This document shows positions 1-64,000 of a DNA stretch of 64,000 bases, in pieces. A model generated the notes under the pieces. The model worked only from the letters and a program-made list of their open reading frames with translations, was not told where the DNA came from and searched no databases. The number at the start of each line of letters is the position of its first letter. Positions within the stretch are counted from its first letter, which is position 1. The position numbers and the translations under genes were made by a program. Origin of the DNA: Butyricicoccus sp. Marseille-Q5471 (GTDB lineage: Bacteria > Bacillota > Clostridia > Oscillospirales > Butyricicoccaceae); the NCBI RefSeq assembly GCF_951230135.1, contig NZ_CATNVC010000010.1, positions 1 through 64,000 of the forward strand, in the 5' to 3' direction.

Positions 1-112
1 GGCTGGCTTCATTTTACCAACTCCTCGGAGGTTGTGCAGTCTTGGCGAAAAACTGTGCACTTTATGTGTCGAAAAACTGTGCAGTTCTATTGGCTGAAAA
101 GTGTGTACTTTA
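1..112 (+). mobile_element. Terminal repeats of a probable IS21-family insertion sequence (partial)
   Basis: Three near-identical 15-base units, CGAAAAACTGTGCAC at 46-60, CGAAAAACTGTGCAG at 70-84 and the degenerate CTGAAAAGTGTGTAC at 94-108, repeat with an exact 24-base period; a partial TTGTGCAGT lies at about 32-40. Regularly spaced transposase-binding repeats at the ends are typical of IS21-family elements. Coding sequence for an ABC-3C protein begins right after the last repeat without its own start region, so this is read as the end of an element inserted into that gene. The transposase genes and other end would lie left of the window. Family assignment is inference and the exact boundary is uncertain. 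Confidence 0.5.
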
Positions 113-912
113 TCTTACCATTTACAAGAATCTCAGAACAAAGGTCACCAAAGTTATTATAAAGCATTTACCAGTATGCCAGAATCGCAAATTCAGCAAT
201 TGTTAGATTGTATTTATGTAATTGACAAGAGCAGCAATATTGTCGATGTTGAATCTGATATAAAAAAAGCCATTAGATATAGTAGCCTTCCTCAATATAT
301 TGATAAAATATGTGAACGTTTGGAAGGTTGGTGGTACAAAAAAGCAATAGAAGCTTTATGCTCAGAAACACCAATATTCATATCTCAGAGTCAAGTGCGT
401 TCACACATAGTTTCTATAGGATTGGAATATGCACCCGACAATTTGCCTATTGATGTGGACGAATCCGAAAACTTCGAATTAGATGAGTTGTCTCCAAATG
501 ATCAAATATTTTATGAACAATTAAAGCTGATTTGCTTAGGAAGCAATAGACTGAGAATGGCAATTAGAGATTATTATCGTGCCTTCAAACAGCGAGCAAA
601 CTGGGTCAGGGAAGAATTGTTATATACAAATGAGCTGGACAAATATGAAAAAAACTTATTGATGAATGGGAACATTCATTTTATGCAATGCAAGACGAAT
701 TGTCAGATTATGGAGATCAAATTACAGAAAATACTAAAGTATTAAATGCAAAAAAACTCTATAAGGAAATTGAAGAAAAGGATATACGTATTAGAGATCG
801 CTGCAGTGATGCATTTGTAATGAGAGGCAGTTATCATATCTTAGCGAATCAGCTTAGAGTAGGATGGCATATTGATTTTTATGAGCGTTTGGCGCAATTA
901 TTAAAGAACTGA
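101..912 (+). pseudogene. ABC-three-component (ABC-3C) system effector, C-terminal part, truncated and frameshifted
   Basis: The reading frame from about 109 encodes a helical region resembling the C-terminal domain of ABC-3C effector proteins; the last residues (GSYHILANQLRVGWHIDFY) fit the end of that domain. The N-terminal part, which normally carries the toxic or enzymatic domain, is absent and is replaced by insertion-sequence terminal repeats. The frame also breaks at an A7 run (648-654): frame 2 reads to 745, but the sensible continuation (LIDEWEHSFYAMQDEL) is in frame 1 and runs to 912. One extra A, or a -1 ribosomal slip, would join the halves. It sits one base upstream of the middle-component gene. 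Domain assignment comes from neighbours and remembered family features. Confidence 0.6.
649..655 (+). other. A AAA AAC slippery heptamer at the frame junction
   Basis: In the upstream frame the bases divide as A AAA AAC, a canonical -1 slippery sequence. A -1 slip here leads directly into the frame (655 onward) that encodes the rest of the ABC-3C effector. It may only be a deletion hotspot (A8 to A7), since the gene is already truncated. Confidence 0.4.
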
Positions 913-913
913 G

Positions 914-1411
914 GTGATTTATTTGAGGAATTGGGGGCTTAGGGCAAAGGAAGTCGCTTATTTACTTAATCCGGCGTTTTGTGGTAGGTTATTATACAGT
1001 TGCATTAAAACATATAATGAGATAACAAAAAGAGCTTTTCCATTTCCTCTTATTTATCTGATTCTTCCATTGATACTTCATAAAAAAACTAGAGAGTGCA
1101 TATCAAGTCGTACACAATTGATCATATGGCAACAACGATATCCTGAATTATTGATAGGTTTTGCAGAGAGAACAAAAGATATGGTTCAAATAACCAATGA
1201 GGCTATGGAGTTTTTGCTCCAAAGTGGTGTCGTACTGTTAACGAACGCTGCAGAGCTTGAAATATCTCAAACGAGCCGACCACTCAGTAAGACAAAATAT
1301 GTTAATGACGAAATCAGAGATTGCCTTAATAAAAGCGAACACGTTGCAAAATGGTTTGCTGCAGCAGGAAAAGTTGAAACAGTATATGTTGGTTTGGGGG
1401 TAAGACCATGA
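914..1411 (+). CDS. ABC-3C system middle component
   Basis: Small protein of 165 residues from a GTG start (TTG at 923 is an alternative). The pattern of an N-terminal NPAFCGRLL segment, a central FPFPLIYLILPLILHKKTRE segment and a C-terminal WFAAAGKVETVYVGLGVRP segment matches my memory of the middle-component families of three-component ABC systems, which link the effector to the SMC-like ATPase. It follows the effector remnant by one base and overlaps the ATPase gene by 4 bases (ATGA), as expected of a translationally coupled operon. Intact in this window. The residue-level function is unknown, and the family call rests on gene order plus these motifs. Confidence 0.7.
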   Translation: MIYLRNWGLRAKEVAYLLNPAFCGRLLYSCIKTYNEITKRAFPFPLIYLILPLILHKKTRECISSRTQLIIWQQRYPELLIGFAERTKDMVQITNEAMEFLLQSGVVLLTNAAELEISQTSRPLSKTKYVNDEIRDCLNKSEHVAKWFAAAGKVETVYVGLGVRP

Positions 1412-3324
1412 TGCAGATACGAGAATTAGTCATATACGGATTAAATGGACAAGTAAGGCATTTGCCATTTCAATTAGGAAAAGTGAACATAATATCCGGA
1501 AAATCGAAATCCGGAAAATCGGCTGTAGGCGACATAATTGACTATTGCCTAGGCGGGAGTTCTTGTGATATTGCAGATGGCGTAATTAGAGAAAATGTGT
1601 CGTGGTATGGATTGCTATTGCAGTTTGATAGCGAAAGAGTGTTTGTAGCTCGCCAAAATCCGCCTCCTGGTCAACAGTCGACGGGATTTTGTTATATTGA
1701 GGTCGGAGAAAAGATTGAAGTTCCTGAAAAATGTGATTTTGTTTCCAATACTAATGTTGCTGGATTGGAGGAGGCCTTAACTAAGAGATTAGGCATTTCT
1801 GAAAATCTAAATATACCGCCGGACGGACAAAGCCGTGATCCTTTAGCAGCTAATATTCGACATGCATTATACTACTGCTTTCAAAATCAAGATGAGGTAG
1901 CAGCAAAAACTTTTTTATTTCATAAGCAGTCAGAGGATTTTATTACGCAAGCCATAAAAGACACTTTGCCATATTTTTTAGGTATAGTGAATGAGGAAGC
2001 GTTAGCCTTAGAAAATGAAAGAAGTATTCTAAAAAGAAGATTAGCAATTGAAAGACGTAGGCTAGAAGAAAATAGAATGCTTCAAGGAGGAGGCTTGCAA
2101 AGAGCCATTTCGTTAATATCTGAAGCAAAGTATGTAGGTCTCGTATACGATAATATTGAAGTGGATTATGATAGTTACGATTCTGTCTATAAAGTTTTAA
2201 AAAACGTGAATGAATGGACTCCTGTAAATGCTGAAACGGTTGGTATGGATCGTTTAAGCTTTTTACAGTCAGAACTAAAAAAAGCCGAGGATGAATTAGA
2301 ACAACTGAATCAGGATATTAGTAATGCAAAAACATTTGCGGGAGAAACAAGCGGCTATGCAAATGAAGTCGAGCATCAAAAAATTAGGCTAAGCTCAATT
2401 GGTTTATTCGAGCAACTTGATTTTAGACCGGATCATTGCCCCTTATGTGCCAATGAACTAGAAACACCTTTACCAAATATCGACATGATAAGAACCGCTA
2501 TAAAAAACCTAGATGACAATATACAAAATGTTACCCGGGAAAAACCGAAATTACGAAAATATATTGACTCCCTTGAATCAGAGAGGGAAAAAACACGGCA
2601 AGACATTATCCAAGTAAAGTCTGAAATTGATGGCATTTATACTCAGAATCAGGATGCCATTGCATTAAAAGATTTAAATTCTAGGCGTGCAAAAGTAGTT
2701 GGTAGAATTAGTCTATGGCTGGAAAGCGTAGAGCAACATGATGACTCTACAGGTAAAGAAAAAGTCATAAAAAAGATTGAGGATAGAATATGTGAAATTA
2801 ATGAAACGTTAGATAAAGACTCACTAGAAGATCGTAAGCAATCTGTATTATCACGAATATCTGTAGATATGACTGAATGGGCTAAGGAGCTGAACTTAGA
2901 ACATTCGGATAACCCATATCGTCTAGATATGAACAAAGTTACAGTTATTGTCGATAAAGCTGATCGCCCTGTTCCTTTAAAACAGCTCGGCAGTGGATCA
3001 AATTGGGTTGGGATACATCTAATAACTTACTTTGCGTTACATAAATATTTTATTACGCTTAAAAGGCCAGTGCCTAATTTTATATTTTTGGATCAACCTT
3101 CACAAGTATATTTTCCATCTGAGTTAGATGAAAAAAATACAGATTGGAATATGGTTGGCACCTTATATAACTTTATATCCGATAGGGTATCGGAACTAAA
3201 ACAAAAGCTTCAAGTCATAATAGTAGATCATGCTAACCTCAAAAATGAAAGTTTCCGTAACTCTGTTATTGAAGATTGGTGGAATGAAAATAACTTGATA
3301 CCGGAAGATTGGTACAAAAAATAG
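1408..3324 (+). CDS. DUF3732-type SMC/Rad50-like ABC ATPase of an ABC-3C system
   Basis: 638 residues. Walker A is GKSKSGKS at residues 31-38, followed by a DYCLGG segment typical of DUF3732. Charged coiled-coil regions flank a CPLC motif (residues 344-347) that resembles a Rad50 zinc hook. The C-terminal lobe has a signature-like LGSGSNW and a Walker B FIFLDQPSQ. Such ATPases are proposed to act as DNA- or damage-sensing cores that license an attached effector in prokaryotic conflict systems. Here the ATPase and middle component are intact while the effector is broken, so the system is probably inactive. The locus is clearly more AT-rich than the rest of the window, which suggests horizontal acquisition. 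Confidence 0.8.
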   Translation: MMQIRELVIYGLNGQVRHLPFQLGKVNIISGKSKSGKSAVGDIIDYCLGGSSCDIADGVIRENVSWYGLLLQFDSERVFVARQNPPPGQQSTGFCYIEVGEKIEVPEKCDFVSNTNVAGLEEALTKRLGISENLNIPPDGQSRDPLAANIRHALYYCFQNQDEVAAKTFLFHKQSEDFITQAIKDTLPYFLGIVNEEALALENERSILKRRLAIERRRLEENRMLQGGGLQRAISLISEAKYVGLVYDNIEVDYDSYDSVYKVLKNVNEWTPVNAETVGMDRLSFLQSELKKAEDELEQLNQDISNAKTFAGETSGYANEVEHQKIRLSSIGLFEQLDFRPDHCPLCANELETPLPNIDMIRTAIKNLDDNIQNVTREKPKLRKYIDSLESEREKTRQDIIQVKSEIDGIYTQNQDAIALKDLNSRRAKVVGRISLWLESVEQHDDSTGKEKVIKKIEDRICEINETLDKDSLEDRKQSVLSRISVDMTEWAKELNLEHSDNPYRLDMNKVTVIVDKADRPVPLKQLGSGSNWVGIHLITYFALHKYFITLKRPVPNFIFLDQPSQVYFPSELDEKNTDWNMVGTLYNFISDRVSELKQKLQVIIVDHANLKNESFRNSVIEDWWNENNLIPEDWYKK

Positions 3325-3374
3325 ATTATTAACAATGCTTTTGGCCTGCATCTATTTTGTACTAACGACACAAG

Positions 3375-3424
3375 GCGAGTGGTCTTATAGCATTTGAGAT
3401 GCTATAAGACCATTCGCTTTTTAT
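3375..3424 (+). terminator. Intrinsic terminator after the ABC-3C operon
   Basis: A 19-base stem (GCGAGTGGTCTTATAGCAT paired with the arm at 3399-3417, one G-T wobble) closes a TTGAG loop and is followed by TTTTTAT. Confidence 0.85.
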
Positions 3425-3731
3425 ATGCCTTTTCGCAAAGGGTGTCGTCTATCACTGTCCCTTGCTTGTTTTTTGGAAAGAATGAGAGTATACTACAAAT
3501 AGTACGTGGAATTGAAGGGTGAAATGGGCTTTGCGTATTCCATGCTGAAATGCCGGTACAGCAAGACGTTTTGCATATTTGGCGGCATTTTAGGAAAGAC
3601 TTTACGCAGACATGAACTTGCGGAAACAGTACATCATAGAATCCTGCACATCACAGGATTATTTTTTAGAATTGATGACTTCTGTTGAAAATAAAACTAT
3701 AATGGAAACAGAAAGAAATTGGAGGTAAGAT
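3425..3731. other. Intergenic stretch, no convincing gene
   Basis: About 300 bases between the ABC-3C terminator and the NifX-like gene. A 60-codon frame at 3506-3688 lacks a ribosome binding site and any recognisable feature. A TATAAT at 3698-3703 without a good -35 partner may be the -10 of the downstream gene, whose ribosome binding site GGAGG starts at 3721. Confidence 0.5.
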
Positions 3732-4130
3732 ATGAAGCTTGCAGTCGCATATGAGGATGGTCAGGTCTTTCAGCACTTTGGCCATTGTGAATATTTTAAG
3801 ATTTATGACGTTTCGGATAAGAAGGTAGTTGCGGCAGCCGTCGTAAGCGCTGTCGGCAGCGGACATGGTGCGCTGGCCGGATTCCTGCAGACAAACGGCG
3901 TGGACACACTGATCTGTGGCGGAATTGGCGGCGGTGCACGTGTGGCACTGGAGCAAGCAGGCATCCGACTGTATCCCGGTGTGGTCGGCGATGCAGACGA
4001 AAGCGTTGCTGCTCTTCTCGCGGGAACGTTACAGTATAATCCGAATACGCTTTGCAGCCATCATCATGAGGATGGGCATGCAGAACATCACTGTGGTGAG
4101 AATAAACACGGCTGTGGCGGTAACCACTGA
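3732..4130 (+). CDS. NifX/NifB-type dinitrogenase iron-molybdenum cofactor-binding domain protein
   Basis: 132 residues. The opening MKLAVAYEDGQVFQHFGHC, the central TLICGGIGGGAR and the following IRLYPGVVGDADESV are characteristic of the small FeMo-cofactor-binding (NifX/NafY-like) fold. In non-diazotrophic anaerobes these proteins are thought to bind or carry iron-sulfur clusters. The C-terminal tail of about 25 residues is very rich in His and Cys (CSHHHEDGHAEHHCGENKHG), so extra metal binding is likely. The start is supported by GGAGG six bases upstream. A rhodanese follows about 55 bases downstream, suggesting joint work in sulfur or Fe-S metabolism. No nitrogenase gene is nearby. Confidence 0.85.
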   Translation: MKLAVAYEDGQVFQHFGHCEYFKIYDVSDKKVVAAAVVSAVGSGHGALAGFLQTNGVDTLICGGIGGGARVALEQAGIRLYPGVVGDADESVAALLAGTLQYNPNTLCSHHHEDGHAEHHCGENKHGCGGNH

Positions 4131-4185
4131 ATAGGAGCATATATGATGACGATTCAAAATCGTGCACAACAGCAGGTGGGGTAGT

Positions 4186-4509
4186 ATGGGATTGTTTGAT
4201 ATGTCAACAAAGCGCATGACACTTTCCCGGGGAATAGAGCTGGCGCAGAGCACGCCGCATGCTGTGCTGCTGGATGTGCGAACTGTGGAGGAATTCGAAC
4301 AGGGGCATTTGCCCGGCAGCGTAAATCTTCCGGTGAACCGCATACAGAGTATTGCATTTGATAAGCAGATTCCGCTTTTTGTATATTGTCAAAGCGGAAT
4401 GCGCAGTGGACGCGCTTGCAGCTATTTGCAGCAAGCAGGGTATACGGCAACCAATATCGGCGGTCTCGCGGGCTATCAGGGCACGTTGGAATCCGGTAGG
4501 ACAACCTGA
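4186..4509 (+). CDS. Single-domain rhodanese-like sulfurtransferase
   Basis: 107 residues from ATG 4186, chosen because AGGTGGGG precedes it; a longer frame opens at 4162 without such a site. The fold is recognisable from LLDVRTVEEFEQGHLPGSVN and the active-site loop CQSGMRSGRA, where the Cys would carry the persulfide and the loop ends in Arg. Single-domain rhodaneses move sulfane sulfur to acceptors. The gene follows the NifX-like gene in the same direction and ends shortly before a strong terminator, so the two probably form a short operon. The natural sulfur acceptor cannot be told from sequence. Confidence 0.85.
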   Translation: MGLFDMSTKRMTLSRGIELAQSTPHAVLLDVRTVEEFEQGHLPGSVNLPVNRIQSIAFDKQIPLFVYCQSGMRSGRACSYLQQAGYTATNIGGLAGYQGTLESGRTT

Positions 4510-4559
4510 AAAGTCGTAGATGCAGAGGGATTATCCGTAAACTACTCTGCAAATAGGCT

Positions 4560-4597
4560 GAAAGCTCCTTTTGAAACGGATCAGAAGGAGCTTTCTT
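4560..4597 (+). terminator. Intrinsic terminator after the rhodanese gene
   Basis: GAAAGCTCCTT (4560-4570) pairs with AAGGAGCTTTC (4585-4595) around a 14-base loop, with a short pyrimidine-rich tail. Confidence 0.7.
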
Positions 4598-4746
4598 TCA
4601 TTTATCATGCGTAGAAGCAGGGGTGGTTACATTTGTGCGATTTTCGTGCAAAAGTTTCTGAAAATGAAATCGACAAAAAGGACAAGCCGTGGTATACTTT
4701 AGATGTAAGGAAATTTAATGAAGAAATGTGTAGTAAGGCACTTTAA

Positions 4747-4766
4747 TTGATAATAATTATTAATTG
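4747..4766 (+). promoter_or_regulatory. AT-rich palindrome upstream of the Rrf2 promoter, candidate metal/redox operator
   Basis: TTGATAATAATTATTAATTG contains the perfect 12-base palindrome TAATAATTATTA (4751-4762) and resembles Fur-family boxes built from GATAAT units. It ends about 20 bases before the -35 hexamer of the Rrf2-rubrerythrin unit. Which regulator binds is unknown. Confidence 0.4.
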
Positions 4767-4787
4767 AAATATTTTATTAAAAAGCTC

Positions 4788-4816
4788 TTGACATTATGAG
4801 GGTTTGATACTATACT
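4788..4816 (+). promoter_or_regulatory. Sigma-A type promoter for the Rrf2-rubrerythrin unit
   Basis: TTGACA (4788-4793), 17-base spacer, TATACT (4811-4816), about 33 bases before the Rrf2 start codon. Confidence 0.8.
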
Positions 4817-4848
4817 AAAGATGTTCCCAATAGAAAGGAAGGATCGAA

Positions 4849-5265
4849 TTGAGAATCACGCACGAAGCAGATTACGCAATTCGCGTAACCTACTGCCTCG
4901 GACTTGCAGGCGGTAAGCAGTGCGCAAAAGACATTTCAGAAATGACGGGAGTTACATTGCGTTTCGCCCTTAAAATTTTGAGAAAGCTGACGCAGTCCGG
5001 CATTACCAAATCCTATAAAGGCGTTGCGGGTGGGTATGAACTGAACCGTGACCCTGCGGAAATCAGCCTCGGTGAAATCATTGAGTGCATTGACGGACCG
5101 ATTGCGATTAATCACTGTCTGTCCAATGAATTTCAGTGCACACGCGTAGGCAATCGAAATGAATGCGATTTTCATCTTGTCTTTAGCGAAATCAACAAAT
5201 CCTTACGGAATGAGTTGTTCGCGATTCGGATGGATCGATTCCTTCCACAAAAGCTAACCAACTAA
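4849..5265 (+). CDS. Rrf2-family transcriptional regulator, probable Fe-S sensor
   Basis: 138 residues from a TTG start preceded by AAAGGAAGG. The N-terminal winged helix (MRITHEADYAIRVTY, then KILRKLTQSGITKSYKG and GGYELNRDP) is typical of Rrf2. Cys90, Cys97 and Cys106 are spaced like the three cluster ligands of IscR/NsrR-type members, so it probably binds an iron-sulfur cluster and senses iron, oxidative or nitrosative stress. It lies 35 bases upstream of the rubrerythrin gene with no terminator between, so the two are likely co-transcribed and the regulator probably controls its own operon. The signal cannot be determined from sequence. Confidence 0.9.
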   Translation: MRITHEADYAIRVTYCLGLAGGKQCAKDISEMTGVTLRFALKILRKLTQSGITKSYKGVAGGYELNRDPAEISLGEIIECIDGPIAINHCLSNEFQCTRVGNRNECDFHLVFSEINKSLRNELFAIRMDRFLPQKLTN

Positions 5266-5300
5266 TTTTTTATAAACATTTATTTTAGGAGGAAAAAATC

Positions 5301-5843
5301 ATGAAGAAGTTTGTTTGTTCCATCTGCGGTTATGTACACGAAGGCGACTCCGCTCCGGCTGAGTGCCCGATCTGCCACGCTCCGGCTTCCAAGTTCACCG
5401 AGCAGTCCGGCGAGCGCGTCTGGGCTGATGAGCACAAGGTCGGCGTTGCTCAGGGCTGCGACGAAGAGATCCTCAAGGGTCTGCGCATGAACTTTGAAGG
5501 CGAATGCACCGAGGTTGGCATGTACCTGGCAATGGCTCGTGTTGCACATCGTGAGGGTTATCCGGAAGTCGGCATGTACTACGAGAAGGCCGCTTACGAA
5601 GAGGCTGAGCACGCTGCAAAGTTCGCTGAGCTGTTGGGCGAAGTGGTAACTGACTCTACCAAGAAGAACCTGGAGCTGCGTGTTGACGCTGAGTGCGGCG
5701 CAACCGCGGGCAAGAAGGAGCTGGCTTCGCTGGCTAAGAAGCTGAATCTTGATGCGATTCATGACACCGTTCATGAGATGGCAAAGGACGAAGCTCGCCA
5801 CGGCAAGGCATTTGAAGGCTTGCTGAACCGCTACTTCGGCTAA
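5301..5843 (+). CDS. Reverse rubrerythrin (N-terminal rubredoxin, C-terminal di-iron domain)
   Basis: 180 residues. A rubredoxin domain comes first (Cys6, Cys9, Cys22, Cys25) and is followed by a ferritin-like four-helix domain with ExxH motifs ([38 protein letters not shown]). This order is the reverse of classical rubrerythrin and matches clostridial reverse rubrerythrins, cytosolic NAD(P)H-dependent peroxidases that remove hydrogen peroxide and help scavenge oxygen. Strong GGAGG site upstream and Rrf2 regulator gene in front. Codon use looks highly biased, as in an abundant protein. The electron donor is not encoded next to it. Confidence 0.92.
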
Positions 5844-5939
5844 GCATAAAGTCCTCATTCGGTCGCTAAGATACGCCTCAGTACTGGCTAATTGCGAAGA
5901 ATAAAGAAAAATAAATACGAGAAGTTATGCTTTTCACTT

Positions 5940-5977
5940 AAAATGCGGTTCACGATCAGTCGTGAACCGCATTTTTG
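5940..5977 (+). terminator. Intrinsic terminator after rubrerythrin
   Basis: AAAATGCGGTTCACGA pairs perfectly with TCGTGAACCGCATTTT around a TCAG loop, followed by T residues. The A-rich 5' flank means it could also act on the minus strand. Confidence 0.85.
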
Positions 5978-6054
5978 CGCTTAAAAATAAAATCTTATTT
6001 TTTAAAGAAGATAATGGGCATACAGGCATAAAACGCCTGGTTTGAGAGTGGAGG

Positions 6055-6462
6055 TTACAACGCATGCATTAGCAATCGGTTTCGCAACTCTTGAATTTTG
6101 GTGTATATCACTCCTATCACGTGTTCAAATGCCGCATCACCTTGCCCGGTGGGATCGTCAATGCCCCAATCCTCGCGGTGCTTACAGGGCAGGGAGGGAC
6201 ATTGGACGTTGCACCCCATCGTTACCACGATGTCGACAGGCGGAATATCGTCAAGCAGCTTACTGCACTGGGTTCGCTCCATATCAATGTCATAAAGCTG
6301 CTTCATAAGGCGCACGGCATCGGCGTTTATCTGTGGCTTGGTTTCTGTGCCGGCAGAATAGCTGACGAACACGTCTGAAGCCAGATGCTCGCCCAAGGCT
6401 TCGGCAATCTGGCTGCGGCAGGAGTTGTGTACGCAAATAAAGGCGACTTTGGGTCTATTCAT
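6055..6462 (-). CDS. arsC: Arsenate reductase, thioredoxin-coupled, LMW-phosphatase fold
   Basis: 135 residues. The P-loop C-x5-R is CVHNSCR at residues 10-16, and redox cysteines follow at 84, 88 and 93 (MGCNVQCPSLPC), then EDWGIDDPTG. This is the thioredoxin-dependent ArsC class, which reduces arsenate to arsenite through a relay of cysteines. It is the last gene of a minus-strand operon with an ArsR regulator, an ArsP-like permease and a small thioredoxin, and the thioredoxin just upstream is a natural candidate reductant. The start ATG at 6462 is followed by the expected RPKVAFICVHNS beginning. Confidence 0.9.
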   Translation of the reverse strand: MNRPKVAFICVHNSCRSQIAEALGEHLASDVFVSYSAGTETKPQINADAVRLMKQLYDIDMERTQCSKLLDDIPPVDIVVTMGCNVQCPSLPCKHREDWGIDDPTGQGDAAFEHVIGVIYTKIQELRNRLLMHAL

Positions 6463-6529
6463 GCAGAAAATTATCCTTTCGTTTTGGTAGAAAAGCGGTG
6501 CTTAAAGGTGTGTGTGCAGAGGGGAACGC

Positions 6530-6964
6530 TTACTGCTGTACTGTGGGTAAAAGTTTTATGATTTCATCTTTTTTCAGAACCTTACCAAAAGAAACGACCT
6601 TGTCATCGACCCCCAAAGCCGGGGTGCTCATCACGCCGTAAGCGGCAATCTGAGTAAAGTCAGTCACGTGCTCGATTGCGGTATCCAGACCAAGCTCCTT
6701 CAAGGCTTCCTTCACAGCTGCTTCCAACGCGTTGCACTTTGCACAGTTCGAACCAAGCACCTTAATTGCCGAACCATTGATCGGTGCAGGTTCTGCCTTG
6801 ACCGGCGTTTTGTCATTACAGCGGTTACCGCAGCAGCAGCTTGTATGTTTTTCTTCATCGGTTGGCTTTAATGCAGCCTCAGTAGGCTTGCATATGCCGC
6901 CGCACTTGCATTGTGAAGTCTTATCTGCGGTATCTTTTTTCTTTCCAAAACCGAATAATCCCAT
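6530..6964 (-). CDS. Small redox-active thioredoxin-like protein with Cys-rich N-terminal extension
   Basis: 144 residues from the ATG at 6964-6962, which has GGAGGA upstream. The C-terminal ~75 residues form a small thioredoxin/glutaredoxin-like domain of the type found next to ArsP permeases, with active site NCAKC and cis-Pro segment VMSTPALGVDD. The first ~60 residues are unusual: CKCGGICK and CCCGNRC clusters in a Lys-rich linker that could bind arsenite or a soft metal. It lies between the permease and arsC genes. Likely roles are reducing ArsC or handing a thiol-bound arsenical to the permease; neither is shown by sequence. Confidence 0.82.
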   Translation of the reverse strand: MGLFGFGKKKDTADKTSQCKCGGICKPTEAALKPTDEEKHTSCCCGNRCNDKTPVKAEPAPINGSAIKVLGSNCAKCNALEAAVKEALKELGLDTAIEHVTDFTQIAAYGVMSTPALGVDDKVVSFGKVLKKDEIIKLLPTVQQ

Positions 6965-7044
6965 AATCGATTCCTCCAAATCATATTTTGCGGTTGAGAA
7001 TGTGATGGTAAATGATGCCCGACGGTGGTGTATACGCCCAATCC

Positions 7045-8058
7045 TTACACAAGAAGATACTGAAAGATATTGAACAGATAACCTACGATGATAATGCCAA
7101 CGGTGCAAATTGCAATAAAGGTGCCTAACAGCTTCGGCTTAACGGCCTTGCGCAGCATAATCATGGACGGCAGGCTCAGCGTTGTCACCGCCATCATGAA
7201 GGCAAGAACCGTACCAAGCTGCGCGCCTTTGAAAAGCAGAGCCTCGGCCACGGGGATTGTACCAAAGATATCGGCATACATTGGCACACCCAGTAAAGTG
7301 GCCAGTACAACACCAAAGGGATTACGGCTGCCGAGAACGGATGCAACCCAACCTTCCGGAATCCAATTGTGGATGATTGCCCCGATGCCGACGCCAATCA
7401 GAATGTAGGGGAAAACTTTTTTGAAAGTGGATGTCACCTGATCCTTTGCAAAAAGCAGCCGATCCTTTCTGGTTAAATCGGGAGAGGCAATATCAATGTT
7501 ACTTGCAGACCGAATGAATTCTTCTACTTGCGTTTCCATATGAAGCTTTTCAATCAACGTACCGCCAATCACGGCAATCATCAGCCCGACGACTACGTAG
7601 ACAATCGCAACCTTTGCGCCAAAGATGCTCATCAGCAGCACCAAGGAACCAAGATCCACCATGGGGGAGGAGATTAAGAACGAGAAGGTCACGCCCAACG
7701 GCAGACCGGCGCTGCTAAATCCGATAAACAGCGGAATAGACGAGCAGGAACAAAACGGCGTTACGGTACCCAGCAGCGCCGCAATAATATTTGCCCACAC
7801 ACCATGAAAATGCCCTAAAATTTTCTTGCTGCGCTCCGGCGGGAAATAACTCTGAATATATGAGATGATAAATATAAGAACACAGAGCAATACGGTGATT
7901 TTAAGCACATCGTAAATAAAGAATTGCAGGCTGCCGCCAACCCGATCAGCTACGTTTAGCCCGAGCATCGAGAGCAGGCTGCCAATTGCGGTGTTAAGCC
8001 ATTGCATGCCCAGCACCTGATTCTGAAAAAACAGCCATACAGCTTGAACAGATTCCAT
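7045..8058 (-). CDS. ArsP-type permease (DUF318/PF03773), arsenical efflux
   Basis: 337 residues from the ATG in MESVQAVW, which has GAGGT upstream; a longer frame to 8193 overlaps the regulator gene and is unlikely. About eight to ten hydrophobic segments are visible. The conserved permease signature TPFCSCSSIPLFIGF and a second GVPMYADIFG motif are present. Members of this family export trivalent organoarsenicals, with paired cysteines in a membrane helix implicated in substrate binding. Context (ArsR upstream, thioredoxin and ArsC downstream) supports a role in arsenic resistance. No ArsB or Acr3 arsenite pump is present. Confidence 0.87.
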   Translation of the reverse strand: MESVQAVWLFFQNQVLGMQWLNTAIGSLLSMLGLNVADRVGGSLQFFIYDVLKITVLLCVLIFIISYIQSYFPPERSKKILGHFHGVWANIIAALLGTVTPFCSCSSIPLFIGFSSAGLPLGVTFSFLISSPMVDLGSLVLLMSIFGAKVAIVYVVVGLMIAVIGGTLIEKLHMETQVEEFIRSASNIDIASPDLTRKDRLLFAKDQVTSTFKKVFPYILIGVGIGAIIHNWIPEGWVASVLGSRNPFGVVLATLLGVPMYADIFGTIPVAEALLFKGAQLGTVLAFMMAVTTLSLPSMIMLRKAVKPKLLGTFIAICTVGIIIVGYLFNIFQYLLV

Positions 8059-8149
8059 CCGGTAAATACCTCGCTTTCTAAAAAAGAGAATCATATCAAA
8101 AAAGTTGATATGAAATCCTGAATAAAAGCCATCTCTCACCGGATGGCTT

Positions 8150-8470
8150 TTATTCCTGGCAGCACCCGATATCCGCCGCTGTTGCCGCCGCATATGGGGT
8201 GGTGATTGCTTTCAGCAACAGCAAAGCTTGGTCGCTGCCCTGCTCGCTGATTTTATAGTGTGTCCATTTGCCTTCCTGCCGACTCTCAACGATGCCGGAC
8301 TCGCACAGGATTTTCATGTGGTATGACAAGGAGGACTGACCGATTTCCATTTGCTCAATTAAAACACAAGCACATTTTTCACCGCTGCGCAGTAGTTCTA
8401 AAACGGCCAGGCGTTTTTCATCACAAAATGCCTTAAATACCTTGGCGTTTTGCGTGGGAGTCAAATCCAT
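8150..8470 (-). CDS. arsR: ArsR/SmtB-family repressor
   Basis: 106 residues with a winged helix: FKAFCDEKRLAVLELL, a metal-binding-type segment EKCACVL corresponding to the ELCVCDL site of ArsR, then QSSLSYHMKILCESGIV and a wing at GKWTHYKI. The C-terminus adds a CC pair (GCCQE). Arsenite or antimonite binding to the CxC would release the operator. First gene of the minus-strand ars operon; about 90 bases separate it from the permease. The operator should lie in 8471-8560, where GATATATC and other AT-rich inverted bases occur, but I cannot define it. Confidence 0.9.
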   Translation of the reverse strand: MDLTPTQNAKVFKAFCDEKRLAVLELLRSGEKCACVLIEQMEIGQSSLSYHMKILCESGIVESRQEGKWTHYKISEQGSDQALLLLKAITTPYAAATAADIGCCQE

Positions 8471-8560
8471 ACTTGCTCACCTCACATCAAATTATTTCGA
8501 TATATCACAGTATATGCCTGAAATCAAAAAATGTCAATGTAAAATGAGACACAAGTTCAC

Positions 8561-8890
8561 TTACTTATTCTGCAACTGATACTGCTCTCCCCAATCCTCC
8601 ATGGAATCCAAGATGGGCTTCAGGCTGTATCCGGTTTCCGTCAGGGTGTATTCCACGCGCGGCGGCACTTCTGCGTAGACTTTTCGAGTGAGAAGGCCGC
8701 ATTGCTCCATGGTGCGCAGCTGAGCGGTTAATACCTTTTGGGTGACGCTGCCAATCGACTTTCGAAGTTCACCAAATCGCTTTGTTCCCGGCATCAAATC
8801 CCGCAAAATAAGGATTTTCCACTTGTCTCCAATTAGTGCCAGCGTTGTTTCCACGGGGCACGCGGGCAATATCTTTTTTTCTTCCGTCAT
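8561..8890 (-). CDS. HxlR-family transcriptional regulator
   Basis: 109 residues with the family hallmarks: an N-terminal CPVETTLALIGDKWKILILR containing a Cys (residue 11) that is redox-sensitive in several HxlR/YodB proteins, then RFGELRKSIGSVTQKVLTAQL and PPRVEYTLTETG. These dimeric winged-helix proteins often respond to electrophiles, quinones or aldehydes and control a divergent oxidoreductase. Here the divergent neighbour is a flavin-binding protein, and the 158-base gap carries a repeated motif. The stop lies just beyond the ars promoter region, so the ars operon could receive readthrough. Confidence 0.9.
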   Translation of the reverse strand: MTEEKKILPACPVETTLALIGDKWKILILRDLMPGTKRFGELRKSIGSVTQKVLTAQLRTMEQCGLLTRKVYAEVPPRVEYTLTETGYSLKPILDSMEDWGEQYQLQNK

Positions 8891-8911
8891 TTTATCCTCC
8901 GAAACCGTTGG

Positions 8912-8951
8912 TATGGCGCAATAGTATCTAAAAGGTAACTATGGCGCAATA
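8912..8951. promoter_or_regulatory. Candidate HxlR operator in the divergent intergenic region
   Basis: TATGGCGCAATA occurs twice as a direct repeat (8912-8923 and 8940-8951), 28 bases apart. Between the copies lies AGTATCTAAAAGGTAACT, an imperfect inverted repeat of the AGT(A/T)-n-ACT kind seen at HxlR operators. A TATAAT at 8988-8993 may belong to the rightward promoter. Confidence 0.45.
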
Positions 8952-9048
8952 TTGTGCTTACTTTACGATTACGCTGTATGGAATTATTATAATATCAGCG
9001 GTAAACAAACGCAAGCCGCACAAGCCGAAATCTTTGGAGGTATTTTCA

Positions 9049-9450
9049 ATGAACGAAGTCGTAAAATTTTTGCAGGAAAACCCCGTGCAGTATCTAGCAA
9101 CCGTAGGGCGTGATGAAAAGGCAAAATGCCGTCCCTTTATGTTTTGCTTTGAGCAGGATGAGAAATTGTGGTTCTGCACCAACAACACCAAGGATGTTTA
9201 TCAGGATTTGCAGAAGAATCCCTACATTGAGGTCTCTGTGTCCAGTCCCTCCTATGCCTGGATTCGTTTGAACGGCAAGGCGGTTTTTGAAAACAATATG
9301 GCGGTCAAGGCCGAATGCATGAACAACCCCATTGTCAAGGGACAGTATCAGAGCGCAGAAAACCCTATTTTTGAGGTGTTCTACCTGGCGGACGCAAGAG
9401 CGGTGATTGCCGACTTTTCCGGCAATCCGCCCAAGGAGTACACGCTGTAA
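9049..9450 (+). CDS. Pyridoxamine 5'-phosphate oxidase-like flavin-binding protein
   Basis: 133 residues from ATG 9049, chosen for TTTGGAGG upstream; the frame opens earlier without a site. The split-barrel flavin-binding fold is recognisable from VQYLATVGRDEKAKCRPFMF, LWFCTNNTKDVYQDLQKNP and SYAWIRLNGKAVFE. Members bind FMN or a related cofactor and carry out poorly defined redox reactions; this short form lacks the true PNPOx catalytic context. It is divergent from an HxlR regulator, a common arrangement that implies induction by a reactive small molecule. A perfect terminator follows. Confidence 0.85.
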   Translation: MNEVVKFLQENPVQYLATVGRDEKAKCRPFMFCFEQDEKLWFCTNNTKDVYQDLQKNPYIEVSVSSPSYAWIRLNGKAVFENNMAVKAECMNNPIVKGQYQSAENPIFEVFYLADARAVIADFSGNPPKEYTL

Positions 9451-9456
9451 AAGATA

Positions 9457-9497
9457 AAGGCTCGGCAGGAAGGCGAAAACGCCCTGCCGAGCTTTTT
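9457..9497 (+). terminator. Intrinsic terminator
   Basis: GCTCGGCAGG pairs with CCTGCCGAGC around an AAGGCGAAAACG-type loop, followed by TTTTT at 9493-9497. Confidence 0.88.
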
Positions 9498-9679
9498 ACA
9501 TGCACGGGTTAGAAAAAATTCAAAAAGGCTCTTGACTTGAAGTGCACTCCAAGAAGTAAAATAAGGAAGTGGAAAAAGGCTGCGGCGATAAAAGATACAA
9601 GGAATAGGCAGGTTAAGCGTGTTTGTTTTGAGAAGAACGGAGAAAATGCTGCCTCCCAAGATTGAAAGAAGGTATTTTA

Positions 9680-10222
9680 ATGAGTAAGAATGTTTTGGTG
9701 ATTTCTGCAAGTCCTCGTAAGGGCGGTAACTCGGACACCCTGTGTGATGAATTCGTCCGAGGTACGCAGGAGAGCGGACATCACGCAGAAAAGACTTTCC
9801 TGCGTGATCATCAAATCAACTACTGCACAGGCTGTGGCGTTTGCAATACCACGCATCAGTGTGTGCAGAAAGATGATATGGCGAAAATTCTCGATAAAAT
9901 GGTACATGCAGATGCAATTGTACTGGCGACTCCGGTCTATTTCTACACCATGGACGGACAGATGAAGACCATGATTGACCGTACGGTGCCACGCTATCTG
10001 GAGATTGCAGATAAGGATTTTTATTTTATCGTAGCCGCAGCAGACACGGAACAGGCGGCAATGGAGCGCACAATCAGCGGCTTCCGCGGCCTCACGGAAG
10101 ATTGTCTGCCCAATGCGCATGAAAAGGGTATTGTTTATGGCACCGGCGCATGGCAGGTGGGCGAGATTAAGAGCAGTCCCGCCATGCAGCAGGCATATGA
10201 GATGGGCAGAGCGATCGTCTAA
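9680..10222 (+). CDS. NADPH-dependent FMN reductase / flavodoxin-fold iron-sulfur flavoprotein-like
   Basis: 180 residues from ATG 9680 with GAAAGAAGG upstream. The N-terminus KNVLVISASPRKGGNSDTL is the FMN-phosphate loop of the flavodoxin-like reductase family. The insert YCTGCGVCNTTHQCVQKDD carries four cysteines in a Cx2Cx2Cx5C-like pattern, as in iron-sulfur flavoproteins and related multimeric quinone/azo reductases, and ATPVYFYTMDGQMKTMIDR is the second conserved block. Probable cytosolic flavin-dependent reductase in anaerobic detoxification. Monocistronic, bounded by terminators on both sides. Confidence 0.85.
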   Translation: MSKNVLVISASPRKGGNSDTLCDEFVRGTQESGHHAEKTFLRDHQINYCTGCGVCNTTHQCVQKDDMAKILDKMVHADAIVLATPVYFYTMDGQMKTMIDRTVPRYLEIADKDFYFIVAAADTEQAAMERTISGFRGLTEDCLPNAHEKGIVYGTGAWQVGEIKSSPAMQQAYEMGRAIV

Positions 10223-10241
10223 CAGCACAGATACGGTTTTC

Positions 10242-10278
10242 AAAAAGCGAGGATACGGAAGCGTATCCTCGCTTTTTT
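10242..10278 (+). terminator. Intrinsic terminator
   Basis: AAAAAGCGAGGATACG pairs with CGTATCCTCGCTTTTT around GAAG, followed by T residues. Confidence 0.88.
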
Positions 10279-10391
10279 CGTGCAGGCAAAAAATTGGAGA
10301 CTTATAAAGAATGCGTTGTGTATCATTTTTAGCAGACAGAACGCAGAAGCGCCCGTACAATACAGAGGAAGAATAGGAAGTTATTGCGTAG

Positions 10392-11099
10392 TTAAAGCGT
10401 TTCCAGTGAGCAGTATTCCATCAATGCTGTGGGGTTGATAACCGTGATTTTCCGTCGCTCGGTATGGATGATATTTTCGCTGCGAAGCCGGGCCAGTCCG
10501 CGTGTCAGGTTGACTCGGCTCGTGCCGAGAATGTCGGCGATGGCATCCTGCGTAATGCAGCCGACACAGGTTTGTTTTCCGGCTTCACTGACCAAAAGAA
10601 GGTATAGCAAATTACACAGTTTTAGAAAGGAACTGTTATATTCCTGATGGGCGGTTTCGTAGAGCAGCAGATTTACGTATTTTGAAAACCAGTCAATCAC
10701 CTGCGCCTGCAACTCGGTATTTTCATAAAACATGGTGCGAAATTCTGCTTTGGTGAATTCCAATACTTCCATGTTGGACAATGCGACGGTGATAAGCGAG
10801 CTTTCGATTTTGTAATCTATCTCATGGTATCCTGGAAACACGGTTCCGGTTGCATGAAAGGATACAATTTTTCGATGCCCGTTTTCATGTTCAACGTAGT
10901 TCTGCGCAATGCCGGAAAGAATAAAATGAATTCTCCCAAACGGCTCGTTTGGCTGCCATAGAAAATCATCCGTTTGAAAGGTACGCCTAACATGCGGTTT
11001 TGATAAAAAGTACGCATGGAACGGCTCGAAATCTTGCGTAAAAATGTAGCTTGGAGTCAGCAGAAAAATCATTCCTTTCCATTGCTGCCGGTTGAGCAA
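10392..11099 (-). CDS. Crp/Fnr-family transcriptional regulator
   Basis: About 226-235 residues. An N-terminal cyclic-nucleotide-binding-like beta roll (FLWQPNEPFGRIHFILSGIA, FHATGTVFPGY) is followed by a long helix and a C-terminal winged helix (CITQDAIADILGTSRVNLTRGL). It lacks the N-terminal cysteine set of Fnr. The start is uncertain: a TTG at 11099 has AGGAA at a reasonable distance, and an ATG lies nine codons later. It is divergent from the TIGR04076-like gene at 11142, with only about 40 bases between the starts, so it may control that neighbour. The effector is unknown. Confidence 0.85.
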   Translation of the reverse strand: MLNRQQWKGMIFLLTPSYIFTQDFEPFHAYFLSKPHVRRTFQTDDFLWQPNEPFGRIHFILSGIAQNYVEHENGHRKIVSFHATGTVFPGYHEIDYKIESSLITVALSNMEVLEFTKAEFRTMFYENTELQAQVIDWFSKYVNLLLYETAHQEYNSSFLKLCNLLYLLLVSEAGKQTCVGCITQDAIADILGTSRVNLTRGLARLRSENIIHTERRKITVINPTALMEYCSLETL

Positions 11100-11141
11100 A
11101 CAGGGTTCCTATTTTCAGACTATTTATACGAAGGAGAATGA

Positions 11142-11492
11142 ATGTTGACGCATCAATGCAAAATTACAGTTTTAGAAACGAAGGTGTTTCCTGACTATCA
11201 GGAGACATACTTAGCCGATCCGAAATCCGGTCCCTGCCCTTGCTTTAAGCCGGGCGATACCTTTTTGCTGGAACGAACCGGACAAAGGGATGATTTCTGG
11301 CACATGCTGGATGGCAAGTTCTGCTCCGAAGCGTGGGACGCCATCAGCCGTTATGTGTATGCGACGCTGCAGGGCGGTTCTATCATGAAGGGCTGGACGA
11401 ACGATGAAAAGATGATGATTGCCTGCTGCAGCGATGGCACACGACCCGTTATCTTCAAAATTCAGCGGATTGACATTGAAGATGCCCAATGA
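11142..11492 (+). CDS. TIGR04076-family small protein of unknown function
   Basis: 116 residues from ATG 11142 with AAGGAG in front. The pattern KITVLETKVFPDY, GPCPCFKPGDTFLLE, FCSEAWDAISRYVYATLQGG and MIACCSDGTRPVIFKI matches the TIGR04076 family as I remember it: a small, Cys-containing cytosolic protein, widespread in anaerobes, with no established role. The conserved cysteines (CPC, FC, CC) suggest redox or metal interaction, which is inference. It is divergent from a Crp/Fnr-type regulator. Confidence 0.75.
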   Translation: MLTHQCKITVLETKVFPDYQETYLADPKSGPCPCFKPGDTFLLERTGQRDDFWHMLDGKFCSEAWDAISRYVYATLQGGSIMKGWTNDEKMMIACCSDGTRPVIFKIQRIDIEDAQ

Positions 11493-11545
11493 AAACGACA
11501 GCTGTATGATCGAGTACCTGCCTACGGAAAAGACCCGGGGGAGAG

Positions 11546-11985
11546 TTAGGGACATCGGCCGTGATATTCACTGCGGATGATTTCGTTCATCTCTTCGGGA
11601 GTCTCCCGACATCCGCCATTGAGCCATCTTTTGAAAAATGTAATCTGATAGGCGTTGCTGTTGAACTTTTGCTCGACTTCCGAGGCATACAGTTGATTGA
11701 ACTCATCTTCCAAATGCGCCCTTGCTTGATCGGAAAGGGCGTAAATGTCCACAAAATTGGCAAAAAGGAACTGCGGTTCATTTCGGCAGCTTTGCAGACG
11801 TCCGAAACGCTGATTTGGCTCAGTTTCTTCGCCTGCAGTGCTTCCACGAACGCGTTTTCAATCTTTTCCACCGATTGGCAGTGGCGCTCTGCGATCCGCC
11901 GGCCTTCCGGCTGAGCATCGCCCCAAGCATGGGTTTTGCGGCCTGCAATCAACAAAAAACGTTTCGAACCAGAAACCGCGGCCAT
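11546..11985 (-). pseudogene. TetR/AcrR-type regulator, frameshifted and truncated
   Basis: The minus strand encodes a TetR-like helix-turn-helix (VEKIENAFVEALQAKKLSQI, then SVSDVCKAAEMNRSSF) that breaks in a T5 run near 11766. The expected continuation, FANFVDIYALSDQARAHLE, is in another frame and reaches a stop at 11546. Adding one T would give NRSSFFANFVDIYAL, the usual TetR pattern. The C-terminal ligand domain is far too short, so the gene appears both frameshifted and truncated. The convergent TIGR04076 gene ends about 50 bases away. Confidence 0.7.
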
Positions 11986-12000
11986 TTCGGCACTTCCACG

Positions 12001-12203
12001 GGGTTAGACAGAGCAGTTCCTGATGTGGATATTTTCACAGACGCTGCCGGGGCGGAGTCTATGTTGGACGGTTACATGAAGCTGGGAAAGTTTGAATCCC
12101 GCTTTGTGTCCGTCGCCGTCAACAGCGCCATCCGAACGGCAGCCAAAACGGAGGAGGCGTTCAATGTTATGATTTGCTTTCCGTCACCCGTGCAAACGAG
12201 TAA
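12001..12203 (+). other. Decayed coding remnant of unknown family
   Basis: A frame at 12001-12180 with coding-like composition (including GYMKLGKFESRFVSVAVNSA and AKTEEAFNVM) has no start region. A one-base frame change near 12180 would give LLSVTRANE and a stop at 12201-12203, right before a terminator. I read it as the 3' end of a lost gene. The family is not recognised. Confidence 0.35.
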
Positions 12204-12218
12204 GTCATACGGACAAAC

Positions 12219-12247
12219 CAAGCAGCCGGGCAATCGGCTGCTTTTTG
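12219..12247 (+). terminator. Intrinsic terminator
   Basis: AAGCAGCCG pairs with CGGCTGCTT around GGCAAT, followed by TTTTT. Confidence 0.75.
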
Positions 12248-12376
12248 CGTTGTCCAAGAGAGAAGGGATAGATAAGTCAAAGTGCTGTCATTCGCAGCGG
12301 TTTTGGAAGTGGCACCAGTCTCTGTAAAATCAGTTGACAGACGTGTTATAATGAAGAAAAACAAAGATAAAGGAGA

Positions 12377-12760
12377 ATGAACATGCCTTCCTCTAAAGAA
12401 GTAGCGTTATATTTTGATCCAAACGGCGGCGAACAGACAGCTTTGCTAAAGAGCATTCTCGTGCGCATGGGTGCACGCATTAAGAATGTAGCAGCCGATC
12501 AGGTTGGGCAGACGGTTGGCTGTCTTCTGGGCCGAAAGGGATATGATGCACGTGAAAACGCCGAATCTCCCGCTCTCGAGCAGCCCATGCTGGTGCTGGA
12601 TGGCTTTACGGATAAACGTCTGGAGCTCCTGCTGCTTGAGATGAAAAAGACGGGCGTAACCGTTCCGTATAAGGCGGTTGTGACCGAGAGCAATCTCGGC
12701 TGGCTGCTGCATCAGCTGTATGAGGAGCTGCGCGCCGAGCATGAGGCCATGCAGCAATGA
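12377..12760 (+). CDS. DUF3783 domain protein
   Basis: 127 residues. The C-terminal half (PMLVLDGFTDKRLELLLLEM, then VPYKAVVTESNLGWLLHQLY) is the DUF3783 domain, of unknown function, common in Clostridia. The N-terminal half (ALYFDPNGGEQTALLKSIL) looks like a small alpha/beta sensor-like fold. Its stop overlaps the start of the DNA glycosylase gene by four bases (ATGA at 12757), so the two are translationally coupled and may act together. Ribosome binding site AAGGAG is just upstream. Confidence 0.75.
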   Translation: MNMPSSKEVALYFDPNGGEQTALLKSILVRMGARIKNVAADQVGQTVGCLLGRKGYDARENAESPALEQPMLVLDGFTDKRLELLLLEMKKTGVTVPYKAVVTESNLGWLLHQLYEELRAEHEAMQQ

Positions 12761-13566
12761 TTGAGCGGCGCATTCCTGATTTTGATCTCGACCAGATTGC
12801 ACGGTCGGGTCAATGCTTCCGCATGGAGCGGACAGGGGAGGACAGCTTTTCCCTGATTGCACATGGGCGCTACTTAACGTTGGCGCAGCAGGGGGACATA
12901 ATCACCTTTGGCTGTGAAGAAGACGAATTTCAGCAGCTATGGCGGCATTATTTTGATTTGGATACCGATTATGGCGCCATCAAGCGTGCAGTGTCCAAGC
13001 GGGATAAGTACTTGCAGGCCGCGGTAGAAATCGGCGGCGGTATCCGCATCCTGCGGCAGGATTTGTGGGAGACGATTGTATGCTTCATTATTTCACAGCA
13101 GAACAACATCACAAGAATTAAGAAATGTGTCGAAAAATTGTCTTTGCTTTTGGGAGAAACCTGCTATAATAAGAGCAAAGAAGTGTATTATTCTTTTCCG
13201 ACCCCGGAAGCACTTGCACGTTGTGAGGTTGAGAATTTGGCCGATTGCCGCTTGGGCTACCGCGCCAAATACCTGATTCGCTCCGCACAGCAGGTGGCGA
13301 CGGGAGAGGTCGATTTGGAAGCGATTCGGCTTATGCCGTATGAGCGAGCCAAGGAGGAGCTGCTGCGCTTCACTGGCGTAGGGGTGAAGGTTGCTGAGTG
13401 CATTTGCCTATTTGCGCTGCACCATGTAGACGCATTTCCGATTGACACGCACATTCGTCAAATGCTGGATGAACATTACCCGAAAGGATTCCCGATGAAG
13501 CGATACAAAGGATTTGCGGGAATTTTGCAGCAATACGGATTTTTTTATGAACTTCAGGCAAACTAG
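12757..13566 (+). CDS. 8-oxoguanine DNA glycosylase, OGG1-like
   Basis: 269 residues. An N-terminal OGG-type domain (FDLDQIARSGQCFRME) precedes the helix-hairpin-helix-GPD fold. Key features are SQQNNI, the hairpin FTGVGVKVAECICLFALHH with candidate catalytic Lys211, and FPIDTHI with the activating Asp230. The Lys-Asp spacing of 19 equals that of human OGG1 (249/268), so this should be a bifunctional glycosylase/lyase that removes 8-oxoguanine. It is coupled to the DUF3783 gene upstream and followed by thioredoxin 20 bases on, an oxidative-damage grouping. MutY, which acts on the same lesion, is at 41.5 kb. Confidence 0.9.
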   Translation: MIERRIPDFDLDQIARSGQCFRMERTGEDSFSLIAHGRYLTLAQQGDIITFGCEEDEFQQLWRHYFDLDTDYGAIKRAVSKRDKYLQAAVEIGGGIRILRQDLWETIVCFIISQQNNITRIKKCVEKLSLLLGETCYNKSKEVYYSFPTPEALARCEVENLADCRLGYRAKYLIRSAQQVATGEVDLEAIRLMPYERAKEELLRFTGVGVKVAECICLFALHHVDAFPIDTHIRQMLDEHYPKGFPMKRYKGFAGILQQYGFFYELQAN

Positions 13567-13586
13567 ACAAAAAGGAGATGACAGAT

Positions 13587-13895
13587 ATGGCAGTTCATAC
13601 CATTACCAAGGATAATTTTCAAAATGAAGTGATGCAGGCGGACAAGCCTGTGCTGCTGGATTTTTGGGCGAGCTGGTGCGGTCCGTGCCGCATGGTTTCA
13701 CCGATTGTGGACGCAATCGCTGAGGAACGCGAGGATATCAAGGTCGGCAAGATTAATATTGATGAGCAAATGGAGCTGGCACAGCAGTTTGGCGTTATGA
13801 GTATTCCGACTTTAGTTGTAATCAAGGACGGCAAAATCGCCAACCAGACCGTTGGGGCAATGCCCAAGGAAAACATTCTGGCTCTGCTGGATTAA
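13587..13895 (+). CDS. trxA: Thioredoxin
   Basis: 102 residues from ATG 13587, preferred over an ATG at 13578 that overlaps the ribosome binding site AAAGGAG. Classical thioredoxin fold with active site WASWCGPC, buried Asp in LLDFWAS, and cis-Pro segment SIPTLVVIKDG. A general cytosolic disulfide reductant. It follows the OGG-like glycosylase closely and ends at a terminator, so it is probably the last gene of the DUF3783-glycosylase-thioredoxin unit. A TrxB-like reductase is encoded at 19.6 kb. Confidence 0.95.
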   Translation: MAVHTITKDNFQNEVMQADKPVLLDFWASWCGPCRMVSPIVDAIAEEREDIKVGKINIDEQMELAQQFGVMSIPTLVVIKDGKIANQTVGAMPKENILALLD

Positions 13896-13934
13896 CGAGA
13901 AACGAGCCGGAAAATACCCGTTCGGTCAGAATGT

Positions 13935-13975
13935 AAAGCAGCATGATGTGCGAAAGTATATCACGCTGCTTTTTC
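13935..13975 (+). terminator. Intrinsic terminator
   Basis: AAGCAGC followed by an ATGATGTG/TATCAC-type extension pairs with GCTGCTT, ending in TTTTTC. The upper stem is imperfect. Confidence 0.65.
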
Positions 13976-14057
13976 TTTCGGCGTGAGAACCTGTCAAGGG
14001 TGCGCATGCGAGAAATCGCTAAAACGGCGTAGTGCCGCGTAAGGATGGTGAGAAACG

Positions 14058-14627
14058 GTGAAAAAAACCTGCATAGACAAATACCGATTTGCTGAGCTGG
14101 TGCAGGCAGACAAGCAGAAGTATTATCGGATGGCATATTGCTATGTGAAAAATGAACATGACGCGTTGGATATTGTGGGAGATGCGGTTTATAAAGGATT
14201 CAAGGATTTGCATACCCTGCGGCAGCCGGAATATTTTACGACATGGATGACCCGCATTGTGATTCATGCGGCGATTGACTTCCTGCGGAAAAATTCTCGC
14301 TGCACGGCTTGTGAAGACGACGTGCTGGAAACGGCAGCAGTGCCGGAAAAAGCGTTGACACCGGAGGACACACTGGATATTTATGCCGCGCTTGACGCCC
14401 TCAATGAGCGGGATCGATCCGGCGTGGTGCTGCGATATTTTGAAGGGTATTTCTTTCCGGAAATTGCAGATATTTTGAAGGAGCCTGTGCCCGCCGTGAA
14501 GTCACGGCTGTATCGCGCATTAAAAAAGATGCGTATCCTTCTGGAGAAAGGGGTTAGCGGAAAATCACGAATCAGGGAAAGGAAAAGTATGAGCAGATCC
14601 CAATCCCGGAAGAACTGGATCGGGTAA
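14058..14627 (+). CDS. ECF-type RNA polymerase sigma factor
   Basis: 189 residues from a GTG. Sigma-70 region 2 (YYRMAYCYVKNEHDALDIVG, then FTTWMTRIVIHAAIDFLRK) and region 4 (ALNERDRSGVVLRYFEGYFF, then IADILKEPVPAVKSRLYRAL) are clear. The last ~25 residues look out of frame. If the G4 tract at 14550-14553 had one base fewer, the protein would end GLAENHESGKGKV at about 14590, overlapping the next gene as is usual in such pairs. A membrane anti-sigma-like protein follows directly, implying an envelope-stress or cell-surface signal. Confidence 0.88.
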   Translation: MKKTCIDKYRFAELVQADKQKYYRMAYCYVKNEHDALDIVGDAVYKGFKDLHTLRQPEYFTTWMTRIVIHAAIDFLRKNSRCTACEDDVLETAAVPEKALTPEDTLDIYAALDALNERDRSGVVLRYFEGYFFPEIADILKEPVPAVKSRLYRALKKMRILLEKGVSGKSRIRERKSMSRSQSRKNWIG

Positions 14628-14638
14628 TTTGGAATGGC

Positions 14639-15424
14639 ATGAAACGCGCAGAGCGTGAGAAACAGCGAGCGACGGCAAGAAAGTGGATTGCCGCTGCTGC
14701 TGCGGTTTTTTGTCTCTGTTTTGCCGGTGCCAATATAGCGCCGATTTACGCATATGCTTCCGATCTGCCGGTGATTGGTACGATTGTTCGGGTGCTGCAT
14801 ATCGGAACCGGCGGAGCGCGTACAGACGGCGCGCACATCACCGCAAACAAGCAAGGAGAGATCGTAGATTTTCGGTTTGAGAGCAATGCGGGGGAGCTGG
14901 ATGCCGTGCCGGTTTACACCGCGATACAGGAGCGCGCACCCAATCGGCTGGTTCTGACCTTGCATGGCGTGCGTACCATGGACGCGGCGGCCATTCTGAA
15001 TAGCCCATTGGAGACGGACGCTGTGCAGGATGCTTACTTAGGCATCCTTGGGGATGATTCTGCATATGAGTTTGTGATTGTGCTCAACACGGGTTATAAT
15101 TACGAGATTACCGAATACGAAAATCCATCTTCACTCGCGGTGCGCTTTTACCCGGACGAAGCTGACGGGTCGGAGCAGACGGTATACTATCTGCGGACAG
15201 CGGCGATGCCGTATGGTGAGGAATTGGGGTTGACGGCAAAACAGTTTTATCCGCACCATGCAACGCAGCTGAAAACAAAGAGCGGGGAGTATATCGTCGT
15301 GGTCGGACAGTACGCTACGGAGGACGAGGCTGCAGCCGCACTGAAAACATTGGAGACAGAGGTCGGCGGTGAAACGGGATTGTTTATCGCATCCGGCACG
15401 GCAGACGCGTTACCGGAGCAATAA
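14639..15424 (+). CDS. Membrane-anchored anti-sigma-like protein (DUF4179-like) with C-terminal SPOR-like segment
   Basis: At least 261 residues. A basic cytosolic N-terminus, one membrane helix (WIAAAAAVFCLCFAGANIAP) and a large extracellular part fit anti-sigma partners of ECF factors. Coding similarity extends upstream of ATG 14639 (KYEQIPIPEELDRVIWNG in frame back to 14567), where the codon at the expected overlapping start is ACG, not ATG. Translation may begin there or at 14639. The distal part has an AMIN-like stretch (NRLVLTLHGVR) and, near the end, GEYIVVVGQYATEDEAAAAL, resembling a peptidoglycan-binding SPOR repeat. Both are tentative. Confidence 0.72.
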   Translation: MKRAEREKQRATARKWIAAAAAVFCLCFAGANIAPIYAYASDLPVIGTIVRVLHIGTGGARTDGAHITANKQGEIVDFRFESNAGELDAVPVYTAIQERAPNRLVLTLHGVRTMDAAAILNSPLETDAVQDAYLGILGDDSAYEFVIVLNTGYNYEITEYENPSSLAVRFYPDEADGSEQTVYYLRTAAMPYGEELGLTAKQFYPHHATQLKTKSGEYIVVVGQYATEDEAAAALKTLETEVGGETGLFIASGTADALPEQ

Positions 15425-15618
15425 TTAAAAAGCTGCACAAGTGGTGGCGTGCCGCTAAAAAAATTTCGACAGAGGATGATATTTTTTGTAGTATTGCATA
15501 GCCTAGTTCCGAGGGCTTTATTGCCGCTGGAGGCAAAAGGCCGCAAAAAGTAAGTGGGTTTTCATATGGAAGCAATATCTGATATGTAGCTGAGACGTTA
15601 AAAAATAAGAAAAATAAG

Positions 15619-15648
15619 TGAGACGTTTTGCTGCTGACCGCCGTCTAA
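15619..15648 (+). promoter_or_regulatory. Candidate ECF sigma promoter for the two lipoprotein genes
   Basis: TGAGAC (15619-15624), 17 bases, CGTCTAA (15642-15648) resembles the TGAAAC/CGTC promoters used by SigM/SigV-type ECF factors. TGAGACGTT also occurs at 15591-15599. It lies downstream of the ECF sigma/anti-sigma pair and about 55 bases before the first lipoprotein. Whether that sigma uses it is inference. Confidence 0.45.
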
Positions 15649-15701
15649 CAGGTGTCACGACAGAATCTGTCGGTAAAACTATGAAAAATGAGGACTACAA
15701 A

Positions 15702-16250
15702 ATGCAAATCAAAAGAAATATGGTACGCTTTACTTCCGCACTCGCACTGTTTTCGCTGCTCTTATCCGGCTGTGGCAAGGCGAATACAGAATCGCAGACA
15801 CCGCCGGCAAATCAGCCGGACTCCTCGGTATCAGACGGACAGAGCACACAAAACGGGCAGGGAGATGCGCTGATGCAGGTGGCCGATATGCTCGGAAAGT
15901 CGGACGACGAAGTCAAAGACCTCTATAACGGCGGAACAGAAAATAAGACAGAGGACGGATCTATGCTGCTGGGGCGTACCTATGCAACGACGTTGGACGG
16001 AAATGCAGTCACCCTAGAGACTATTTATTCGGATACGCTTTCCGTCGATTACATCTCGGCCTCGTTTACCGACAAAACTGCTGAAGAAGTAAAAGGAATC
16101 CTGACCAACGCTTTTGGAACACCGGAAGTAGTGGAGGAAAAGGATGCCGTGGAGGCGAAGTATCTCAAATGGACGAAGGATAAGGTGCAGATTACGGTAA
16201 ATGAAAGCTATGGAATGGCTGCTGTAAACTTTTCTCCAGTTATGGGGTGA
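15702..16250 (+). CDS. Putative lipoprotein
   Basis: 182 residues from ATG 15702, chosen because GAGG lies eight bases before it; an ATG at 15681 is also in frame. The N-terminus is a lipoprotein signal (SALALFSLLLSGCG) with the lipobox Cys. It is followed by a low-complexity Ser/Gln/Pro/Asn linker and a folded domain of about 130 residues without a family I recognise. It lies behind a candidate ECF promoter and four bases ahead of a second lipoprotein gene, so the two probably act together at the outer face of the membrane. Confidence 0.75.
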   Translation: MQIKRNMVRFTSALALFSLLLSGCGKANTESQTPPANQPDSSVSDGQSTQNGQGDALMQVADMLGKSDDEVKDLYNGGTENKTEDGSMLLGRTYATTLDGNAVTLETIYSDTLSVDYISASFTDKTAEEVKGILTNAFGTPEVVEEKDAVEAKYLKWTKDKVQITVNESYGMAAVNFSPVMG

Positions 16251-16254
16251 TTAA

Positions 16255-17793
16255 ATGAAAAAGGTATCTATGCTTTTGACCGGTCTTCTGCTGATTGTGA
16301 TGACCGGCTGCGGCACGCAAAAACAGCCGACACTGGACGGTCGGCTGCTGAACTACGATTTGGGAGAGAGTACGCTGACTGACTCCACCGGAAGAGAGGT
16401 GCCCTATCAAATGCAAGGCGTGCTGGGCATACCGGAGGAAAAAAACTGCCCGGTGGTTGTTCTGATTCACGGCGCACATCCCATTGAGAAGGCCTCTGAG
16501 GATCGGTATGATACTGGATTTAACTATCTTGCGCAGTCCTTGAGCGAACAAGGAAATCTGGTTATTAGTATGAATGTGGCCATCAACTATTCCTTTGAGG
16601 ATGGAGAGCCCAATGGCAACGAGCGCACCCGACAGGTCGTTGCGCAGCAGCTTGAACGGCTGAAAAAGGCGGTGGACGGCGATAAAGAACAGTTTGGCTA
16701 TGATTTATCCGGGGTCGGTGACTTTACCAAGGTTGTTTTGATGGGACACTCCCGCGGCGGGTTGGATGTGCTGGAGTGCGCGAAAAGCCTGCCGTCGGAC
16801 GCACAGCTGGCGGGCATCGTCTCCGTAGCGCCTGCCACCTATAAAGTGCGGGAAACTGATTTCCCGAATGTTCCGATCGGCATTATCATTCCGCAGATGG
16901 ATGGCGATGTCATTTCACTCGATGGCAGCGATATTTATGAGGAGCTCCTCGCCGATGAACAGTATACCGGCGATGCAGAATTGATTTACCTCAAAGATGC
17001 AAACCACGCATATTTCAACACACAGCTGACACAGCCTGACTTGAATCACAATGATGCAGACATTGCAAAGCTTATGCCTGCGGAGCAGCAGCGCAGCTTC
17101 CTTACAGGCTACCTTGCTGACTTTGTGAAAAGTGTGACCACGACAGGAAAACCTGTGTTTGCATCGGCCTCGGAGTTGGAGAGCGAAGCCTACGGCTGCG
17201 ATGTTTTACTGCGGGTTCATTCCGGTACGGAGAAAAGGCTTTATACTGTAGGAAATAGCGCTTCTCTTGTCACCGCAGGCGCGGTGACTGCCACACAGGA
17301 GATTGCCAGCAGCCTGCCGGCAGAGCACACGGTGAAAACCTTTAAAATGCCCGGTCTGGCCTTTGATCACTATGCGCTGCAGCATATCGTGTGGACGGAA
17401 ACGGGTTCAAATGTTACGATTCCTCTTGCAGGGGGGATTGGGAACTCCCGCTTTCTGGATATCGATATGGCGGTTGACAGTACGGATTTGAAAAATATAA
17501 ACGGTCAGTCTATGAGACTGTCCTTTACCGATGCGGATGGAAATATAGCCTCCTATGCGGTGGATAGCAGCGCTGCTGCACTGCGTTGGCAGCAGGGAGA
17601 GCTTGTGGAACAAATGGGATGGGACGGAAAACCCATGCAGGAGTATTCCACATATACCCCACTGGTTACGCTGCGTATTGACCTGAGCCAATTTAGCAGT
17701 ATCAACCTAAGCGGGATTGCAAGCCTCAAGCTGTCTTGGGAGGAGTCTGCCGCCGGCAGTATCATGCTGCGCAGCATCAGCAGCGTTGTTTGA
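16255..17793 (+). CDS. Lipoprotein with alpha/beta-hydrolase (serine esterase-like) domain
   Basis: 512 residues. The signal LLLIVMTGCG gives a lipobox. The hydrolase domain shows VVVLIHGAHP (oxyanion region) and the nucleophile elbow MGHSRGG; the candidate acid/His region is around YLKDANHAYFNTQ. After about residue 310 comes an all-beta C-terminal region with carbohydrate-binding or jelly-roll character (MRLSFTDADGNIASYAVDSS), typical of secreted or surface hydrolases. The substrate is unknown. Coupled to the preceding lipoprotein gene and convergent with the GIY-YIG gene, with only eight bases between stops. Confidence 0.82.
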   Translation: MKKVSMLLTGLLLIVMTGCGTQKQPTLDGRLLNYDLGESTLTDSTGREVPYQMQGVLGIPEEKNCPVVVLIHGAHPIEKASEDRYDTGFNYLAQSLSEQGNLVISMNVAINYSFEDGEPNGNERTRQVVAQQLERLKKAVDGDKEQFGYDLSGVGDFTKVVLMGHSRGGLDVLECAKSLPSDAQLAGIVSVAPATYKVRETDFPNVPIGIIIPQMDGDVISLDGSDIYEELLADEQYTGDAELIYLKDANHAYFNTQLTQPDLNHNDADIAKLMPAEQQRSFLTGYLADFVKSVTTTGKPVFASASELESEAYGCDVLLRVHSGTEKRLYTVGNSASLVTAGAVTATQEIASSLPAEHTVKTFKMPGLAFDHYALQHIVWTETGSNVTIPLAGGIGNSRFLDIDMAVDSTDLKNINGQSMRLSFTDADGNIASYAVDSSAAALRWQQGELVEQMGWDGKPMQEYSTYTPLVTLRIDLSQFSSINLSGIASLKLSWEESAAGSIMLRSISSVV

Positions 17794-17801
17794 TATGGGT
17801 A

Positions 17802-18146
17802 TTAGTATTGTGGGGCACTGCCTAGCTTTTGCTGCCACAGCTCATACAGCGTTTCAATATCGGCACGAAACTCAGCAGGGGTCTGCGTTTCCTTCTGCTC
17901 GAGTGTTTCAAGCACTTCCCATACAAAGATTTGTTTGCCGTACTGCCGCCAGTCGGCTTGAAGAGCATAGTCGACACAGCTGTCGGTAAGTTGGGCGAAT
18001 TGAAACCGGTTTTTACTGCCTTGCAATTCGGTTGTTCGACCAAGCAGGATACGTCCGGTTTGCGTATTGCGAATTTGATAGATACCGCCTTGAAGCGGCG
18101 TTGCCTTATAGGCGGCGACCGCCTCACGGCGGTTTTTCTTATCCAT
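17802..18146 (-). CDS. Stand-alone GIY-YIG domain protein
   Basis: 114 residues from the ATG at 18146 (MDKKNRREAVAAYKATP); the frame extends to a TTG at 18164 that overlaps the AAAGGAG site and is not used. The GIY half (GGIYQIRN) and the spacing to GRILLGRT fit the GIY-YIG fold, but YIG is replaced by LLG. The Arg after it is kept (GRT). The rest (WRQYGKQIFVWEVLETLEQK) matches the helix region. Either a divergent nuclease or a protein that has lost activity. Expressed from its own promoter with a palindrome in the spacer. Confidence 0.75.
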   Translation of the reverse strand: MDKKNRREAVAAYKATPLQGGIYQIRNTQTGRILLGRTTELQGSKNRFQFAQLTDSCVDYALQADWRQYGKQIFVWEVLETLEQKETQTPAEFRADIETLYELWQQKLGSAPQY

Positions 18147-18195
18147 TTTAATTACTCCTTTCAAAGCAGAATTACTAAATTACTAATTTACTAAT

Positions 18196-18224
18196 ATGAT
18201 AAGCGCTTTTGAGCGCTTTGTCAA
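18196..18224 (-). promoter_or_regulatory. Promoter with palindromic operator for the GIY-YIG gene
   Basis: Read on the minus strand: TTGACA, 17-base spacer, TATCAT. The spacer contains AAGCGCTCAAAAGCGCTT, a near-perfect inverted repeat that would place a repressor directly over the promoter. The regulator is not identified. Confidence 0.65.
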
Positions 18225-18255
18225 GATGCATGGTGAGTAGATTCTCGTAAACACA

Positions 18256-18293
18256 TCAAAAAGCAGCCGACAAATCTTTGTCGGCTGCTTTTG
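18256..18293 (-). terminator. Intrinsic terminator after the MFS gene
   Basis: AAAAGCAGCCGACAAA and TTTGTCGGCTGCTTTT form a perfect hairpin with a two-base core loop and T-rich flanks on both strands. It lies just past the MFS stop codon. Confidence 0.82.
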
Positions 18294-18301
18294 ATGATGT
18301 G

Positions 18302-19510
18302 TTATTGGTGCAGCCTGCGAATAACAAACAGGCTGAGCAGGGGGAGAATCGTAATGGCCACACCGGATACGATGAACCAAAAGTCTACGCCATAGCCCTC
18401 GGCAAATGGGCCGGAAACCAACAGGCCAATCGGCATGGTTAGTGATAACATGCTGCCAATCAGCGAGAATACGCGTCCCTGTGCGTGCGGCGGAATGCTC
18501 TCCTGCATATACGCAACCATCGGAATGGAATAGAAGTTGCTGCTAGCACCCATCAGCCCACAGCAGACTGCAAAAATCCAGAAGCCGGTGAGTGTTGGGG
18601 GCACAAGGCCGGAGAGCAGTGTGGTCACACCGATGCCGAGCAATCCCAGATGCGCCATCAGCAGTTTGCGATGGATTTGCCCAAACAGGCTGACGATAAA
18701 TGAAACCAGCATCATGCCGGCGGCGAAGGTGAATTCCACGACGCTGCCATAAAGTGCGGACAAGCCGAAATAGTCGCTGGACATCAGCGGGTAATAGGAG
18801 GACAGCGGCATGAAAAATACCATGCAGCCTGCGACAGAAAGCAGCAGCACACAGAGTGAACGGTCGGTGGTGAGTGCCTTCCAACCATCGCGAAACTCTT
18901 GAATGAAGTGGTGCTTTTCCGTGTGCGTATGCGGCGTCTCGTTGATGCGGACAAACCCGAGCGTCAGGTTTGCGGCAATCGCTCCAAGCAAATCGCTCAG
19001 CAGAATAACGGGCAGCGGCAGCACGCCATACATGATTGCGCCTAATACGGGCCCGAGCATAAATGCACCGGACTGCAAAAACTGCTGCCATGCGCCGACG
19101 CGCACCAATTCATCGGTCGGCACAAGCTGAGGAATCAGTGCCTGCATCGCCGGCGCTTGAAAGACAGAGCCAATCGCGCGCACGCCGAGCACAAGGCAGG
19201 CTGTCCAATAGGGCGGCGTATGCACCAGAAAAGCGGCAGCAAAGGCGACGGCAACCAGACCCTGAAACATATCCGAGATCAGAACGACTGTTTTGCGTTT
19301 CATGCGGTCAATCCACACACCGGCAAAGGGGCCTAAAATAGCCTGCGGCAGAAACGCAACCAGACCGGAGAGCGCCATCATCAGGGGAGAACCGGTTTCA
19401 CTTGCAAGCCACCAAATCAGTGCGAACTGCACAGCAGATGAGCCAACCAGCGATACTGTCTGTCCGGCCATGATGGTAAAGAATTGGGACTTCCATTTGG
19501 GTTGTGACAT
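18302..19510 (-). CDS. Major facilitator superfamily exporter (macrolide-efflux-like, MFS_3 type)
   Basis: 402 residues from the ATG in MSQPKWKSQFF, with AAGGAG upstream. Twelve hydrophobic segments are visible, with the signature LVGSSAVQFALIWWLASETG and GPFAGVWIDRMKRK between helices 2 and 3, as in the MefA/MFS_3 exporters of Firmicutes. Such pumps expel drugs or metabolites using the proton gradient; the substrate cannot be read from sequence. It follows the thioredoxin-reductase-like gene on the same strand after about 95 bases containing an imperfect hairpin, so co-transcription is uncertain. Confidence 0.88.
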   Translation of the reverse strand: MSQPKWKSQFFTIMAGQTVSLVGSSAVQFALIWWLASETGSPLMMALSGLVAFLPQAILGPFAGVWIDRMKRKTVVLISDMFQGLVAVAFAAAFLVHTPPYWTACLVLGVRAIGSVFQAPAMQALIPQLVPTDELVRVGAWQQFLQSGAFMLGPVLGAIMYGVLPLPVILLSDLLGAIAANLTLGFVRINETPHTHTEKHHFIQEFRDGWKALTTDRSLCVLLLSVAGCMVFFMPLSSYYPLMSSDYFGLSALYGSVVEFTFAAGMMLVSFIVSLFGQIHRKLLMAHLGLLGIGVTTLLSGLVPPTLTGFWIFAVCCGLMGASSNFYSIPMVAYMQESIPPHAQGRVFSLIGSMLSLTMPIGLLVSGPFAEGYGVDFWFIVSGVAITILPLLSLFVIRRLHQ

Positions 19511-19604
19511 AAAGTGCTCCTTGCGCAAAATGGGGTACAAAAAACAGGCGGAACGCACTGAAATAAGGGCATTCCGTCTGCCTGTAAAACGGAGAAAACG
19601 GTAA

Positions 19605-20462
19605 TTAAGTGCGCATGTGTTTGACCGCCGTCATCGCTGCTGCCGCACCGTCATGCACGGCCTTGGCAATCTGCAGCATACCGCCGGTGCAATCGCCTGC
19701 GGCAAACAGACCGGGAACGCCGGTGGCCATAGCGGCATCCGTCTGAATGCGGCTGCCTTCGGTCATTGCACCCAGTTTGCGGGCAAAATCCGCGCTGCCC
19801 GCGGTGCCGTAGGCAATGAACAGACCGTCGATCGCCAGAGAATCTCCCTCGGTGAACTCAATTCGGCCGATTTTGTCGTCCCCTGCGGCGGCTGCAACAG
19901 GTCTGGTATCAACCAACAGGTTGGCGGGTAGGCCTTCGGGCGGCTGCTGACCGTTGGTCAGCAGCGTGACGGAGGCCGCAACCGGAAGCAACGTGCGCGC
20001 CTCTTCAATTGCATATTCGCCCTGTCCCAGCACGGCAACCGATTTGCCGCGGTAGAAAAATGCATCGCAAACAGCGCAGTAGCTGACGCCATGCCCCTCA
20101 AAATCTGCGATGCCCGCAATCTTGGGCACTGCGCGGGGCGCGCCGGTTGCAAGCACGATTGCCTTAGCGGGATAGCTGCCGTCAATCGTTTTGACGGTAA
20201 AGCCCTCGTCCGCGTATTCGATGCCGGTCACCTCGGTTTCGACCAGTGTCACACCCAACCGGGCGGCTTGCGCGCGACCCTGCTCCAGCAGGTAAGCGCC
20301 GGTGACGGGCTCGGGAAAGCCAAAGTAGTTTTCGATTTTATCGGTTTTCTGCAGTGCGCCGCCGTCCTTGTACAGAACAAAGGTCTTGATATTGGCGCGG
20401 GCGGCATATATTGCGGCGGAAAGTCCGGCAGGGCCGCCGCCGATGATGACTAAAGATGACAT
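19605..20462 (-). CDS. Thioredoxin reductase-like FAD/NAD(P) disulfide oxidoreductase
   Basis: 285 residues. FAD-binding GGGPAGLSAAIYAAR at the N-terminus, the redox pair Cys129-x-x-Cys132 (YCAVCDAFFY), an NADPH-binding region around VAVLGQGEYAIEEA, and a second FAD contact in GLFAAGDCTGG. It is shorter than standard TrxB (about 310 residues), and the NADPH motif lacks the usual GxGxxA form (GQGEYA), so cofactor choice or partner may differ (ferredoxin- or flavodoxin-dependent versions exist). Lies 50 bases after the aminotransferase gene on the same strand. Confidence 0.85.
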   Translation of the reverse strand: MSSLVIIGGGPAGLSAAIYAARANIKTFVLYKDGGALQKTDKIENYFGFPEPVTGAYLLEQGRAQAARLGVTLVETEVTGIEYADEGFTVKTIDGSYPAKAIVLATGAPRAVPKIAGIADFEGHGVSYCAVCDAFFYRGKSVAVLGQGEYAIEEARTLLPVAASVTLLTNGQQPPEGLPANLLVDTRPVAAAAGDDKIGRIEFTEGDSLAIDGLFIAYGTAGSADFARKLGAMTEGSRIQTDAAMATGVPGLFAAGDCTGGMLQIAKAVHDGAAAAMTAVKHMRT

Positions 20463-20512
20463 GTTTGATTTCCTCGCTTTTCTATATCAGATAGTATGCC
20501 GAGAATTTGCAA

Positions 20513-21358
20513 TTATCGGGCAGTTTCTGCATCAAATTTCTGCTGATAGGCATTTTGCAGTGCCTGCATTAAGACGGGTTCTTTACCGCCGACCGGCTTG
20601 CCGTCAATATGGCTGACGGGGGCGCCGAGACAGCCGGAGGAAAGGACAAGCACCTCGTCTGCCGCAAATAGCTGCTCCAGGCTGATAGGGTCTTCATTTG
20701 TGGGAATGCCAAGCGACGCACAGAGTGCAAGGCAATGCTTGCGGGTAATGCCGGGCAGAATCAGCTGATTCAGCGGAGGAGTGCAGAACACGCCGTCCTT
20801 AAACATTGCTATGTTGGAGTGCGCGCATTCGGTAACATTATCACCACGGTGGAACACGACTTCGTCGCAGCCGGCCTCCCGCGCCGCCTGTGTAGCGAGA
20901 ATATTGGGAATCAGGTTGAGCGTTTTGATGTTGCAGTGGAAAAAGCGGGTGTCTTCCACGGTAATCAGCTTCATGTGCTGCCTAACATCATCTACGGTGG
21001 TTGGCTCAATAAAGGCCATCAGACGTGGTGCTGTATCCTGCGGAAAGGAATGCTTACGGTGCGCCGCACCGCGCGTCGCCTGCCAGTAGCAGATGTAGTC
21101 ACCGTTGGTGTCCAAGCGTGTGCACAGGTCACGCAGCAGGGCATCCAGTTGTGCGCGAGGCATGGGGGATTCGATTCGCAGCAGGCGCAGGCTGTTATAA
21201 AACCGGTCAAGGTGATCGTCGAGTGCAAACGGCTTTTTGTTGCGCACGCAGGCGGCGTCATACACACCGTCACCAAAGTAAAAACCGCGGTCGGTAATTG
21301 GGGCCTTTATTTCATCAATCCGGCCGATTTCGCCATTGTAATATGCGATGTCCTTCAT
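20513..21358 (-). CDS. dat: D-amino-acid aminotransferase (class IV PLP enzyme)
   Basis: 281 residues. The PLP lysine is Lys145 in CNIKTLNLIPN, the same number as in Bacillus D-alanine aminotransferase; GRIDEIKAPITDRGFYFGDG and NVTECAHSNIAMFKDG are further family blocks. The enzyme interconverts D-alanine, D-glutamate and their keto acids to supply peptidoglycan D-amino acids. Start ATG 21358 has GGAGGAT in front. First gene of a probable minus-strand group with the TrxB-like and MFS genes; divergent from queH with about 100 bases between. Confidence 0.9.
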   Translation of the reverse strand: MKDIAYYNGEIGRIDEIKAPITDRGFYFGDGVYDAACVRNKKPFALDDHLDRFYNSLRLLRIESPMPRAQLDALLRDLCTRLDTNGDYICYWQATRGAAHRKHSFPQDTAPRLMAFIEPTTVDDVRQHMKLITVEDTRFFHCNIKTLNLIPNILATQAAREAGCDEVVFHRGDNVTECAHSNIAMFKDGVFCTPPLNQLILPGITRKHCLALCASLGIPTNEDPISLEQLFAADEVLVLSSGCLGAPVSHIDGKPVGGKEPVLMQALQNAYQQKFDAETAR

Positions 21359-21459
21359 GGTTGATCCTCCTCAGTTGTCGATACACACAGTATACTGGAA
21401 ATATGCGCACTTTGCAAGAAGAGTCGACTGTGCTACAATGAGTACGGGAGAGTGATAGG

Positions 21460-22017
21460 ATGAAAACACTGCTGCATATTTGCTGTGCGCCGTGTTCGAT
21501 TGTATGTATCGATACACTGCGGCAGGAAGGCATTGAGCCGGTGGGATTTTGGTATAATCCGAATATCCATCCGTTCACTGAATATAAGATGCGGAAAAAC
21601 ACTTTGGTTGAGTACGCCAAGAGTATTGATCTAAAGCTGGAAATCGAAAATGAATATGGTCTGCGCCGCTTTATTGAGGGCGTATATCCGGATTTTGATA
21701 AGCGATGCGCGTTTTGCTATGCGATTCGGTTTGAAGAAACGGCGCGATATGCTGCCGAGCATGGCTTTGACCAGTTTACTTCAACGCTGTTTGTCAGTCC
21801 TTATCAGAATCAAGAACTGATGCGCACGGTGGCAGAACAGGCCGCGGAGAAATTTGGGATACAATACCTGCACCGCGACTTTTCAACGCGCTTTCGAGAA
21901 GGACAGGATCAGGCTCGCGAATTGGGGCTTTATATGCAGAAATACTGCGGCTGCATCTTCAGTGAAGAGGATCGGTATAAGAAAAAGCCTAAGAAACCAA
22001 AGACAGAGGTAGAATAG
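21460..22017 (+). CDS. queH: Epoxyqueuosine reductase QueH
   Basis: 185 residues. Cys pairs HICCAPC near the N-terminus, KRCAFCYAIR in the middle and KYCGCIF near the end are the iron-sulfur and metal ligands of QueH (formerly DUF208), the non-QueG enzyme that reduces epoxyqueuosine to queuosine in tRNA. FTSTLFVSPYQNQ is a further family block. The Lys-rich tail (RYKKKPKKPK) may contact tRNA. A tRNA-Arg gene begins 43 bases downstream, but it is not a queuosine-modified species, so the proximity is probably coincidental. Confidence 0.92.
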   Translation: MKTLLHICCAPCSIVCIDTLRQEGIEPVGFWYNPNIHPFTEYKMRKNTLVEYAKSIDLKLEIENEYGLRRFIEGVYPDFDKRCAFCYAIRFEETARYAAEHGFDQFTSTLFVSPYQNQELMRTVAEQAAEKFGIQYLHRDFSTRFREGQDQARELGLYMQKYCGCIFSEEDRYKKKPKKPKTEVE

Positions 22018-22018
22018 C

Positions 22019-22047
22019 TTTACAAACCGGGCAGGGTCTGCTATAAT
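22019..22047 (+). promoter_or_regulatory. Promoter for tRNA-Arg
   Basis: TTTACA (22019-22024), 17 bases, TATAAT (22042-22047), 13 bases before the tRNA. Confidence 0.8.
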
Positions 22048-22060
22048 ACATAGCATACCC

Positions 22061-22137
22061 GCGCCCGTAGCTCAGCTGGATAGAGCGTTGGACTCCGACT
22101 CCAAAGGTCGCAGATTCGAATTCTGTCGGGCGTACCA
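22061..22137 (+). tRNA. tRNA-Arg (anticodon CCG)
   Basis: Full cloverleaf: acceptor GCGCCCG with CGGGCGT, D-arm GCTC/GAGC, anticodon stem TTGGA/TCCAA with loop CTCCGAC (anticodon CCG, codon CGG), T-arm GCAGA-TTCGAAT-TCTGT, and an encoded CCA end. Confidence 0.95.
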
Positions 22138-22140
22138 TAT

Positions 22141-22178
22141 AAGACTGCTTATTCGCAAGAATAGGCGGTCTTTTTTAT
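22141..22178 (+). terminator. Intrinsic terminator after tRNA-Arg
   Basis: AAGACTGCTTATTC pairs with GAATAGGCGGTCTT around GCAA, followed by TTTTTT. Confidence 0.85.
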
Positions 22179-22323
22179 TCATTGGCGGGTATGGCATGAA
22201 TGGAGTTGTCAGACGATGTGCATTGGCTCAGCCACCTGCGCATACACGGTGCCTTGGGCTACTTGTAGCCAGTGCAGTCCTTATAAAAACCGGATGGAAA
22301 AGTGTTGACGTTCCGCGTCGCAT

Positions 22324-22930
22324 TTAAATCCGAAACACTACTACAAGCATGCAATCAACCCCAGCGGCGGTAAAGTTGGATGCATTGTCCGCTTCGATGC
22401 AGATATTAGGCGTAACCGTCTCCTTGGCAACTTTGTCACCGTCGCCGTTCAAATACGCGAGCGCAGCCATGATTTGAATCTGCGTGTTGGTCGAAAATCC
22501 TGCATGGACGTGCCGACAAAACAGCCGCCGGACGCAATAACGTCTAGGGCGCCCTATGTGCCGTCGACCGAAAAGAACATGATGTCGTCATCGCGGCCGA
22601 CGTTGTGGGTTGCTTGGATTGCCGCCAGCGTCGTCAAATCAAATTGACCGAAAACAGCATCGCTTTCGGGATATTTAGATAAGTAAGACTCTATCACATT
22701 TATCGCTTCCACGGTGGGGCATTGAGCTGTCTGCTCTTTCAAAATCTCATATGCCGGATGGCTTTGCAGCACACCGCGGAAACCGGCGGTGCGGTTGACC
22801 TGGCAGGTAGAACCGATCATGCCATCAATCTGCCGCCATCGGGCAGCTTTTCCATCAGCATGGTCGCCGCCTGCTGCCCTGCCATTTCACGATGCGAAAT
22901 GCTTTTACAGGACGAATCGTCTATCTGACA
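22324..22930 (-). pseudogene. Periplasmic-type sugar ABC transporter substrate-binding protein, decayed
   Basis: Minus-strand fragments in three frames align into a ribose/galactose-binding-type protein: REMAGQQAATMLMEKLPDGG, then RTAGFRGVLQSHPAYEIL, KYPESDAVFGQFDLTTLAAI, FFSVDGT, an in-frame TAG (22554-22556), GALDVIASGGCFVGTSM, and finally STNTQIQIMAALAYLNGDGD and the end near 22324. There are at least two frameshifts (near 22495 and 22815) and one nonsense codon, and the N-terminal third is missing. No permease or ATPase genes remain nearby. It is the first of three decayed genes in a row. Confidence 0.75.
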
Positions 22931-23290
22931 ACAGGTCCTAGCAGACGTGCAGGAACTCTTTGCTTTTATAAATACAAAATCGCAAGGGCTGCCTTTGAGA
23001 AGATTGAATTATACCATAAAAATGTTAGAAAACAGCATGTTTTGGTGTCTTATATCGTTGTTCAAAGCATATGTCTACACAGTGGATTTGTCAACACTTC
23101 GCAGGAAGGATGACAGTATTTTAATAAAATATTCCAGATTTTAAACATTTACTCTGACACCTGTTTGCATGACTCATTGAAACAGGTGCCGTATGCAGAG
23201 CATGCTAAGAATCCATCGATAATCGGCATTACTCTCGTGACGGAGTTGACTTTTGTCACTGGCGTGGATACTCTGTAACCAGTTTCAAAG
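22931..23290. other. Intergenic/degenerate stretch, nothing recognised
   Basis: About 360 AT-rich bases between two pseudogenes. Short frames exist but show no ribosome binding sites or family features. Probably decayed sequence. Confidence 0.4.
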
Positions 23291-23632
23291 TCAACGCTTA
23301 CCGAACCGAACCACAATATTATGTTGGGGTTTGCCCAATGCGCTTTTAAACGTAGAAGCAAAATGCTGGCCGTCGGTATATTGCAGACGCTGTGCAATTT
23401 TTTGTATGGACATTTCAGAGGTCAGCAGATAAAGATTGGCGGCATTGATTCGCTTGTCCATTAAGTATTCATACGGCGTGAGCCCGAATTGCTTTTTAAA
23501 GATGCGTGTGATTTGCGACTCGGATTTAAATGCAATGCGGCACAGATCCTGCATGAAGACGACGTTTTTCAAATTGCAGTCCAGGTATTCTTTCACCTGC
23601 AATGCCGCCTGAGAACTAAGGGTTGGCTGCGC
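23291..23632 (-). pseudogene. AraC-family regulator, DNA-binding half only
   Basis: The minus strand encodes the two helix-turn-helix motifs of AraC/XylS (LCRIAFKSESQITRIFKKQF, then MSIQKIAQRLQYTDGQHFAS). The N-terminal sensor domain is absent: upstream of about 23632 the frame runs into the antisense of the methyltransferase remnant and ceases to make sense, and the C-terminal end (GKPQHNIVV) also looks shifted. A sharp junction at about 23632 suggests a deletion joined this fragment to the MttB-like one. Confidence 0.72.
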
Positions 23633-23633
23633 T

Positions 23634-24732
23634 ATTGATGGTGAACTTGTCAAAATCCCTGCAGATATCACCCGTAAAGCGATTGAAGGCACTCCTTCCG
23701 GCTGGACGATTTATGATAAGCACGGCAATTCGCGGATGGATATCGGCACGGGTCATACTTGCTATGGAACTGCGGATGTTGCTGTGGAAATTTTAAATTA
23801 TCGCACCAACAAAAAGCGGCTTGCAAGATACGAGGGATGCAGCACGCGTCGTCAGCCAACTGCCTAACATTGATTTCGTCTGTCCATTCGGCACTCCAAA
23901 CGATGTCCCGGAAGATCAGGCGACTCCGGTTTCCTTTCAGGTGCTGATGGAGTTTACGGATAAGCCGATTGCATTCGTTGCGCACAACTTGGATAACATG
24001 CGTGAGGTTTATAAAATTGCAGCACGTCAGATCGGCTCGATGGAAAAGCTCGCTGAAAGGCCATTTTTAATTACGCTTCTGGAACCCTGTACGCCTTTCG
24101 TGTTTCCGGAAGAAATACTGAAAAAGATTTTTTGGTGCTCCGAGCATCAAATGTCGTTTTGCTTTAATTCTGCCATTTTGCTGGGCGCTTGCATTGGAAC
24201 ATTGGATATACGGCGAGGCACATTCAGTGTGGGCACGCCGGGATATATTCTTGCAAACGCGTCGTTTGTTCAGATTACACGATCCTTACATATCCCGGCA
24301 TGGACCAACGGCTGCTGCACGCAAGGTAAGGCCGTGGATCAGCAGGCTGCAGCCGAAGTGATGATGTCAGCATTCATGCCGATGTACGTAGGTGCGGATA
24401 TTGTATATGACGCCGGTTATCTGGAATCGGGTATGTTCAGCTCATTGGAAATGTGTGTCATGGCGGATGAGTTCATCAGTTACGCGCGCCGTATTTTGCG
24501 GCAGGGTGTCAGCGTGGATGAAGATTCCATTGCGCTTGACGTGATTGCAGAAGTCCGCGCAGGCGGCAACTTTCTTGATACGGATCATACGTTTGACCAT
24601 TTTCATGAGGAACTATGGATGCCGCAGTTTATGAATCGAGATCCGTTTGATATCTGGGAGCAGGACGGGCATAAAACGATGCGTCAAAGAATACGCGAAA
24701 AGATTGACAGTATATTGGAAAAGGCCGAATAG
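23634..24732 (+). pseudogene. Trimethylamine/glycine-betaine methyltransferase (MttB superfamily), 5'-truncated and frameshifted
   Basis: Frame 0 from 23634 reads a typical MttB segment (IDGELVKIPADITRKAIEG, YDKHGNSRMDIGTGH), breaks near 23818, and continues in frame 1 with LQDTRDAARVVSQLPNIDFV to a stop at 24732. The N-terminal ~80 residues are missing. The region that would hold the pyrrolysine (amber) codon reads through without TAG, with NGCCTQGKAVDQQAA in its place, so the ancestor was probably a non-Pyl member such as a betaine or related quaternary-amine methyltransferase. No corrinoid protein or other partner gene is nearby. The longest intact frame (23821-24732, 303 residues) is not likely functional. 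Confidence 0.78.
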
Positions 24733-24790
24733 AAAAGCGAAAATAAACCAGCGTGTGATAGATTGAGTGTTATCCTATGATTTCAAAGAT

Positions 24791-24826
24791 AGAGACACGG
24801 CGCCGTATTTTCAGCGCCGTGTCTCT
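24791..24826. terminator. Strong hairpin between convergent genes
   Basis: AGAGACACGGCGC pairs perfectly with GCGCCGTGTCTCT. The following T-run is poor (ATTGCTTT), but the position between the MttB-like remnant and the convergent SGNH gene suggests a bidirectional terminator. Confidence 0.6.
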
Positions 24827-24882
24827 ATTGCTTTGCTGGTGTACGTGACACCGAGGCATAATTGCGACAGCGGACATCTGAA

Positions 24883-25518
24883 TTAGATAAGGATTTCACG
24901 AATTTTTCGCGCCATGGCATCGGCAAGCCGTGTGTGTCCGTCAGCGGAAAAATGAATCTGATCCTCGCCCGGCGCGCAGTATGCGGCGGCATCCAGAAAT
25001 GCACACTGATATTGATTGGCAAGCTTGACGTACACGGATTTCAGCCGCTTGGAATGCTCAACCGAGGTCTGGTTATAGTAAAAGCCGGCATTGGTATGTA
25101 CCACACCCGGCGCAATTTCCGGCGGGGAGACCAGCAGAATTTGCGGAGTTTGATGTCCGAGCCAGTGCTGCGGTGTACGGGTAAACAGAATGTACCGCTC
25201 AAGGGCAAGCGCGCTTTCCTCGGGCGATACGATGAGCTGTGCGCGGCGGTCGTTGGTGCCCAGCATCAGTACAACCAAATCAATCGGATCGGCACTGGAC
25301 AGCGCGGCAGGATAGGCAGCATAGCCGTTGCGGTCGGGTTCGAGGGGAAGTTCATACGAGGTGGTGCGGCCGCAAAGTCCTTCTTCAATGATGCGGTAGT
25401 CCGCGGGCAGCAGTGCGGACAGTCGGCCGGTCCAGCGCTGTTCAAAGGGAAAACGTGCATCGGTGTCTGCATCATATCCCCAGGTGTTGGAATCTCCATA
25501 GCATAGAATATGTTTCAT
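24883..25518 (-). CDS. SGNH/GDSL-family hydrolase (esterase/arylesterase-like)
   Basis: 211 residues, no signal peptide. The four SGNH blocks are present: CYGDSNTWGYD with the nucleophile Ser, EEGLCGRTTSYE (Gly), MLGTNDRR (Asn), and IHFSADGH (Asp-x-x-His). A soluble serine esterase; related enzymes deacetylate sugars or hydrolyse acyl esters. The start codon has GGAGCG upstream. Monocistronic between a pseudogene and the divergent ROK regulator. Confidence 0.9.
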   Translation of the reverse strand: MKHILCYGDSNTWGYDADTDARFPFEQRWTGRLSALLPADYRIIEEGLCGRTTSYELPLEPDRNGYAAYPAALSSADPIDLVVLMLGTNDRRAQLIVSPEESALALERYILFTRTPQHWLGHQTPQILLVSPPEIAPGVVHTNAGFYYNQTSVEHSKRLKSVYVKLANQYQCAFLDAAAYCAPGEDQIHFSADGHTRLADAMARKIREILI

Positions 25519-25747
25519 GATCGCGCTCCTTCATTTGATTTATTCGACTAAAATATAGCACAACGACGCGCGATGTCAATATCAAAAAAATAAATTAAAA
25601 TAATTTTGATATACATTATCAAAAATAATATAAGAAAATAGTGCAACTATTGACACCGGGTGGTTGAAAATGCTATGATGCTTATAGAACTGCATGCGGG
25701 AAGCCGTATGTTCGGAACAAAAGATCCATGAAATAGGGTGAAAAAGC

Positions 25748-26851
25748 ATGCTGACAATGCGCAATGATATTACAAAGGTAAAAGAAATCAACGTAGAATT
25801 AATCAAGTCGGCACTCAAAGAGCTGGGTACGGCCACTAAAGCGCAGATTGCGGAGGCGACCGAAATCAGTGTGGCGACCTGCGGAAAGATTCTAAACGAG
25901 CTTTGCGAGAGCGGAGAGGTGCTCGAGGATGCCATTACCTCGGGCGGTTACGGCCGCCCGGCAAAGAGCTATGCATATAACGGTAATTTTTCTCTGATTG
26001 CCTGTGTTTATGTGGCGACCGACCTTGGAAAGGTCACGGTTTCAGCAATGGTAAGTAACCTGCGGGGCGAAGTGCTGGAGGAATATACACGGGAGATTGA
26101 TCAGGTCACATACGAGGTGCTGGAGCAGACAATCGAACGTCTGGTTGAAAAGCACGGAAAATTGCGTGTGGTTTCGGTCGGCATTCCGGGTTATATCACA
26201 AATGGCGTGGTCGGTCTGTGTAATTTTGTAGACCTGATGGGACTGCCGCTCAAAAGCATGTTGCAGGAGAAATTTCAAAAGATCAAGGTTCTGGTGGAAA
26301 ACGACATGAACGCTGCGGCGTATGGCTTCTATCAGAATAACTGCCGGGGGCGCGACACTACAATTGCGTTCATCTATTCTCCAGTTGACGCACAAACCGG
26401 AATAGAAGGCAAGTTGGGCAAGGACCCTGGTGTGGAGATGAGCGAGGAACAGCGCACTCTGGTCAATATTTCGATTAACTTTGGTGCGGGTTTTGTGTCA
26501 GGCGGCCGCATTCTGCGTGGCTTTTCGGGCTTTGCGGGTGAGGTGTCGTTCCTGCCGGTCGTCCGTTCACAGGAACCTGACCCGGTGGACGCTTCCGTGG
26601 ATGCAATGGCGCATATTATTGGATCCATCGTACCTATTCTGAACCCCGAGATTATTGCGCTGACAGGTGGGTACTTTGATAAAACAACGGTGGATGCCAT
26701 CCGCGCCCGCTGTTTGCGGCTCATTGCGCCGCAGCATATGCCACAGATTATCCTGCGCGATAATATTCACGACGAGTACGTAGGTGGGCTTTTAAACCTT
26801 GCGCTCGAGGAATTGTCTTGCGGCGTGATGCTGGTCAAACGAAAGGCCTGA
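25748..26851 (+). CDS. ROK-family transcriptional regulator
   Basis: 367 residues. An N-terminal winged helix (AQIAEATEISVATCGKILNE, GRPAKSYAYN) precedes a sugar-kinase-like ROK domain with the sugar-binding block VENDMNAAAYG and the C-terminal ALTGGYF. The ROK Zn/Cys motif is not evident (the region reads GFAGEVSFLP without the usual Cys cluster), so it is probably a regulator, not a kinase. Start taken at the ATG preceded by GGTGAAAAAGC. It precedes fbp by about 30 bases in the same direction, so it may control sugar-linked expression of gluconeogenesis, which is inference. Confidence 0.87.
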   Translation: MLTMRNDITKVKEINVELIKSALKELGTATKAQIAEATEISVATCGKILNELCESGEVLEDAITSGGYGRPAKSYAYNGNFSLIACVYVATDLGKVTVSAMVSNLRGEVLEEYTREIDQVTYEVLEQTIERLVEKHGKLRVVSVGIPGYITNGVVGLCNFVDLMGLPLKSMLQEKFQKIKVLVENDMNAAAYGFYQNNCRGRDTTIAFIYSPVDAQTGIEGKLGKDPGVEMSEEQRTLVNISINFGAGFVSGGRILRGFSGFAGEVSFLPVVRSQEPDPVDASVDAMAHIIGSIVPILNPEIIALTGGYFDKTTVDAIRARCLRLIAPQHMPQIILRDNIHDEYVGGLLNLALEELSCGVMLVKRKA

Positions 26852-26882
26852 CGAAGCGGCATCAGGCGAGGGGGAATACCAT

Positions 26883-28883
26883 ATGAAACAAAATTCGATG
26901 AATCAGCAGAAATATCTGCGCCTGCTTGCGCAGCAATACCCGAATGTGCGCGCGGCAAGCAGTGAAATCATTCATTTGGAGGCAATTTTGAATCTGCCGA
27001 AGGGTACGGAGCACTTTATGAGTGATCTGCACGGCGAGGCGGATGCGTTTGTACACATTTTAAACAATGCGTCTGGCGCAGTGCGCGAAAAGGTTGATTT
27101 GGTGCTGCAGGACAGTCTGCCCGCCGATGAACGGGCACAGCTGGCCACGCTCATTTATTATCCGGAGGAAAAGCTTGAGGAACTCGTTTCGGTCGCACCT
27201 GATCGCGCTGAGTGGTATCGGATTACACTGAGCCGGTTGGTTGAAATCTGCCGGCTGTCCGCGTCCAAATACACCCGTGCCAAGGTGCGCAAAGCGCTGC
27301 CGCTCTGGAATGGGGATATCATCAACGAGCTGCTAAACAAGAACAATGACATTCTCAACAAGCGGGAGTACTTCAGCAGCGTGATTGCGACCATCATTGA
27401 GACGGACTGCGCGGAAGATTTCATTATTTCAATGTGCAATCTGATTAAACACCTTGTCGTCGATCACCTGCATATTGTCGGCGATATTTTTGACCGTGGA
27501 CCGCGTGCGGATATCATCATGGATTTGCTGATGGAGCATCATTCGGTCGATATTCAGTGGGGCAATCACGATGTGCTGTGGATGGGCGCGGCAACGGGCA
27601 GCCGTACCTGCATCGCGACTGTGCTGAGCAATTCTATCACCTATCACAATCTGGAGATGATTGAAACCGGCTATGGCATCAGTTTGCGTCCGCTTGCGTT
27701 GTTCGCGGATGAGGTCTATCGTGATTCCGACGTCTCCTGCTTTGTGCCGAAACCAACAGCGGACAGCAAGGAGTCCGCTGTCGATATCACGCGCGCTGCG
27801 CGGATGCATAAAGCGATTGAAATCATTCAATTTAAACTGGAGGGACAGACGATTGGGCGCAATCCGTCCTTTGGGATGGATGATCGGCGGCTGCTTCATA
27901 AAATTGACTTTGAAGCCGGCACGGTGCGGCTTGAAAGCGGGGTGCACCCGCTGCGGGATCGCGATTTTCCCACCATTGACCCCGCTGATCCATACGCGCT
28001 GTCATCCGAAGAGGGCGAACTGATGGTGCAGCTGGAAAAAGCGTTTCTGCGCAGCGAGAAGCTACAGAGGCACATTCGTTTTCTTTACTCCAAGGGTGGA
28101 CTGTACAAGTGTTTTAACGGCAATCTGCTGTATCACGGCTGTGTTCCGATGCAGGAGGATGGTGCCTTCCTACGCTTCGCCTTTGACGGACAGACGCTTT
28201 GCGGCAAAGCCCTGCTCGATTGGTGCGAGAGCGCCGCGCGGCAAGGGTATTATGCACAGAAGGGCACGCCTGAGCGACAGTTCGGCAAGGATTTTCTGTG
28301 GTTTCTATGGTGCGGGCGTCACTCGCCCCTTTTCGGGCGGGATCATATCGCGACCTTTGAGCGTCGGCTGATTGAGGATCAGAGTACCTGGGTCGAGCCG
28401 AAAAATCCGTATTATGCGTACTATAACGATAGCGAGGTCTGTGTCCGCATCCTACGTGAGTTTGGTCTCGAAGGAGACCATTGCCATATTGTCAACGGTC
28501 ATGTTCCTGTCAAGACGAAGGATGGAGAAAGCCCAATCAAGGCGGATGGACGGCTGATTGTTATCGACGGCGGCTTTTGCCGCGCCTATCAGCCGACGAC
28601 GGGTATCGCGGGTTACACGTTGGTGTATGACTCGTGGGGCATCCACATTACGGCGCATGAGCCGTTTCCGGGCAGGCGTAATGCCATTCGGGAAAATAAG
28701 GATATTCTTTCGACCTCGATGGCGTTTGACCGGTCGGAAGCGCGCATCCGCATTCGTGAAACCGACATCGGTGCGGAGCTGCAGCAGACGATTGCCGATT
28801 TAAAGGCACTGCTTCGCGCATTTAAGTGCGGAGAAATCAAGGAGGACAGTTCGCTCTCCATGGCAAATAATACACAGGGATAA
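26883..28883 (+). CDS. fbp: Fructose-1,6-bisphosphatase, class III
   Basis: 666 residues, the normal length for the Firmicutes-specific class III enzyme. Metallophosphatase motifs MSDLHGEADAF, GDIFDRGPRAD and QWGNHDVLWMG are present, with NGHVPVKTKDGESP late in the chain. Converts fructose-1,6-bisphosphate to fructose-6-phosphate in gluconeogenesis. AGGCGAGGGG precedes the ATG. It directly follows a ROK regulator and ends at a strong terminator, so the two may be one transcript. Confidence 0.96.
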   Translation: MKQNSMNQQKYLRLLAQQYPNVRAASSEIIHLEAILNLPKGTEHFMSDLHGEADAFVHILNNASGAVREKVDLVLQDSLPADERAQLATLIYYPEEKLEELVSVAPDRAEWYRITLSRLVEICRLSASKYTRAKVRKALPLWNGDIINELLNKNNDILNKREYFSSVIATIIETDCAEDFIISMCNLIKHLVVDHLHIVGDIFDRGPRADIIMDLLMEHHSVDIQWGNHDVLWMGAATGSRTCIATVLSNSITYHNLEMIETGYGISLRPLALFADEVYRDSDVSCFVPKPTADSKESAVDITRAARMHKAIEIIQFKLEGQTIGRNPSFGMDDRRLLHKIDFEAGTVRLESGVHPLRDRDFPTIDPADPYALSSEEGELMVQLEKAFLRSEKLQRHIRFLYSKGGLYKCFNGNLLYHGCVPMQEDGAFLRFAFDGQTLCGKALLDWCESAARQGYYAQKGTPERQFGKDFLWFLWCGRHSPLFGRDHIATFERRLIEDQSTWVEPKNPYYAYYNDSEVCVRILREFGLEGDHCHIVNGHVPVKTKDGESPIKADGRLIVIDGGFCRAYQPTTGIAGYTLVYDSWGIHITAHEPFPGRRNAIRENKDILSTSMAFDRSEARIRIRETDIGAELQQTIADLKALLRAFKCGEIKEDSSLSMANNTQG

Positions 28884-28885
28884 CG

Positions 28886-28920
28886 AAAAGAAGCCGCACG
28901 GGAATGCGGCTTCTTTTTTT
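28886..28920 (+). terminator. Intrinsic terminator after fbp
   Basis: AAAAGAAGCCGCA pairs with TGCGGCTTCTTTT around CGGGAA, followed by T residues. Confidence 0.9.
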
Positions 28921-28999
28921 AATGAGATTCCTACGAAGTGCACAAAAAATGAAATGCGATTCTGAAGAACTAACCAAAAAAATCTTTTCTGGAAAACGA

Positions 29000-29028
29000 T
29001 TGACAAAAGCGTTGTAGGAGACTATTAT
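29000..29028 (+). promoter_or_regulatory. Promoter for glutamate dehydrogenase
   Basis: TTGACA (29000-29005), 17 bases, TATTAT (29023-29028), implying an untranslated leader of about 155 bases. Confidence 0.78.
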
Positions 29029-29095
29029 TAATGCAACAACTAATTAAAGAATAAATTAAAAGTAAAATCATAAAACAAATTGAATGTGATTTTAC

Positions 29096-29168
29096 CGCGG
29101 GAGAGTCGTTTGCGAGAGGGGGCGAAGGGGTGCATCCCGCGTGAGAAAACAACAGGTTTCAGTGAAAC
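29096..29168 (+). promoter_or_regulatory. Structured, purine-rich 5' leader of gdhA, possible cis-regulatory RNA
   Basis: CGCGGGA (29096-29102) pairs with TCCCGCG (29135-29141), closing a 32-base purine-rich loop that contains GAGAG and CGAAGGGG. A small hairpin GTTTC-AGT-GAAAC follows at about 29156-29168. It resembles parts of a glycine aptamer (GGGAGAG, CGAAGGGG) but lacks the rest of the consensus, so no riboswitch class is assigned. Confidence 0.4.
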
Positions 29169-29190
29169 GCAAAGTGAGGTAAGAGAAAAA

Positions 29191-30450
29191 ATGGAACGAT
29201 ATAATCCGTTTGACAATGTCATCACTGTAGTGGAAAATGCAGCAAGTAAGCTAGGCTATGCACCGGCCGACTATGAGACGTTAAAGCATCCCGAGCGGGA
29301 GCTGCAGGTTTCGATTCCGGTTCGCATGGATGACGGCACAATTCGTGTATTTGAAGGTTACCGTGTTCAGCATTCTACTACGCGCGGCCCTGCAAAGGGC
29401 GGCATTCGTTTCCATCCGTCGGTCAATAAGGACGAGGTTAAGGCATTGGCGGCATGGATGACGTTTAAGTGCGCAGTCGTAAATATTCCGTACGGTGGTG
29501 CCAAGGGCGGCGTTGTCGTCGATCCGAAAAAGCTTTCCAAGTCAGAACTGAGACACATGACGCGCCGCTTCACCACAATGATCGCCCCGATTATCGGACC
29601 GGATCAGGATATTCCGGCGCCCGATGTAAATACCAATCCGGAAATCATGGGTTGGATTATGGATACTTATTCGATGCTCAAGGGTCACAGCGTGCCTGGC
29701 GTGGTCACCGGCAAGCCGTTGGCAATCAATGGCATTCCCGGCCGCATGTCGGCCACCGGACGCGGCGTAATGTTTACAACGAAGAATATTCTCAACAAAA
29801 TGGGGATTGATTTCAAGAATGCAAGCATTGCGATTCAGGGCTTCGGCAATGTCGGCGGTACGGCGGCACGCCTGCTGCATAAGGAAGGCTTCAAGATTGT
29901 TGCGGTCAGCGATGTTTCAGGCGGGCTGTACTGTAAGGACGGTCTCGATGTATACGCGCTGCTGGACTTCACCAAGAACAATCCTGATAAGCTGTTTGAG
30001 GATTATGAGGCTGCAGGTGTTGCGCATATCAGTAACGCAGAAGTGCTGGCAACGGAGTGCACCGTGCTGATCCCGGCGGCGATGGAAAATCAGATTAATG
30101 AAGAAACCGCAGATTCGCTTCGCTGTCAGATTGTTGTTGAGGCAGCAAACGGCCCGACCAGCCTGGAGGGCGACGAGATCCTCGGCAAGCGCGGCATCAC
30201 GATTGTGCCGGACATCCTGTGCAACGCGGGCGGCGTGGTCGTATCGTATCTGGAATGGGTGCAGAACCAGCAGGCTATTTACTGGGAGGAAACCGAAACC
30301 AACACCAAGCTCAAGCACGTCATGGATCGCTCGTTTGAAGAAGTGTGCGAGATGGCAGAGGACAAGAAGGTTACACTTCGTGAGGCAGCGTATATGATTG
30401 CAATTCAGCGCGTTGTTGAAGCCAAGAAGATTCGCGGCGTATGGCCGTAA
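29191..30450 (+). CDS. gdhA: Glutamate dehydrogenase (Glu/Leu/Phe/Val dehydrogenase family)
   Basis: 419 residues from ATG 29191 with GTGAGGTAAGAG upstream. Conserved blocks: STTRGPAKGGIRFHP, the catalytic-lysine loop NIPYGGAKGGVV, PAPDVNTN, and the dinucleotide fold IAIQGFGNVGG. The length fits the NAD-type hexameric enzyme of Firmicutes. It interconverts glutamate and 2-oxoglutarate plus ammonium, the entry point of glutamate fermentation or nitrogen assimilation. The AAA-rich leader carries a strong promoter and a structured element. An aldehyde dehydrogenase operon begins about 70 bases downstream. Confidence 0.94.
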   Translation: MERYNPFDNVITVVENAASKLGYAPADYETLKHPERELQVSIPVRMDDGTIRVFEGYRVQHSTTRGPAKGGIRFHPSVNKDEVKALAAWMTFKCAVVNIPYGGAKGGVVVDPKKLSKSELRHMTRRFTTMIAPIIGPDQDIPAPDVNTNPEIMGWIMDTYSMLKGHSVPGVVTGKPLAINGIPGRMSATGRGVMFTTKNILNKMGIDFKNASIAIQGFGNVGGTAARLLHKEGFKIVAVSDVSGGLYCKDGLDVYALLDFTKNNPDKLFEDYEAAGVAHISNAEVLATECTVLIPAAMENQINEETADSLRCQIVVEAANGPTSLEGDEILGKRGITIVPDILCNAGGVVVSYLEWVQNQQAIYWEETETNTKLKHVMDRSFEEVCEMAEDKKVTLREAAYMIAIQRVVEAKKIRGVWP

Positions 30451-30519
30451 TAGTTTAATCAGTTTTGATAGAGTAAATAAAAATAGTAATCATAATAAGT
30501 GTTATAACTGGAGGTATTT

Positions 30520-31965
30520 ATGTACATTCAACTGGGAGGTGGGCGTATCGATAAGGAACGCGAAGCGCTGCCCGTCTGCAATCCGGTGAACGGCGAGGTG
30601 ATTGACACTGTACCCGGACTTACCCCTGCGGACATTGCCACTGCGGTGGAAGCAGCTGCCGAAGGCCAGCGTGAGTGGGCGGCAAAGCCGCAGACCGAAC
30701 GCAACCGCATCCTCCGCCGCTTTGCAGACCTGCTGCTCAGCCGCCGCGCCGAATTAGGGGAACTGCTTTGCAGAGAAAATGGTAAACGCATCTCCGAAGC
30801 TGAGGAGGAATTTGACACCGTTGCGGCGCTGATTGAAAGCTACTGCGATAAGGCCGGCCATCTGTACGGCGTATCGCTCCCGAACGTTACGGACGCGACC
30901 TCGTGCCACGGCGATGTAATCTTTACGCGTCATGAACCGCTCGGCGTGGTTGCCTGCCTGCTGCCGTTCAATTTCCCGGTTGAACTGTGTGGACATAAAA
31001 TTGCTCCCGCGCTCGCAGCAGGCAACGCGGTCATCATCAAGCCGCCCTCTGACTGTCCGCTGGCGATTATCAAGCTGGTTGACTGCCTGCATGAAGCGGG
31101 CGTGCCAGCCAAGGCCGCACAGGTCGTAACCGGGCGCGGTTCGGTCATTGGCGACGCACTGGTGTCCCATCCGGGCATTGCGGCGATCACGATGACGGGC
31201 GGCACCGAGACCGGTGCACACATTGCATCGGTTGCGGCAAAGAATCTGACGCGCTGCTTCTTCGAGCTGGGCGGCAACGATGCGTTCGTCATTCTGGACG
31301 ATGCGGACATCGACCTGACCATCGGGCAGGCACTGGAAAGCCGCGTCAACAATGCCGGTCAGGTGTGCTGCGCATCCAAGCGGTATATCGTGCACGAATC
31401 GGTTGCGGAGGAATTCACCGATAAGCTGATTCTGGCGCTCAAACAGCTCAAGATTGGCGATCCGGCCGACCGCTCCATGAACGTGGGCGGCATGATTTCG
31501 GAAAAGGCGCGCGACGAGGTCGTCGAGCAAATCCGGCACACGGTTGGGCAAGGTGCGACGCTCGTATACGGCGGCGAGGCGCAGGGAAAAAATTTCCTCG
31601 TTCCGGCTGTGCTGACGGGCGTGACAGGCGAAATGGATGTGGCGTGCGATTTGGAGATTTTCGGCGCTGTATTTCCGATTATTCGATTTAAAACCTTGGA
31701 AGAAGCGCTTGCACTGGTTAATCATTGCCCCTACGGTCTTAACAGCGCGGTGTTCTCCAGAGATATGGCAAAGGCTATTTCGTTCGCCGAGCAGATTCAG
31801 GCGGGCAGTGCTGTGATTAATGGCGGCGGCAATTACCGCACGGCAACCATGCCGTTCGGCGGCTTCAAGAAGAGCGGCATCGGCCGCGAAGGATCGTCCC
31901 GCACGCTTGAGGAGTTCACGCAGGAAAAATCCTACGTACTCAAGGCAGTACTGGGCAACCGATAA
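30520..31965 (+). CDS. Aldehyde dehydrogenase family protein
   Basis: 481 residues. NAD-binding LLPFNFPVELCGHKIAPALA, the general base in CFFELGGNDAF, and the catalytic Cys region NNAGQVCCAS are intact; FGGFKKSGIGREG is the C-terminal block. The family includes lactaldehyde, succinate-semialdehyde and glyceraldehyde-3-phosphate (non-phosphorylating) dehydrogenases, and the substrate cannot be fixed from these motifs. First gene of an apparent three-gene operon with a sugar-isomerase-like TIM barrel and an unknown 143-residue protein, which points to oxidation of a sugar-derived aldehyde. GGAGG precedes the ATG. Confidence 0.92.
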   Translation: MYIQLGGGRIDKEREALPVCNPVNGEVIDTVPGLTPADIATAVEAAAEGQREWAAKPQTERNRILRRFADLLLSRRAELGELLCRENGKRISEAEEEFDTVAALIESYCDKAGHLYGVSLPNVTDATSCHGDVIFTRHEPLGVVACLLPFNFPVELCGHKIAPALAAGNAVIIKPPSDCPLAIIKLVDCLHEAGVPAKAAQVVTGRGSVIGDALVSHPGIAAITMTGGTETGAHIASVAAKNLTRCFFELGGNDAFVILDDADIDLTIGQALESRVNNAGQVCCASKRYIVHESVAEEFTDKLILALKQLKIGDPADRSMNVGGMISEKARDEVVEQIRHTVGQGATLVYGGEAQGKNFLVPAVLTGVTGEMDVACDLEIFGAVFPIIRFKTLEEALALVNHCPYGLNSAVFSRDMAKAISFAEQIQAGSAVINGGGNYRTATMPFGGFKKSGIGREGSSRTLEEFTQEKSYVLKAVLGNR

Positions 31966-31987
31966 AACAAGAAGGGATGAAAGCATC

Positions 31988-32866
31988 ATGATGAGAATCG
32001 GTCTTAATACCAACACCTTCGCAGGCGAGCAGCTCGACGTGCTGCTGCCTCTGGCAAAGGAGTTCGGCATTTGCTATCTGGAGCTGTGGGGCTCCAATCT
32101 GGAGCCTAATGGTAAAAAGGCGGTTAACGGCTTTGCATTTTCTGATAAAAACCTTGAAAAGGCCAAAAAGCAGATCGAGGATGCGGGACTGACCGTAGGT
32201 GCGATTTCCTCCGGCCTTGGTCTGGACACCCAAATGACCAGTGACCCCGAAGCCTTCTCTAAGGAACTGGTGGCCACGGTCGAAGCGGCAGCTATCTTTG
32301 GCGCGAAGATTGTCAACCACTATTCAGACAAGATTCAGCCGGGTACCACACCCGAAATCGACCGTCTGCACCAGTACTTCGACGCGGCGCTTGCGCGCGC
32401 AGAGGAGTTAGGCATCGTGCTGGCACTGGAGAACGAAGCGGGCGATGCGTCCCGCACGCCGGAAAACATGCTGGCGATTGTCAAAGCGTTTGATTCTCCG
32501 AATTTCAAAACCAATTTTGATGCAACCAACTATTATCATGCATCTTGTGAGGCATTTCCGTACGCGTATGAGCTGTTGAAAGAGCATATTGCCTATGTAC
32601 ATATCAAAAACGGTCGACTCTACCGTCCGGGCGGCTTCTGTCCGGATACGAAGTGGTTTGGCGGCGCGATGACCCGTGAGCCCGGCACCATTTATTATTG
32701 TGAAGCCAAGGACGGCGTGGTCAATATCAACGGGCTGGTGCACCGTTTGGCGGTCGACGGCTACGATGGTCTGTGCACGCTTGAGCCGCATACCACGCGC
32801 GAAAACGCAATTGAGGCCATCCACGGCGAGGTTAAGTACCTGCGTGCGACCGGTCTGTTTGAATAA
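31988..32866 (+). CDS. TIM-barrel sugar isomerase/epimerase-like protein (AP endonuclease 2 fold)
   Basis: 292 residues from ATG 31988 (a second ATG follows immediately). Metal-ligand strands of the xylose-isomerase-like fold are visible: VLALENEAGDASRTP, FKTNFDATNYYHAS, AYVHIKNGRLYRPGG and CTLEPHTTREN. Such proteins isomerise or epimerise sugars or keto-polyols using a divalent metal. It starts 22 bases after the aldehyde dehydrogenase and ends 21 bases before the unknown third gene. The specific reaction is unknown. Confidence 0.87.
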   Translation: MMRIGLNTNTFAGEQLDVLLPLAKEFGICYLELWGSNLEPNGKKAVNGFAFSDKNLEKAKKQIEDAGLTVGAISSGLGLDTQMTSDPEAFSKELVATVEAAAIFGAKIVNHYSDKIQPGTTPEIDRLHQYFDAALARAEELGIVLALENEAGDASRTPENMLAIVKAFDSPNFKTNFDATNYYHASCEAFPYAYELLKEHIAYVHIKNGRLYRPGGFCPDTKWFGGAMTREPGTIYYCEAKDGVVNINGLVHRLAVDGYDGLCTLEPHTTRENAIEAIHGEVKYLRATGLFE

Positions 32867-32887
32867 TCAGAAAAAGGAGTGTGGCGG

Positions 32888-33319
32888 ATGAATCCCACAA
32901 CCATTGAATACATCCGCGGTCTGAAGCCTGCACCGCACGAAGACGGACGTACGCTGGTCAAACAGGGTATCGAGATCGGAAACAGCTTTGAAGCACCGCT
33001 GACGTGGTATGAGGGCTATCGAAACCACATGGAGTTTAAAAAGGCCTATCAGCGGGAGGGCAGGATTTACTGGTGTCTGCTGATGGGACTTGCCACCATG
33101 GAGGATGAGGTCGCAGCAGTCAAGAAGATTGACGAATTTCAAAAGCGCACCGGCTTCAAGCTGGGTTCCCTCTTACATATTCCGAGCGGCAACGTCGCTC
33201 TGCCTCGCGCATACCGCGAGAACGCGCCCAAGACGACCAGCTTTGTGCTGGATGATTTGGATGACTGGCTGGCACTGCGCAATGCCGCGCTGATTGAGCA
33301 TAACATTACTGAGCAGTAA
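32888..33319 (+). CDS. Hypothetical protein, third gene of the aldehyde dehydrogenase operon
   Basis: 143 residues from ATG 32888 with AAAAAGGAG at good distance; a GTG at 32879 is also in frame. I do not recognise the family. The sequence is soluble, mixed alpha/beta, with an aromatic/charged middle (LTWYEGYRNHMEFKKAYQRE) and RTGFKLGSLLHIPSGNVALP. No signal peptide or membrane segment. Tight spacing to the TIM-barrel gene suggests a role in the same sugar or aldehyde pathway, perhaps as an accessory subunit, which is speculation. Confidence 0.75.
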   Translation: MNPTTIEYIRGLKPAPHEDGRTLVKQGIEIGNSFEAPLTWYEGYRNHMEFKKAYQREGRIYWCLLMGLATMEDEVAAVKKIDEFQKRTGFKLGSLLHIPSGNVALPRAYRENAPKTTSFVLDDLDDWLALRNAALIEHNITEQ

Positions 33320-33409
33320 ATATACCATTTCGAACAATCTGTTTATTTGCATGTTCTCACACCTCTTAGGTTTATTATAAGAGGATAATATGACATCGGA
33401 AAGACATAT

Positions 33410-34138
33410 TTAAAAAATTGCCTTGATAATGACAGCTTTTCTTAAATACTGCGTTCCGAATATGGCCGGGTTAGTCCTTGGATAAAGACGGTGCGTAAGT
33501 TCTGCGCTCAAAACAACTGAAATTTTGAAATAAAAAAAGAACGACAGGGGGAACCCAGCCGTTCTTTTTTGTTGCTCCTGCATCGCCATCTCAACAGTTC
33601 TTGGATTGTTGTATGCAAGCCATAAGGATTTTTTATCATCTAAGGTGCGCAGTTCCTCCATTTCCTCACCTGTGAGAGAACAATCAAAAATATTGAAGTT
33701 TTCTATTATATGCTCGGATGAAAAATTCGATATACCAATCGCACGAATTTTTCCTTTTTGATATAAATCCGCCAGGGCGTGATAGGCTACATAGTAATTC
33801 GATAAGCACGGATGAATCAGCACAAGGTCAAGATAATCGGTTTGCTGCTTTTTCGAAGATTATTCCACCGAGGCAATGGTTATTTCATTGGTGAATTCTG
33901 TCACACAAACCTTCGTGGTAAGAAAGATGTCCTCTCGGGGCACACCGCATTGTCACAAAGCGGTTCCGACCGCTTCTTCATTGTGGTAAGCTTGCGCTGT
34001 ATCAATGTGGCGATAGCCAACCTCAATCGCATCAAGAACGCTCTTTTCACAAGACCCGCCTTCAATTAAAACTACACCAAAACCCATCATTGGCATTTTC
34101 ACGCCATTGTTCAAGGTTGCATAAGGGATGTTTTTCAT
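33410..34138 (-). pseudogene. Aldo/keto reductase, broken
   Basis: The minus strand starts as a normal aldo/keto reductase ([15 protein letters not shown], then [18 protein letters not shown]), shifts frame near 33955, and continues with PREDIFLTTKVCV. An in-frame stop follows (VE*SSKKQQTDYLDL, near 33860), then LVLIHPCLSNYYVAYHALAD and KGKIRAIGISNFSSE. After that about 100 residues are missing, and the chain jumps to the C-terminal end (FDCSLTGEEMEELRTLDDKK). At least one frameshift, one stop and an internal deletion make it non-functional. It follows the MATE gene on the same strand. Confidence 0.82.
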
Positions 34139-34166
34139 GCGTTCTCACTCCCTTTTCTGTTATGAT

Positions 34167-35500
34167 TTAATAATGATATCGCGTTTTCATTTTAACAAAA
34201 TAGAAAACGGCCATCAAAAGACCTAAAAACTCCGCCACTGGAATCGCCAGCCATATGCCGTTGACGCCTAAAAAATGAGGCAACAGTAATATCGCAGAAA
34301 TTGTGAAAATAATTGACCTGCACATGGCTAAAACGGCAGAAACCAAACCGTTTGAAAGGGCCGTAAACATAGAGGAAGCAAAAATATTGACACCCATAAA
34401 TAAAAATCCGGTTGCAAACAGCCTGCATCCCCCTACGGCAAGAGCGTAAACGGAGCTTGTGTGGTGAGTGAAAATCCGTACCAGTGGCTGAGCGAAAGCG
34501 ATACTCAGCGCAAAAACGGCAACCGATGAAATTATGAGTATTGCCATACTGCTTTGGAATATTTTTTTAAGCGTTGCGTTTCATTCTTTCCGTAGTTGTA
34601 GCTGATAAGCGGTGCAATGCCAACGGAATAGCCCATAAAAACAGAGCTCATAATGCTCATTAAATAAAGCGCAATGGAAAGCGCCGCCACCCCGTCCGAG
34701 CCGAGCATGCTCATTATGGCAAGGTTAAACAACAGGGTCGTAATTGCCACCGATAAGCTGTTGACCATTTCAGAAGCACCGTTTGTGCAGCTCTGCCAGA
34801 GTGCTTTTCCGTCAAATTTGGGTTTGACCAGATACAGAATGCCCTTGCGGTTGCACGCAAAGTCAAGCGCACCGATCACCGCAGGAATGGCATAGCCAAG
34901 CGCTGTGGCAAGTGCCGCTCCGGTGATTCCCATATCAAACGGTACAATCAGTACATAATCCAGAATGATATTGATGACGCCGCCGAGTACCGCAAGCGCT
35001 AAGGAAAGATGTGCCTTGCCTGCCGCGATAAAGGCATTTTGTGTAATGACAGAAAAAATAGTCAGCGGCAAAATTGCCAATACAACTACCGCATAGTCAT
35101 AGCACAAAGCGTACAAAGCCTTATCTGCTCCAAGCAGATAAATCATCGGCTCAATATATAAAAATGCCACTGCGGAAATGATAACACTTACGATAAAGGC
35201 AAGAAGCATAATCAGAGAAAGATTTTCTCGCGCTTCCTGCTCTCTCTTCTGCCCAAGCTTTCTTGCGATAACGGCAATTCCGCCCGTGCCAAGCATCATG
35301 CCGACTGCTATAGAAAAAAACACGATCGGCATCATTAAATTCACGGCGGAAAGAGCATCTGTGCTGATGAAATTCGCTACAAAAAATCCATCTATCACGG
35401 AATATAATCCTGTGAACGTCATCGATATAATGGTTGGAAGAGCGAATTTTAATAAAAACTTGGTTGAGATGTGTTTGTCTAATTGATTTGCTTGTTCCAC
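34167..35500 (-). pseudogene. MATE-family efflux transporter, interrupted by a single frameshift
   Basis: Two frames together encode a full-length MATE pump of about 445 residues with 12 membrane segments: the first 322 residues (TFTGLYSVIDGFFVANFIST, GMMLGTGGIAVIARKLG) and a second frame from 34547 (MAILIISSVAVFALSIAF onward). The break lies in the A7 run at 34562-34568 (minus strand); an eighth A would give RLKKIFQSSMAIL in one frame. Otherwise well preserved, so this could be a recent mutation, phase variation or a sequence error. Six bases downstream of the MarR gene. Confidence 0.82.
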
Positions 35501-35506
35501 GCTAAT

Positions 35507-35959
35507 TTAATCCTTTTTGAATAGATTTTCTGTTTGTATTTTCAAATTTGACAAGTGCTTTTTACTCAAACAAAGTAACTCTTCTCGCTCCGCAGCGGTG
35601 AGCATCCCAAATGCCCGATGCTCCGCGGCCATCAGGCGGACTACTGTTGCGTCGGCTACTCGTTTGCCTTCCTCAGTCAGCACCGCACCCAGCATTCTTG
35701 AATTATGCTCTAAGGGTGAAACTTGAATATAGTTTGCAGCAATCAGATTTTTCCATGCGGAGTGAATGGTTTGCTTTTTTAAGTAATACCTTTCGCCAAT
35801 TTCTTTTTGCGTGCAGGGTCGATTGGTCGCACTCAGCTCATACAGAATGATAAATCCACTTTCCGGCAGACCGGATTTTACTGCTATATCATGATATAAA
35901 TCGTCCGCCTCCTGAAAAAGTTGATTGTATTGGGCAAATTGCTCTTTTATTTCATCCAT
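35507..35959 (-). CDS. MarR-family transcriptional regulator
   Basis: 150 residues from the ATG in MDEIKEQFAQYNQ, with GAGGTGTTTT upstream; the frame extends to 36028 without support. Winged helix: TQKEIGERYYLKKQTIHSAW, then NYIQVSPLEHNSRMLGAVLT and EEGKRVADATV. Immediately upstream of the MATE pump gene, a usual regulator-pump pair, so it probably represses its own operon until a drug or phenolic ligand binds. Confidence 0.9.
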   Translation of the reverse strand: MDEIKEQFAQYNQLFQEADDLYHDIAVKSGLPESGFIILYELSATNRPCTQKEIGERYYLKKQTIHSAWKNLIAANYIQVSPLEHNSRMLGAVLTEEGKRVADATVVRLMAAEHRAFGMLTAAEREELLCLSKKHLSNLKIQTENLFKKD

Positions 35960-36116
35960 TATTAAAACACCTCTACAAGCAAACTGAGTACTATTTCGTA
36001 CTGATGCATTATACCAGTCCGATTTCATACTGTCAAGGGGCGGCCGAAATCTTTCGAGTTTGCCGCATGTATTTCATATTGCAGGCGGGCTCATAGAGGT
36101 GGACTGTCGAAATCTA

Positions 36117-36151
36117 TTGATTTTTGATGGAATAAAGAGTATTATATTCCA
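36117..36151 (+). promoter_or_regulatory. Promoter with overlapping inverted repeat upstream of the hydrogenase-rubrerythrin gene
   Basis: TTGATT (36117-36122), 17 bases, TATTAT (36140-36145). TGGAATA (36128-36134) and TATTCCA (36145-36151) form a perfect inverted repeat with a 10-base spacer that covers the spacer and -10. The leader to the ATG is about 150 bases. The regulator is unknown. Confidence 0.5.
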
Positions 36152-36302
36152 TTATAGGAGCAATATTGAAGTGGTAGGTTGGCGGAACATGTGCCATAAC
36201 GCTGTGTGAGTATGGACATGAACATGCAGCTTCTCTGCGGAAAAACAATGCGAAATCGCGATTTTCCTGCCCGATTGCAGCTGAAAATTAAGGAACAAAT
36301 AT

Positions 36303-38351
36303 ATGAGTAAACATCTACCGATGGAAGTGCGAGTGCCCATTGAAAGGGACAATCCATCAATTTGCCGCGATGAAACCAAGTGCATCAAATGCGGCCAGTG
36401 CAAAAACATTTGCACCGAGTTTATCGGTGTTCATGGAACTTATACGTTAGCGCAGACCGGCGACAACGCTATCTGCATCCACTGCGGGCAATGTGCGAAT
36501 GTTTGCCCGGTGGACTCCATTACCGAGGCGTATGAATACCCGGCAGTGGCCAAGGCGGTTGCCGATTCGGACAAGGTGGTCATTTTCTCGACCAGTCCCT
36601 CGGTCCGCGCCGCATTGGGCGAGGAGTTCGGTCTGCCGGATGGCACATTCGTGCAGGGCAAGATGGTGGCGCTGCTGCGGGCGCTGGGTGCGGATTATGT
36701 GTTGGATACCAACTTCGCCGCTGATTTAACCATTGTGGAAGAAGCCAGCGAGCTGATTGAGCGAGTGTCCAAAGGCACTCGTCCGCTGCCGCAGTTCACT
36801 TCCTGCTGCCCTGCGTGGGTCAAGTATGCAGAACTCTATCACCCGGATATGCTGCCCAACCTGTCCACGGCCAAAAGCCCTATTGGTATGCAGGGACCTA
36901 CGATTAAGACCTATTTTGCCAAGAAGATGGGCATTGACCCAACGAAAATTGTCAATGTCGCAGTGACGCCTTGTACGGCGAAAAAATATGAGATTCGCAG
37001 AGAGGAGATGAATGCCGCAGGCAAGCAGCTGAACGTGGATGACATGCGGGATATGGATCATGTTATCACCACCCGGGAGCTGGCGAAATGGGCCAAGGAG
37101 CAAGCCATTGACTTTGCCGCGCTGCCCGACAGCAACTATGACCGCTTGATGGGCGAGGCCTCCGGCGCAGGTGTTATTTTTGGCAACACCGGCGGCGTTA
37201 TGGAAGCGGCGCTCCGCACGGCTTATGCCTACCTCACCGGCGAAACGCCCCCTAAGGAGCTGTACACGCTTACTCCGGTGCGCGGCATGGAGGGGATGCG
37301 TGAAGCAACACTGAGCATCGCCGGCACAGAGCTAAATGTGGCGGTGGTTTATGGTACCAAAAACGCCTCGGAGATGATACGCCGCGTCAAGGCGGGCGAA
37401 AAGCAGTATCATTTTATTGAGGTGATGACCTGCCCGGGTGGGTGCATTGGCGGCGGCGGTCAACCCAAGAGTATGCTCGACAAGGGCGACGCACTGCGGC
37501 AGGCTCGTATTGACAGCCTGTATCAGAGAGACGCGGCGCTGCCGCTGCGCATGAGCCATGAGAACCCGGAAATTAAAGCGCTTTACGAGGATTATTACGG
37601 TAAACCTCTTAGCAAATTGGCAGAAAAAATGCTGCACACGATTTATCAGGACAAGAGTTCTGAATTTACAGGAGGAAAGAAAACAATGGAAAAGTGGAAA
37701 TGTTCTGTTTGCGGGTATGTTCATGAAGGCCCGCTGCCCGACGATTTTAAATGCCCGGTCTGCAAGCAGCCGGCATCGGCATTTGTGAAGCTGGAAGAGA
37801 AGGCGCAGACCTCCGGCAATCCCTACGCCGGAACAAAGACCGAGAAAAACCTGCAGGAGGCGTTCGCGGGTGAGTCCCAGGCACGCAATAAGTATACCTA
37901 TTTCGCAAACATCGCCCAGCAGGAGGGATATGATCAGCTGGCAGAAATCTTCCTGAAAACTGCCCGCAACGAACAGGAGCATGCCCGCATCTGGTATCAG
38001 GAGTTGGGCAATCTGGGTAAGACCGCTGAAAATCTACTGCATGCCGCCGAGGGTGAAAATTACGAATGGACAGACATGTACGACCGCATGGCGAAGGACG
38101 CTGAGGAGGAAGGATTCCACGAGTTGGCAGAACGCTTCCGTAGAGTAGCTGCCATCGAGAAAACCCATGAGGAGCGCTACCGTGCTCTGCTGAAAAACGT
38201 GGAGATGCAGCAGGTGTTCTCCAAGAGTGAGGAGAAAATTTGGGAGTGCCGTGTCTGCGGTCATCTTGTCATCGGCCGTGAAGCGCCCGAAGTCTGCCCG
38301 GTGTGCAGCTTCTCCCAGAGCTATTTCGAGGTACGTAAGGAAAACTACTAA
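36303..38351 (+). CDS. [FeFe] hydrogenase fused to rubredoxin-rubrerythrin-rubredoxin
   Basis: 682 residues. Residues ~20-75 hold two 4Fe-4S ferredoxin motifs ([22 protein letters not shown]). Residues ~85-430 are the H-cluster domain: TSCCPAW with Cys168/169, TPCTAKK with Cys224 (usual form MPC), and [14 protein letters not shown] with Cys377/381. From residue 462 a complete rubrerythrin follows: rubredoxin ([19 protein letters not shown]), a di-iron four-helix domain ([30 protein letters not shown]), and a second rubredoxin ([14 protein letters not shown]) at the end. The layout suggests H2-derived electrons reducing peroxide or oxygen. An in-frame ATG with a strong Shine-Dalgarno at the domain border could also give free rubrerythrin. 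Confidence 0.9.
37670..37688 (+). promoter_or_regulatory. Internal ribosome binding site and in-frame ATG inside the hydrogenase-rubrerythrin gene
   Basis: AGGAGG at 37670-37675, 10 bases, then ATG at 37686-37688, in frame with the hydrogenase and exactly at the first residue of the rubredoxin domain. It would direct synthesis of a separate 221-residue rubrerythrin. Confidence 0.7.
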
Positions 38352-38386
38352 AGGCATTTGCGAACAGGAAAGAGATGCAATAAGAG

Positions 38387-38421
38387 CGGCATGTCTGTGG
38401 CACTTGGTCATAGACATGCCG
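38387..38421 (+). promoter_or_regulatory. Hairpin between the hydrogenase fusion and flavodoxin genes
   Basis: CGGCATGTCTGTG pairs with CATAGACATGCCG (one mismatch) around a nine-base loop. No T-run follows, so it is more likely an mRNA-stability or partial attenuation element than a full terminator. Confidence 0.5.
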
Positions 38422-38454
38422 TACTATTTAACCGGAAAGGTAGGACAAAACAGT

Positions 38455-38973
38455 ATGAGATGCGCCATCGTTTACAGCGGCCAGACCGGCAATACTGCGC
38501 TGTTAGCGCAGCGGCTGAAGGCTATGCTTTCAATCAGTGACTTGGTTTATTATGGTGCGCCGGATGGCAAGGGTGCTGTGGCTGATGTGATATGGGTTGG
38601 ATTCTGGACAGATAAGGGCAGCAGCGATGAGTTGGTGTCCGCGTTTTTGCGAACCCTGCAGGATAAGAAGGTGTTTCTGTTCGGCACGGCGGGATTTGGC
38701 GGAAGTAAAGCATATTTTGCGCAGATTTTATCCCGCGTGCAGGAAAACCTTAACCCATCGAATACCGTGGTCGGCAGCTATATGTGTCAGGGGAAGATGC
38801 CCGCATCGGTGCGGCAGCGATATGAGGCGCTGCAGGTGCAGCAGCCGGAACAAATGCGGCAGCTGATTGAAAATTTTGACGCTGCACGGTCTCATCCGAA
38901 TCAGACAGATTTGGATGGATTAGAATCCGCGGCAGCAAAAGCAATTTGCACTTTGCGTGAATGTTGCCAATAA
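38455..38973 (+). CDS. Flavodoxin family protein (BilS-like)
   Basis: 172 residues from ATG 38455 with GGAAAGG upstream. The FMN-binding loop is YSGQTGNTALLA, with VGFWTDKGSSDELVSAFL and LFGTAGFGGSKAYF as further blocks and MCQGKMP late. This resembles the gut-Firmicute flavodoxins that I recall being named BilS because they accompany bilirubin reductase genes. No bilirubin reductase is present here, so the name is only a similarity. Its position after the hydrogenase-rubrerythrin gene suggests an electron carrier for that system. Confidence 0.8.
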   Translation: MRCAIVYSGQTGNTALLAQRLKAMLSISDLVYYGAPDGKGAVADVIWVGFWTDKGSSDELVSAFLRTLQDKKVFLFGTAGFGGSKAYFAQILSRVQENLNPSNTVVGSYMCQGKMPASVRQRYEALQVQQPEQMRQLIENFDAARSHPNQTDLDGLESAAAKAICTLRECCQ

Positions 38974-39014
38974 CACACAGCGCGCTCGAGAAATAGAAGT
39001 ATCCCGAATGATTA

Positions 39015-39354
39015 ATGCAAAACCAGACGTGTCCTGCGATTGGATATCAGTCCGTTTCGATTTGTGTTCCTGTAACGGTAACGCCTTTTGCACATACGCT
39101 CGCAACATCCACAAAATGCTGTCATGAGCCGGTTGTTACTCCAGAAAGCAGACTTTCAGTGGCACGAAAAACGGTTCGAGCTATTTTACCATCGGCCAAG
39201 ATATCTGCGTGGCCGTTCCGGTAGAGTTTGGTGAATTGCCACGGTGGAAGACACCTACGTTGACTGTAACGGTGCTTCCGGAGAGGATATCTGTGATGGC
39301 TGCGATAAAGAGTCCGAGCTTGAAACCCCGATTGCATCTGATGTGAGCGCCTAA
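39015..39354 (+). pseudogene. Small Cys-rich protein of unknown family, decayed (copy 1)
   Basis: Three frames piece together one protein: ATG 39015 onward (CPAIGYQSVSICVPVTVTPF, STKCCHEPVVTPES) in frame 0, then FTIGQDICVAVPVEFG in frame 2 from about 39179, then DTYVDCNGASGEDICDGCDK and ETPIASDVSA in frame 1, ending at TAA 39352-39354. At least two frameshifts. The repeated CVPVTVTP and CVAVPVEFG blocks with regular Cys recall small secreted or spore-surface proteins of Clostridia (possibly related to DUF3794/SPOCS domains), but I cannot assign a family firmly. Confidence 0.6.
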
Positions 39355-39356
39355 TC

Positions 39357-39690
39357 GTGGAAGAGCCGGATAAAGCGTTGGCGTACGAATGCACTGCAGA
39401 AACCTGCCGTAGTATCAGTGCGTAGCATGCGGATGTCAGTTTACCGGTTCAGCTAGAGCCGTACGCCACGCTTGGAGAGGTTCAAACCGAATGTTGTGGA
39501 GAACCATCGTAACGCTCCGGCAAAGCAGCACGTGCGGATGCACAGTCCTATGTGAACTGACGATTACGCAAAGCCTCTGCCTGAAAATTTCCATTGAATA
39601 CGGTGCAACTGCACAGGGCGGCGATATCAGCGTGTGCTGCAAAAAGACACTCCTCACCGCAGAGCAAATAGACACTGCTGAATATAAAAA
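39357..39690 (+). pseudogene. Small Cys-rich protein, decayed (copy 2, tandem paralogue)
   Basis: Begins at GTG 39357, three bases after the first copy ends. Frame 0 reads ALAYECTAETCRSISA, a TAG stop, then LPVQLEPYATLGEVQTECCG; near 39505 it shifts to frame 2 and gives STCGCTVLCELTITQSLCLK and ISIEYGATAQGGDISVCCKK. The order CCG, then ITQ-x-LC, then EYGA/EFG and a terminal Cys block parallels the upstream copy, so the two are probably ancient tandem duplicates, both decayed. Confidence 0.55.
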
Positions 39691-39717
39691 GCGAGCAGCC
39701 AAATGGCTGCTCGCTTT
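39686..39717 (+). terminator. Intrinsic terminator after the Cys-rich pseudogenes
   Basis: GCGAGCAGCCA pairs with TGGCTGCTCGC around AA, flanked by AAAAA and TTTC. Confidence 0.75.
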
Positions 39718-39783
39718 CATTTTCCGGGGAATACCGATTGCAAGATAAAAAACGCTGCAATTACTAAAGAGGGAAGAATAAAG

Positions 39784-39811
39784 AAAAACCGCTTCGAATG
39801 AAGCGGTTTTC
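39784..39811 (-). terminator. Intrinsic terminator after tRNA-Tyr
   Basis: On the minus strand AAACCGCTTC pairs with GAAGCGGTTT around ATTC, followed by T residues. Confidence 0.8.
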
Positions 39812-39814
39812 AAT

Positions 39815-39899
39815 TGGTGGGAGGTGGTGGATTCGAACCACCGAAGTCATAGACGACAGATTTACAGTCTGTTCCCTTTGGCCACTCGGGAAACCTCCC
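39815..39899 (-). tRNA. tRNA-Tyr (anticodon GTA)
   Basis: Class II cloverleaf on the minus strand: acceptor GGGAGGT, D-arm CCCGAGTGGCCAAAGGG, anticodon stem-loop CAGACTGTAAATCTG (GTA), long variable arm CGTCTATGACTTCG, T-arm GGTGGTTCGAATCCACC, and encoded CCA. Confidence 0.95.
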
Positions 39900-39929
39900 A
39901 TATTTAATTGATGCCCACCTACAAGATGA

Positions 39930-40005
39930 TGGAGCTGGTGGACGGACTTGAACCCCCGACCTGCTGATTACAAATCAGCTGCTCTACCAACTGAGCTACA
40001 CCAGC
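39930..40005 (-). tRNA. tRNA-Thr (anticodon TGT)
   Basis: Minus strand: acceptor GCTGGTG with CACCAGC, D-arm GCTCAGTTGGTAGAGC, anticodon stem-loop CTGATTTGTAATCAG (TGT), T-arm CGGGGGTTCAAGTCCGTC, and encoded CCA. 30 bases upstream of tRNA-Tyr, one transcript. Confidence 0.95.
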
Positions 40006-40043
40006 GTTTCGCAGGTTTCTGTCGTGTATCAGCGACGTTTATT

Positions 40044-40072
40044 ATATTATCATGTGGGCGGGGGAATGTCAA
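40044..40072 (-). promoter_or_regulatory. Promoter for the tRNA-Thr/tRNA-Tyr pair
   Basis: Minus strand: TTGACA (40072-40067), 17 bases, TAATAT (40049-40044), about 40 bases before tRNA-Thr. Confidence 0.78.
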
Positions 40073-40113
40073 CACTTTATTTTGAATTTTTTCAGAAAAA
40101 GAAAATTTATTTG

Positions 40114-40770
40114 TCAGAGCGCGTCGATTGCATCAGAAACCTGCTGCAGCACAGTCAACAAGGATTTGGAAATATCTGGATAACGGCGGCTGATTTCGTT
40201 AGGCGAAACGCAGGGACGGTGCATCTCTTCGGGCGTTAGGCCAAAACCGCCTTCGCCATGCGCAGCTACGCGGATACGAAGCTCGTGCTGCTTGAGGCGT
40301 GCATCGCAGAGGAAGTCGAAGTGTTCAGGGCCGGTACGGAACACTGCTTCAACCCCGGCGGGGTCAGCCATAAACAGATAGCGATATACTTTATAGATTG
40401 CAATGGATAGATAGCCTTCGATCTCCGCGGGAAGCTGTGCGCTGCCGGTTTGTTCGGCAAGCGTCAGCAGCAGGGAAGCGGCTTCAATCACCTGATTGCT
40501 CTGCTGGGGTGCGGCAGCTTCCTTTGGATCCATACGGGCAGCGGGTACAGCAGAACCGTCCCGCGCCATCGAGCGGCCTAGCAGATAGTCGCACGATACG
40601 CTATAATAATCCGCCGCACGGACAACAAAAGAAAGACCTGGTTCACGCAGGCCGTTTTCGTAGTGACTGAGCAGAGCCTGTGATACCGCAAGATCCCCGG
40701 CTGCCGTCCGCTGGCTTATTTTCTTTTCCCGGCGCAGCAGCGCGAGTGTGCGTGAAAAATCACTGGACAT
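40114..40770 (-). CDS. XRE-family helix-turn-helix regulator
   Basis: 218 residues. The N-terminal lambda-repressor-like HTH is clear (LALLRREKKISQRTAAGDLA, VSQALLSHYENGLREPGL, YYSVSCDYLLGR). A ~60-residue linker and an all-helical C-terminal domain (EGYLSIAIYKVYRYLF, PCVSPNEISRRYPDISKSLL) without a recognised ligand motif follow. Such stand-alone XRE proteins are frequent in Clostridia. It is divergent from the thioesterase-mutY operon, with over 330 bases between, and no obvious target site is visible. Confidence 0.85.
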   Translation of the reverse strand: MSSDFSRTLALLRREKKISQRTAAGDLAVSQALLSHYENGLREPGLSFVVRAADYYSVSCDYLLGRSMARDGSAVPAARMDPKEAAAPQQSNQVIEAASLLLTLAEQTGSAQLPAEIEGYLSIAIYKVYRYLFMADPAGVEAVFRTGPEHFDFLCDARLKQHELRIRVAAHGEGGFGLTPEEMHRPCVSPNEISRRYPDISKSLLTVLQQVSDAIDAL

Positions 40771-41003
40771 ATCTTTTCATTACCCCACTGTGAAAGTAAA
40801 TCTATTATACTCGCTGTATTACCTTTTGTAAAGTACGTAAAACATGGATTTTGCCGGAAAACCAAAGGAAAAAACAAGCGAAAAGTGATGATAATACGAC
40901 ATTTGGTGATTGGCACGTGCGATTTCAACTAGATATAGGGGTTGCGGAGCGGATACGGTCGAAAAGACTTTTTTACCGTCGGTATTGTTCGAATGGGCCG
41001 CGC
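40771..41003. other. Intergenic stretch before the thioesterase promoter
   Basis: About 230 bases between the XRE start and the thioesterase promoter. Short frames only; no gene, RNA or clear operator recognised. Confidence 0.45.
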
Positions 41004-41033
41004 TTGACATTCGGTGCTTTGAGTCGATATAAT
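41004..41033 (+). promoter_or_regulatory. Promoter of the thioesterase-mutY operon leader
   Basis: TTGACA (41004-41009), 18 bases, TATAAT (41028-41033). Confidence 0.82.
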
Positions 41034-41051
41034 AGGTAAGAAGAAAATCAT

Positions 41052-41094
41052 GGGTGCGGCAGACGCGCAGGATGTCTGCCGCACCCAACTTTTT
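41052..41094 (+). terminator. Intrinsic terminator between promoter and first gene, probable attenuator
   Basis: GGGTGCGGCAGAC pairs perfectly with GTCTGCCGCACCC around a nine-base loop, then AAC and TTTTT (41090-41094). AGGAGG for the next gene starts at 41095. Transcripts starting near 41040 would normally stop here unless the hairpin is prevented. Confidence 0.8.
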
Positions 41095-41107
41095 AGGAGG
41101 ATGAAGA

Positions 41108-41524
41108 ATGACCAGACAGGAAATTCTAAAGTGGCGGCAGGAAGCGGGCGGCATGAATAAGCTGCTCGGCATTCAAATCATAGAATTAGACGAAGGGTGT
41201 GCGACCGCGTCGTTGAACCTGGTGCCGGAGGTGCTCAATCCACTCGGCATGGCACACGGCGGCACCATTTTCACTCTGTGCGACGTGGCAGCCGGCACAG
41301 CGGCGGCATCCCGCGGGCGTGTCGCCGTGACGTTGAGCTCATCAATTGACTATTATAAACCGGGCAAAGCGGGAGAGACTTTGATTGCCCGCGCAACCGA
41401 GCGCAAGCATGGCCGTACGACCAACGTGTATCATGTCGAGGTGCAGGATACGCAGGGAACACATGTGGCGGATGCACGTTTTATCATGTTTTATACGGGT
41501 GCGATGATTGAGGATCTGCGCTGA
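41108..41524 (+). CDS. PaaI-type hotdog thioesterase
   Basis: 138 residues. The hotdog motif NPLGMAHGGTIFTLCDVAAG contains the catalytic-type Asp, and VTLSSSIDYYKPGKAGETLI follows. PaaI-like enzymes hydrolyse acyl- or phenylacyl-CoA esters. The start has AGGAGG directly after an intrinsic terminator, so expression depends on readthrough. Its stop overlaps the mutY start (TGATG), giving an odd but tight operon with two DNA-repair glycosylases. Link to repair unclear. Confidence 0.88.
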   Translation: MTRQEILKWRQEAGGMNKLLGIQIIELDEGCATASLNLVPEVLNPLGMAHGGTIFTLCDVAAGTAAASRGRVAVTLSSSIDYYKPGKAGETLIARATERKHGRTTNVYHVEVQDTQGTHVADARFIMFYTGAMIEDLR

Positions 41525-42576
41525 TGAGTGGCGGCTTGTCCAAAGCAATGATAGCGCCGCTGCTTACGTGGTATGATCAGGCACACCGGGAGCTGCCGTG
41601 GCGAAGCGAGCCGACACCTTACCGCGTCTGGGTGAGTGAAATCATGCTGCAGCAGACGCGGGTGGAGGCAGTGCGAGGCTATTTTGAACGTTGGATGGCT
41701 GCCTTGCCGACCGTGCGCTCACTGGCCGAAGCCGATGAGCAGGTGTATCTAAAGCTGTGGGAAGGTCTGGGTTATTACAGCCGTGTGCGCAACCTGCACC
41801 GCGCGGCGGTCGATTTATGTGCGCAGTATGACGGAATGCTGCCTGCGGATTATGAGAAGCTGCTCGCACTGCCCGGAGTCGGCGATTATACAGCGGGCGC
41901 GGTGGCGTCCATTGCATTTGGTATTCCGGTGCCTGCCGTGGACGGAAACGTGCTGCGTGTTGCGGCGCGGCTGGATGATGATGTCACACCCATCACCGAC
42001 CCGAAGTATAAAAAAGCACTGCGGGAGCGACTGCTCGATATCATGCCCACCGACCGACCGGGGGATTTGAACCAATCCTTAATGGAGCTTGGCGCGACGG
42101 TGTGCCTGCCCAACGGTGCACCAAGGTGCGGCGACTGCCCGCTGATGCATTTATGCCTTGCCTACCATCATGGTACGACCGCCATTGTGCCGGTGCGTGC
42201 CCAGAAGCGATCGCGCCGTGTCGAAGCACGCACAGTGCTGTTGGTGCGATACGGAAAAGCTGTTGGACTGGCACGCCGCCCCAAACAAGGCCTGCTTGGC
42301 GGCTTGTGGGAGCTGCCGTCACTGGATGGACATGCCACGCCGGATGAACTGCGAACGGCGCTTACACTGCGCGGTTGGCAGGTAAAGGATTTGAAATCGC
42401 TGCGTCCCGCAAAGCATATTTTTACCCATGTTGAATGGCATATGAACGGATATTATGTGGAACTGGATAGCCGGCCTGAGGAGCTGACGCTTGTCACGCC
42501 GTCCGCGCTGAGGGCAGAGTATGCGCTGCCGAGCGCCTTCCGCGCATTTCTGAGTGTAATAGAGGGAGAAGAATGA
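41524..42576 (+). CDS. mutY: A/G-specific adenine DNA glycosylase
   Basis: 350 residues. HhH-GPD domain with SEIMLQQTRVEAV (catalytic Glu), LPGVGDYTAGAVASIAFG and the Asp-containing PAVDGNVLR. The 4Fe-4S loop is CLPNGAPRCGDCPLMHLC, one residue longer in the first gap than the common C-x6-C-x2-C-x5-C. The C-terminal Nudix-like domain (RRPKQGLLGGLWELPSLDG) recognises 8-oxoG. Removes adenine opposite 8-oxoguanine. Coupled to the thioesterase upstream and overlapping the next glycosylase by four bases. Confidence 0.95.
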   Translation: MSGGLSKAMIAPLLTWYDQAHRELPWRSEPTPYRVWVSEIMLQQTRVEAVRGYFERWMAALPTVRSLAEADEQVYLKLWEGLGYYSRVRNLHRAAVDLCAQYDGMLPADYEKLLALPGVGDYTAGAVASIAFGIPVPAVDGNVLRVAARLDDDVTPITDPKYKKALRERLLDIMPTDRPGDLNQSLMELGATVCLPNGAPRCGDCPLMHLCLAYHHGTTAIVPVRAQKRSRRVEARTVLLVRYGKAVGLARRPKQGLLGGLWELPSLDGHATPDELRTALTLRGWQVKDLKSLRPAKHIFTHVEWHMNGYYVELDSRPEELTLVTPSALRAEYALPSAFRAFLSVIEGEE

Positions 42577-43058
42577 AAAGCGAGACTGTCATTCATAACA
42601 TTCCGCCGCTATATGATGAAACATCACGCGTGCTGCTGCTGGGATCGATTCCAAGCCCGAAATCGCGTGAGGCAAGGTTCTTTTACGGTCATCCGCAGAA
42701 TCGATTCTGGCGCGTGCTGGCGGCCGTACTGGGCGAGGATGCTCCGCAGACGGTGGAGCAGAAACGTGCCATGTGTATCAAGCACCATGTCGCCTTGTGG
42801 GATACCATTGCATCCTGTGAGATTGAGGGTGCTTCGGACACCTCAATTAAAAACGCGGTGCCCAATGATATTGGCAGTTTACTTGCAAAAACGCAGATTA
42901 CCCGTGTTTTTGCAACAGGCGGCAAATCGGCGGCACTGTATCGCAAGCTGATTGAGCCAAAGACTGGCGTGCCGATTACACAACTGCCATCTACAAGTCC
43001 GGCCAACGCGGCATGGTCACTTGAACGGCTCATCGAGTCCTATCGTGTAATTTTATAG
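42573..43058 (+). CDS. Hypoxanthine (deoxyinosine) DNA glycosylase, UDG-superfamily
   Basis: 161 residues. Opening LLLGSIPSPKSREARFFYGHPQNRFW is the nucleotide-binding and catalytic block of the family-6 (HDG) uracil-DNA-glycosylase superfamily, with Asn in HPQNRFW; the C-terminal LPSTSPANA is the DNA-intercalating motif. It removes hypoxanthine from deaminated adenine. Overlaps mutY by ATGA, so the two base-excision enzymes are made together. Ends before a strong terminator. Confidence 0.88.
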   Translation: MKSETVIHNIPPLYDETSRVLLLGSIPSPKSREARFFYGHPQNRFWRVLAAVLGEDAPQTVEQKRAMCIKHHVALWDTIASCEIEGASDTSIKNAVPNDIGSLLAKTQITRVFATGGKSAALYRKLIEPKTGVPITQLPSTSPANAAWSLERLIESYRVIL

Positions 43059-43067
43059 ACAAATCGT

Positions 43068-43105
43068 AAAAAGGCTCTGAAACAGTGGTTTCAGAGCCTT
43101 TTTTT
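43068..43105 (+). terminator. Intrinsic terminator, shared between convergent genes
   Basis: AAAAAGGCTCTGAAAC pairs perfectly with GTTTCAGAGCCTTTTT around AGTG, with A- and T-rich flanks suitable for both strands. Confidence 0.9.
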
Positions 43106-43695
43106 CACCCTTCATTCGGTGCAAGCAGCAAGGGTTGCAGTTGATAGCCGTGCAGCGCGGCTTCAAGTGTCGCAGGGATTTGCACCATATCTGCAACAAG
43201 CGAGCAGGGTTTGGCGGTAGGCGCGTCCTGCCGAAGCGGTACAAAATAAAAGTGCTTACGGTTGAGAAGCGTGCCGATGTTGGCGGCACTGCCCGAAAGG
43301 GCGTCATTGGTGGAAACGGCGAGCAGTACGGGGCGCGCACCGCGAAGATGGCTTTTGACAGCCATGGTCACCGGCGTATCGGTGACGCCGTGCGCGAGCT
43401 TGGCAAGCGTGTTGCCTGTACAGGGTGCAACAATCAGCGCGTCGAACATCGCCTTAGGGCCGATTGGCTCTGCGGTGACGATACTGTCGATAATCGGCTT
43501 GCCGGTGGCCTCGGTTAGCCGTGTGCGCCATTCCTTGGCGGTGCCAAAACGGGTGTCAAAGGCACCTGCGTTTTCGGACAGAATCGAGGTTACATCAAAT
43601 CCGCGCGCCACCAAATCGTTAATGGCGGTCAGCGCACGGGCAAAGGTGCAGAAAGAGCCGGTCAGCGCAAAACCGACACGAATTGGCTGGGTCAT
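43105..43695 (-). CDS. dpaB: Dipicolinate synthase subunit B
   Basis: 196 residues. Flavoprotein-like fold with VGFALTGSFCTFARALTAIN at the N-terminus, IVAPCTGNTLAKLAHGVTDT in the middle and a VLLAVSTNDALSGSAANIG segment, as in SpoVFB. With DpaA it makes dipicolinic acid in the mother cell during sporulation. Its start overlaps the dpaA stop by four bases. Complete here, but its partner is truncated, so DPA synthesis would fail unless dpaA is restored. Confidence 0.92.
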   Translation of the reverse strand: MTQPIRVGFALTGSFCTFARALTAINDLVARGFDVTSILSENAGAFDTRFGTAKEWRTRLTEATGKPIIDSIVTAEPIGPKAMFDALIVAPCTGNTLAKLAHGVTDTPVTMAVKSHLRGARPVLLAVSTNDALSGSAANIGTLLNRKHFYFVPLRQDAPTAKPCSLVADMVQIPATLEAALHGYQLQPLLLAPNEG

Positions 43696-44234
43696 AGAAT
43701 GCCCTCCTCGGTAAGCATGGTGAGCACGGTGTCGCGTACGGCGCGTGCAGCGGAGAGCGGCGCGACCTTGCCCGGCAGAGACAGCGCATGCATGATGCGG
43801 CAGCCGGACACCACGGGCGCACCTGCTTCCACGCCGCCGGGCAGACTGGCTAAATCCATCACAAGGCAGGGCGGTGTCAGTTCAGACAGCTCAGCTGCGC
43901 CGAGCACCGGCGCGGGTACCGTGTTGAAAATCAGGTCAAAGCCGGACAGATGTCCGGCGAGTTTGCGGGTATCGAGCGAGGGCAAGCCTGCCGTCGCAAT
44001 TTTGGCAAAGTCCCGGGCATTGCGCGCGGATACGGTCACGTGTGCACCAAGCGCCTGCAGCTTATGGGCGAGCAGACTGCCCAGCCGTCCGTTGCCGATG
44101 ATGAGACACTTTGAGCCTTGGATGGTGTGCGGCGTCTCCTCCATTGCAAGCTGAATCGCGCCTTCGCAGGTGGGGAGAGTATTAGCGGTAGGAGTGACAT
44201 ACTGCTCGCGGCAGGCAGCATATGCTGTGAGCAA
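43692..44234 (-). pseudogene. dpaA: Dipicolinate synthase subunit A, C-terminal two thirds only, interrupted at its 5' end
   Basis: 180 residues from a TTG; intact DpaA is near 290. The retained part is well conserved: TCEGAIQLAMEETPHTIQGS, the dinucleotide fold CLIIGNGRLGSLLAHKLQAL, VSARNARDFAKIA, LIFNTVPAPVLG and VMDLASLPGG. The missing N-terminal ~115 residues should precede YAACREQYVTPTAN, but the frame closes just upstream, at the point where a small ORF and a large serine recombinase begin on the opposite strand. A 12-base palindrome lies at the junction. This is the arrangement of a gene split by an integrated element. The absence of other lesions suggests recent or reversible interruption. 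Confidence 0.8.
44216..44227. other. Palindrome at the dpaA/recombinase junction, candidate attachment-site core
   Basis: CAGCATATGCTG is a perfect 12-base palindrome exactly where DpaA similarity stops. Serine recombinases cut short, roughly symmetric sites with a central two-base overlap; AT at the centre would fit. The true core may differ. Confidence 0.4.
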
Positions 44235-44247
44235 GGAGGGGAGCGAT

Positions 44248-44379
44248 ATGACCGTCAGTCAGCAGGAACGTGAGGAATTAGAACGCCTGTTTAAAATCGG
44301 CATGCTCAAGGCGCTGTACGATGCGCACAAAATCAGCGAGCAGCAGTTTTGTCAGGCTATGAATGCCGTAGGCGCATGA
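44248..44379 (+). CDS. Small SHOCT-like protein preceding the recombinase
   Basis: 43 residues from ATG 44248 with AAGGAGGGG upstream. The sequence contains ERLFKIGMLKALYDAHKISE, resembling a short SHOCT-type helix pair. Such tiny ORFs commonly precede large serine recombinases in Clostridia, perhaps as accessory or directionality proteins, which is inference. It ends 17 bases before the recombinase GTG. Confidence 0.65.
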   Translation: MTVSQQEREELERLFKIGMLKALYDAHKISEQQFCQAMNAVGA

Positions 44380-44396
44380 GAGGAGGAAGTAGCGGC

Positions 44397-45992
44397 GTGG
44401 CGCTTCGCGTTGCGGCATATTGCCGTGTTTCGACCGAACAGGACGACCAGCTCAACTCGCTTGCCAACCAGAAACGGTATTTTGATGAGTACATACGCAG
44501 GCAGCCCGGCTGGCAGCTTGTGGAGGTTTATGCGGACGAAGGGCTGTCGGGCACGTCATCCAAAAACCGGCCGGCCTTTCAAAAAATGATTGCAGCGGCC
44601 AAACGAGGAGAAATTGATTTGATCCTGACCAAGGAGGTCTCTCGTTTTGCCCGTAATACGATTGATACACTGGCGCATACCCGGGATTTGCGAAAGCTGG
44701 GCGTGGGTGTTATCTTTATCAATGACAATATTGATACGCGTCAGAACGACGGAGAATTTCGACTGACAATCATGGCAAGCGTGGCGCAGGAGGAGAGCCG
44801 CAAGACCTCGGAACGGGTCAAGTGGGGGCAAAAACGCTCGATGGAGAACGGCGTTGTGTTCGGCTGCAATAATATGTATGGATACGATTTGCAGAATGGC
44901 AGGCTGCGCATTCGGCCGGATCAGGCTGAGGTGGTTCGGCTCATCTATCATAAGTTTCTCCATGAGGGGAAAGGGACGCACGTCATCGCGCGCGAGCTGT
45001 ATGAAGCGGGCATAGCTGCACCAAAGGCCAAGGATAAACCGTGGTCGGCAGTTATGATTTATCGTATTTTGAAAAATGAAAAATACTGCGGCGATTTGCT
45101 GCAGAAAAAATCCTATACGCCAAATTATCTCGATCACAAAAAAATCTTAAATCACGGCGCAGAGGAACAAGTTTATCTCCGCGCACATCATGAGGGAATC
45201 ATATCGCACGACTTATTTGAGCGCACGCAGCAGGAGCTGAAAAGACGCGCACCGTCCGCTGCGCAAGCGGCACGCTATTCCAACCGATACTGGTGTTCGG
45301 GCAAAATTCGATGTGGCAGTTGCGGAGAACGGTTCATGCCTCGAAGACGGACGCGTTCGAGCGGGTTTGTCTATCAATACTGGGTATGTCATGCAAAGGG
45401 GCATTTCGGCCGAAAAAAGTTGGATACGCAGGGGCGTGCAGTCGGATGCAGTATGCGGTCGATTCACCATCAGACCATTTGTGCGTGCATGGAGTACGTG
45501 ATTCGGAAGCTTCCGATCGATGTAGATGCATTGATTCGGGAGGTGCTGGCACTTCTGGAACGCGAAAAACCGCAGACGCACGAGATAGAGCAGCTGCAGG
45601 CAAGGCAGCAGCGGTGTATGCAAAAAAAAGACACCGTGCTTGATGCCTACTTTGAGCAGACAATCAGCAAGGAGGAACTGGAGCGGCTGCGCTCGCGGTA
45701 CGATATAGAGCTTGCACAGCTAGGGAAGCGCCTGTCGGTGCTGGCGTCGCAGCAGACAGCGGCACAGCGGACGAATGGCAGTGCGGATGAAGTGCGGTGC
45801 TTTTTGCAGCGTCAGGCATTCTGCGCGGAAAGCGTTTTTGGGGAGTTGCTGGAGCGGTTTACAGTATATGAGGATAGCGTGACGATAAAACTAAATGGTA
45901 TATCGGCCGTATTTCGTATCGGTTACACAACTAGCGGGCAAATGGAGCACTACCAAACAAATATCTTGTCATGCGACATGATAGACCTGTAG
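44397..45992 (+). CDS. Large serine recombinase (SpoIVCA/TnpX-like)
   Basis: 531 residues from GTG 44397, chosen for GAGGAGGAA upstream; an ATG at 44349 overlaps the previous gene and lacks a site. The resolvase domain shows AAYCRVSTEQDDQLNSL with the nucleophile Ser, YADEGLSGTSSKNRPAF, and LTKEVSRFARNT. The recombinase domain (YGYDLQNGRLRIRPDQAEVV), zinc ribbon (KIRCGSCGERFMPRR) and C-terminal coiled coil follow. These enzymes integrate and excise elements at att sites; relatives excise skin-like elements from sporulation genes. Transcribed away from the truncated dpaA. No phage genes follow; the type IV pilus operon comes next, convergent. Confidence 0.92.
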   Translation: MALRVAAYCRVSTEQDDQLNSLANQKRYFDEYIRRQPGWQLVEVYADEGLSGTSSKNRPAFQKMIAAAKRGEIDLILTKEVSRFARNTIDTLAHTRDLRKLGVGVIFINDNIDTRQNDGEFRLTIMASVAQEESRKTSERVKWGQKRSMENGVVFGCNNMYGYDLQNGRLRIRPDQAEVVRLIYHKFLHEGKGTHVIARELYEAGIAAPKAKDKPWSAVMIYRILKNEKYCGDLLQKKSYTPNYLDHKKILNHGAEEQVYLRAHHEGIISHDLFERTQQELKRRAPSAAQAARYSNRYWCSGKIRCGSCGERFMPRRRTRSSGFVYQYWVCHAKGHFGRKKLDTQGRAVGCSMRSIHHQTICACMEYVIRKLPIDVDALIREVLALLEREKPQTHEIEQLQARQQRCMQKKDTVLDAYFEQTISKEELERLRSRYDIELAQLGKRLSVLASQQTAAQRTNGSADEVRCFLQRQAFCAESVFGELLERFTVYEDSVTIKLNGISAVFRIGYTTSGQMEHYQTNILSCDMIDL

Positions 45993-45995
45993 AAA

Positions 45996-46035
45996 AAACA
46001 AAACGGACGCTGTGTAATCAGCGTCCGTTTTGTTT
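45996..46035. terminator. Bidirectional terminator between the recombinase and the pilus operon
   Basis: AAACAAAACGGACGCTG pairs perfectly with CAGCGTCCGTTTTGTTT around a six-base loop (17 base pairs). Confidence 0.9.
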
Positions 46036-46049
46036 GCGATGAATAAGGG

Positions 46050-49000
46050 TTAGCGTAAGGTCAGCAGACCCAGTTTGCGCAGTTCAAGTTTGGCGCTGCC
46101 GTCATAGATGCTGTCGCCGATGGTCGTCACAACCCGTACATATAGTGGCAGGGAAGAATCTGAGCTACCGCCAAAGGCCTGCAGCACTTCGTCGCTCAGG
46201 TAGGCGGTGTACAGCACACCGCTGCGCAGTGACGTCCCTTCGACAGCCTGTCGATCGTTCAGGTAAATCGGAAGCGTGACCTTCTTGGCATTCACCACGA
46301 CACCCTCGGTCAGCTTGACCGAAGGGGCGGAATCATCCGCGTAATAGAACTCAACTGCAACAGATTTATTGGTGGCGAGGTTGGGGTCGGAGATGCTGAA
46401 GGTAATTGCCCGGTCTGCAGCAGTGGTTTCGCTGCCCACCAGCACCGAACCGGTGTAGCTGTTGCTGCTGCTGTACTCCATTGGAAGGAGGAAGTAATCA
46501 ACTGCTGTGCCGACGGAGGACTCAAACGCTACGGTGGGGTTTTCCGCCCCGGCGCGGTAGGCCGCGATCATCGTATTGACGAACAGCTTGGCTTCTTCCG
46601 CACTATCGGGGTCGAAGTGACCGGCACCGGAATACGTAACATTGCCCTTGTTGTAGATGTAATAGTTGTTGAGCGCATCATTATAGTGGGCCGTATAGTT
46701 GTTTTTCTCTCCGTTGCCGGGGTCGGCAAGGCTGTACCACACGACGATATCATCCGAATTCATATTGAGCTGATAATACTGTTCGTGTGTTTGCGCAACC
46801 GACAGGCGGGAAGAACCGTTGAGGTTGTAGGGGAAGGTCGTAATCTGCCCCTGATTCACCTGAGATACATATTTGGTAAAGCTCTGTGCACCACCGCCGC
46901 TGTATCGACCATCTGACGTGGGCAGAAGTAGCGATGAAGTGCGGTAACGGGACAGGTTGTGTGTGGTATAACCCTGTGTCTGCGCAAGCAGCGTTTTTCG
47001 GCTACTGCCCGGCTGATAGGCAATAGAGTAGCCGGCCTTGACAAGTGCGTCGAGGGATGCGCCGGAATAGCCGCTCGCCACCGTACCGCTGCCGCGGCTC
47101 AGACCAAGCTCCTTGTAAATCGGCGAATACTTAGAGAAACCATAGGTGCTGTCCACTACGCCATATCGATCCAGGCCGACCAAGTTGCGTAGAATCGCGT
47201 TAAAATAGTAGGCAGAGTACCAACCGTGATTAATCTGCTGTGCTCCGGAGCTGCTCGAACCGGGATAATAGGAATAGGTTTGGGGCAGATTCGCGTTTGA
47301 GGTCGTATCGTGGGTAAACAGAATGGCCTTTCCGCTTTTGATGTAATTGGAAACAGCATTTGCAACCGTCAGATTCAGACCGTCACCGTTTTCTTTAAAG
47401 CCGTAGGAGTCACCGAAGCCGAGGATGAGCATATCGAAGCTGCCCAGATATGCGGTCAGTTCCTCAGTTGTATCCAGTTTGCCATTCCCGTTTTTGTCGA
47501 ATGTGCGCTCTGCGCTGCTCAGCGTCCATGCTCTACCGGATCTGTTCTGCCCAATGTTCATTTCACTTACTGTGTGGGTGTTGATTTGAATATCATACAC
47601 ACCCTTGGCACGAAGGTCGTTAAATAGGGCGGAATAAGTGCTGCTCTCTGCAAGAGAAAAGGTTCTCCTTGTCTGTTCGGAATAGGAAGTGACCTGCAGA
47701 ATATTAATGGAAATCATTTCGTTTGCTTGAGGCTTTAAATAGGTGTAGCCCACCTGCGAAGTATGCGTGCGTTCAGAACCGACCTTGATTACCTCGAGCC
47801 TCCAAGGAATAATGCCGCTGAAGCTTTCCGGCAGCTGTCGGGTGAGGGTATAGGTCACTCCGGCCATGAGTTCACCCGAAGCGACCGCTTTACCGGTGGA
47901 GGCATTGACGATTTGCAAATCAGTGAGTTCTTCGCTTGCAATATAGCGTCCGTCTGCGTTCTGATCCATGAACAAGCTGGTAAAATAGCGGGTGGATGCG
48001 GGTGTGCCGTCCGTTGGGTTTGCAATGGTAAAAGTATAGGACAACGTTCGCTTATTCTGGTCAATCAGCGTGGTTTGGAGGGCGCCTTGGTATTCGCCGG
48101 GCTTTAATTCTTGGCCGTTCGTATCTTTGGCAAAAACAATGCTCGGTTTGGAAAGATTTAAGTACTTGAGCACAATGTTTTTCTGCTGTGCGGCTTCGGT
48201 CGTTGACAGTACGTTTGTGCTGGACAAAATGCCGGACAGTGTTTCATAGACGATGGAGCAGTTGTCCACGCGTTTTGAATTGACCACATTACCTGCGGCC
48301 GGAATGGTAACAGACGTGCCGCCGGTGTTCTGCGTCACCTGCCAACCGGAGGAGACGGTGTAAGTTCGGCTAGCAAGTGCCCCGTAGCTATTGACGACGA
48401 TGCAGTAATATCTACCGGGTTCAGTTACAGTTATGGTGGAATTAGAGCTAAACCGGTAACCATCCTGATACCATTGTAGCGAAGCACTTTTCGGTGATAC
48501 GCTGGAAGAAAATTGTATACCGCTAGTGGTGACTTGGGGAGCATTCACGCTTAGCAAGTATTTCCAATTGTAATCGTAATCCCCGCTCGTTGGCGAAACG
48601 GACAGACCACCTGAGGATACGGTAACGGTGTTACTCTTGCAGGTATAGGTCTTGCCGTCTACCGTGATGGTAGCGGTGCAGTAATAGCTGCCAGCCGATG
48701 GGGTAAAGGAATAGTCGGACCCGGTGTAGACGGGGGGCTGACCATTGTTCTTGTACCAAGAGTAGGTGACGGCTCCGCTGCCGCTCGGGACACTGGAAGA
48801 GACAGCATTCAGAGTAACTTGTCCATAGTAACTGTAGGAACCCGATGCGGTAACGGAGAACTGACTGGCTTGATGGCCGTCGGAGAGCAGATTGGAGGAG
48901 ATGATGACCGGAAAGCCGGAGGTCACAAAGTCCATCAGCTCTGATTTCTTGTTATAGGTGATATCGTTGCCGGAAAAACGGAATTTAGTGGAAGAAGCCT

Positions 49001-51110
49001 CTTGAATGTAATATTCATTGCTATAATAGTTCTTTGATTTGTTATAGTCCGAATCCAAAAGACCAGTAAGATTAAGACCCGAAGAATAGGTGTCTCCAAT
49101 GCTGGTATAGAGCATGCCGTTCATATTATCGCTGTCATTATAAACTGTAGTTCTGTTGTCGCCGGAGCCGGTTGTATTAAAGCCATCCAGACTGGAGCCG
49201 AAGTATACCATATCATATTTTTCATTGATATCTTCGATTTTACCGATGAATTCCGCGGTGGACATATGAGTGATATTAATCGAGGTCACACCGCTGTCGC
49301 TCGGCAGCCAGTCCCGCACCATCGCTTCGGTCAGCATACCGTTGAGGCTCTTAGAAGTATTGCTGGTGCTTGTAATGGTCAGCGGCTCGATGTCCAGTAC
49401 ATCAATCGAGGTCTTCTTGTTCTGAATACGCTGACCGCGGTAGTTGATGATATACCGCATACAATTGCCCATCGTAACTTCGGCGGGCAATAGCTCTTCG
49501 GAGGGTTTGTCGCGCCGCAGGAAGTTCTCATACTTAATTTCATTCATTACCGAATAATAGCAATCGCCTTCTGCGGCGGATAGTGAACCGTCAAAAGCGG
49601 TGGGCAGGTGTTTGGTGATTAAAGCGGAACGAGAATTATCGGGTGCGAAGCTGTATACACTTCCCGCGACCATGGCCGAGGATTGAGAGCCGGCCAACGT
49701 GAGAACGAGCGCTTGCAGATTGGTCTGTGTTGCATTTTGCAGACGTTGGTCGAGCAGAACCGGAAGTCCGTCCCGCTGCACTGCAGTTTGCAGGCGTGTG
49801 CATACGGCCGTGGTCAGGTCGTTGCCGCCGGTATATGAATTGACAAGGGATGTCATGGGGGAGGTGGGGTCAAAACCTGCCGAGAGCACGAGCAAATCGG
49901 CGGTGGCGAGCTGATCCACGGTCACCTTGCCCGCAAGTAGATCCTGCGGGGTTACCGAAATCACCTGAATGGAAAAACGGTTGGTATCCGATTCGTCGAG
50001 CACATAGTTTAGAAACCAGTTATTATTGGAATATCCGCCGGTCACATAAATTTGGCTATATGCGACAGGGAATTTTTCATTGCCGGATGCACTGTAGGCA
50101 TAACTGCCTTTCCCATCCCCCACATAGACATAGCCGCTGATGGTCATGGTGAAATAACCGAAGCCATTGGCGACCGGCTCAAAGCCGGAGGATACTGCAC
50201 GATAGGGATGCGCCGCATCACGAACTGCGGAAGGAGCGGCAGTATCGGTAACATAGTAATATGCGGTATCTGCATCCAGTGAAAATCCAGTGTCACCAAG
50301 CGTGCCCTTGTATTCGTAGGCGGGGATGGTCTGCGTGTCAACACTGCCGGGAGTCATCGGTTCGGTCACTGTGATTGTCTCATACATGGCTTTGCCCATG
50401 TAACTGGCCTCGTTTGCTTCCAAATCAGACAAATCTAGCTGCGCAAACACAGGTTGATAATAATAGTAGGAGCCGTCAGTTGAAGTATCCGCAGCAGTAT
50501 AAACAAAATGCTGAATGCTCTGCTGATAGTCACCGGTAGCGCCGGGGAGCAGCGTCGGAGTACTGTTTTGATTGAAGGATCCCTGATTGGCGCCCTGATA
50601 GGAGAACGTGCCGGTAATCGGTTCGGCGGCATTCTCAGTGCGAGGCTGCCCGTCTTGATCCAGCAGTGCTATGGTCTGCGCACCGGCAGGGCGGGTGACC
50701 CAAGGCAGCGTCTCGGTATAACTGACGCTGCTTTTGAGTGGGGTATCGGTTCCGCTGCTCAGCAGACCGGCATCTCGAAGCGAGGTGAACAGCTTGTCGG
50801 CATAAGCCTTGCGCGCAGTGCTGCCCTCGGTGGAGGCGAGCACGGTTTGCCAATTCGCCGTCGGCTCCTGCCCCTTGACGTAGTAGCCGATGCTGCCGGT
50901 ACCTGCCTGCGGCGTGAGCTCTACAATGGTAAAGGGAGTGCCGGAGGAGGCTTTTTCGTTCTTGATGGTCTCGATGTGCTCAAGAGACTCATAGCTTGCA
51001 GCACCGGCCAGATTGGACTCTATCATCAGAGATGCACAAAGTGCGGCCACAAGAAGCAGCGCGGTCAGGCGTGTCGCGGCTTTTTTATGTTTCATACGGA
51101 GGTTCATCAT
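46050..51110 (-). CDS. Very large secreted protein at the end of the type IV pilus operon (DUF5057-like)
   Basis: 1,686 residues with an N-terminal signal peptide (ATRLTALLLVAALCASLMIE, cleavage near AGAAS). Two similar halves, around residues 340-720 and 1150-1560, each contain an open alpha/beta domain with segments such as LLVLSAGFDPTSPMTSLVNS and LILGFGDSYGF plus KAILFTHDTTS, recalling the DUF5057 family and glutamine-amidotransferase-like folds. An Ig-like repeat pair lies near residues 760-900 (TYSWYKNNGQPPVYTG, SLQWYQDGYRF). Calcium-type loops DKNGNGKLDT and DQNADGRYI are present. No sortase motif or C-terminal membrane anchor. Last gene of the pilus operon, so probably a pilus-tip or pilus-secreted adhesin. 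Confidence 0.8.
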   Translation of the reverse strand: MMNLRMKHKKAATRLTALLLVAALCASLMIESNLAGAASYESLEHIETIKNEKASSGTPFTIVELTPQAGTGSIGYYVKGQEPTANWQTVLASTEGSTARKAYADKLFTSLRDAGLLSSGTDTPLKSSVSYTETLPWVTRPAGAQTIALLDQDGQPRTENAAEPITGTFSYQGANQGSFNQNSTPTLLPGATGDYQQSIQHFVYTAADTSTDGSYYYYQPVFAQLDLSDLEANEASYMGKAMYETITVTEPMTPGSVDTQTIPAYEYKGTLGDTGFSLDADTAYYYVTDTAAPSAVRDAAHPYRAVSSGFEPVANGFGYFTMTISGYVYVGDGKGSYAYSASGNEKFPVAYSQIYVTGGYSNNNWFLNYVLDESDTNRFSIQVISVTPQDLLAGKVTVDQLATADLLVLSAGFDPTSPMTSLVNSYTGGNDLTTAVCTRLQTAVQRDGLPVLLDQRLQNATQTNLQALVLTLAGSQSSAMVAGSVYSFAPDNSRSALITKHLPTAFDGSLSAAEGDCYYSVMNEIKYENFLRRDKPSEELLPAEVTMGNCMRYIINYRGQRIQNKKTSIDVLDIEPLTITSTSNTSKSLNGMLTEAMVRDWLPSDSGVTSINITHMSTAEFIGKIEDINEKYDMVYFGSSLDGFNTTGSGDNRTTVYNDSDNMNGMLYTSIGDTYSSGLNLTGLLDSDYNKSKNYYSNEYYIQEASSTKFRFSGNDITYNKKSELMDFVTSGFPVIISSNLLSDGHQASQFSVTASGSYSYYGQVTLNAVSSSVPSGSGAVTYSWYKNNGQPPVYTGSDYSFTPSAGSYYCTATITVDGKTYTCKSNTVTVSSGGLSVSPTSGDYDYNWKYLLSVNAPQVTTSGIQFSSSVSPKSASLQWYQDGYRFSSNSTITVTEPGRYYCIVVNSYGALASRTYTVSSGWQVTQNTGGTSVTIPAAGNVVNSKRVDNCSIVYETLSGILSSTNVLSTTEAAQQKNIVLKYLNLSKPSIVFAKDTNGQELKPGEYQGALQTTLIDQNKRTLSYTFTIANPTDGTPASTRYFTSLFMDQNADGRYIASEELTDLQIVNASTGKAVASGELMAGVTYTLTRQLPESFSGIIPWRLEVIKVGSERTHTSQVGYTYLKPQANEMISINILQVTSYSEQTRRTFSLAESSTYSALFNDLRAKGVYDIQINTHTVSEMNIGQNRSGRAWTLSSAERTFDKNGNGKLDTTEELTAYLGSFDMLILGFGDSYGFKENGDGLNLTVANAVSNYIKSGKAILFTHDTTSNANLPQTYSYYPGSSSSGAQQINHGWYSAYYFNAILRNLVGLDRYGVVDSTYGFSKYSPIYKELGLSRGSGTVASGYSGASLDALVKAGYSIAYQPGSSRKTLLAQTQGYTTHNLSRYRTSSLLLPTSDGRYSGGGAQSFTKYVSQVNQGQITTFPYNLNGSSRLSVAQTHEQYYQLNMNSDDIVVWYSLADPGNGEKNNYTAHYNDALNNYYIYNKGNVTYSGAGHFDPDSAEEAKLFVNTMIAAYRAGAENPTVAFESSVGTAVDYFLLPMEYSSSNSYTGSVLVGSETTAADRAITFSISDPNLATNKSVAVEFYYADDSAPSVKLTEGVVVNAKKVTLPIYLNDRQAVEGTSLRSGVLYTAYLSDEVLQAFGGSSDSSLPLYVRVVTTIGDSIYDGSAKLELRKLGLLTLR

Positions 51111-51178
51111 ATACCTGCTCCTTTCTGTTCCTGCACGCAGGACAACACCGCATGATTGCGGCTTCGCTGTCTCTTGCC

Positions 51179-51700
51179 CTAGGTGCCGCCGACCAGTACG
51201 GTCGGGTGGTTGCGCAGTGCAATGGTTTGCGTTCCGGTATAGGATTTGGTCTGCCGCTGAAACGTAAGCTCCAGCGTGATTGATTTTGCCGTAGTAGCAT
51301 CGGTTGCAATGTTTGCAGAGAAGTCGGTTAAATGCTCGGCGAGCAAATCAGCGGCGGTCACAGTGCTTGCGGGATCGCCTGATCCGAAATAAAGGCACTG
51401 ATTTACGGAATCATACTGAAAAACGTAAAGAGTGCGGTCGCCTGAAGCTGCCGTTTGGATGACGGACAACGTGTCGGCTGCGTCATCCCATTCGATACTG
51501 TCATTGCAGTCGAGCAGATACGTCTGCAGCTGTGCCAGAGCAAGCTGAGATTCATATTGCAGGCGCAGTGTGTAATTGACGGAACTGTAAGTACGCGCAC
51601 CGGTGGACATAAATCCCATGGCCGCCAGTGCCAGAATGCCCATGATGGCAGAGCCGACAATCAGCTCCACCAGAGTAAAGCCCTTGTTGTGATGTTTCAT
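51179..51700 (-). CDS. Type IV pilin-like protein (minor pilin, PilW-type)
   Basis: 173 residues. Prepilin leader MKHHNKG then FTLVELIVGSAIMGILALAA: cleavage after Gly7, Glu5 of the mature chain present. The C-terminal globular domain ends in FQRQTKSYTGTQTIALRN and has a cysteine pair region around LLDCND/NQCLYFG. One of four pilin-like genes between pilO and the giant secreted protein, the usual place of minor pilins that start assembly and form the tip. Confidence 0.88.
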   Translation of the reverse strand: MKHHNKGFTLVELIVGSAIMGILALAAMGFMSTGARTYSSVNYTLRLQYESQLALAQLQTYLLDCNDSIEWDDAADTLSVIQTAASGDRTLYVFQYDSVNQCLYFGSGDPASTVTAADLLAEHLTDFSANIATDATTAKSITLELTFQRQTKSYTGTQTIALRNHPTVLVGGT

Positions 51701-51714
51701 ATCCCGGTACCCCC

Positions 51715-52227
51715 TTATCGGTTCATCCGGTGGTAACCGGTAGAAGGTGTGAGCGTGATAGAGCGACTGCCCACAGTGATTGCAGTGCAGTATTCATTGC
51801 CCGTCCAGAAGAAATCTTCCGAGCGATCTGCGGCCTTGCGCAGAGGGAGGAATGCACCGGTCTCCCGGTCAAACGCCAGACATAGGCTTTGCGTTTCTGA
51901 AATGGCAGGACTGACAGCTCCGGCGCTGAAGGTGAGGTCGAGATTGTCCGAGCCCAGCTTTTCTTCGCCGCGCGGCGAGCCGTCGGTATAGACTGCGCCA
52001 TAGTAGTCACCGTTCTTCACATACAATCGGAGATAGGGTGATTTTCCGCCGCTTAGAGTGGTGACCCGGCATTGCGAGAGCAGCGCATCAATGCTACTGA
52101 CACATTTACGGGCGCGGCTGGAAGAAACAGTGGAAATGGACATGCCTGCCGCCGTGGCGAGAATGCCCAGAATCGCGATGACCACAATCAGCTCGATCAG
52201 TGTAAATCCTTTGTAATTTTGCTTCAT
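51715..52227 (-). CDS. Type IV pilin-like protein (pseudopilin)
   Basis: 170 residues from the ATG of MKQNYKGFTLIEL with AAGGAGG at nine bases; an earlier GTG-type start at 52248 lacks support. Prepilin cleavage after Gly7, then FTLIELIVVIAILGILATAA with Glu5. The globular part includes RKCVSSIDALLSQCRVTTLS. 14 bases from the next pilin gene. Probable minor pilin. Confidence 0.88.
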   Translation of the reverse strand: MKQNYKGFTLIELIVVIAILGILATAAGMSISTVSSSRARKCVSSIDALLSQCRVTTLSGGKSPYLRLYVKNGDYYGAVYTDGSPRGEEKLGSDNLDLTFSAGAVSPAISETQSLCLAFDRETGAFLPLRKAADRSEDFFWTGNEYCTAITVGSRSITLTPSTGYHRMNR

Positions 52228-52253
52228 AGGCCATCGCCTCCTTTTCAATCAAG

Positions 52254-54317
52254 TTAGTTTTTGGACCAGTTTCGGAACGCAACCAGGCTGTCCAAACTCC
52301 AGTTACTGCTGCCGCCGCCGACGGTATTGCCGCCCTCGGTAACGCCGACGTTCAGGAAGTCGCTGAACTGCTGACCTGCCTCGTTTAGTCCGGTGAATGC
52401 ACCGATAACTTCTTCTTCGTTGGATACAACGGCATTGACCGAGCCGGTCATCGTGATGGTATTGCCGGAAATAATCAGTCCGCTGAAGTCGCGGTGCACG
52501 GTCACATTGCCGGTCGCGAGGATGACACGCACCGTGTCGGGCGTGTCGCTGTTGATGGTGTAATCGCCGCGCACGATGAGTGCGACTGGTTGAAAAACAC
52601 CGTTTTTATCCTGATAAAACCACGTTTTGCCTTCTGCAAGGTCGGCAAGTGCAGTGCCTTTCACCAGATAGTCATAGGGGTTGGTCGCTGTGGTGGTGCT
52701 GTTGTTCGCGGACAGGGTGACGCACAGCTGACCATACATTTTGCTGAGCTGAGAAGCGGTGGTCGTCAAGCTGTCGGCAGGAACGTACTCGCGCAGTGCG
52801 TAAGCATCGGTATCCGCATTTTTGACCAGCGTATAGCCAGAGGTCTGGGTGCTGCCGAGCGCGGTGGAAAGAGTGGTGTACATTTCCAAGTATTCGGTGA
52901 GTTGTGCCTGATTTTGGGTGAAGTAATCCTTAAAATGGCGGTTAGCATCCTCCACCGTGGGGAACTTCATAAAGTAGTAGTAAATCTTCTGATGGGCACC
53001 GTTTACACTGAGTATCACGGGTTGGGGCGTTACACCATAGGCGCGCAGCGCCGAGCCGGACCGCAGCGTGACCGTCGGCGCGGGTTCACTGGTGCCCAGC
53101 GGAAGCGGATTGCGGGCTACACCCTCCAGCTCGCTGACGGGAATGAGATACGCCTGCTGATTGCTCTTAACGGAAACGGATTCGCCCATAAGCACGCTGC
53201 CGTTGACGACGGAAGGACTTACCGAGCCGGTTACAAAGCTGTTGCCGGCCAGCATCAGACGTTTAGCATGAGAAAGGTCAAGCGTGGTATCACGGCCGTT
53301 GATGAGAATCGCACTGCTTTTCGTGGCGTCGGTCAGGCTGCTGCCAAAACCGTAGTAGCTGCCGTTTAAGTAGACGCTTGATTGCGTGCCGTCAAGCGTG
53401 AGGTCATCGGCCACGTAGGCCGTGCCTTGCAAATTGAGCGTGCCTGTCGAGTCCAGCACGATGCGGTTGGCCCATAAGTTTGCATTGTCTGCCACAGTGA
53501 AGCGGTAGCCATTGCGCGGGCCTGCATCCCGGATTGCAACATTGCCTCCGCAAATCAGCGTGCCGCCCTGAATGGTCAGTGAATTGCCGGCGGTGCTCAG
53601 GTCAATCCGTCCTGCGTAGGCACTGCCGGTGATGTCGAGCGTGCTGTTGCCAATGGTCTGCTCAAGCGACTCCTTGGCGATAACGGCAAACTGAGGCAGG
53701 CCGGAAATGCTGTATTCCGAGAACAGGTAGTAGAAATCCGGCATACGGATGATGATGTCGCTGGTAACTGTTTCGGTCAGATCGTTATGACTGCAGGAGA
53801 CACTGACGTTTTTCAGCGTGATGACGCCGCCTGAATAGCGCGCGTCCCGCACGCCGGAGGTATCCACCGTGGCATCGGCCGGAGCGGTCAGAAAAGTGCT
53901 TAGCACGTTGGGGTTGTAGGTGTAGATGCCACCGCCGACCGGCGCGAACAGCGCGCTGCCACCGGCGTTTTTCCAACTCCAAACCGCTTTACGAAACTGC
54001 TCCTGAAACTGGGTGGTCATATCGGTGGTAGCGTAATAATGGCTGTAATTTACAAGCGCATCCTGATACGCGGCAGCGATGGATTCGGTTACCACCTGCT
54101 GTACACCGGCTTGAATCTCAGTCATGGCAGAGGCGGCATCATAAAAGGTTTCCTTGCCCTGACGCTCCGTGACCTTCATCAGGAAGCCGGTGTAGGACAT
54201 GTACAGCAGGGTAGCGCCCAGAATGGATACGAACAGCATGCACACCAGCACGGTGACGATGCCGGAACCCCGGTTGTCACGCAGGGCATTCAGGCGCTCT
54301 TTCCAGTTTCGGAACAT
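52254..54317 (-). CDS. PilX-like pilus protein with large repetitive beta domain
   Basis: 687 residues from the ATG of MFRNWKERLNAL with GGAGG upstream. Instead of a canonical Gly-Phe site it has NRGSGIVTVLVCMLFVSILG, the PilX-type N-terminal helix. Residues ~190-400 repeat short beta strands (STLDITGSAYAGRIDLS, NSLTIQGGTLICGGNVAI, TLNLQGTAYVADDLTLDG) in a right-handed beta-solenoid-like pattern, and more follow near the end (FSGLIISGNTITMTGSVN). Much larger than normal minor pilins. Likely a tip-proximal or surface-exposed pilus subunit. Confidence 0.82.
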   Translation of the reverse strand: MFRNWKERLNALRDNRGSGIVTVLVCMLFVSILGATLLYMSYTGFLMKVTERQGKETFYDAASAMTEIQAGVQQVVTESIAAAYQDALVNYSHYYATTDMTTQFQEQFRKAVWSWKNAGGSALFAPVGGGIYTYNPNVLSTFLTAPADATVDTSGVRDARYSGGVITLKNVSVSCSHNDLTETVTSDIIIRMPDFYYLFSEYSISGLPQFAVIAKESLEQTIGNSTLDITGSAYAGRIDLSTAGNSLTIQGGTLICGGNVAIRDAGPRNGYRFTVADNANLWANRIVLDSTGTLNLQGTAYVADDLTLDGTQSSVYLNGSYYGFGSSLTDATKSSAILINGRDTTLDLSHAKRLMLAGNSFVTGSVSPSVVNGSVLMGESVSVKSNQQAYLIPVSELEGVARNPLPLGTSEPAPTVTLRSGSALRAYGVTPQPVILSVNGAHQKIYYYFMKFPTVEDANRHFKDYFTQNQAQLTEYLEMYTTLSTALGSTQTSGYTLVKNADTDAYALREYVPADSLTTTASQLSKMYGQLCVTLSANNSTTTATNPYDYLVKGTALADLAEGKTWFYQDKNGVFQPVALIVRGDYTINSDTPDTVRVILATGNVTVHRDFSGLIISGNTITMTGSVNAVVSNEEEVIGAFTGLNEAGQQFSDFLNVGVTEGGNTVGGGSSNWSLDSLVAFRNWSKN

Positions 54318-54351
54318 ATGCCGTTCCTCCTTTCTCAAAATCGGGACGCCG

Positions 54352-55572
54352 TTACTGCAGCTTGGTGGTATGGAAAGAATAAATCGGATCTCCGCTGAAA
54401 TCGCTTCCGGCAGGATAGAGATCCACGGTCACCTGATACAGACGGTTGCGCGAGGTCTTGTCTACCAACGTGCCAGACAGGTTGCCGGTGTAGCTGACAT
54501 AGGTACTGCGGTAGATATTGAATCGCACGGTCGCAATGCTTGTTTCATCATCCAGCTTGACTGCGGCATTGGACAGGATAGTCGCACCGGCATTCGGTGC
54601 GCAGGTCTGACGCAGGTCAATCTGCGCACGGTATTGGTTTTCTGCACCGGCCAGTTCGGTATCACTGAGCGAAGGGTCGCGCTGCTTGACGAGAAACAGG
54701 GTGAAGGGAATGTTGCTTCGGTTGTACACGGTAATCAGGTCTGCGGTTTGGCCGCGCTGTGTGTACCACGGATAGTACAGCAGATAGATGTCCGGAGTTT
54801 TGCCGCCGGACAGATCGAAACCCTGCGGGAAGAGGGACATATGCGTGTCCGCTTCCTCAAAAGATCCACGCACGGTTTCGGTGGCATCCAACAGTCCGCC
54901 GCCCGCATCGTACAGGTGCTTTTCATAAGTATAGCGGTATTGATATCGGTAGGTAAGTTCCGCAGACAGCTTGCCGTCCGTCTCGGTTGTATCCAGTATG
55001 ATTTCACGCGAGATAACTGCACTACCACGGTTGTAGGAGCCGTCAATGGTCAGCAGGTGCTGCTCAAAAGCGTCCCAAGAGCGGGTGTCGACATCGTCGC
55101 TGCCGTGCACGATGGGCTGCGCATATACCGCATCCATCGCGGAGTAGTTGGTCACCGGAATATCATTGATTGCGGCATAGCCGCTGTCTGCGCTGAGCGT
55201 GGCCATAGCGCTGAATTCAGTAGAACCGGAGGTGATACCGGTCACGCCGATGTGATAGGAGTCCGCGCGGTAGCTTTGCGTGTTTGCGTCGGCGGTGTAA
55301 CCGGTTCCGTCATAGGTGTAAAAACCGGCGCTGACACCGTGCAGCGCGTCGCTTGGATTATTCAGCAGGTCACTTAAGCTGGCGGCTTCGATGGATTCCG
55401 CAACATTTTGCGCGGCCAGCGTAGCGTCGCCCAGTTTGCGGCTGCGGGCGGCCGTACCGGCAGAGGTAACAAAGGTTTGCAGCAGCGGAGTCACGACGAT
55501 GCCGAGAATCACGATGGCAATGAGAAGCTCTACCAGAGAAAATCCCTGATTGCTGCTATTTTTGCGCTTCAA
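54352..55572 (-). CDS. Type IV pilin-like protein (PilV-type, large)
   Basis: 406 residues from a TTG (55572) with AAGGAGG eight bases upstream; a start at 55599 is less likely. Prepilin motif MKRKNSSNQG then FSLVELLIAIVILGIVVTPL. The ectodomain is long and beta-rich, with SFEEADTHMSLFPQGFDLSG and AENQYRAQIDLRQTCAPNAG. Its place, between pilO and the PilX-like gene, fits a minor pilin in the priming complex. Confidence 0.87.
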   Translation of the reverse strand: MKRKNSSNQGFSLVELLIAIVILGIVVTPLLQTFVTSAGTAARSRKLGDATLAAQNVAESIEAASLSDLLNNPSDALHGVSAGFYTYDGTGYTADANTQSYRADSYHIGVTGITSGSTEFSAMATLSADSGYAAINDIPVTNYSAMDAVYAQPIVHGSDDVDTRSWDAFEQHLLTIDGSYNRGSAVISREIILDTTETDGKLSAELTYRYQYRYTYEKHLYDAGGGLLDATETVRGSFEEADTHMSLFPQGFDLSGGKTPDIYLLYYPWYTQRGQTADLITVYNRSNIPFTLFLVKQRDPSLSDTELAGAENQYRAQIDLRQTCAPNAGATILSNAAVKLDDETSIATVRFNIYRSTYVSYTGNLSGTLVDKTSRNRLYQVTVDLYPAGSDFSGDPIYSFHTTKLQ

Positions 55573-55605
55573 GGCCGCCGCCTCCTTCCTGCGAGTCATT
55601 CAGAA

Positions 55606-56262
55606 TCAGGTTGTGCCGAACAAATCGGAGACACCCTTGCTGGTTTTGGGCATGATGGCAGGCTCATAAACCGCACCGTCCCAATTAATATAGTACTTGG
55701 AAATGCTAAAGCTGCCGGACAGGCCGCCGGTCTCGGCGTTATAGCTGAGAGAAACAGAGTCCAGTGCGGTGCGCTGCCTGCTGTCGTACAGATATTGGAT
55801 GCCCTGCTTGAGCTGAGGATAGTTGAGCGTGCAGGTCATGACCACGCCTGTGCGGTAGGCAGATAAATCCGCCCGTTTCAGTTCACCATCCTGCTCAACA
55901 TCACAGGGAAATTCGAGTAGCAGTCCGGGCTCGTCGAAGGACACACTGTCCATCGTCAGGCCGACCTTCTTTTCCATGTCCAACAGGTAAACCAGAAAGT
56001 CTTCGTTTTCAATGTCCGCAGGGTAGTGCGTCAGCTGCTCGGCGATAGCCGTGCGGGAGTCCTCAATGCCCTGCTCGTAGGTGGCGAGGTTCAGGTATTG
56101 CTCCTCCAATGCGGCGAGCTGTGGCTCCAGCTCGCTGATCGCGGTATGAACTTCCGCCGATTTCTCCTGATAGTGGGTGAACATTGTGAAATACAGCAGC
56201 AGAAAAATAAGCAGGCCAGCCAGTATGAGCAGCAGCTTAATATCGCGTTTGGAAATCTTCAT
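55606..56262 (-). CDS. pilO: Pilus inner-membrane assembly protein PilO-like
   Basis: 218 residues. One N-terminal membrane helix (LLLILAGLLIFLLLYFTMF), then a coiled coil (EVHTAISELEPQLAALEEQY) and a ferredoxin-like C-terminal domain, the PilO/GspM layout. With PilM-PilN it forms the alignment complex linking the motor to the pilin platform. 15 bases downstream of the PilM-PilN gene. Confidence 0.8.
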   Translation of the reverse strand: MKISKRDIKLLLILAGLLIFLLLYFTMFTHYQEKSAEVHTAISELEPQLAALEEQYLNLATYEQGIEDSRTAIAEQLTHYPADIENEDFLVYLLDMEKKVGLTMDSVSFDEPGLLLEFPCDVEQDGELKRADLSAYRTGVVMTCTLNYPQLKQGIQYLYDSRQRTALDSVSLSYNAETGGLSGSFSISKYYINWDGAVYEPAIMPKTSKGVSDLFGTT

Positions 56263-56277
56263 GTGTTGCTTCCTCCC

Positions 56278-57963
56278 TTATTCCGCAGGTGCTGCCGGCG
56301 TTTCAGCGTTCGGCTCTGCTGCGTTCTGCGTTTCCGCGGTTCCCCCGGCGGCGGCCTGTTCTGCCGCGGCTTGTGCGGCGGCGGCTTCGGCAGCGGCTGC
56401 CTCGGCGGCGGCATAGCCGCAGGTAAGAGTGAATGAGGCCGTGGTCAATCCGGTATCGTCGGCAGACTCGGTGATGGTGCCGACTGTGATATTGGAGATG
56501 CTTTCAAAGGTGCGCATCTGGTCGATGACCACAGCGGCCTCCTCCATACCGGGGGTGGTGACGTTCATCGTCACGCCATCCGCACCGCACACGGCGGAGA
56601 GCAGCTGGATGCTCGAGGGCATCTTACGCTCCATTTCCTCCAAAAAGTCGACCAGTTCGGCGTTCGGCGTTTCAGAATACCCGTTTACCACGGAGAAGTT
56701 ATCGGAAAACTGCTGATATTCGAGATAAGTATTATAGGTCTCGGATACGTGAGACAGCTCGCTCATGCGCTGCTGAATTTTATCCTGTCGGTTGACGGCG
56801 AGCAGATAGCCGACCACGGAAGCGATGGACATGCCTACCGCAACGACAACGCACAATCCGCAGATGACAATGCCGGAGGTCAGCGAATCGTTCTCGGCTT
56901 TCCCCTTTCCGGCACGTCTGCGCTGACGCAGTTCCTCGGGCAGTAAATCAAGGGGGGACACCAGACTGCCGATGCAGGAAATATAGGCGGACACACCCTC
57001 AATGGAATTTGCCACAAATTCTACGCCGGATACCTCGGTCAACAGCATGGTCTCTTCGCCCAATTCTTCAGCAACCATGCGCTGCAGTCCTGCAATTTGT
57101 GAGCATACGCCCATCAGCACGACTTGCTCGGCGGTTTCGTTCACGCGGCCGGACTTGAAAAAGTCAGCACTGCGGGCGATACCGCCAACCAGACGGCTCA
57201 GGCAGTCCGTGCGGTCTTCCTCGGAGAGCAGGGAAGAGAGCCAGTTCTCATCAGAGGTCTGCTCCAGTGTGCTCAAGTACTCTTCATCCGGCCGTCCGGC
57301 GGCGTGCAGCGCGGCAGTCACCAAATCATGGCCGCCGAAGCTGAAGCTGCGCTGCAGCAAAAGCAGACCGTTCTGCATGAAGGTGACCATGGTGTGCGTC
57401 AGCCCCACATCCACATACATAACAACCTTGGTGCTCGGCACACCGCGCAGTACCTGATACTGGCTGTTGCCGCAGTAGTCGATGGCGCTCAGAATAAGGT
57501 CGGCCTGCTCGGCCAGACGCATGTAGCCTACGAGCAGCGGCTTAGGCGCCGCCATGACGAGCACACGGCAGCCGGGTTCGGGTTCGCCGGTGCGTTCGAG
57601 CAGGTTGTAAGCCACCTGATAGTTGCTCATGTCCACAGGGAAGTAGTCCTGCGCGTTGGTCTCCACCACGGATTTCAGGCGGTTATCCTTCACGGGTGGC
57701 AGCGTAACTTCGCGGCTGGCAACCTTGGAGGAGGACAGTGTGAAGGTCACGTTTTTCACATCGGAAGCACCGTGTTCGGCCAGTTCCGCGCGCAGACGTT
57801 CAGCCAACGCTTTGGGATCGACAATCTGTCCGTCGCTGACGGTCTGACTGGGCGTTTGAAACAGGAAGCTGTCCTGAATCTGATAATTTTTGCCCTTTTT
57901 GATGGAGCAGCACACCTTGACCAGGTGATCGCCCACCTCAATATTCAATACTTTTGCGGCCAT
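56278..57963 (-). CDS. pilM: PilM-PilN fusion protein
   Basis: 561 residues from the ATG of MAAKVLNIEVGDHLVK. Residues 1-345 are the actin-like PilM (SSSKVASREVTLPPVK, YVDVGLTHTMVTFMQNG, SFGGHDLVTAALHAAG). A membrane helix (IVICGLCVVVAVGMSIASVV) at about 370-400 is followed by a coiled coil and PilN-like domain (DFLEEMERKMPSSIQLLSAV). The tail of ~45 residues is Ala/Glu/Pro-rich. In most bacteria PilM and PilN are separate and joined through the PilN N-terminal peptide; here they are one chain, followed by a separate PilO. Confidence 0.85.
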   Translation of the reverse strand: MAAKVLNIEVGDHLVKVCCSIKKGKNYQIQDSFLFQTPSQTVSDGQIVDPKALAERLRAELAEHGASDVKNVTFTLSSSKVASREVTLPPVKDNRLKSVVETNAQDYFPVDMSNYQVAYNLLERTGEPEPGCRVLVMAAPKPLLVGYMRLAEQADLILSAIDYCGNSQYQVLRGVPSTKVVMYVDVGLTHTMVTFMQNGLLLLQRSFSFGGHDLVTAALHAAGRPDEEYLSTLEQTSDENWLSSLLSEEDRTDCLSRLVGGIARSADFFKSGRVNETAEQVVLMGVCSQIAGLQRMVAEELGEETMLLTEVSGVEFVANSIEGVSAYISCIGSLVSPLDLLPEELRQRRRAGKGKAENDSLTSGIVICGLCVVVAVGMSIASVVGYLLAVNRQDKIQQRMSELSHVSETYNTYLEYQQFSDNFSVVNGYSETPNAELVDFLEEMERKMPSSIQLLSAVCGADGVTMNVTTPGMEEAAVVIDQMRTFESISNITVGTITESADDTGLTTASFTLTCGYAAAEAAAAEAAAAQAAAEQAAAGGTAETQNAAEPNAETPAAPAE

Positions 57964-58050
57964 AGCGGAAATGGTCTCCCCTCTGTCGTGGAATATGTTT
58001 ATCAATGAAGCTCAAATGAGCGGGATTGCAAAGTTAAATGCGGTGAAAGG

Positions 58051-58806
58051 TTAAAAAAGTCCGAAATACCAACCGAGCATTGCGTCTCCCCAGAGAAGGG
58101 AGAGCATTACGCCCGCGGCAAGATAAGGCCCGAGCGCCAAATCACGGCCTGCGCCGCACAGCTTCATGCGGGCAACATGGATGATTGACCCGAGCAGGCA
58201 GCCCAGAAAAAAGGCGAGCAGATTGAGCCGAAATCCCAGAAACAGGCCGCAGCCGGCCATCAGCTTCACATCGCCGCCGCCGACAGCCGCGCCGCCGGAC
58301 AAAAATAGAATCAGCAGCAGCAGGCCGCTGACGGTGATAAATCCCAGTAAATGACTGGGCCAATTGTCAAGATGTAAAAAAAGCCGGAGTACGCCGAGGA
58401 CGGCGATGGTAATCGTCGTCCCGGGCGGAATCTCACGGGTGCGGGCGTCGATGACCGACGCCACAAGCAGTGCTGAGGCAAGAAAACAGCTCAGCAAGGT
58501 GTCGAGCGAAAGCCCGAAGCGGTGGTAGACCAGCATCCAAAGCACGCCGTTTGCCGCCTCAATTAGGGGATATTGGACGGAAATGGAGCTGTGGCAGCCG
58601 GAACACCGACCCCGCAGGGCAAGCCAGCTAAACAGGGGAACCAGCTCCCACCAGTTCAGCTGTTTGCCGCATGTGGTGCAGTGGGAGGACCCAAAGACGA
58701 CACTTTCCCCCATCGGAATGCGCAGGATGCATACATTGAGAAAGCTGCCCACGGTAATGCCGAAGAGGAATACGATTATGAAGTTGAGCATCGTCAGAAA
58801 GTCCAT
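58051..58806 (-). CDS. pilD: Prepilin peptidase (type 4, A24 family)
   Basis: 251 residues, six to eight membrane helices. The N-terminal methyltransferase-side loop has CTTCGK and CRCSGC-type cysteines (zinc). Catalytic aspartates lie in VIDARTREIPP and GGGDVKLMAG. It cleaves and may methylate the pilins encoded around it. 26 bases after the major pilin gene. Confidence 0.93.
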   Translation of the reverse strand: MDFLTMLNFIIVFLFGITVGSFLNVCILRIPMGESVVFGSSHCTTCGKQLNWWELVPLFSWLALRGRCSGCHSSISVQYPLIEAANGVLWMLVYHRFGLSLDTLLSCFLASALLVASVIDARTREIPPGTTITIAVLGVLRLFLHLDNWPSHLLGFITVSGLLLLILFLSGGAAVGGGDVKLMAGCGLFLGFRLNLLAFFLGCLLGSIIHVARMKLCGAGRDLALGPYLAAGVMLSLLWGDAMLGWYFGLF

Positions 58807-58832
58807 TTAGAGAGTTCCTTTTGTGTTTGAAA

Positions 58833-59294
58833 TTAAGCTGTCCATGCACCGGTAGCGCCGGTAGAAGTAACAGTAATGGTGTATGTTGCACATTTGGTTC
58901 CAGCGGCCTCAGCCTTTGCAGCGGTGCCCTTGTTTTGTATTTTGATTTTATTCCAATTGGGATCTGCGGCATTAAGTGCAGCTTCAAGGTCGCTATCAAT
59001 ACTAGTAGAAGTTACGCCGGTGGAGGTAACGGTAATTGTGCTTCCGGTGACATCCTTGCCATCTTCACCACACTGAACAATACCTACCTGCACTTCGTGC
59101 AACAGCGTAGCCACGGTGTTTTGGTCAGTGGACCAGCGGGATTTATCAACATACTTAATGTACTGCGGAGCCAGAACAGCGGCCAGAACAGCGATAATCG
59201 CGATAACGATAATCAGTTCGACCAGAGTAAAGCCCTTATTCTTATTCTTACGATTCTTCTGAAGCTTGTTCATCTGATTAACCATAAAGTTCAT
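58833..59294 (-). CDS. pilA: Major type IV pilin
   Basis: 153 residues. A long, basic leader of 21 residues ends KNKNKG, then FTLVELIIVIAIIAVLAAVLAPQY with Glu5. The globular domain is small, Thr/Ser-rich (STITVTSTGVTSTSIDSD), with two Cys (IVQCGEDG, GTKCATY) that could form the C-terminal disulfide loop. Placed between pilC and pilD, as expected for the major subunit. Identity as the main subunit is inference from position and size. Confidence 0.88.
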   Translation of the reverse strand: MNFMVNQMNKLQKNRKNKNKGFTLVELIIVIAIIAVLAAVLAPQYIKYVDKSRWSTDQNTVATLLHEVQVGIVQCGEDGKDVTGSTITVTSTGVTSTSIDSDLEAALNAADPNWNKIKIQNKGTAAKAEAAGTKCATYTITVTSTGATGAWTA

Positions 59295-59386
59295 GAGTTT
59301 CGTCCTCTCTTTATTTGTGATTTTTTTATAAACCCGGCCGCGCCCCTTCGCGCCCGATGGTTCACTTAGTTAAATGCCCTGTCGGT

Positions 59387-60604
59387 TTACAGGCTGTCCA
59401 AACCGGTGTACATCGCGCCCATTGGCATGATGACCGCCATGACGATTGTGCCGACAACCAGAGCCAGTACAACGATAATCAGCGGCTCGAGCATCGCCAT
59501 CACCTGCTGCGTGGCCAGTTCGACTTCTTCGTCGTAGTAATCGGCCAGTCGGGTGAGCATGCCGTCCAAATCGCCGGTTTCCTCGCCAATGCCCATCATA
59601 TGGTGCACAAGCGGCGGGAACAGCCCGCAGCGGGCAATCGTTTGGGAAATGGGTTCGCCCATAGCGACATCGTCTTTGCCGTCCAGCAGCGCTTCTTTAA
59701 AGAAAAGATTGCTCATGGTGTTGCCGGTGATTTCCATTGCGTCAATCAGCGGAATGCCTGCCGCCAGAAGCGTGCTCAGCGTGCGGGACATGCGCGCGGC
59801 CGCGGTCTTAACGGTGAGCTTGCCGAGCACCGGCATTTTCATGCCGATGCGTCCGAACAGCCGCTGTCCGGCTTCGGTGGTTCTGGCATAGCGCACCCAA
59901 AAGACAAATCCGGCAATCAGCAGCAGCACCAGCCACCAGTAAACCTGCATGAACTGGCTCGCGGCGATGACGGCCTTCGTCACGGCGGGCAGCTCGACAC
60001 CTAAATCGAGCAGCATGTCCTCAAAAGTTGGAATAACGAAGGTGAGCAGCATCAGTACAACGGCGAATGCCACCACGCAGACGACAATCGGATAAATCGA
60101 AGCCTTTTTGACAAGCCCTTTGAGCTTCGCGTCCTTTTCAAAATGGTCGGCCATACGGGAAAACGAGGTTTCCAGACTGCCGGAGGCTTCGCCGGCGGCG
60201 ACCATGGTAACGAATAAATCGGTAAACACGCGGGGATAGTCGCGCATGGCTTCCGAAAGGGAAGCGCCAGCCTGAATGGACAGGCGGCAGCCGTTGACGG
60301 CGGCGGCAAGCAGCTTGTTTTCCGTCTGCTCGGCAAGCATTTCGAGTGCCGAGGTGACAGGCACGCCGGCGGACACGATGCTGACGAACTGGCGGCAGAA
60401 CACCGCCAAATCGCGCGGCTTCGGCTTGCGCTGTAAAAAGCTGATTTCTACGTTTTTGGACAGTGCGCCTGCTTCGTCCAGAGAAATCAGCGTGCTGCCG
60501 TCACGCTTGAGCTGACTGGCGGCTTGATCGCGGGAATCAGCTTCCAGTGTGCCCTTTCTAGTTTTTCCGGCCGCATCGAGCGCAACATATGCAAAGGTGG
60601 CCAT
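59387..60604 (-). CDS. pilC: Type IV pilus inner-membrane platform protein
   Basis: 405 residues from the ATG of MATFAYVALDAAGKTRKGTL. Two GspF-type domains: AVFCRQFVSIVSAGVPVTSA and RMSRTLSTLLAAGIPLIDAM, each followed by an ETGDL/EASGSLE motif (AAGEASGSLETSF, GIGEETGDLDGML), with three membrane helices. It couples the PilB/PilT motors to pilin insertion. An alternative GTG at 60625 is possible. Confidence 0.93.
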   Translation of the reverse strand: MATFAYVALDAAGKTRKGTLEADSRDQAASQLKRDGSTLISLDEAGALSKNVEISFLQRKPKPRDLAVFCRQFVSIVSAGVPVTSALEMLAEQTENKLLAAAVNGCRLSIQAGASLSEAMRDYPRVFTDLFVTMVAAGEASGSLETSFSRMADHFEKDAKLKGLVKKASIYPIVVCVVAFAVVLMLLTFVIPTFEDMLLDLGVELPAVTKAVIAASQFMQVYWWLVLLLIAGFVFWVRYARTTEAGQRLFGRIGMKMPVLGKLTVKTAAARMSRTLSTLLAAGIPLIDAMEITGNTMSNLFFKEALLDGKDDVAMGEPISQTIARCGLFPPLVHHMMGIGEETGDLDGMLTRLADYYDEEVELATQQVMAMLEPLIIVVLALVVGTIVMAVIMPMGAMYTGLDSL

Positions 60605-60661
60605 AGTATCACATCCAATATTCAAAATGGGAAAAGAGGAGCGTGCCGCAAACAGACAGCA

Positions 60662-61717
60662 TTACAGCAGTCGCTTAGACAGTGTGGCACGATCCTGCGC
60701 AAAGGCCAGTGCCTCCTCGCGGCTGATTTCTCCGGCCTGAAAGAGGTCGAGCAGCGCGTCGTCCATCGTGCGCATGCCTGCCTTGCGGTTGGTCTGCATG
60801 ACGGAGGGAATCTGGAACGTTTTGCCTTCGCGAATGTGGTTGCGCACCGCGCTGTTGGTCATCATGATTTCCATGGCTGCCACACGACCGTGACCGGACT
60901 GCTTGGGCAGCAGCTGCTGCGAGACGACACACTCCAGCACATCGGCCAGCTGTGTGCGAATCTGCTGCTGCTGATAGGGCGGGAACACATCAATAATACG
61001 GTCGATGGTGTTTGCCGCGCCCACGGTATGCAGGGTCGAGAAGACAAGGTGTCCTGTTTCCGCAGCGGTTACCGCGGTGGAAATCGTCTCAAGGTCGCGC
61101 ATTTCGCCGACCAGAATTACGTCCGGATCCTGTCGGAGCGCTGCGCGCAGGGCAGAAGCGTAACTCGCGGAGTCGCTGCCCATTTCGCGCTGATTGACGA
61201 TGGATTTCTGGTGGCGGTGCAGGTATTCAATCGGATCTTCCAGTGTGATGATGTGGTGGGTGTATTTCTGATTAATAATGTTGATAAGCGAAGCGAGCGT
61301 GGTCGATTTGCCGCTGCCGGTTGCGCCGGTAACCAGCACAAGACCGCGCTTTTTATCGCACACGGATACGACGGAATCGGGAATGCCCAGCTCCTGTGGA
61401 CTGGGAATGCGCAAATTCAAAATACGCGCGACCAGTGCCATCGTGCCGCGTTGATGGAACACATTAATACGAAACCGTCCGACCTGGGGGATGGAGTAGG
61501 CAAAGTCCACTTCGCCCAAATCGGCAAGCACCGCTTTGTGATGATCCGTCATAATGCTCTCAGCCAAAAGGCGAACATCATCCGGCATGCAGATTCCCTC
61601 GGCAATCGGCGTCAGCTCGCCGTCGATACGGGCGGTGGGCGGGATGCCAACGCTCAGGTGCATATCGGAGGCGCGGCGCTCAAGCGCCAGTGTAATCAGC
61701 TCTTCAAAAGTTTGCAT
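60662..61717 (-). CDS. pilT: Pilus retraction ATPase
   Basis: 351 residues. Walker A GATGSGKST, Asp box ITLEDPIEYLH, Walker B DVILVGEMRDLETI, His box HLVFSTLHT, and the PilT-type N-terminal RRASDMHLSVGIPPTAR. Drives pilus retraction, giving twitching motility or DNA uptake. Presence of PilT shows the pili are dynamic. 29 bases after pilB. Confidence 0.95.
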   Translation of the reverse strand: MQTFEELITLALERRASDMHLSVGIPPTARIDGELTPIAEGICMPDDVRLLAESIMTDHHKAVLADLGEVDFAYSIPQVGRFRINVFHQRGTMALVARILNLRIPSPQELGIPDSVVSVCDKKRGLVLVTGATGSGKSTTLASLINIINQKYTHHIITLEDPIEYLHRHQKSIVNQREMGSDSASYASALRAALRQDPDVILVGEMRDLETISTAVTAAETGHLVFSTLHTVGAANTIDRIIDVFPPYQQQQIRTQLADVLECVVSQQLLPKQSGHGRVAAMEIMMTNSAVRNHIREGKTFQIPSVMQTNRKAGMRTMDDALLDLFQAGEISREEALAFAQDRATLSKRLL

Positions 61718-61746
61718 GTTTGAAAGATTCCTCTCTCCGTTGCAGG

Positions 61747-63441
61747 TCAGCCGTCAAAGGAGACCTTCAGCATTTCATCGACGGTAGTAACCCCTTCCAG
61801 CACATAGTACGCCGCACTCATGCGCAGGGTATGCATGCCTTGGGTAAGCGCCGCATCACGAATCTGCTCGGTAGAGCCGCGCGACGTGATGATATTTTTC
61901 AGTTCAGGCGTCATTTCCATGATTTCGTATACGCCGATTCGGCCGTAGAAACCGGTATCGCCGCACAGCGGGCAGCCGCAGGGATCGTAGACGGTAATGT
62001 CTTCCGACGCAGAGACGCCGAGCAGCGTCTTTTCTACTTCGGTTGCGGGACGGGGCTTGCGGCAGGCCTTGCACAGCTTGCGAACAAGTCGCTGGGCGAT
62101 AACGCCCACCACGGAATCGGCCAGCAAGTAGGACTCCAGACCCATGTCCAACAGACGCGTGATGGTGGCAGCGGAGCTGTTGGTATGGAGGGTACTGACC
62201 ACGAGGTGACCGGTGATGGAAGCCTGAACGGCAATTGCGGCAGTCTCGTAGTCACGAATCTCGCCAATCATAATGATATCCGGGTCCTGACGCAAGATAG
62301 CGCGCAGGGCGGTGGCAAAGGTCAAATCCGCTTTGGGATTGACTTGCACCTGGTTGATGCCTGCAATATTGGCTTCCACAGGGTCTTCAACTGTAATAAT
62401 GTTAACGCTTTCGCGGTTCAGCTCGGAAAGCGCGGTGTACAGTGTGGTGGATTTGCCGCTGCCCGTAGGGCCGGTGACCAATATGATGCCGTTTGGGTTC
62501 GCCAGAATATGCTCAAACCGGTTCAGCTCCCAACTCTGCATGCCGAGCTCGGCCTTGGTGCGGGTCAGCGCAGTAGAAGAAGCCAAACGCATAACGATCT
62601 TCTCACCATAAGAGGAGGGAAGGATGGAAACACGGATGTCGTACTCATTACGGTCAACCACGAGGGTGATGCGTCCGTCCTGCGGCTTGCGCTTTTCGGA
62701 AATATCCATTCCGCCCATGATTTTGATACGCGTGACAATGGCGGGCAGCAGGCTGATGTCATACAGCATTTTCTCAGCCAGCACACCGTCGATACGATAG
62801 CGCACACGTACCTTCTTTTCCAGTGCATCCAGATGAATATCACTCGCGCGCTGACGCACGGCTTGCTCAATGATGGAGCGCACCAGCTGTACGATTGGGG
62901 CGTTATCCACCTCGGACTGTTCTTCTTCTGCCGCCGCAGCAAGCTGCTGCAGCTGCGTTTCGCGCTCCTTGGTGTATTGCTCGGCCGCGGACATTGCTTC
63001 ATCCGTGCCGAAATATTTATCCAGTACCGCGTTAATTTCGCCAACTGTGGCAATGCGCGGCTCAATAACGCAGTTGGTAATAATAGAAATATCATCCTGC
63101 GCGACCATGTCCAACGGGTCGGACATCGCGAGGATGAGTGCATTATTATCAAAGGTAATCGGAAGGACGGTATGCTTGCGCAGCACGGAACCGCTGACAA
63201 GACCGATGATGTCGCTGTCAATCCGGATGCCGCGCAGGTCAATACGGGGGATGCCAAGCTGCACCTCCAGAACGTTGACGATATCATCGTCGGTGACCGC
63301 GCCTTGTTCCACTAAACAATCGCCCAAATGCTTGTGATTCTTTGCCTGTAGGGTTAGTGCGGCATGCAGCTGCTCTTCCGTTATAATGCCGCGCATGACC
63401 AGCAAATCACCCAAGCGGTACTTTGCCTTTTCCAGCTTCAT
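61747..63441 (-). CDS. pilB: Pilus assembly ATPase
   Basis: 564 residues from the ATG of MKLEKAKYRLGDLL with GGAG six bases upstream (a second ATG lies four codons earlier). N-terminal MshEN-type domain (GDCLVEQGAVTDDDIVNVL), then RQRASDIHLDAL, Walker A GPTGSGKST, Asp box ITVEDPVE, Walker B DIIMIGEIRD, His box HLVVSTLHT, and the zinc Cys4 (CKAC ... CGCPLCGDTG). MshEN domains often bind c-di-GMP, so assembly may respond to it. First gene of the operon. Confidence 0.95.
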   Translation of the reverse strand: MKLEKAKYRLGDLLVMRGIITEEQLHAALTLQAKNHKHLGDCLVEQGAVTDDDIVNVLEVQLGIPRIDLRGIRIDSDIIGLVSGSVLRKHTVLPITFDNNALILAMSDPLDMVAQDDISIITNCVIEPRIATVGEINAVLDKYFGTDEAMSAAEQYTKERETQLQQLAAAAEEEQSEVDNAPIVQLVRSIIEQAVRQRASDIHLDALEKKVRVRYRIDGVLAEKMLYDISLLPAIVTRIKIMGGMDISEKRKPQDGRITLVVDRNEYDIRVSILPSSYGEKIVMRLASSTALTRTKAELGMQSWELNRFEHILANPNGIILVTGPTGSGKSTTLYTALSELNRESVNIITVEDPVEANIAGINQVQVNPKADLTFATALRAILRQDPDIIMIGEIRDYETAAIAVQASITGHLVVSTLHTNSSAATITRLLDMGLESYLLADSVVGVIAQRLVRKLCKACRKPRPATEVEKTLLGVSASEDITVYDPCGCPLCGDTGFYGRIGVYEIMEMTPELKNIITSRGSTEQIRDAALTQGMHTLRMSAAYYVLEGVTTVDEMLKVSFDG

Positions 63442-63564
63442 AGTTCGCTCCATATCCTATACCATGCATTCAAAATGGGTCCCACATTCAAAAATAGGGA
63501 ACAAATTCGATAAATGCATAAAAACCCCAACAAGTGTTGAAATATCTAAACTCTATTCTTCTAT

Positions 63565-63593
63565 ATTTTAATGAGTTTGGAATTGCGTGTCAA
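63565..63593 (-). promoter_or_regulatory. Promoter of the type IV pilus operon
   Basis: Minus strand: TTGACA (63593-63588), 17 bases, TAAAAT (63570-63565), about 120 bases before pilB. The leader contains CATTCAAAA twice (63465-63500). No c-di-GMP riboswitch is recognisable in it. Confidence 0.7.
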
Positions 63594-63824
63594 CAAGTTG
63601 TGACAAGAATTTTAACTATTTCTGAATAAATTGTAAATAGAACAATTTATTGCTGATTAAATATTGGAAAATTCGTGATTATCAATCATACCTTTGTACT
63701 AACATTTGAGGAATGAGAAATTTCACGCTTTTTATTGTAAGTAGAGACAAAATAGAATAGAATATTATTTATTGTAATATAAGAGATACACGCCGTTACT
63801 CAGGCCGGCTAGGGGGAATAGGCA

Positions 63825-64000
63825 ATGCGACAGAAATATTTACTATGCATTTTTTTACTGGTGACAATGCTGCTGCCGCCAACGGCCGGAGCTGCAACCA
63901 TCGAACAGGTGCAGGCGGTCATGCCTGAAATCAGCGTCTATCTGCATGATGACGACGGCGCAGTCGCACAGTGCGATAAGAATCAGATCAAGGCAACATT
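63825..64000 (+). CDS. Secreted protein, 5' part only
   Basis: Runs off the window after 58 codons. ATG 63825 has AGGGGGAATAGG upstream. The N-terminus is a signal peptide (MRQKYLLCIFLLVTMLLPPT, cleavage near AGAAT) followed by IEQVQAVMPEISVYLHDDDG. Divergent from the pilus operon, with about 380 AT-rich bases between. Family not recognised; an extracellular role near the pilus genes is only suggested. Confidence 0.7.
   Translation, partial: MRQKYLLCIFLLVTMLLPPTAGAATIEQVQAVMPEISVYLHDDDGAVAQCDKNQIKAT

Follow-up and report, generated by a model that had tools for sequence, protein, structure and literature searches.

A dipicolinate synthase gene split by a probable skin-type element with a large serine recombinase in Agathobaculum

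Results and discussion

The dpaA locus and the intervening element

The window analysed is a stretch of 64,000 nucleotides, bases 1-64,000 of the source contig (C10), from a genome of the genus Agathobaculum in which spoIVA was also found. On its minus strand lies dpaB, encoding dipicolinate synthase subunit B (43105..43695, 196 amino acids), which is whole, as an earlier note on this DNA had stated (NF006161, 259.9 bits; TIGR02852, 236.7 bits). The adjacent 3' part of dpaA (43692..44175, minus strand) runs from a CC dinucleotide shared with the 5' part to the stop codon without internal stops, beginning P-T-C-E-G-A-I-Q, and its profile match is confined to positions 128/131 to 286/291. This agrees with the truncation beside a divergent small ORF and a serine recombinase that had been described for the locus. 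Coding homology stops at 44174-44175 rather than at about 44,220 as first proposed, and the missing N-terminal part amounts to about 131 codons instead of some 115. Since the homology breaks there, the TTG at 44234, with which a frame of 180 amino acids for the 3' half starts, is inside the element.

The 5' part of dpaA was identified beyond the window on the same contig and strand (C10:67346-67737, minus strand), bearing out the expectation that the other end would lie to the right of 46 kb. Its profile match spans C10:67330-67722 (TIGR02853 positions 3-137; NF006162, 63.3 bits), and it lies 23,170 bp rightward of the 3' part, in the correct order and orientation for rejoining. The cut is placed directly before the NAD-binding domain. 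The earlier note would have taken the absence of a 5' fragment from the genome, or an intact second dpaA, as a refutation; the fragment is present on the same contig and strand, and a profile search found no second dpaA, its four other matches being weak ones to the NAD-domain portion of the profile.

The intervening element occupies 44176..67345 (23,170 bp), with 44176..64000 inside the window. Reading inward from the 3' half of dpaA, on the plus strand and divergent from it, are an ORF of 43 amino acids (44248..44379) and a large serine recombinase of 531 amino acids (44397..45992; likely start GTG at 44397, stop at 45992). The recombinase belongs to the large serine family, with Resolvase (128.6 bits) and Recombinase (89.1 bits) domains over their cut-offs and a zinc ribbon scoring 22.1 bits, below the cut-off of 25.3; residues Y8, R10 and the catalytic serine S12 are invariant in an alignment of 12 sequences. 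The small ORF had been called SHOCT-like, a label that Pfam does not support, seven versions of the peptide giving no SHOCT match at E values up to 10; it is a candidate directionality factor. A promoter-like site precedes the operon (44196..44226, plus strand), consisting of GACATAC (44196-44202), a spacer of 16 nt and CATATGCT (44219-44226). By resemblance to the sigma-E/K consensus, this site is putatively of the mother-cell type. The -10 elements of sigma-E and sigma-K are described as closely alike (PMC3789822). The stretch 44215-44245 is not the shared core that the earlier note had suggested there; it contains the -10-like motif and the ribosome-binding site of the recombinase operon.

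Most of the remaining element is cargo on the minus strand (46050..63453), comprising type IV pilus or type II secretion-like genes (two T2SSE ATPases, T2SSF, a prepilin peptidase, PilM and a prepilin-like protein) and a DUF5057 protein of 1686 amino acids. Toward and beyond the window end follow a VWA protein (from 63825), a MATE transporter and a MarR-type regulator, and then the 5' part of dpaA. Of the ten cargo proteins scanned against Pfam, none is a phage structural or replication protein. The element was not assigned to the prophages on this basis, and its cargo looks chromosomal in type.

The proposed crossover site and in silico rejoining of dpaA

The junction was located through protein homology. 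Joining the halves in silico at the shared CC yields an in-frame DpaA of 291 amino acids, which reaches 244.2 bits against NF006162 (positions 3-291), within the range of the eight intact genes of the genus (242.3-256.2). The proposed crossover dinucleotide is represented on the C side by 44174..44175 (minus strand), the first two bases of a proline codon, and on the N side by C10:67344-67345. In this genome the two sites do not agree in the bases beside CC, which leaves a shared core of only 2 to 4 bases (CC to TCCC); the longest exact repeat between the two end regions is 8 bases and lies away from the junction. The predicted left attP arm adjoins the C-side CC, above 44175. In a comparison of 18 loci with both halves placed (L163 dropped, single-half loci left out), predicted attP arms had on average 13.0 of 26 complementary positions when centred on CC, a centre originally picked by eye at a single locus, against 5.2-8.0 at 16 other centres. 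Over positions 5-25 the arms matched their own partners better than swapped ones (0 of 5000 shuffles as good). Taken singly some arms are weak: chance would give about 6 matches in 24 positions, and G007 has 7, G008 and G012 have 8 each and G013 has 9.

The element is flanked by the two halves of a single sporulation gene, on the same strand and in the right order; a serine recombinase is encoded within it, and exact recombination at a common core restores the frame in silico. This supports the earlier suggestion of a skin-like element in dpaA, and we consider it very probable that a skin-type element of 23,170 bp interrupts dpaA and that its excision by the recombinase in the sporulating mother cell restores the 291-residue DpaA. 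The excision reaction, its timing, the cell type and the part played by the small ORF are what we infer. The likely sequence of events begins in the mother cell, where a promoter of sigma-E/K type would switch on the small ORF and the recombinase, which would join both att sites at the shared CC, so that the element leaves as a circle. After excision, sigma-K would transcribe the restored dpaA with dpaB, leading to dipicolinic acid. Since the mother cell dies, the interrupted copy would be inherited through the spore, and the cut could therefore be tolerated.

Distribution, selection and alternative explanations

In 25 Agathobaculum genomes, this one included, dpaA was split at this codon in 12, whole in eight and not found in five, three of which are under 85% complete. 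A split at the same codon in 12 of 25 genomes of a genus is not due to chance. All 12 split loci carry a short ORF followed by a large serine recombinase reading inward from the 3' half; relatives bearing dpaA have it either whole or split with a recombinase, and none has the short gene without an insertion that the earlier note had named as a refutation. Upstream of the recombinase operon, GCATANNNTR occurs at 12/12 split Agathobaculum loci, all from related species, and at only 6/29 loci outside the genus (17 of 58 upstream regions were dropped, their start motif not being found). Upstream of dpaA, CATANNNT was present in 19/19 cases, in G023 lying 63 bases before a probably misplaced start; in the source genome a -10-like element, CATAGACT, lies 5' of the 5' part (C10:67758-67765).

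On the DpaA tree the split state requires two changes, compared with 6.5 when shuffled, and clusters in one clade (branch support 91/98, midpoint root) with 12 of its 13 members split. The remaining member, G020, sits among split species, but its dpaA is whole and no recombinase was matched in it at E 1e-30, so germline loss of the element seems to happen. The DpaA and recombinase trees agree in part: {G000,G024} is starred in both, {G003,G011,G017} is starred in the recombinase tree while its group in the DpaA tree takes in the intact G020, and the remaining branches are mostly weak. G020 raises the alternative that the element is excised in the germline or switches reversibly, as in active lysogeny or phase variation, and not only in a doomed mother cell; for yin of Clostridium botulinum, integration and excision within one culture have been reported (PMC10747680). 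We regard this as unlikely, since nearly the whole group is in the split state and the recombinase and dpaA are both preceded by motifs similar to mother-cell promoters.

It is more doubtful still that a mobile element simply destroyed dpaA, leaving the halves as relics of a dead gene, although the cargo is large and of chromosomal type and five genomes gave no dpaA. No stops occur in the split 3' half (12 species) or 5' half (11 species), and median pN/pS is 0.248 (N) and 0.267 (C) for split halves against 0.203 and 0.251 for the same parts of intact genes; purifying selection thus acts on either half much as it does on whole genes. The retained recombinase operon, the arms matching locus by locus on average and the clustering of the split in a single clade likewise argue against decay. 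That the halves are made as separate polypeptides which together form an active enzyme, the DNA staying as it is, a reading for which the TTG-started frame and the cut before the NAD-binding domain might speak, is highly improbable given that N-side sequence past the junction differs among species, that recombinase and att arms are kept and that inspection of the junction comparison by eye showed no conserved start for the 3' half. After the junction, selection and tree analyses neither the dead-gene nor the two-polypeptide reading was favoured over interruption by a skin-type element.

Comparison with known interrupted sporulation genes

To our knowledge, only a handful of cases of programmed gene rearrangement are known in spore formers. 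An element in dpaA was not found in the literature searched. Among the closest parallels is skin in sigK of Bacillus subtilis and Clostridioides difficile, where an element encoding a large serine recombinase likewise interrupts a sporulation gene and for which att sites with inverted-repeat half-sites and restoration of the gene by excision are described (PMC5025042). The present element differs in its target, an enzyme gene, in the ten scanned cargo proteins, none phage-like, and in that its excision is predicted. A recombination directionality factor is reported for SP-beta and for C. difficile skin (PMC5595907). Dipicolinate synthase is also interrupted by vfbin in Bacillus weihenstephanensis, whose recombinase is reported to be expressed in sporulation (PMC5595907, PMC10747680). 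However, vfbin sits in the B subunit (spoVFB, that is dpaB), whereas the present genome has an unbroken dpaB and the split in dpaA, and the element is not of the vfbin type. The same logic applies to other sporulation genes with gin in gerE of Bacillus cereus ATCC10987, described as non-prophage (PMC5595907), SP-beta in spsM of B. subtilis (PMC4191935) and yin in yabG of C. botulinum V73, reported from one strain only (PMC10747680); in contrast to yin, one cut is common here to 12 species of a genus, and a single genome has three sporulation genes in pieces. In heterocyst-forming cyanobacteria, nitrogen-fixation genes are described as interrupted in the germline, the elements being excised in a specialised cell type (PMC4874684), in another phylum, other genes and another developmental programme.

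Related recombinases and other split genes

Genera of the order besides Agathobaculum also have dpaA interrupted by related recombinases; others of these enzymes lie within cotJC or adjoin a GH18 gene, whose N halves were not found in a motif scan of four loci. A second dpaA cut site is served by a different recombinase group. From the wider set of 76 loci, the 19 more distant ones were left out (L178-L189, L191, L193, L196-L200), L158 (branch 10, badly extracted) and L194 (4.6) were given no weight, and seven of 21 genome handles match in part only (G166, G217, G247, G253, G269, G300, G305).

Three sporulation genes of the source genome are in pieces, dpaA being joined by cotJC and sigG. Five collinear pieces of cotJC extend over 83 kb; at junctions 1 and 2 no shared string of at least 5 bases occurs in the compared stretches, and junction 4 has 5-base matches only. 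The two pieces of sigG are distant and on two contigs, and in one single-contig genome they lie on opposite strands. Being so far apart, they would need a chromosome-scale inversion or fission for reassembly; if sigG cannot be rejoined, the strain would be asporogenous. A search of 25 genomes for an already recombined sigG attP gave one match in each of 12, all 12 being the N-side half-site. A broader reading, to which we give somewhat less than an even chance, is that Agathobaculum stores several sporulation genes in pieces (dpaA in two, cotJC in five, sigG in two) with serine recombinases at the cuts, and reassembles them by programmed multi-step DNA rearrangement, for sigG possibly within the forespore. 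Gene unscrambling in ciliates would then have a counterpart in bacteria, carried by lineages of recombinases that each keep largely to a single spore gene.

With the dpaA cut shared by 12 species and by other genera, a second cut site in use and several genes cut in one genome, programmed rearrangement looks habitual across a whole lineage of gut bacteria. If so, their ability to sporulate could not be read from intact genes alone; split copies of dpaA, cotJC or sigG would be recorded as absent or defective. The loci would also be a source of natural recombinases with their att sites and would make the persistence of an interrupted gene through speciation testable. Among the at least 80 viral-contig loci listed, none carried a dpaA half at E 1e-3, and a cotJC piece was found at three (L259-L261).

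Reconstruction of dpaA

The interruption of dpaA in Butyricicoccus sp. Marseille-Q5471 (G000, a draft genome of 2.94 Mb) is real, and the inserted stretch is by its anatomy a skin-type element, with excision predicted. Family models confirmed that dpaB, described as whole in an earlier note on this DNA, is complete on the minus strand (43105-43695). In a profile search the match of the dpaA 3' part to the family models was confined to their second half, bearing out the claim that the window holds part of this gene. The 5' half that the note had reported missing was located by a whole-genome TIGR02853 search on the same contig, C10 (96,459 bp), whose first 64,000 bases are the window, at 67330-67722, on the minus strand like the 3' part, matching model positions 3-137 and scoring 63.3 bits with NF006162. 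No second dpaA was found in this search, the four further matches being weak (13.7-21.1 bits) and confined to the NAD-domain part.

Read along the coding strand, the end of the 5' half is ...AACGCCGT-CC-CTGTCGC and the start of the 3' half is ...AATACTCT-CC-CCACCTGCGAAGG. Joining the halves in silico at CC excises 23,170 bp (44,176-67,345) and yields an open frame of 291 amino acids, with ...LNAVP before the junction and TCEGAIQ... after it. The joined DpaA covered positions 3-291 of 297 with a score of 244.2 bits, the eight intact genes of the genus scoring 242.3-256.2 bits. Without excision, the frame of the 5' half extends to 179 aa, ending in an unrelated tail. Within the element is a type IV pilus-type gene cluster (46050-63453), which the mother-cell chromosome would lose on excision.

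Distribution and history of the split in Agathobaculum

Among 25 Agathobaculum genomes (G000-G024, G000 included), dpaA was split at the same codon in 12 (G000, G003, G006-G009, G011-G013, G017, G021, G024), whole in eight (G002, G004, G015, G018-G020, G022, G023) and not found in five (G001, G005, G010, G014, G016), three of which are <85% complete. Both halves lay on one contig in eight split genomes, with gaps from ~2.5 kb (G009, G021) to 45 kb (G024), and on separate contigs in G003, G006 and G013; in G011 contig ends interrupt the 5' half, the final portion of which starts the contig that carries the 3' half (locus L129). Reading inward from the 3' half, all 12 loci had a short ORF followed by a recombinase, in the window at 44248-44379 and 44397-45992 (plus strand). 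The ORFs encode 37-53 aa, taking inner starts for G003 and G006, and the G006 recombinase is cut by a contig end. No Pfam family was found for the small ORF among seven Agathobaculum versions. By eye, a similar-looking short ORF precedes the recombinase at eight loci of the wider family (L134, L139, L141, L159, L165, L173, L177, L258), one of them a viral contig. Seven of the 12 elements (G006-G009, G012, G013, G021) also encode a response regulator that carries a Spo0A_C domain.

No stop codons were present in the dpaA halves of split species. Median pN/pS was 0.248 in split (55 pairs) vs 0.203 in intact species (28 pairs) for the 5' half, and 0.267 (66 pairs) vs 0.251 (28 pairs) for the 3' half. 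On a DpaA tree built from 20 species, two changes were needed for the split state (shuffled mean 6.5; zero or one of 500 shuffles as low), which fits one arrival and one loss, in G020, on a midpoint-rooted tree with many weak branches. The recombinase gave no match in G020 at E 1e-30. Recombinase and DpaA trees agreed for {G000,G024} and partially elsewhere.

Predicted attachment sites

The CC centre was first suggested by eye at a single locus (G165). Predicted attP sites, formed by joining the element ends, were built at 18 loci where the positions of both halves were established, and complementary positions were counted for each candidate centre. Complementarity averaged 13.0 of 26 with CC as centre, against 5.2-8.0 for 16 other centres and 7.9 for the rebuilt attB (the joined gene halves). 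Over positions 5-25, arms from the same locus gave 11.7 matches vs 9.4 for swapped arms, and none of 5000 shuffles was as good. Arm matches varied between loci from 7 to 21 of 24, those of G007, G008, G012 and G013 being 7-9, near chance.

Putative promoters and proposed mechanism

The string GCATANNNTR occurred upstream of the recombinase operon at 18 of 41 loci (shuffles: mean 1.3, maximum 4), comprising 12/12 in Agathobaculum and 6/29 others. Upstream of dpaA, CATANNNT was present in 19/19 genes, G011 being left out (shuffles: mean 1.6, maximum 5), often with AC ~16 bases ahead of it, as judged by eye. Both strings resemble the sigma-E / sigma-K consensus. According to one study, the sigma-E and sigma-K -10 elements are very similar and dpaA-dpaB of C. 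difficile is controlled by sigma-K (PMC3789822). The gene spoIVA was found in G000 and in 20/25 Agathobaculum genomes. In the proposed mechanism, a mother-cell promoter would switch on the recombinase, which would cut out the element at CC; excision would restore dpaA, and the restored gene would be transcribed by sigma-K.

Beyond the zinc ribbon, the recombinases of G007, G009, G013, G017 and G021 are largely missing a segment that resembles a coiled coil in longer related enzymes. Since the coiled-coil region restrains excision in other serine integrases, these five may be excision-biased enzymes.

Related loci beyond the genus

In the wider order, 256 of 297 genomes had a match to the dpaA model at E 1e-9. 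Among the matches listed, 21 were re-examined, and with seven of these left out of the site assignment, at least four were split at the Agathobaculum position (site A; G071, G159, G165, G306) and at least eight at a second site near position 245-255 (site B; G102, G108, G141, G185, G213, G223, G279, G306), G306 being cut at both. Recombinase loci L148, L149 and L155 also appear to have dpaA cut at both sites. Scored against that of the window, the recombinases gave 400-505 bits at site A (4/4) and 92-121 bits at site B (8/8); the site B recombinases belong to a different group.

Searches of genome contigs with site A recombinases gave 76 loci, of which 57 were examined. The fetched stretch held a dpaA half in 39 (13 already among the G genomes), while the recombinase lay at cotJC halves in eight and, in four (L154, L157, L169, L174), next to the C half of a gene of GH18 type; six had no target gene assigned. 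Pfam identified Mn-catalase (cotJC-type) in L160, L167, L190 and L195 and Glyco_hydro_18 in L157, the remaining assignments being by motif or by eye; the targets are presumably CotJC and SleL/YaaH. The GH18-type N half was not found in its four loci. Target genes clustered on the recombinase tree (nine changes vs a shuffled mean of 17.3; 0/200 as low). On at least three viral contigs a cotJC piece lay 40 to 1,700 bases from such a recombinase.

cotJC and sigG in pieces

Interrupted sporulation genes named in the literature consulted are sigK, spsM, spoVFB, gerE and yabG (PMC5595907, PMC10747680, PMC3789822, PMC5025042). A literature search outside bioRxiv and most subscription journals found no element in dpaA, cotJC or sigG.

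The cotJC gene of G000 is divided among five pieces, all collinear on the plus strand (C1:205516-288993; loci L205, L212, L338). They start at 205516, 212897, 262180, 274758 and 288904 and, aligned to the intact protein of G022, cover residues 1-35, 25-71, 65-136, 130-176 and 172-201. Ahead of each of pieces 2, 3, 4 and 5, at a distance of 19-40 bases, is the end of a serine recombinase; another recombinase follows piece 2. Only junction 3 has a clear shared string, TCGCAGCAGA.

The sigG gene was cut after residue 96 in 23/25 Agathobaculum genomes, with both halves found in 20, the 3' half only in G008 and G009 and the 5' half only in G015; it was whole in G020, and the G007 match ran from 2 to 236 of 254. 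At the uncut genes (G007, G020) no recombinase was found, nor was any recombined sigG attP in the 25 genomes searched. The G000 pieces are at C9:50737-51021 and C8:84141-84629. In G012 the halves (C2:296939 and 408910) are 112 kb apart in reversed order, and in G010 (C1:1747354 and 2504338) they are on opposite strands, so simple excision would not restore sigG there. In G004, G005, G006, G007, G021 and G024, TIGR02850 matches also ended early, near 236-243, and in G017 they did so near 203, which suggests additional cuts or ends that have diverged. CCGATGA was present at the cut in 15/16 N sites and 17/17 C sites, pN/pS of the halves was low (0.146 in 16 species, 0.089 in 17), and all eight split loci checked had a recombinase immediately upstream of their 3' half.
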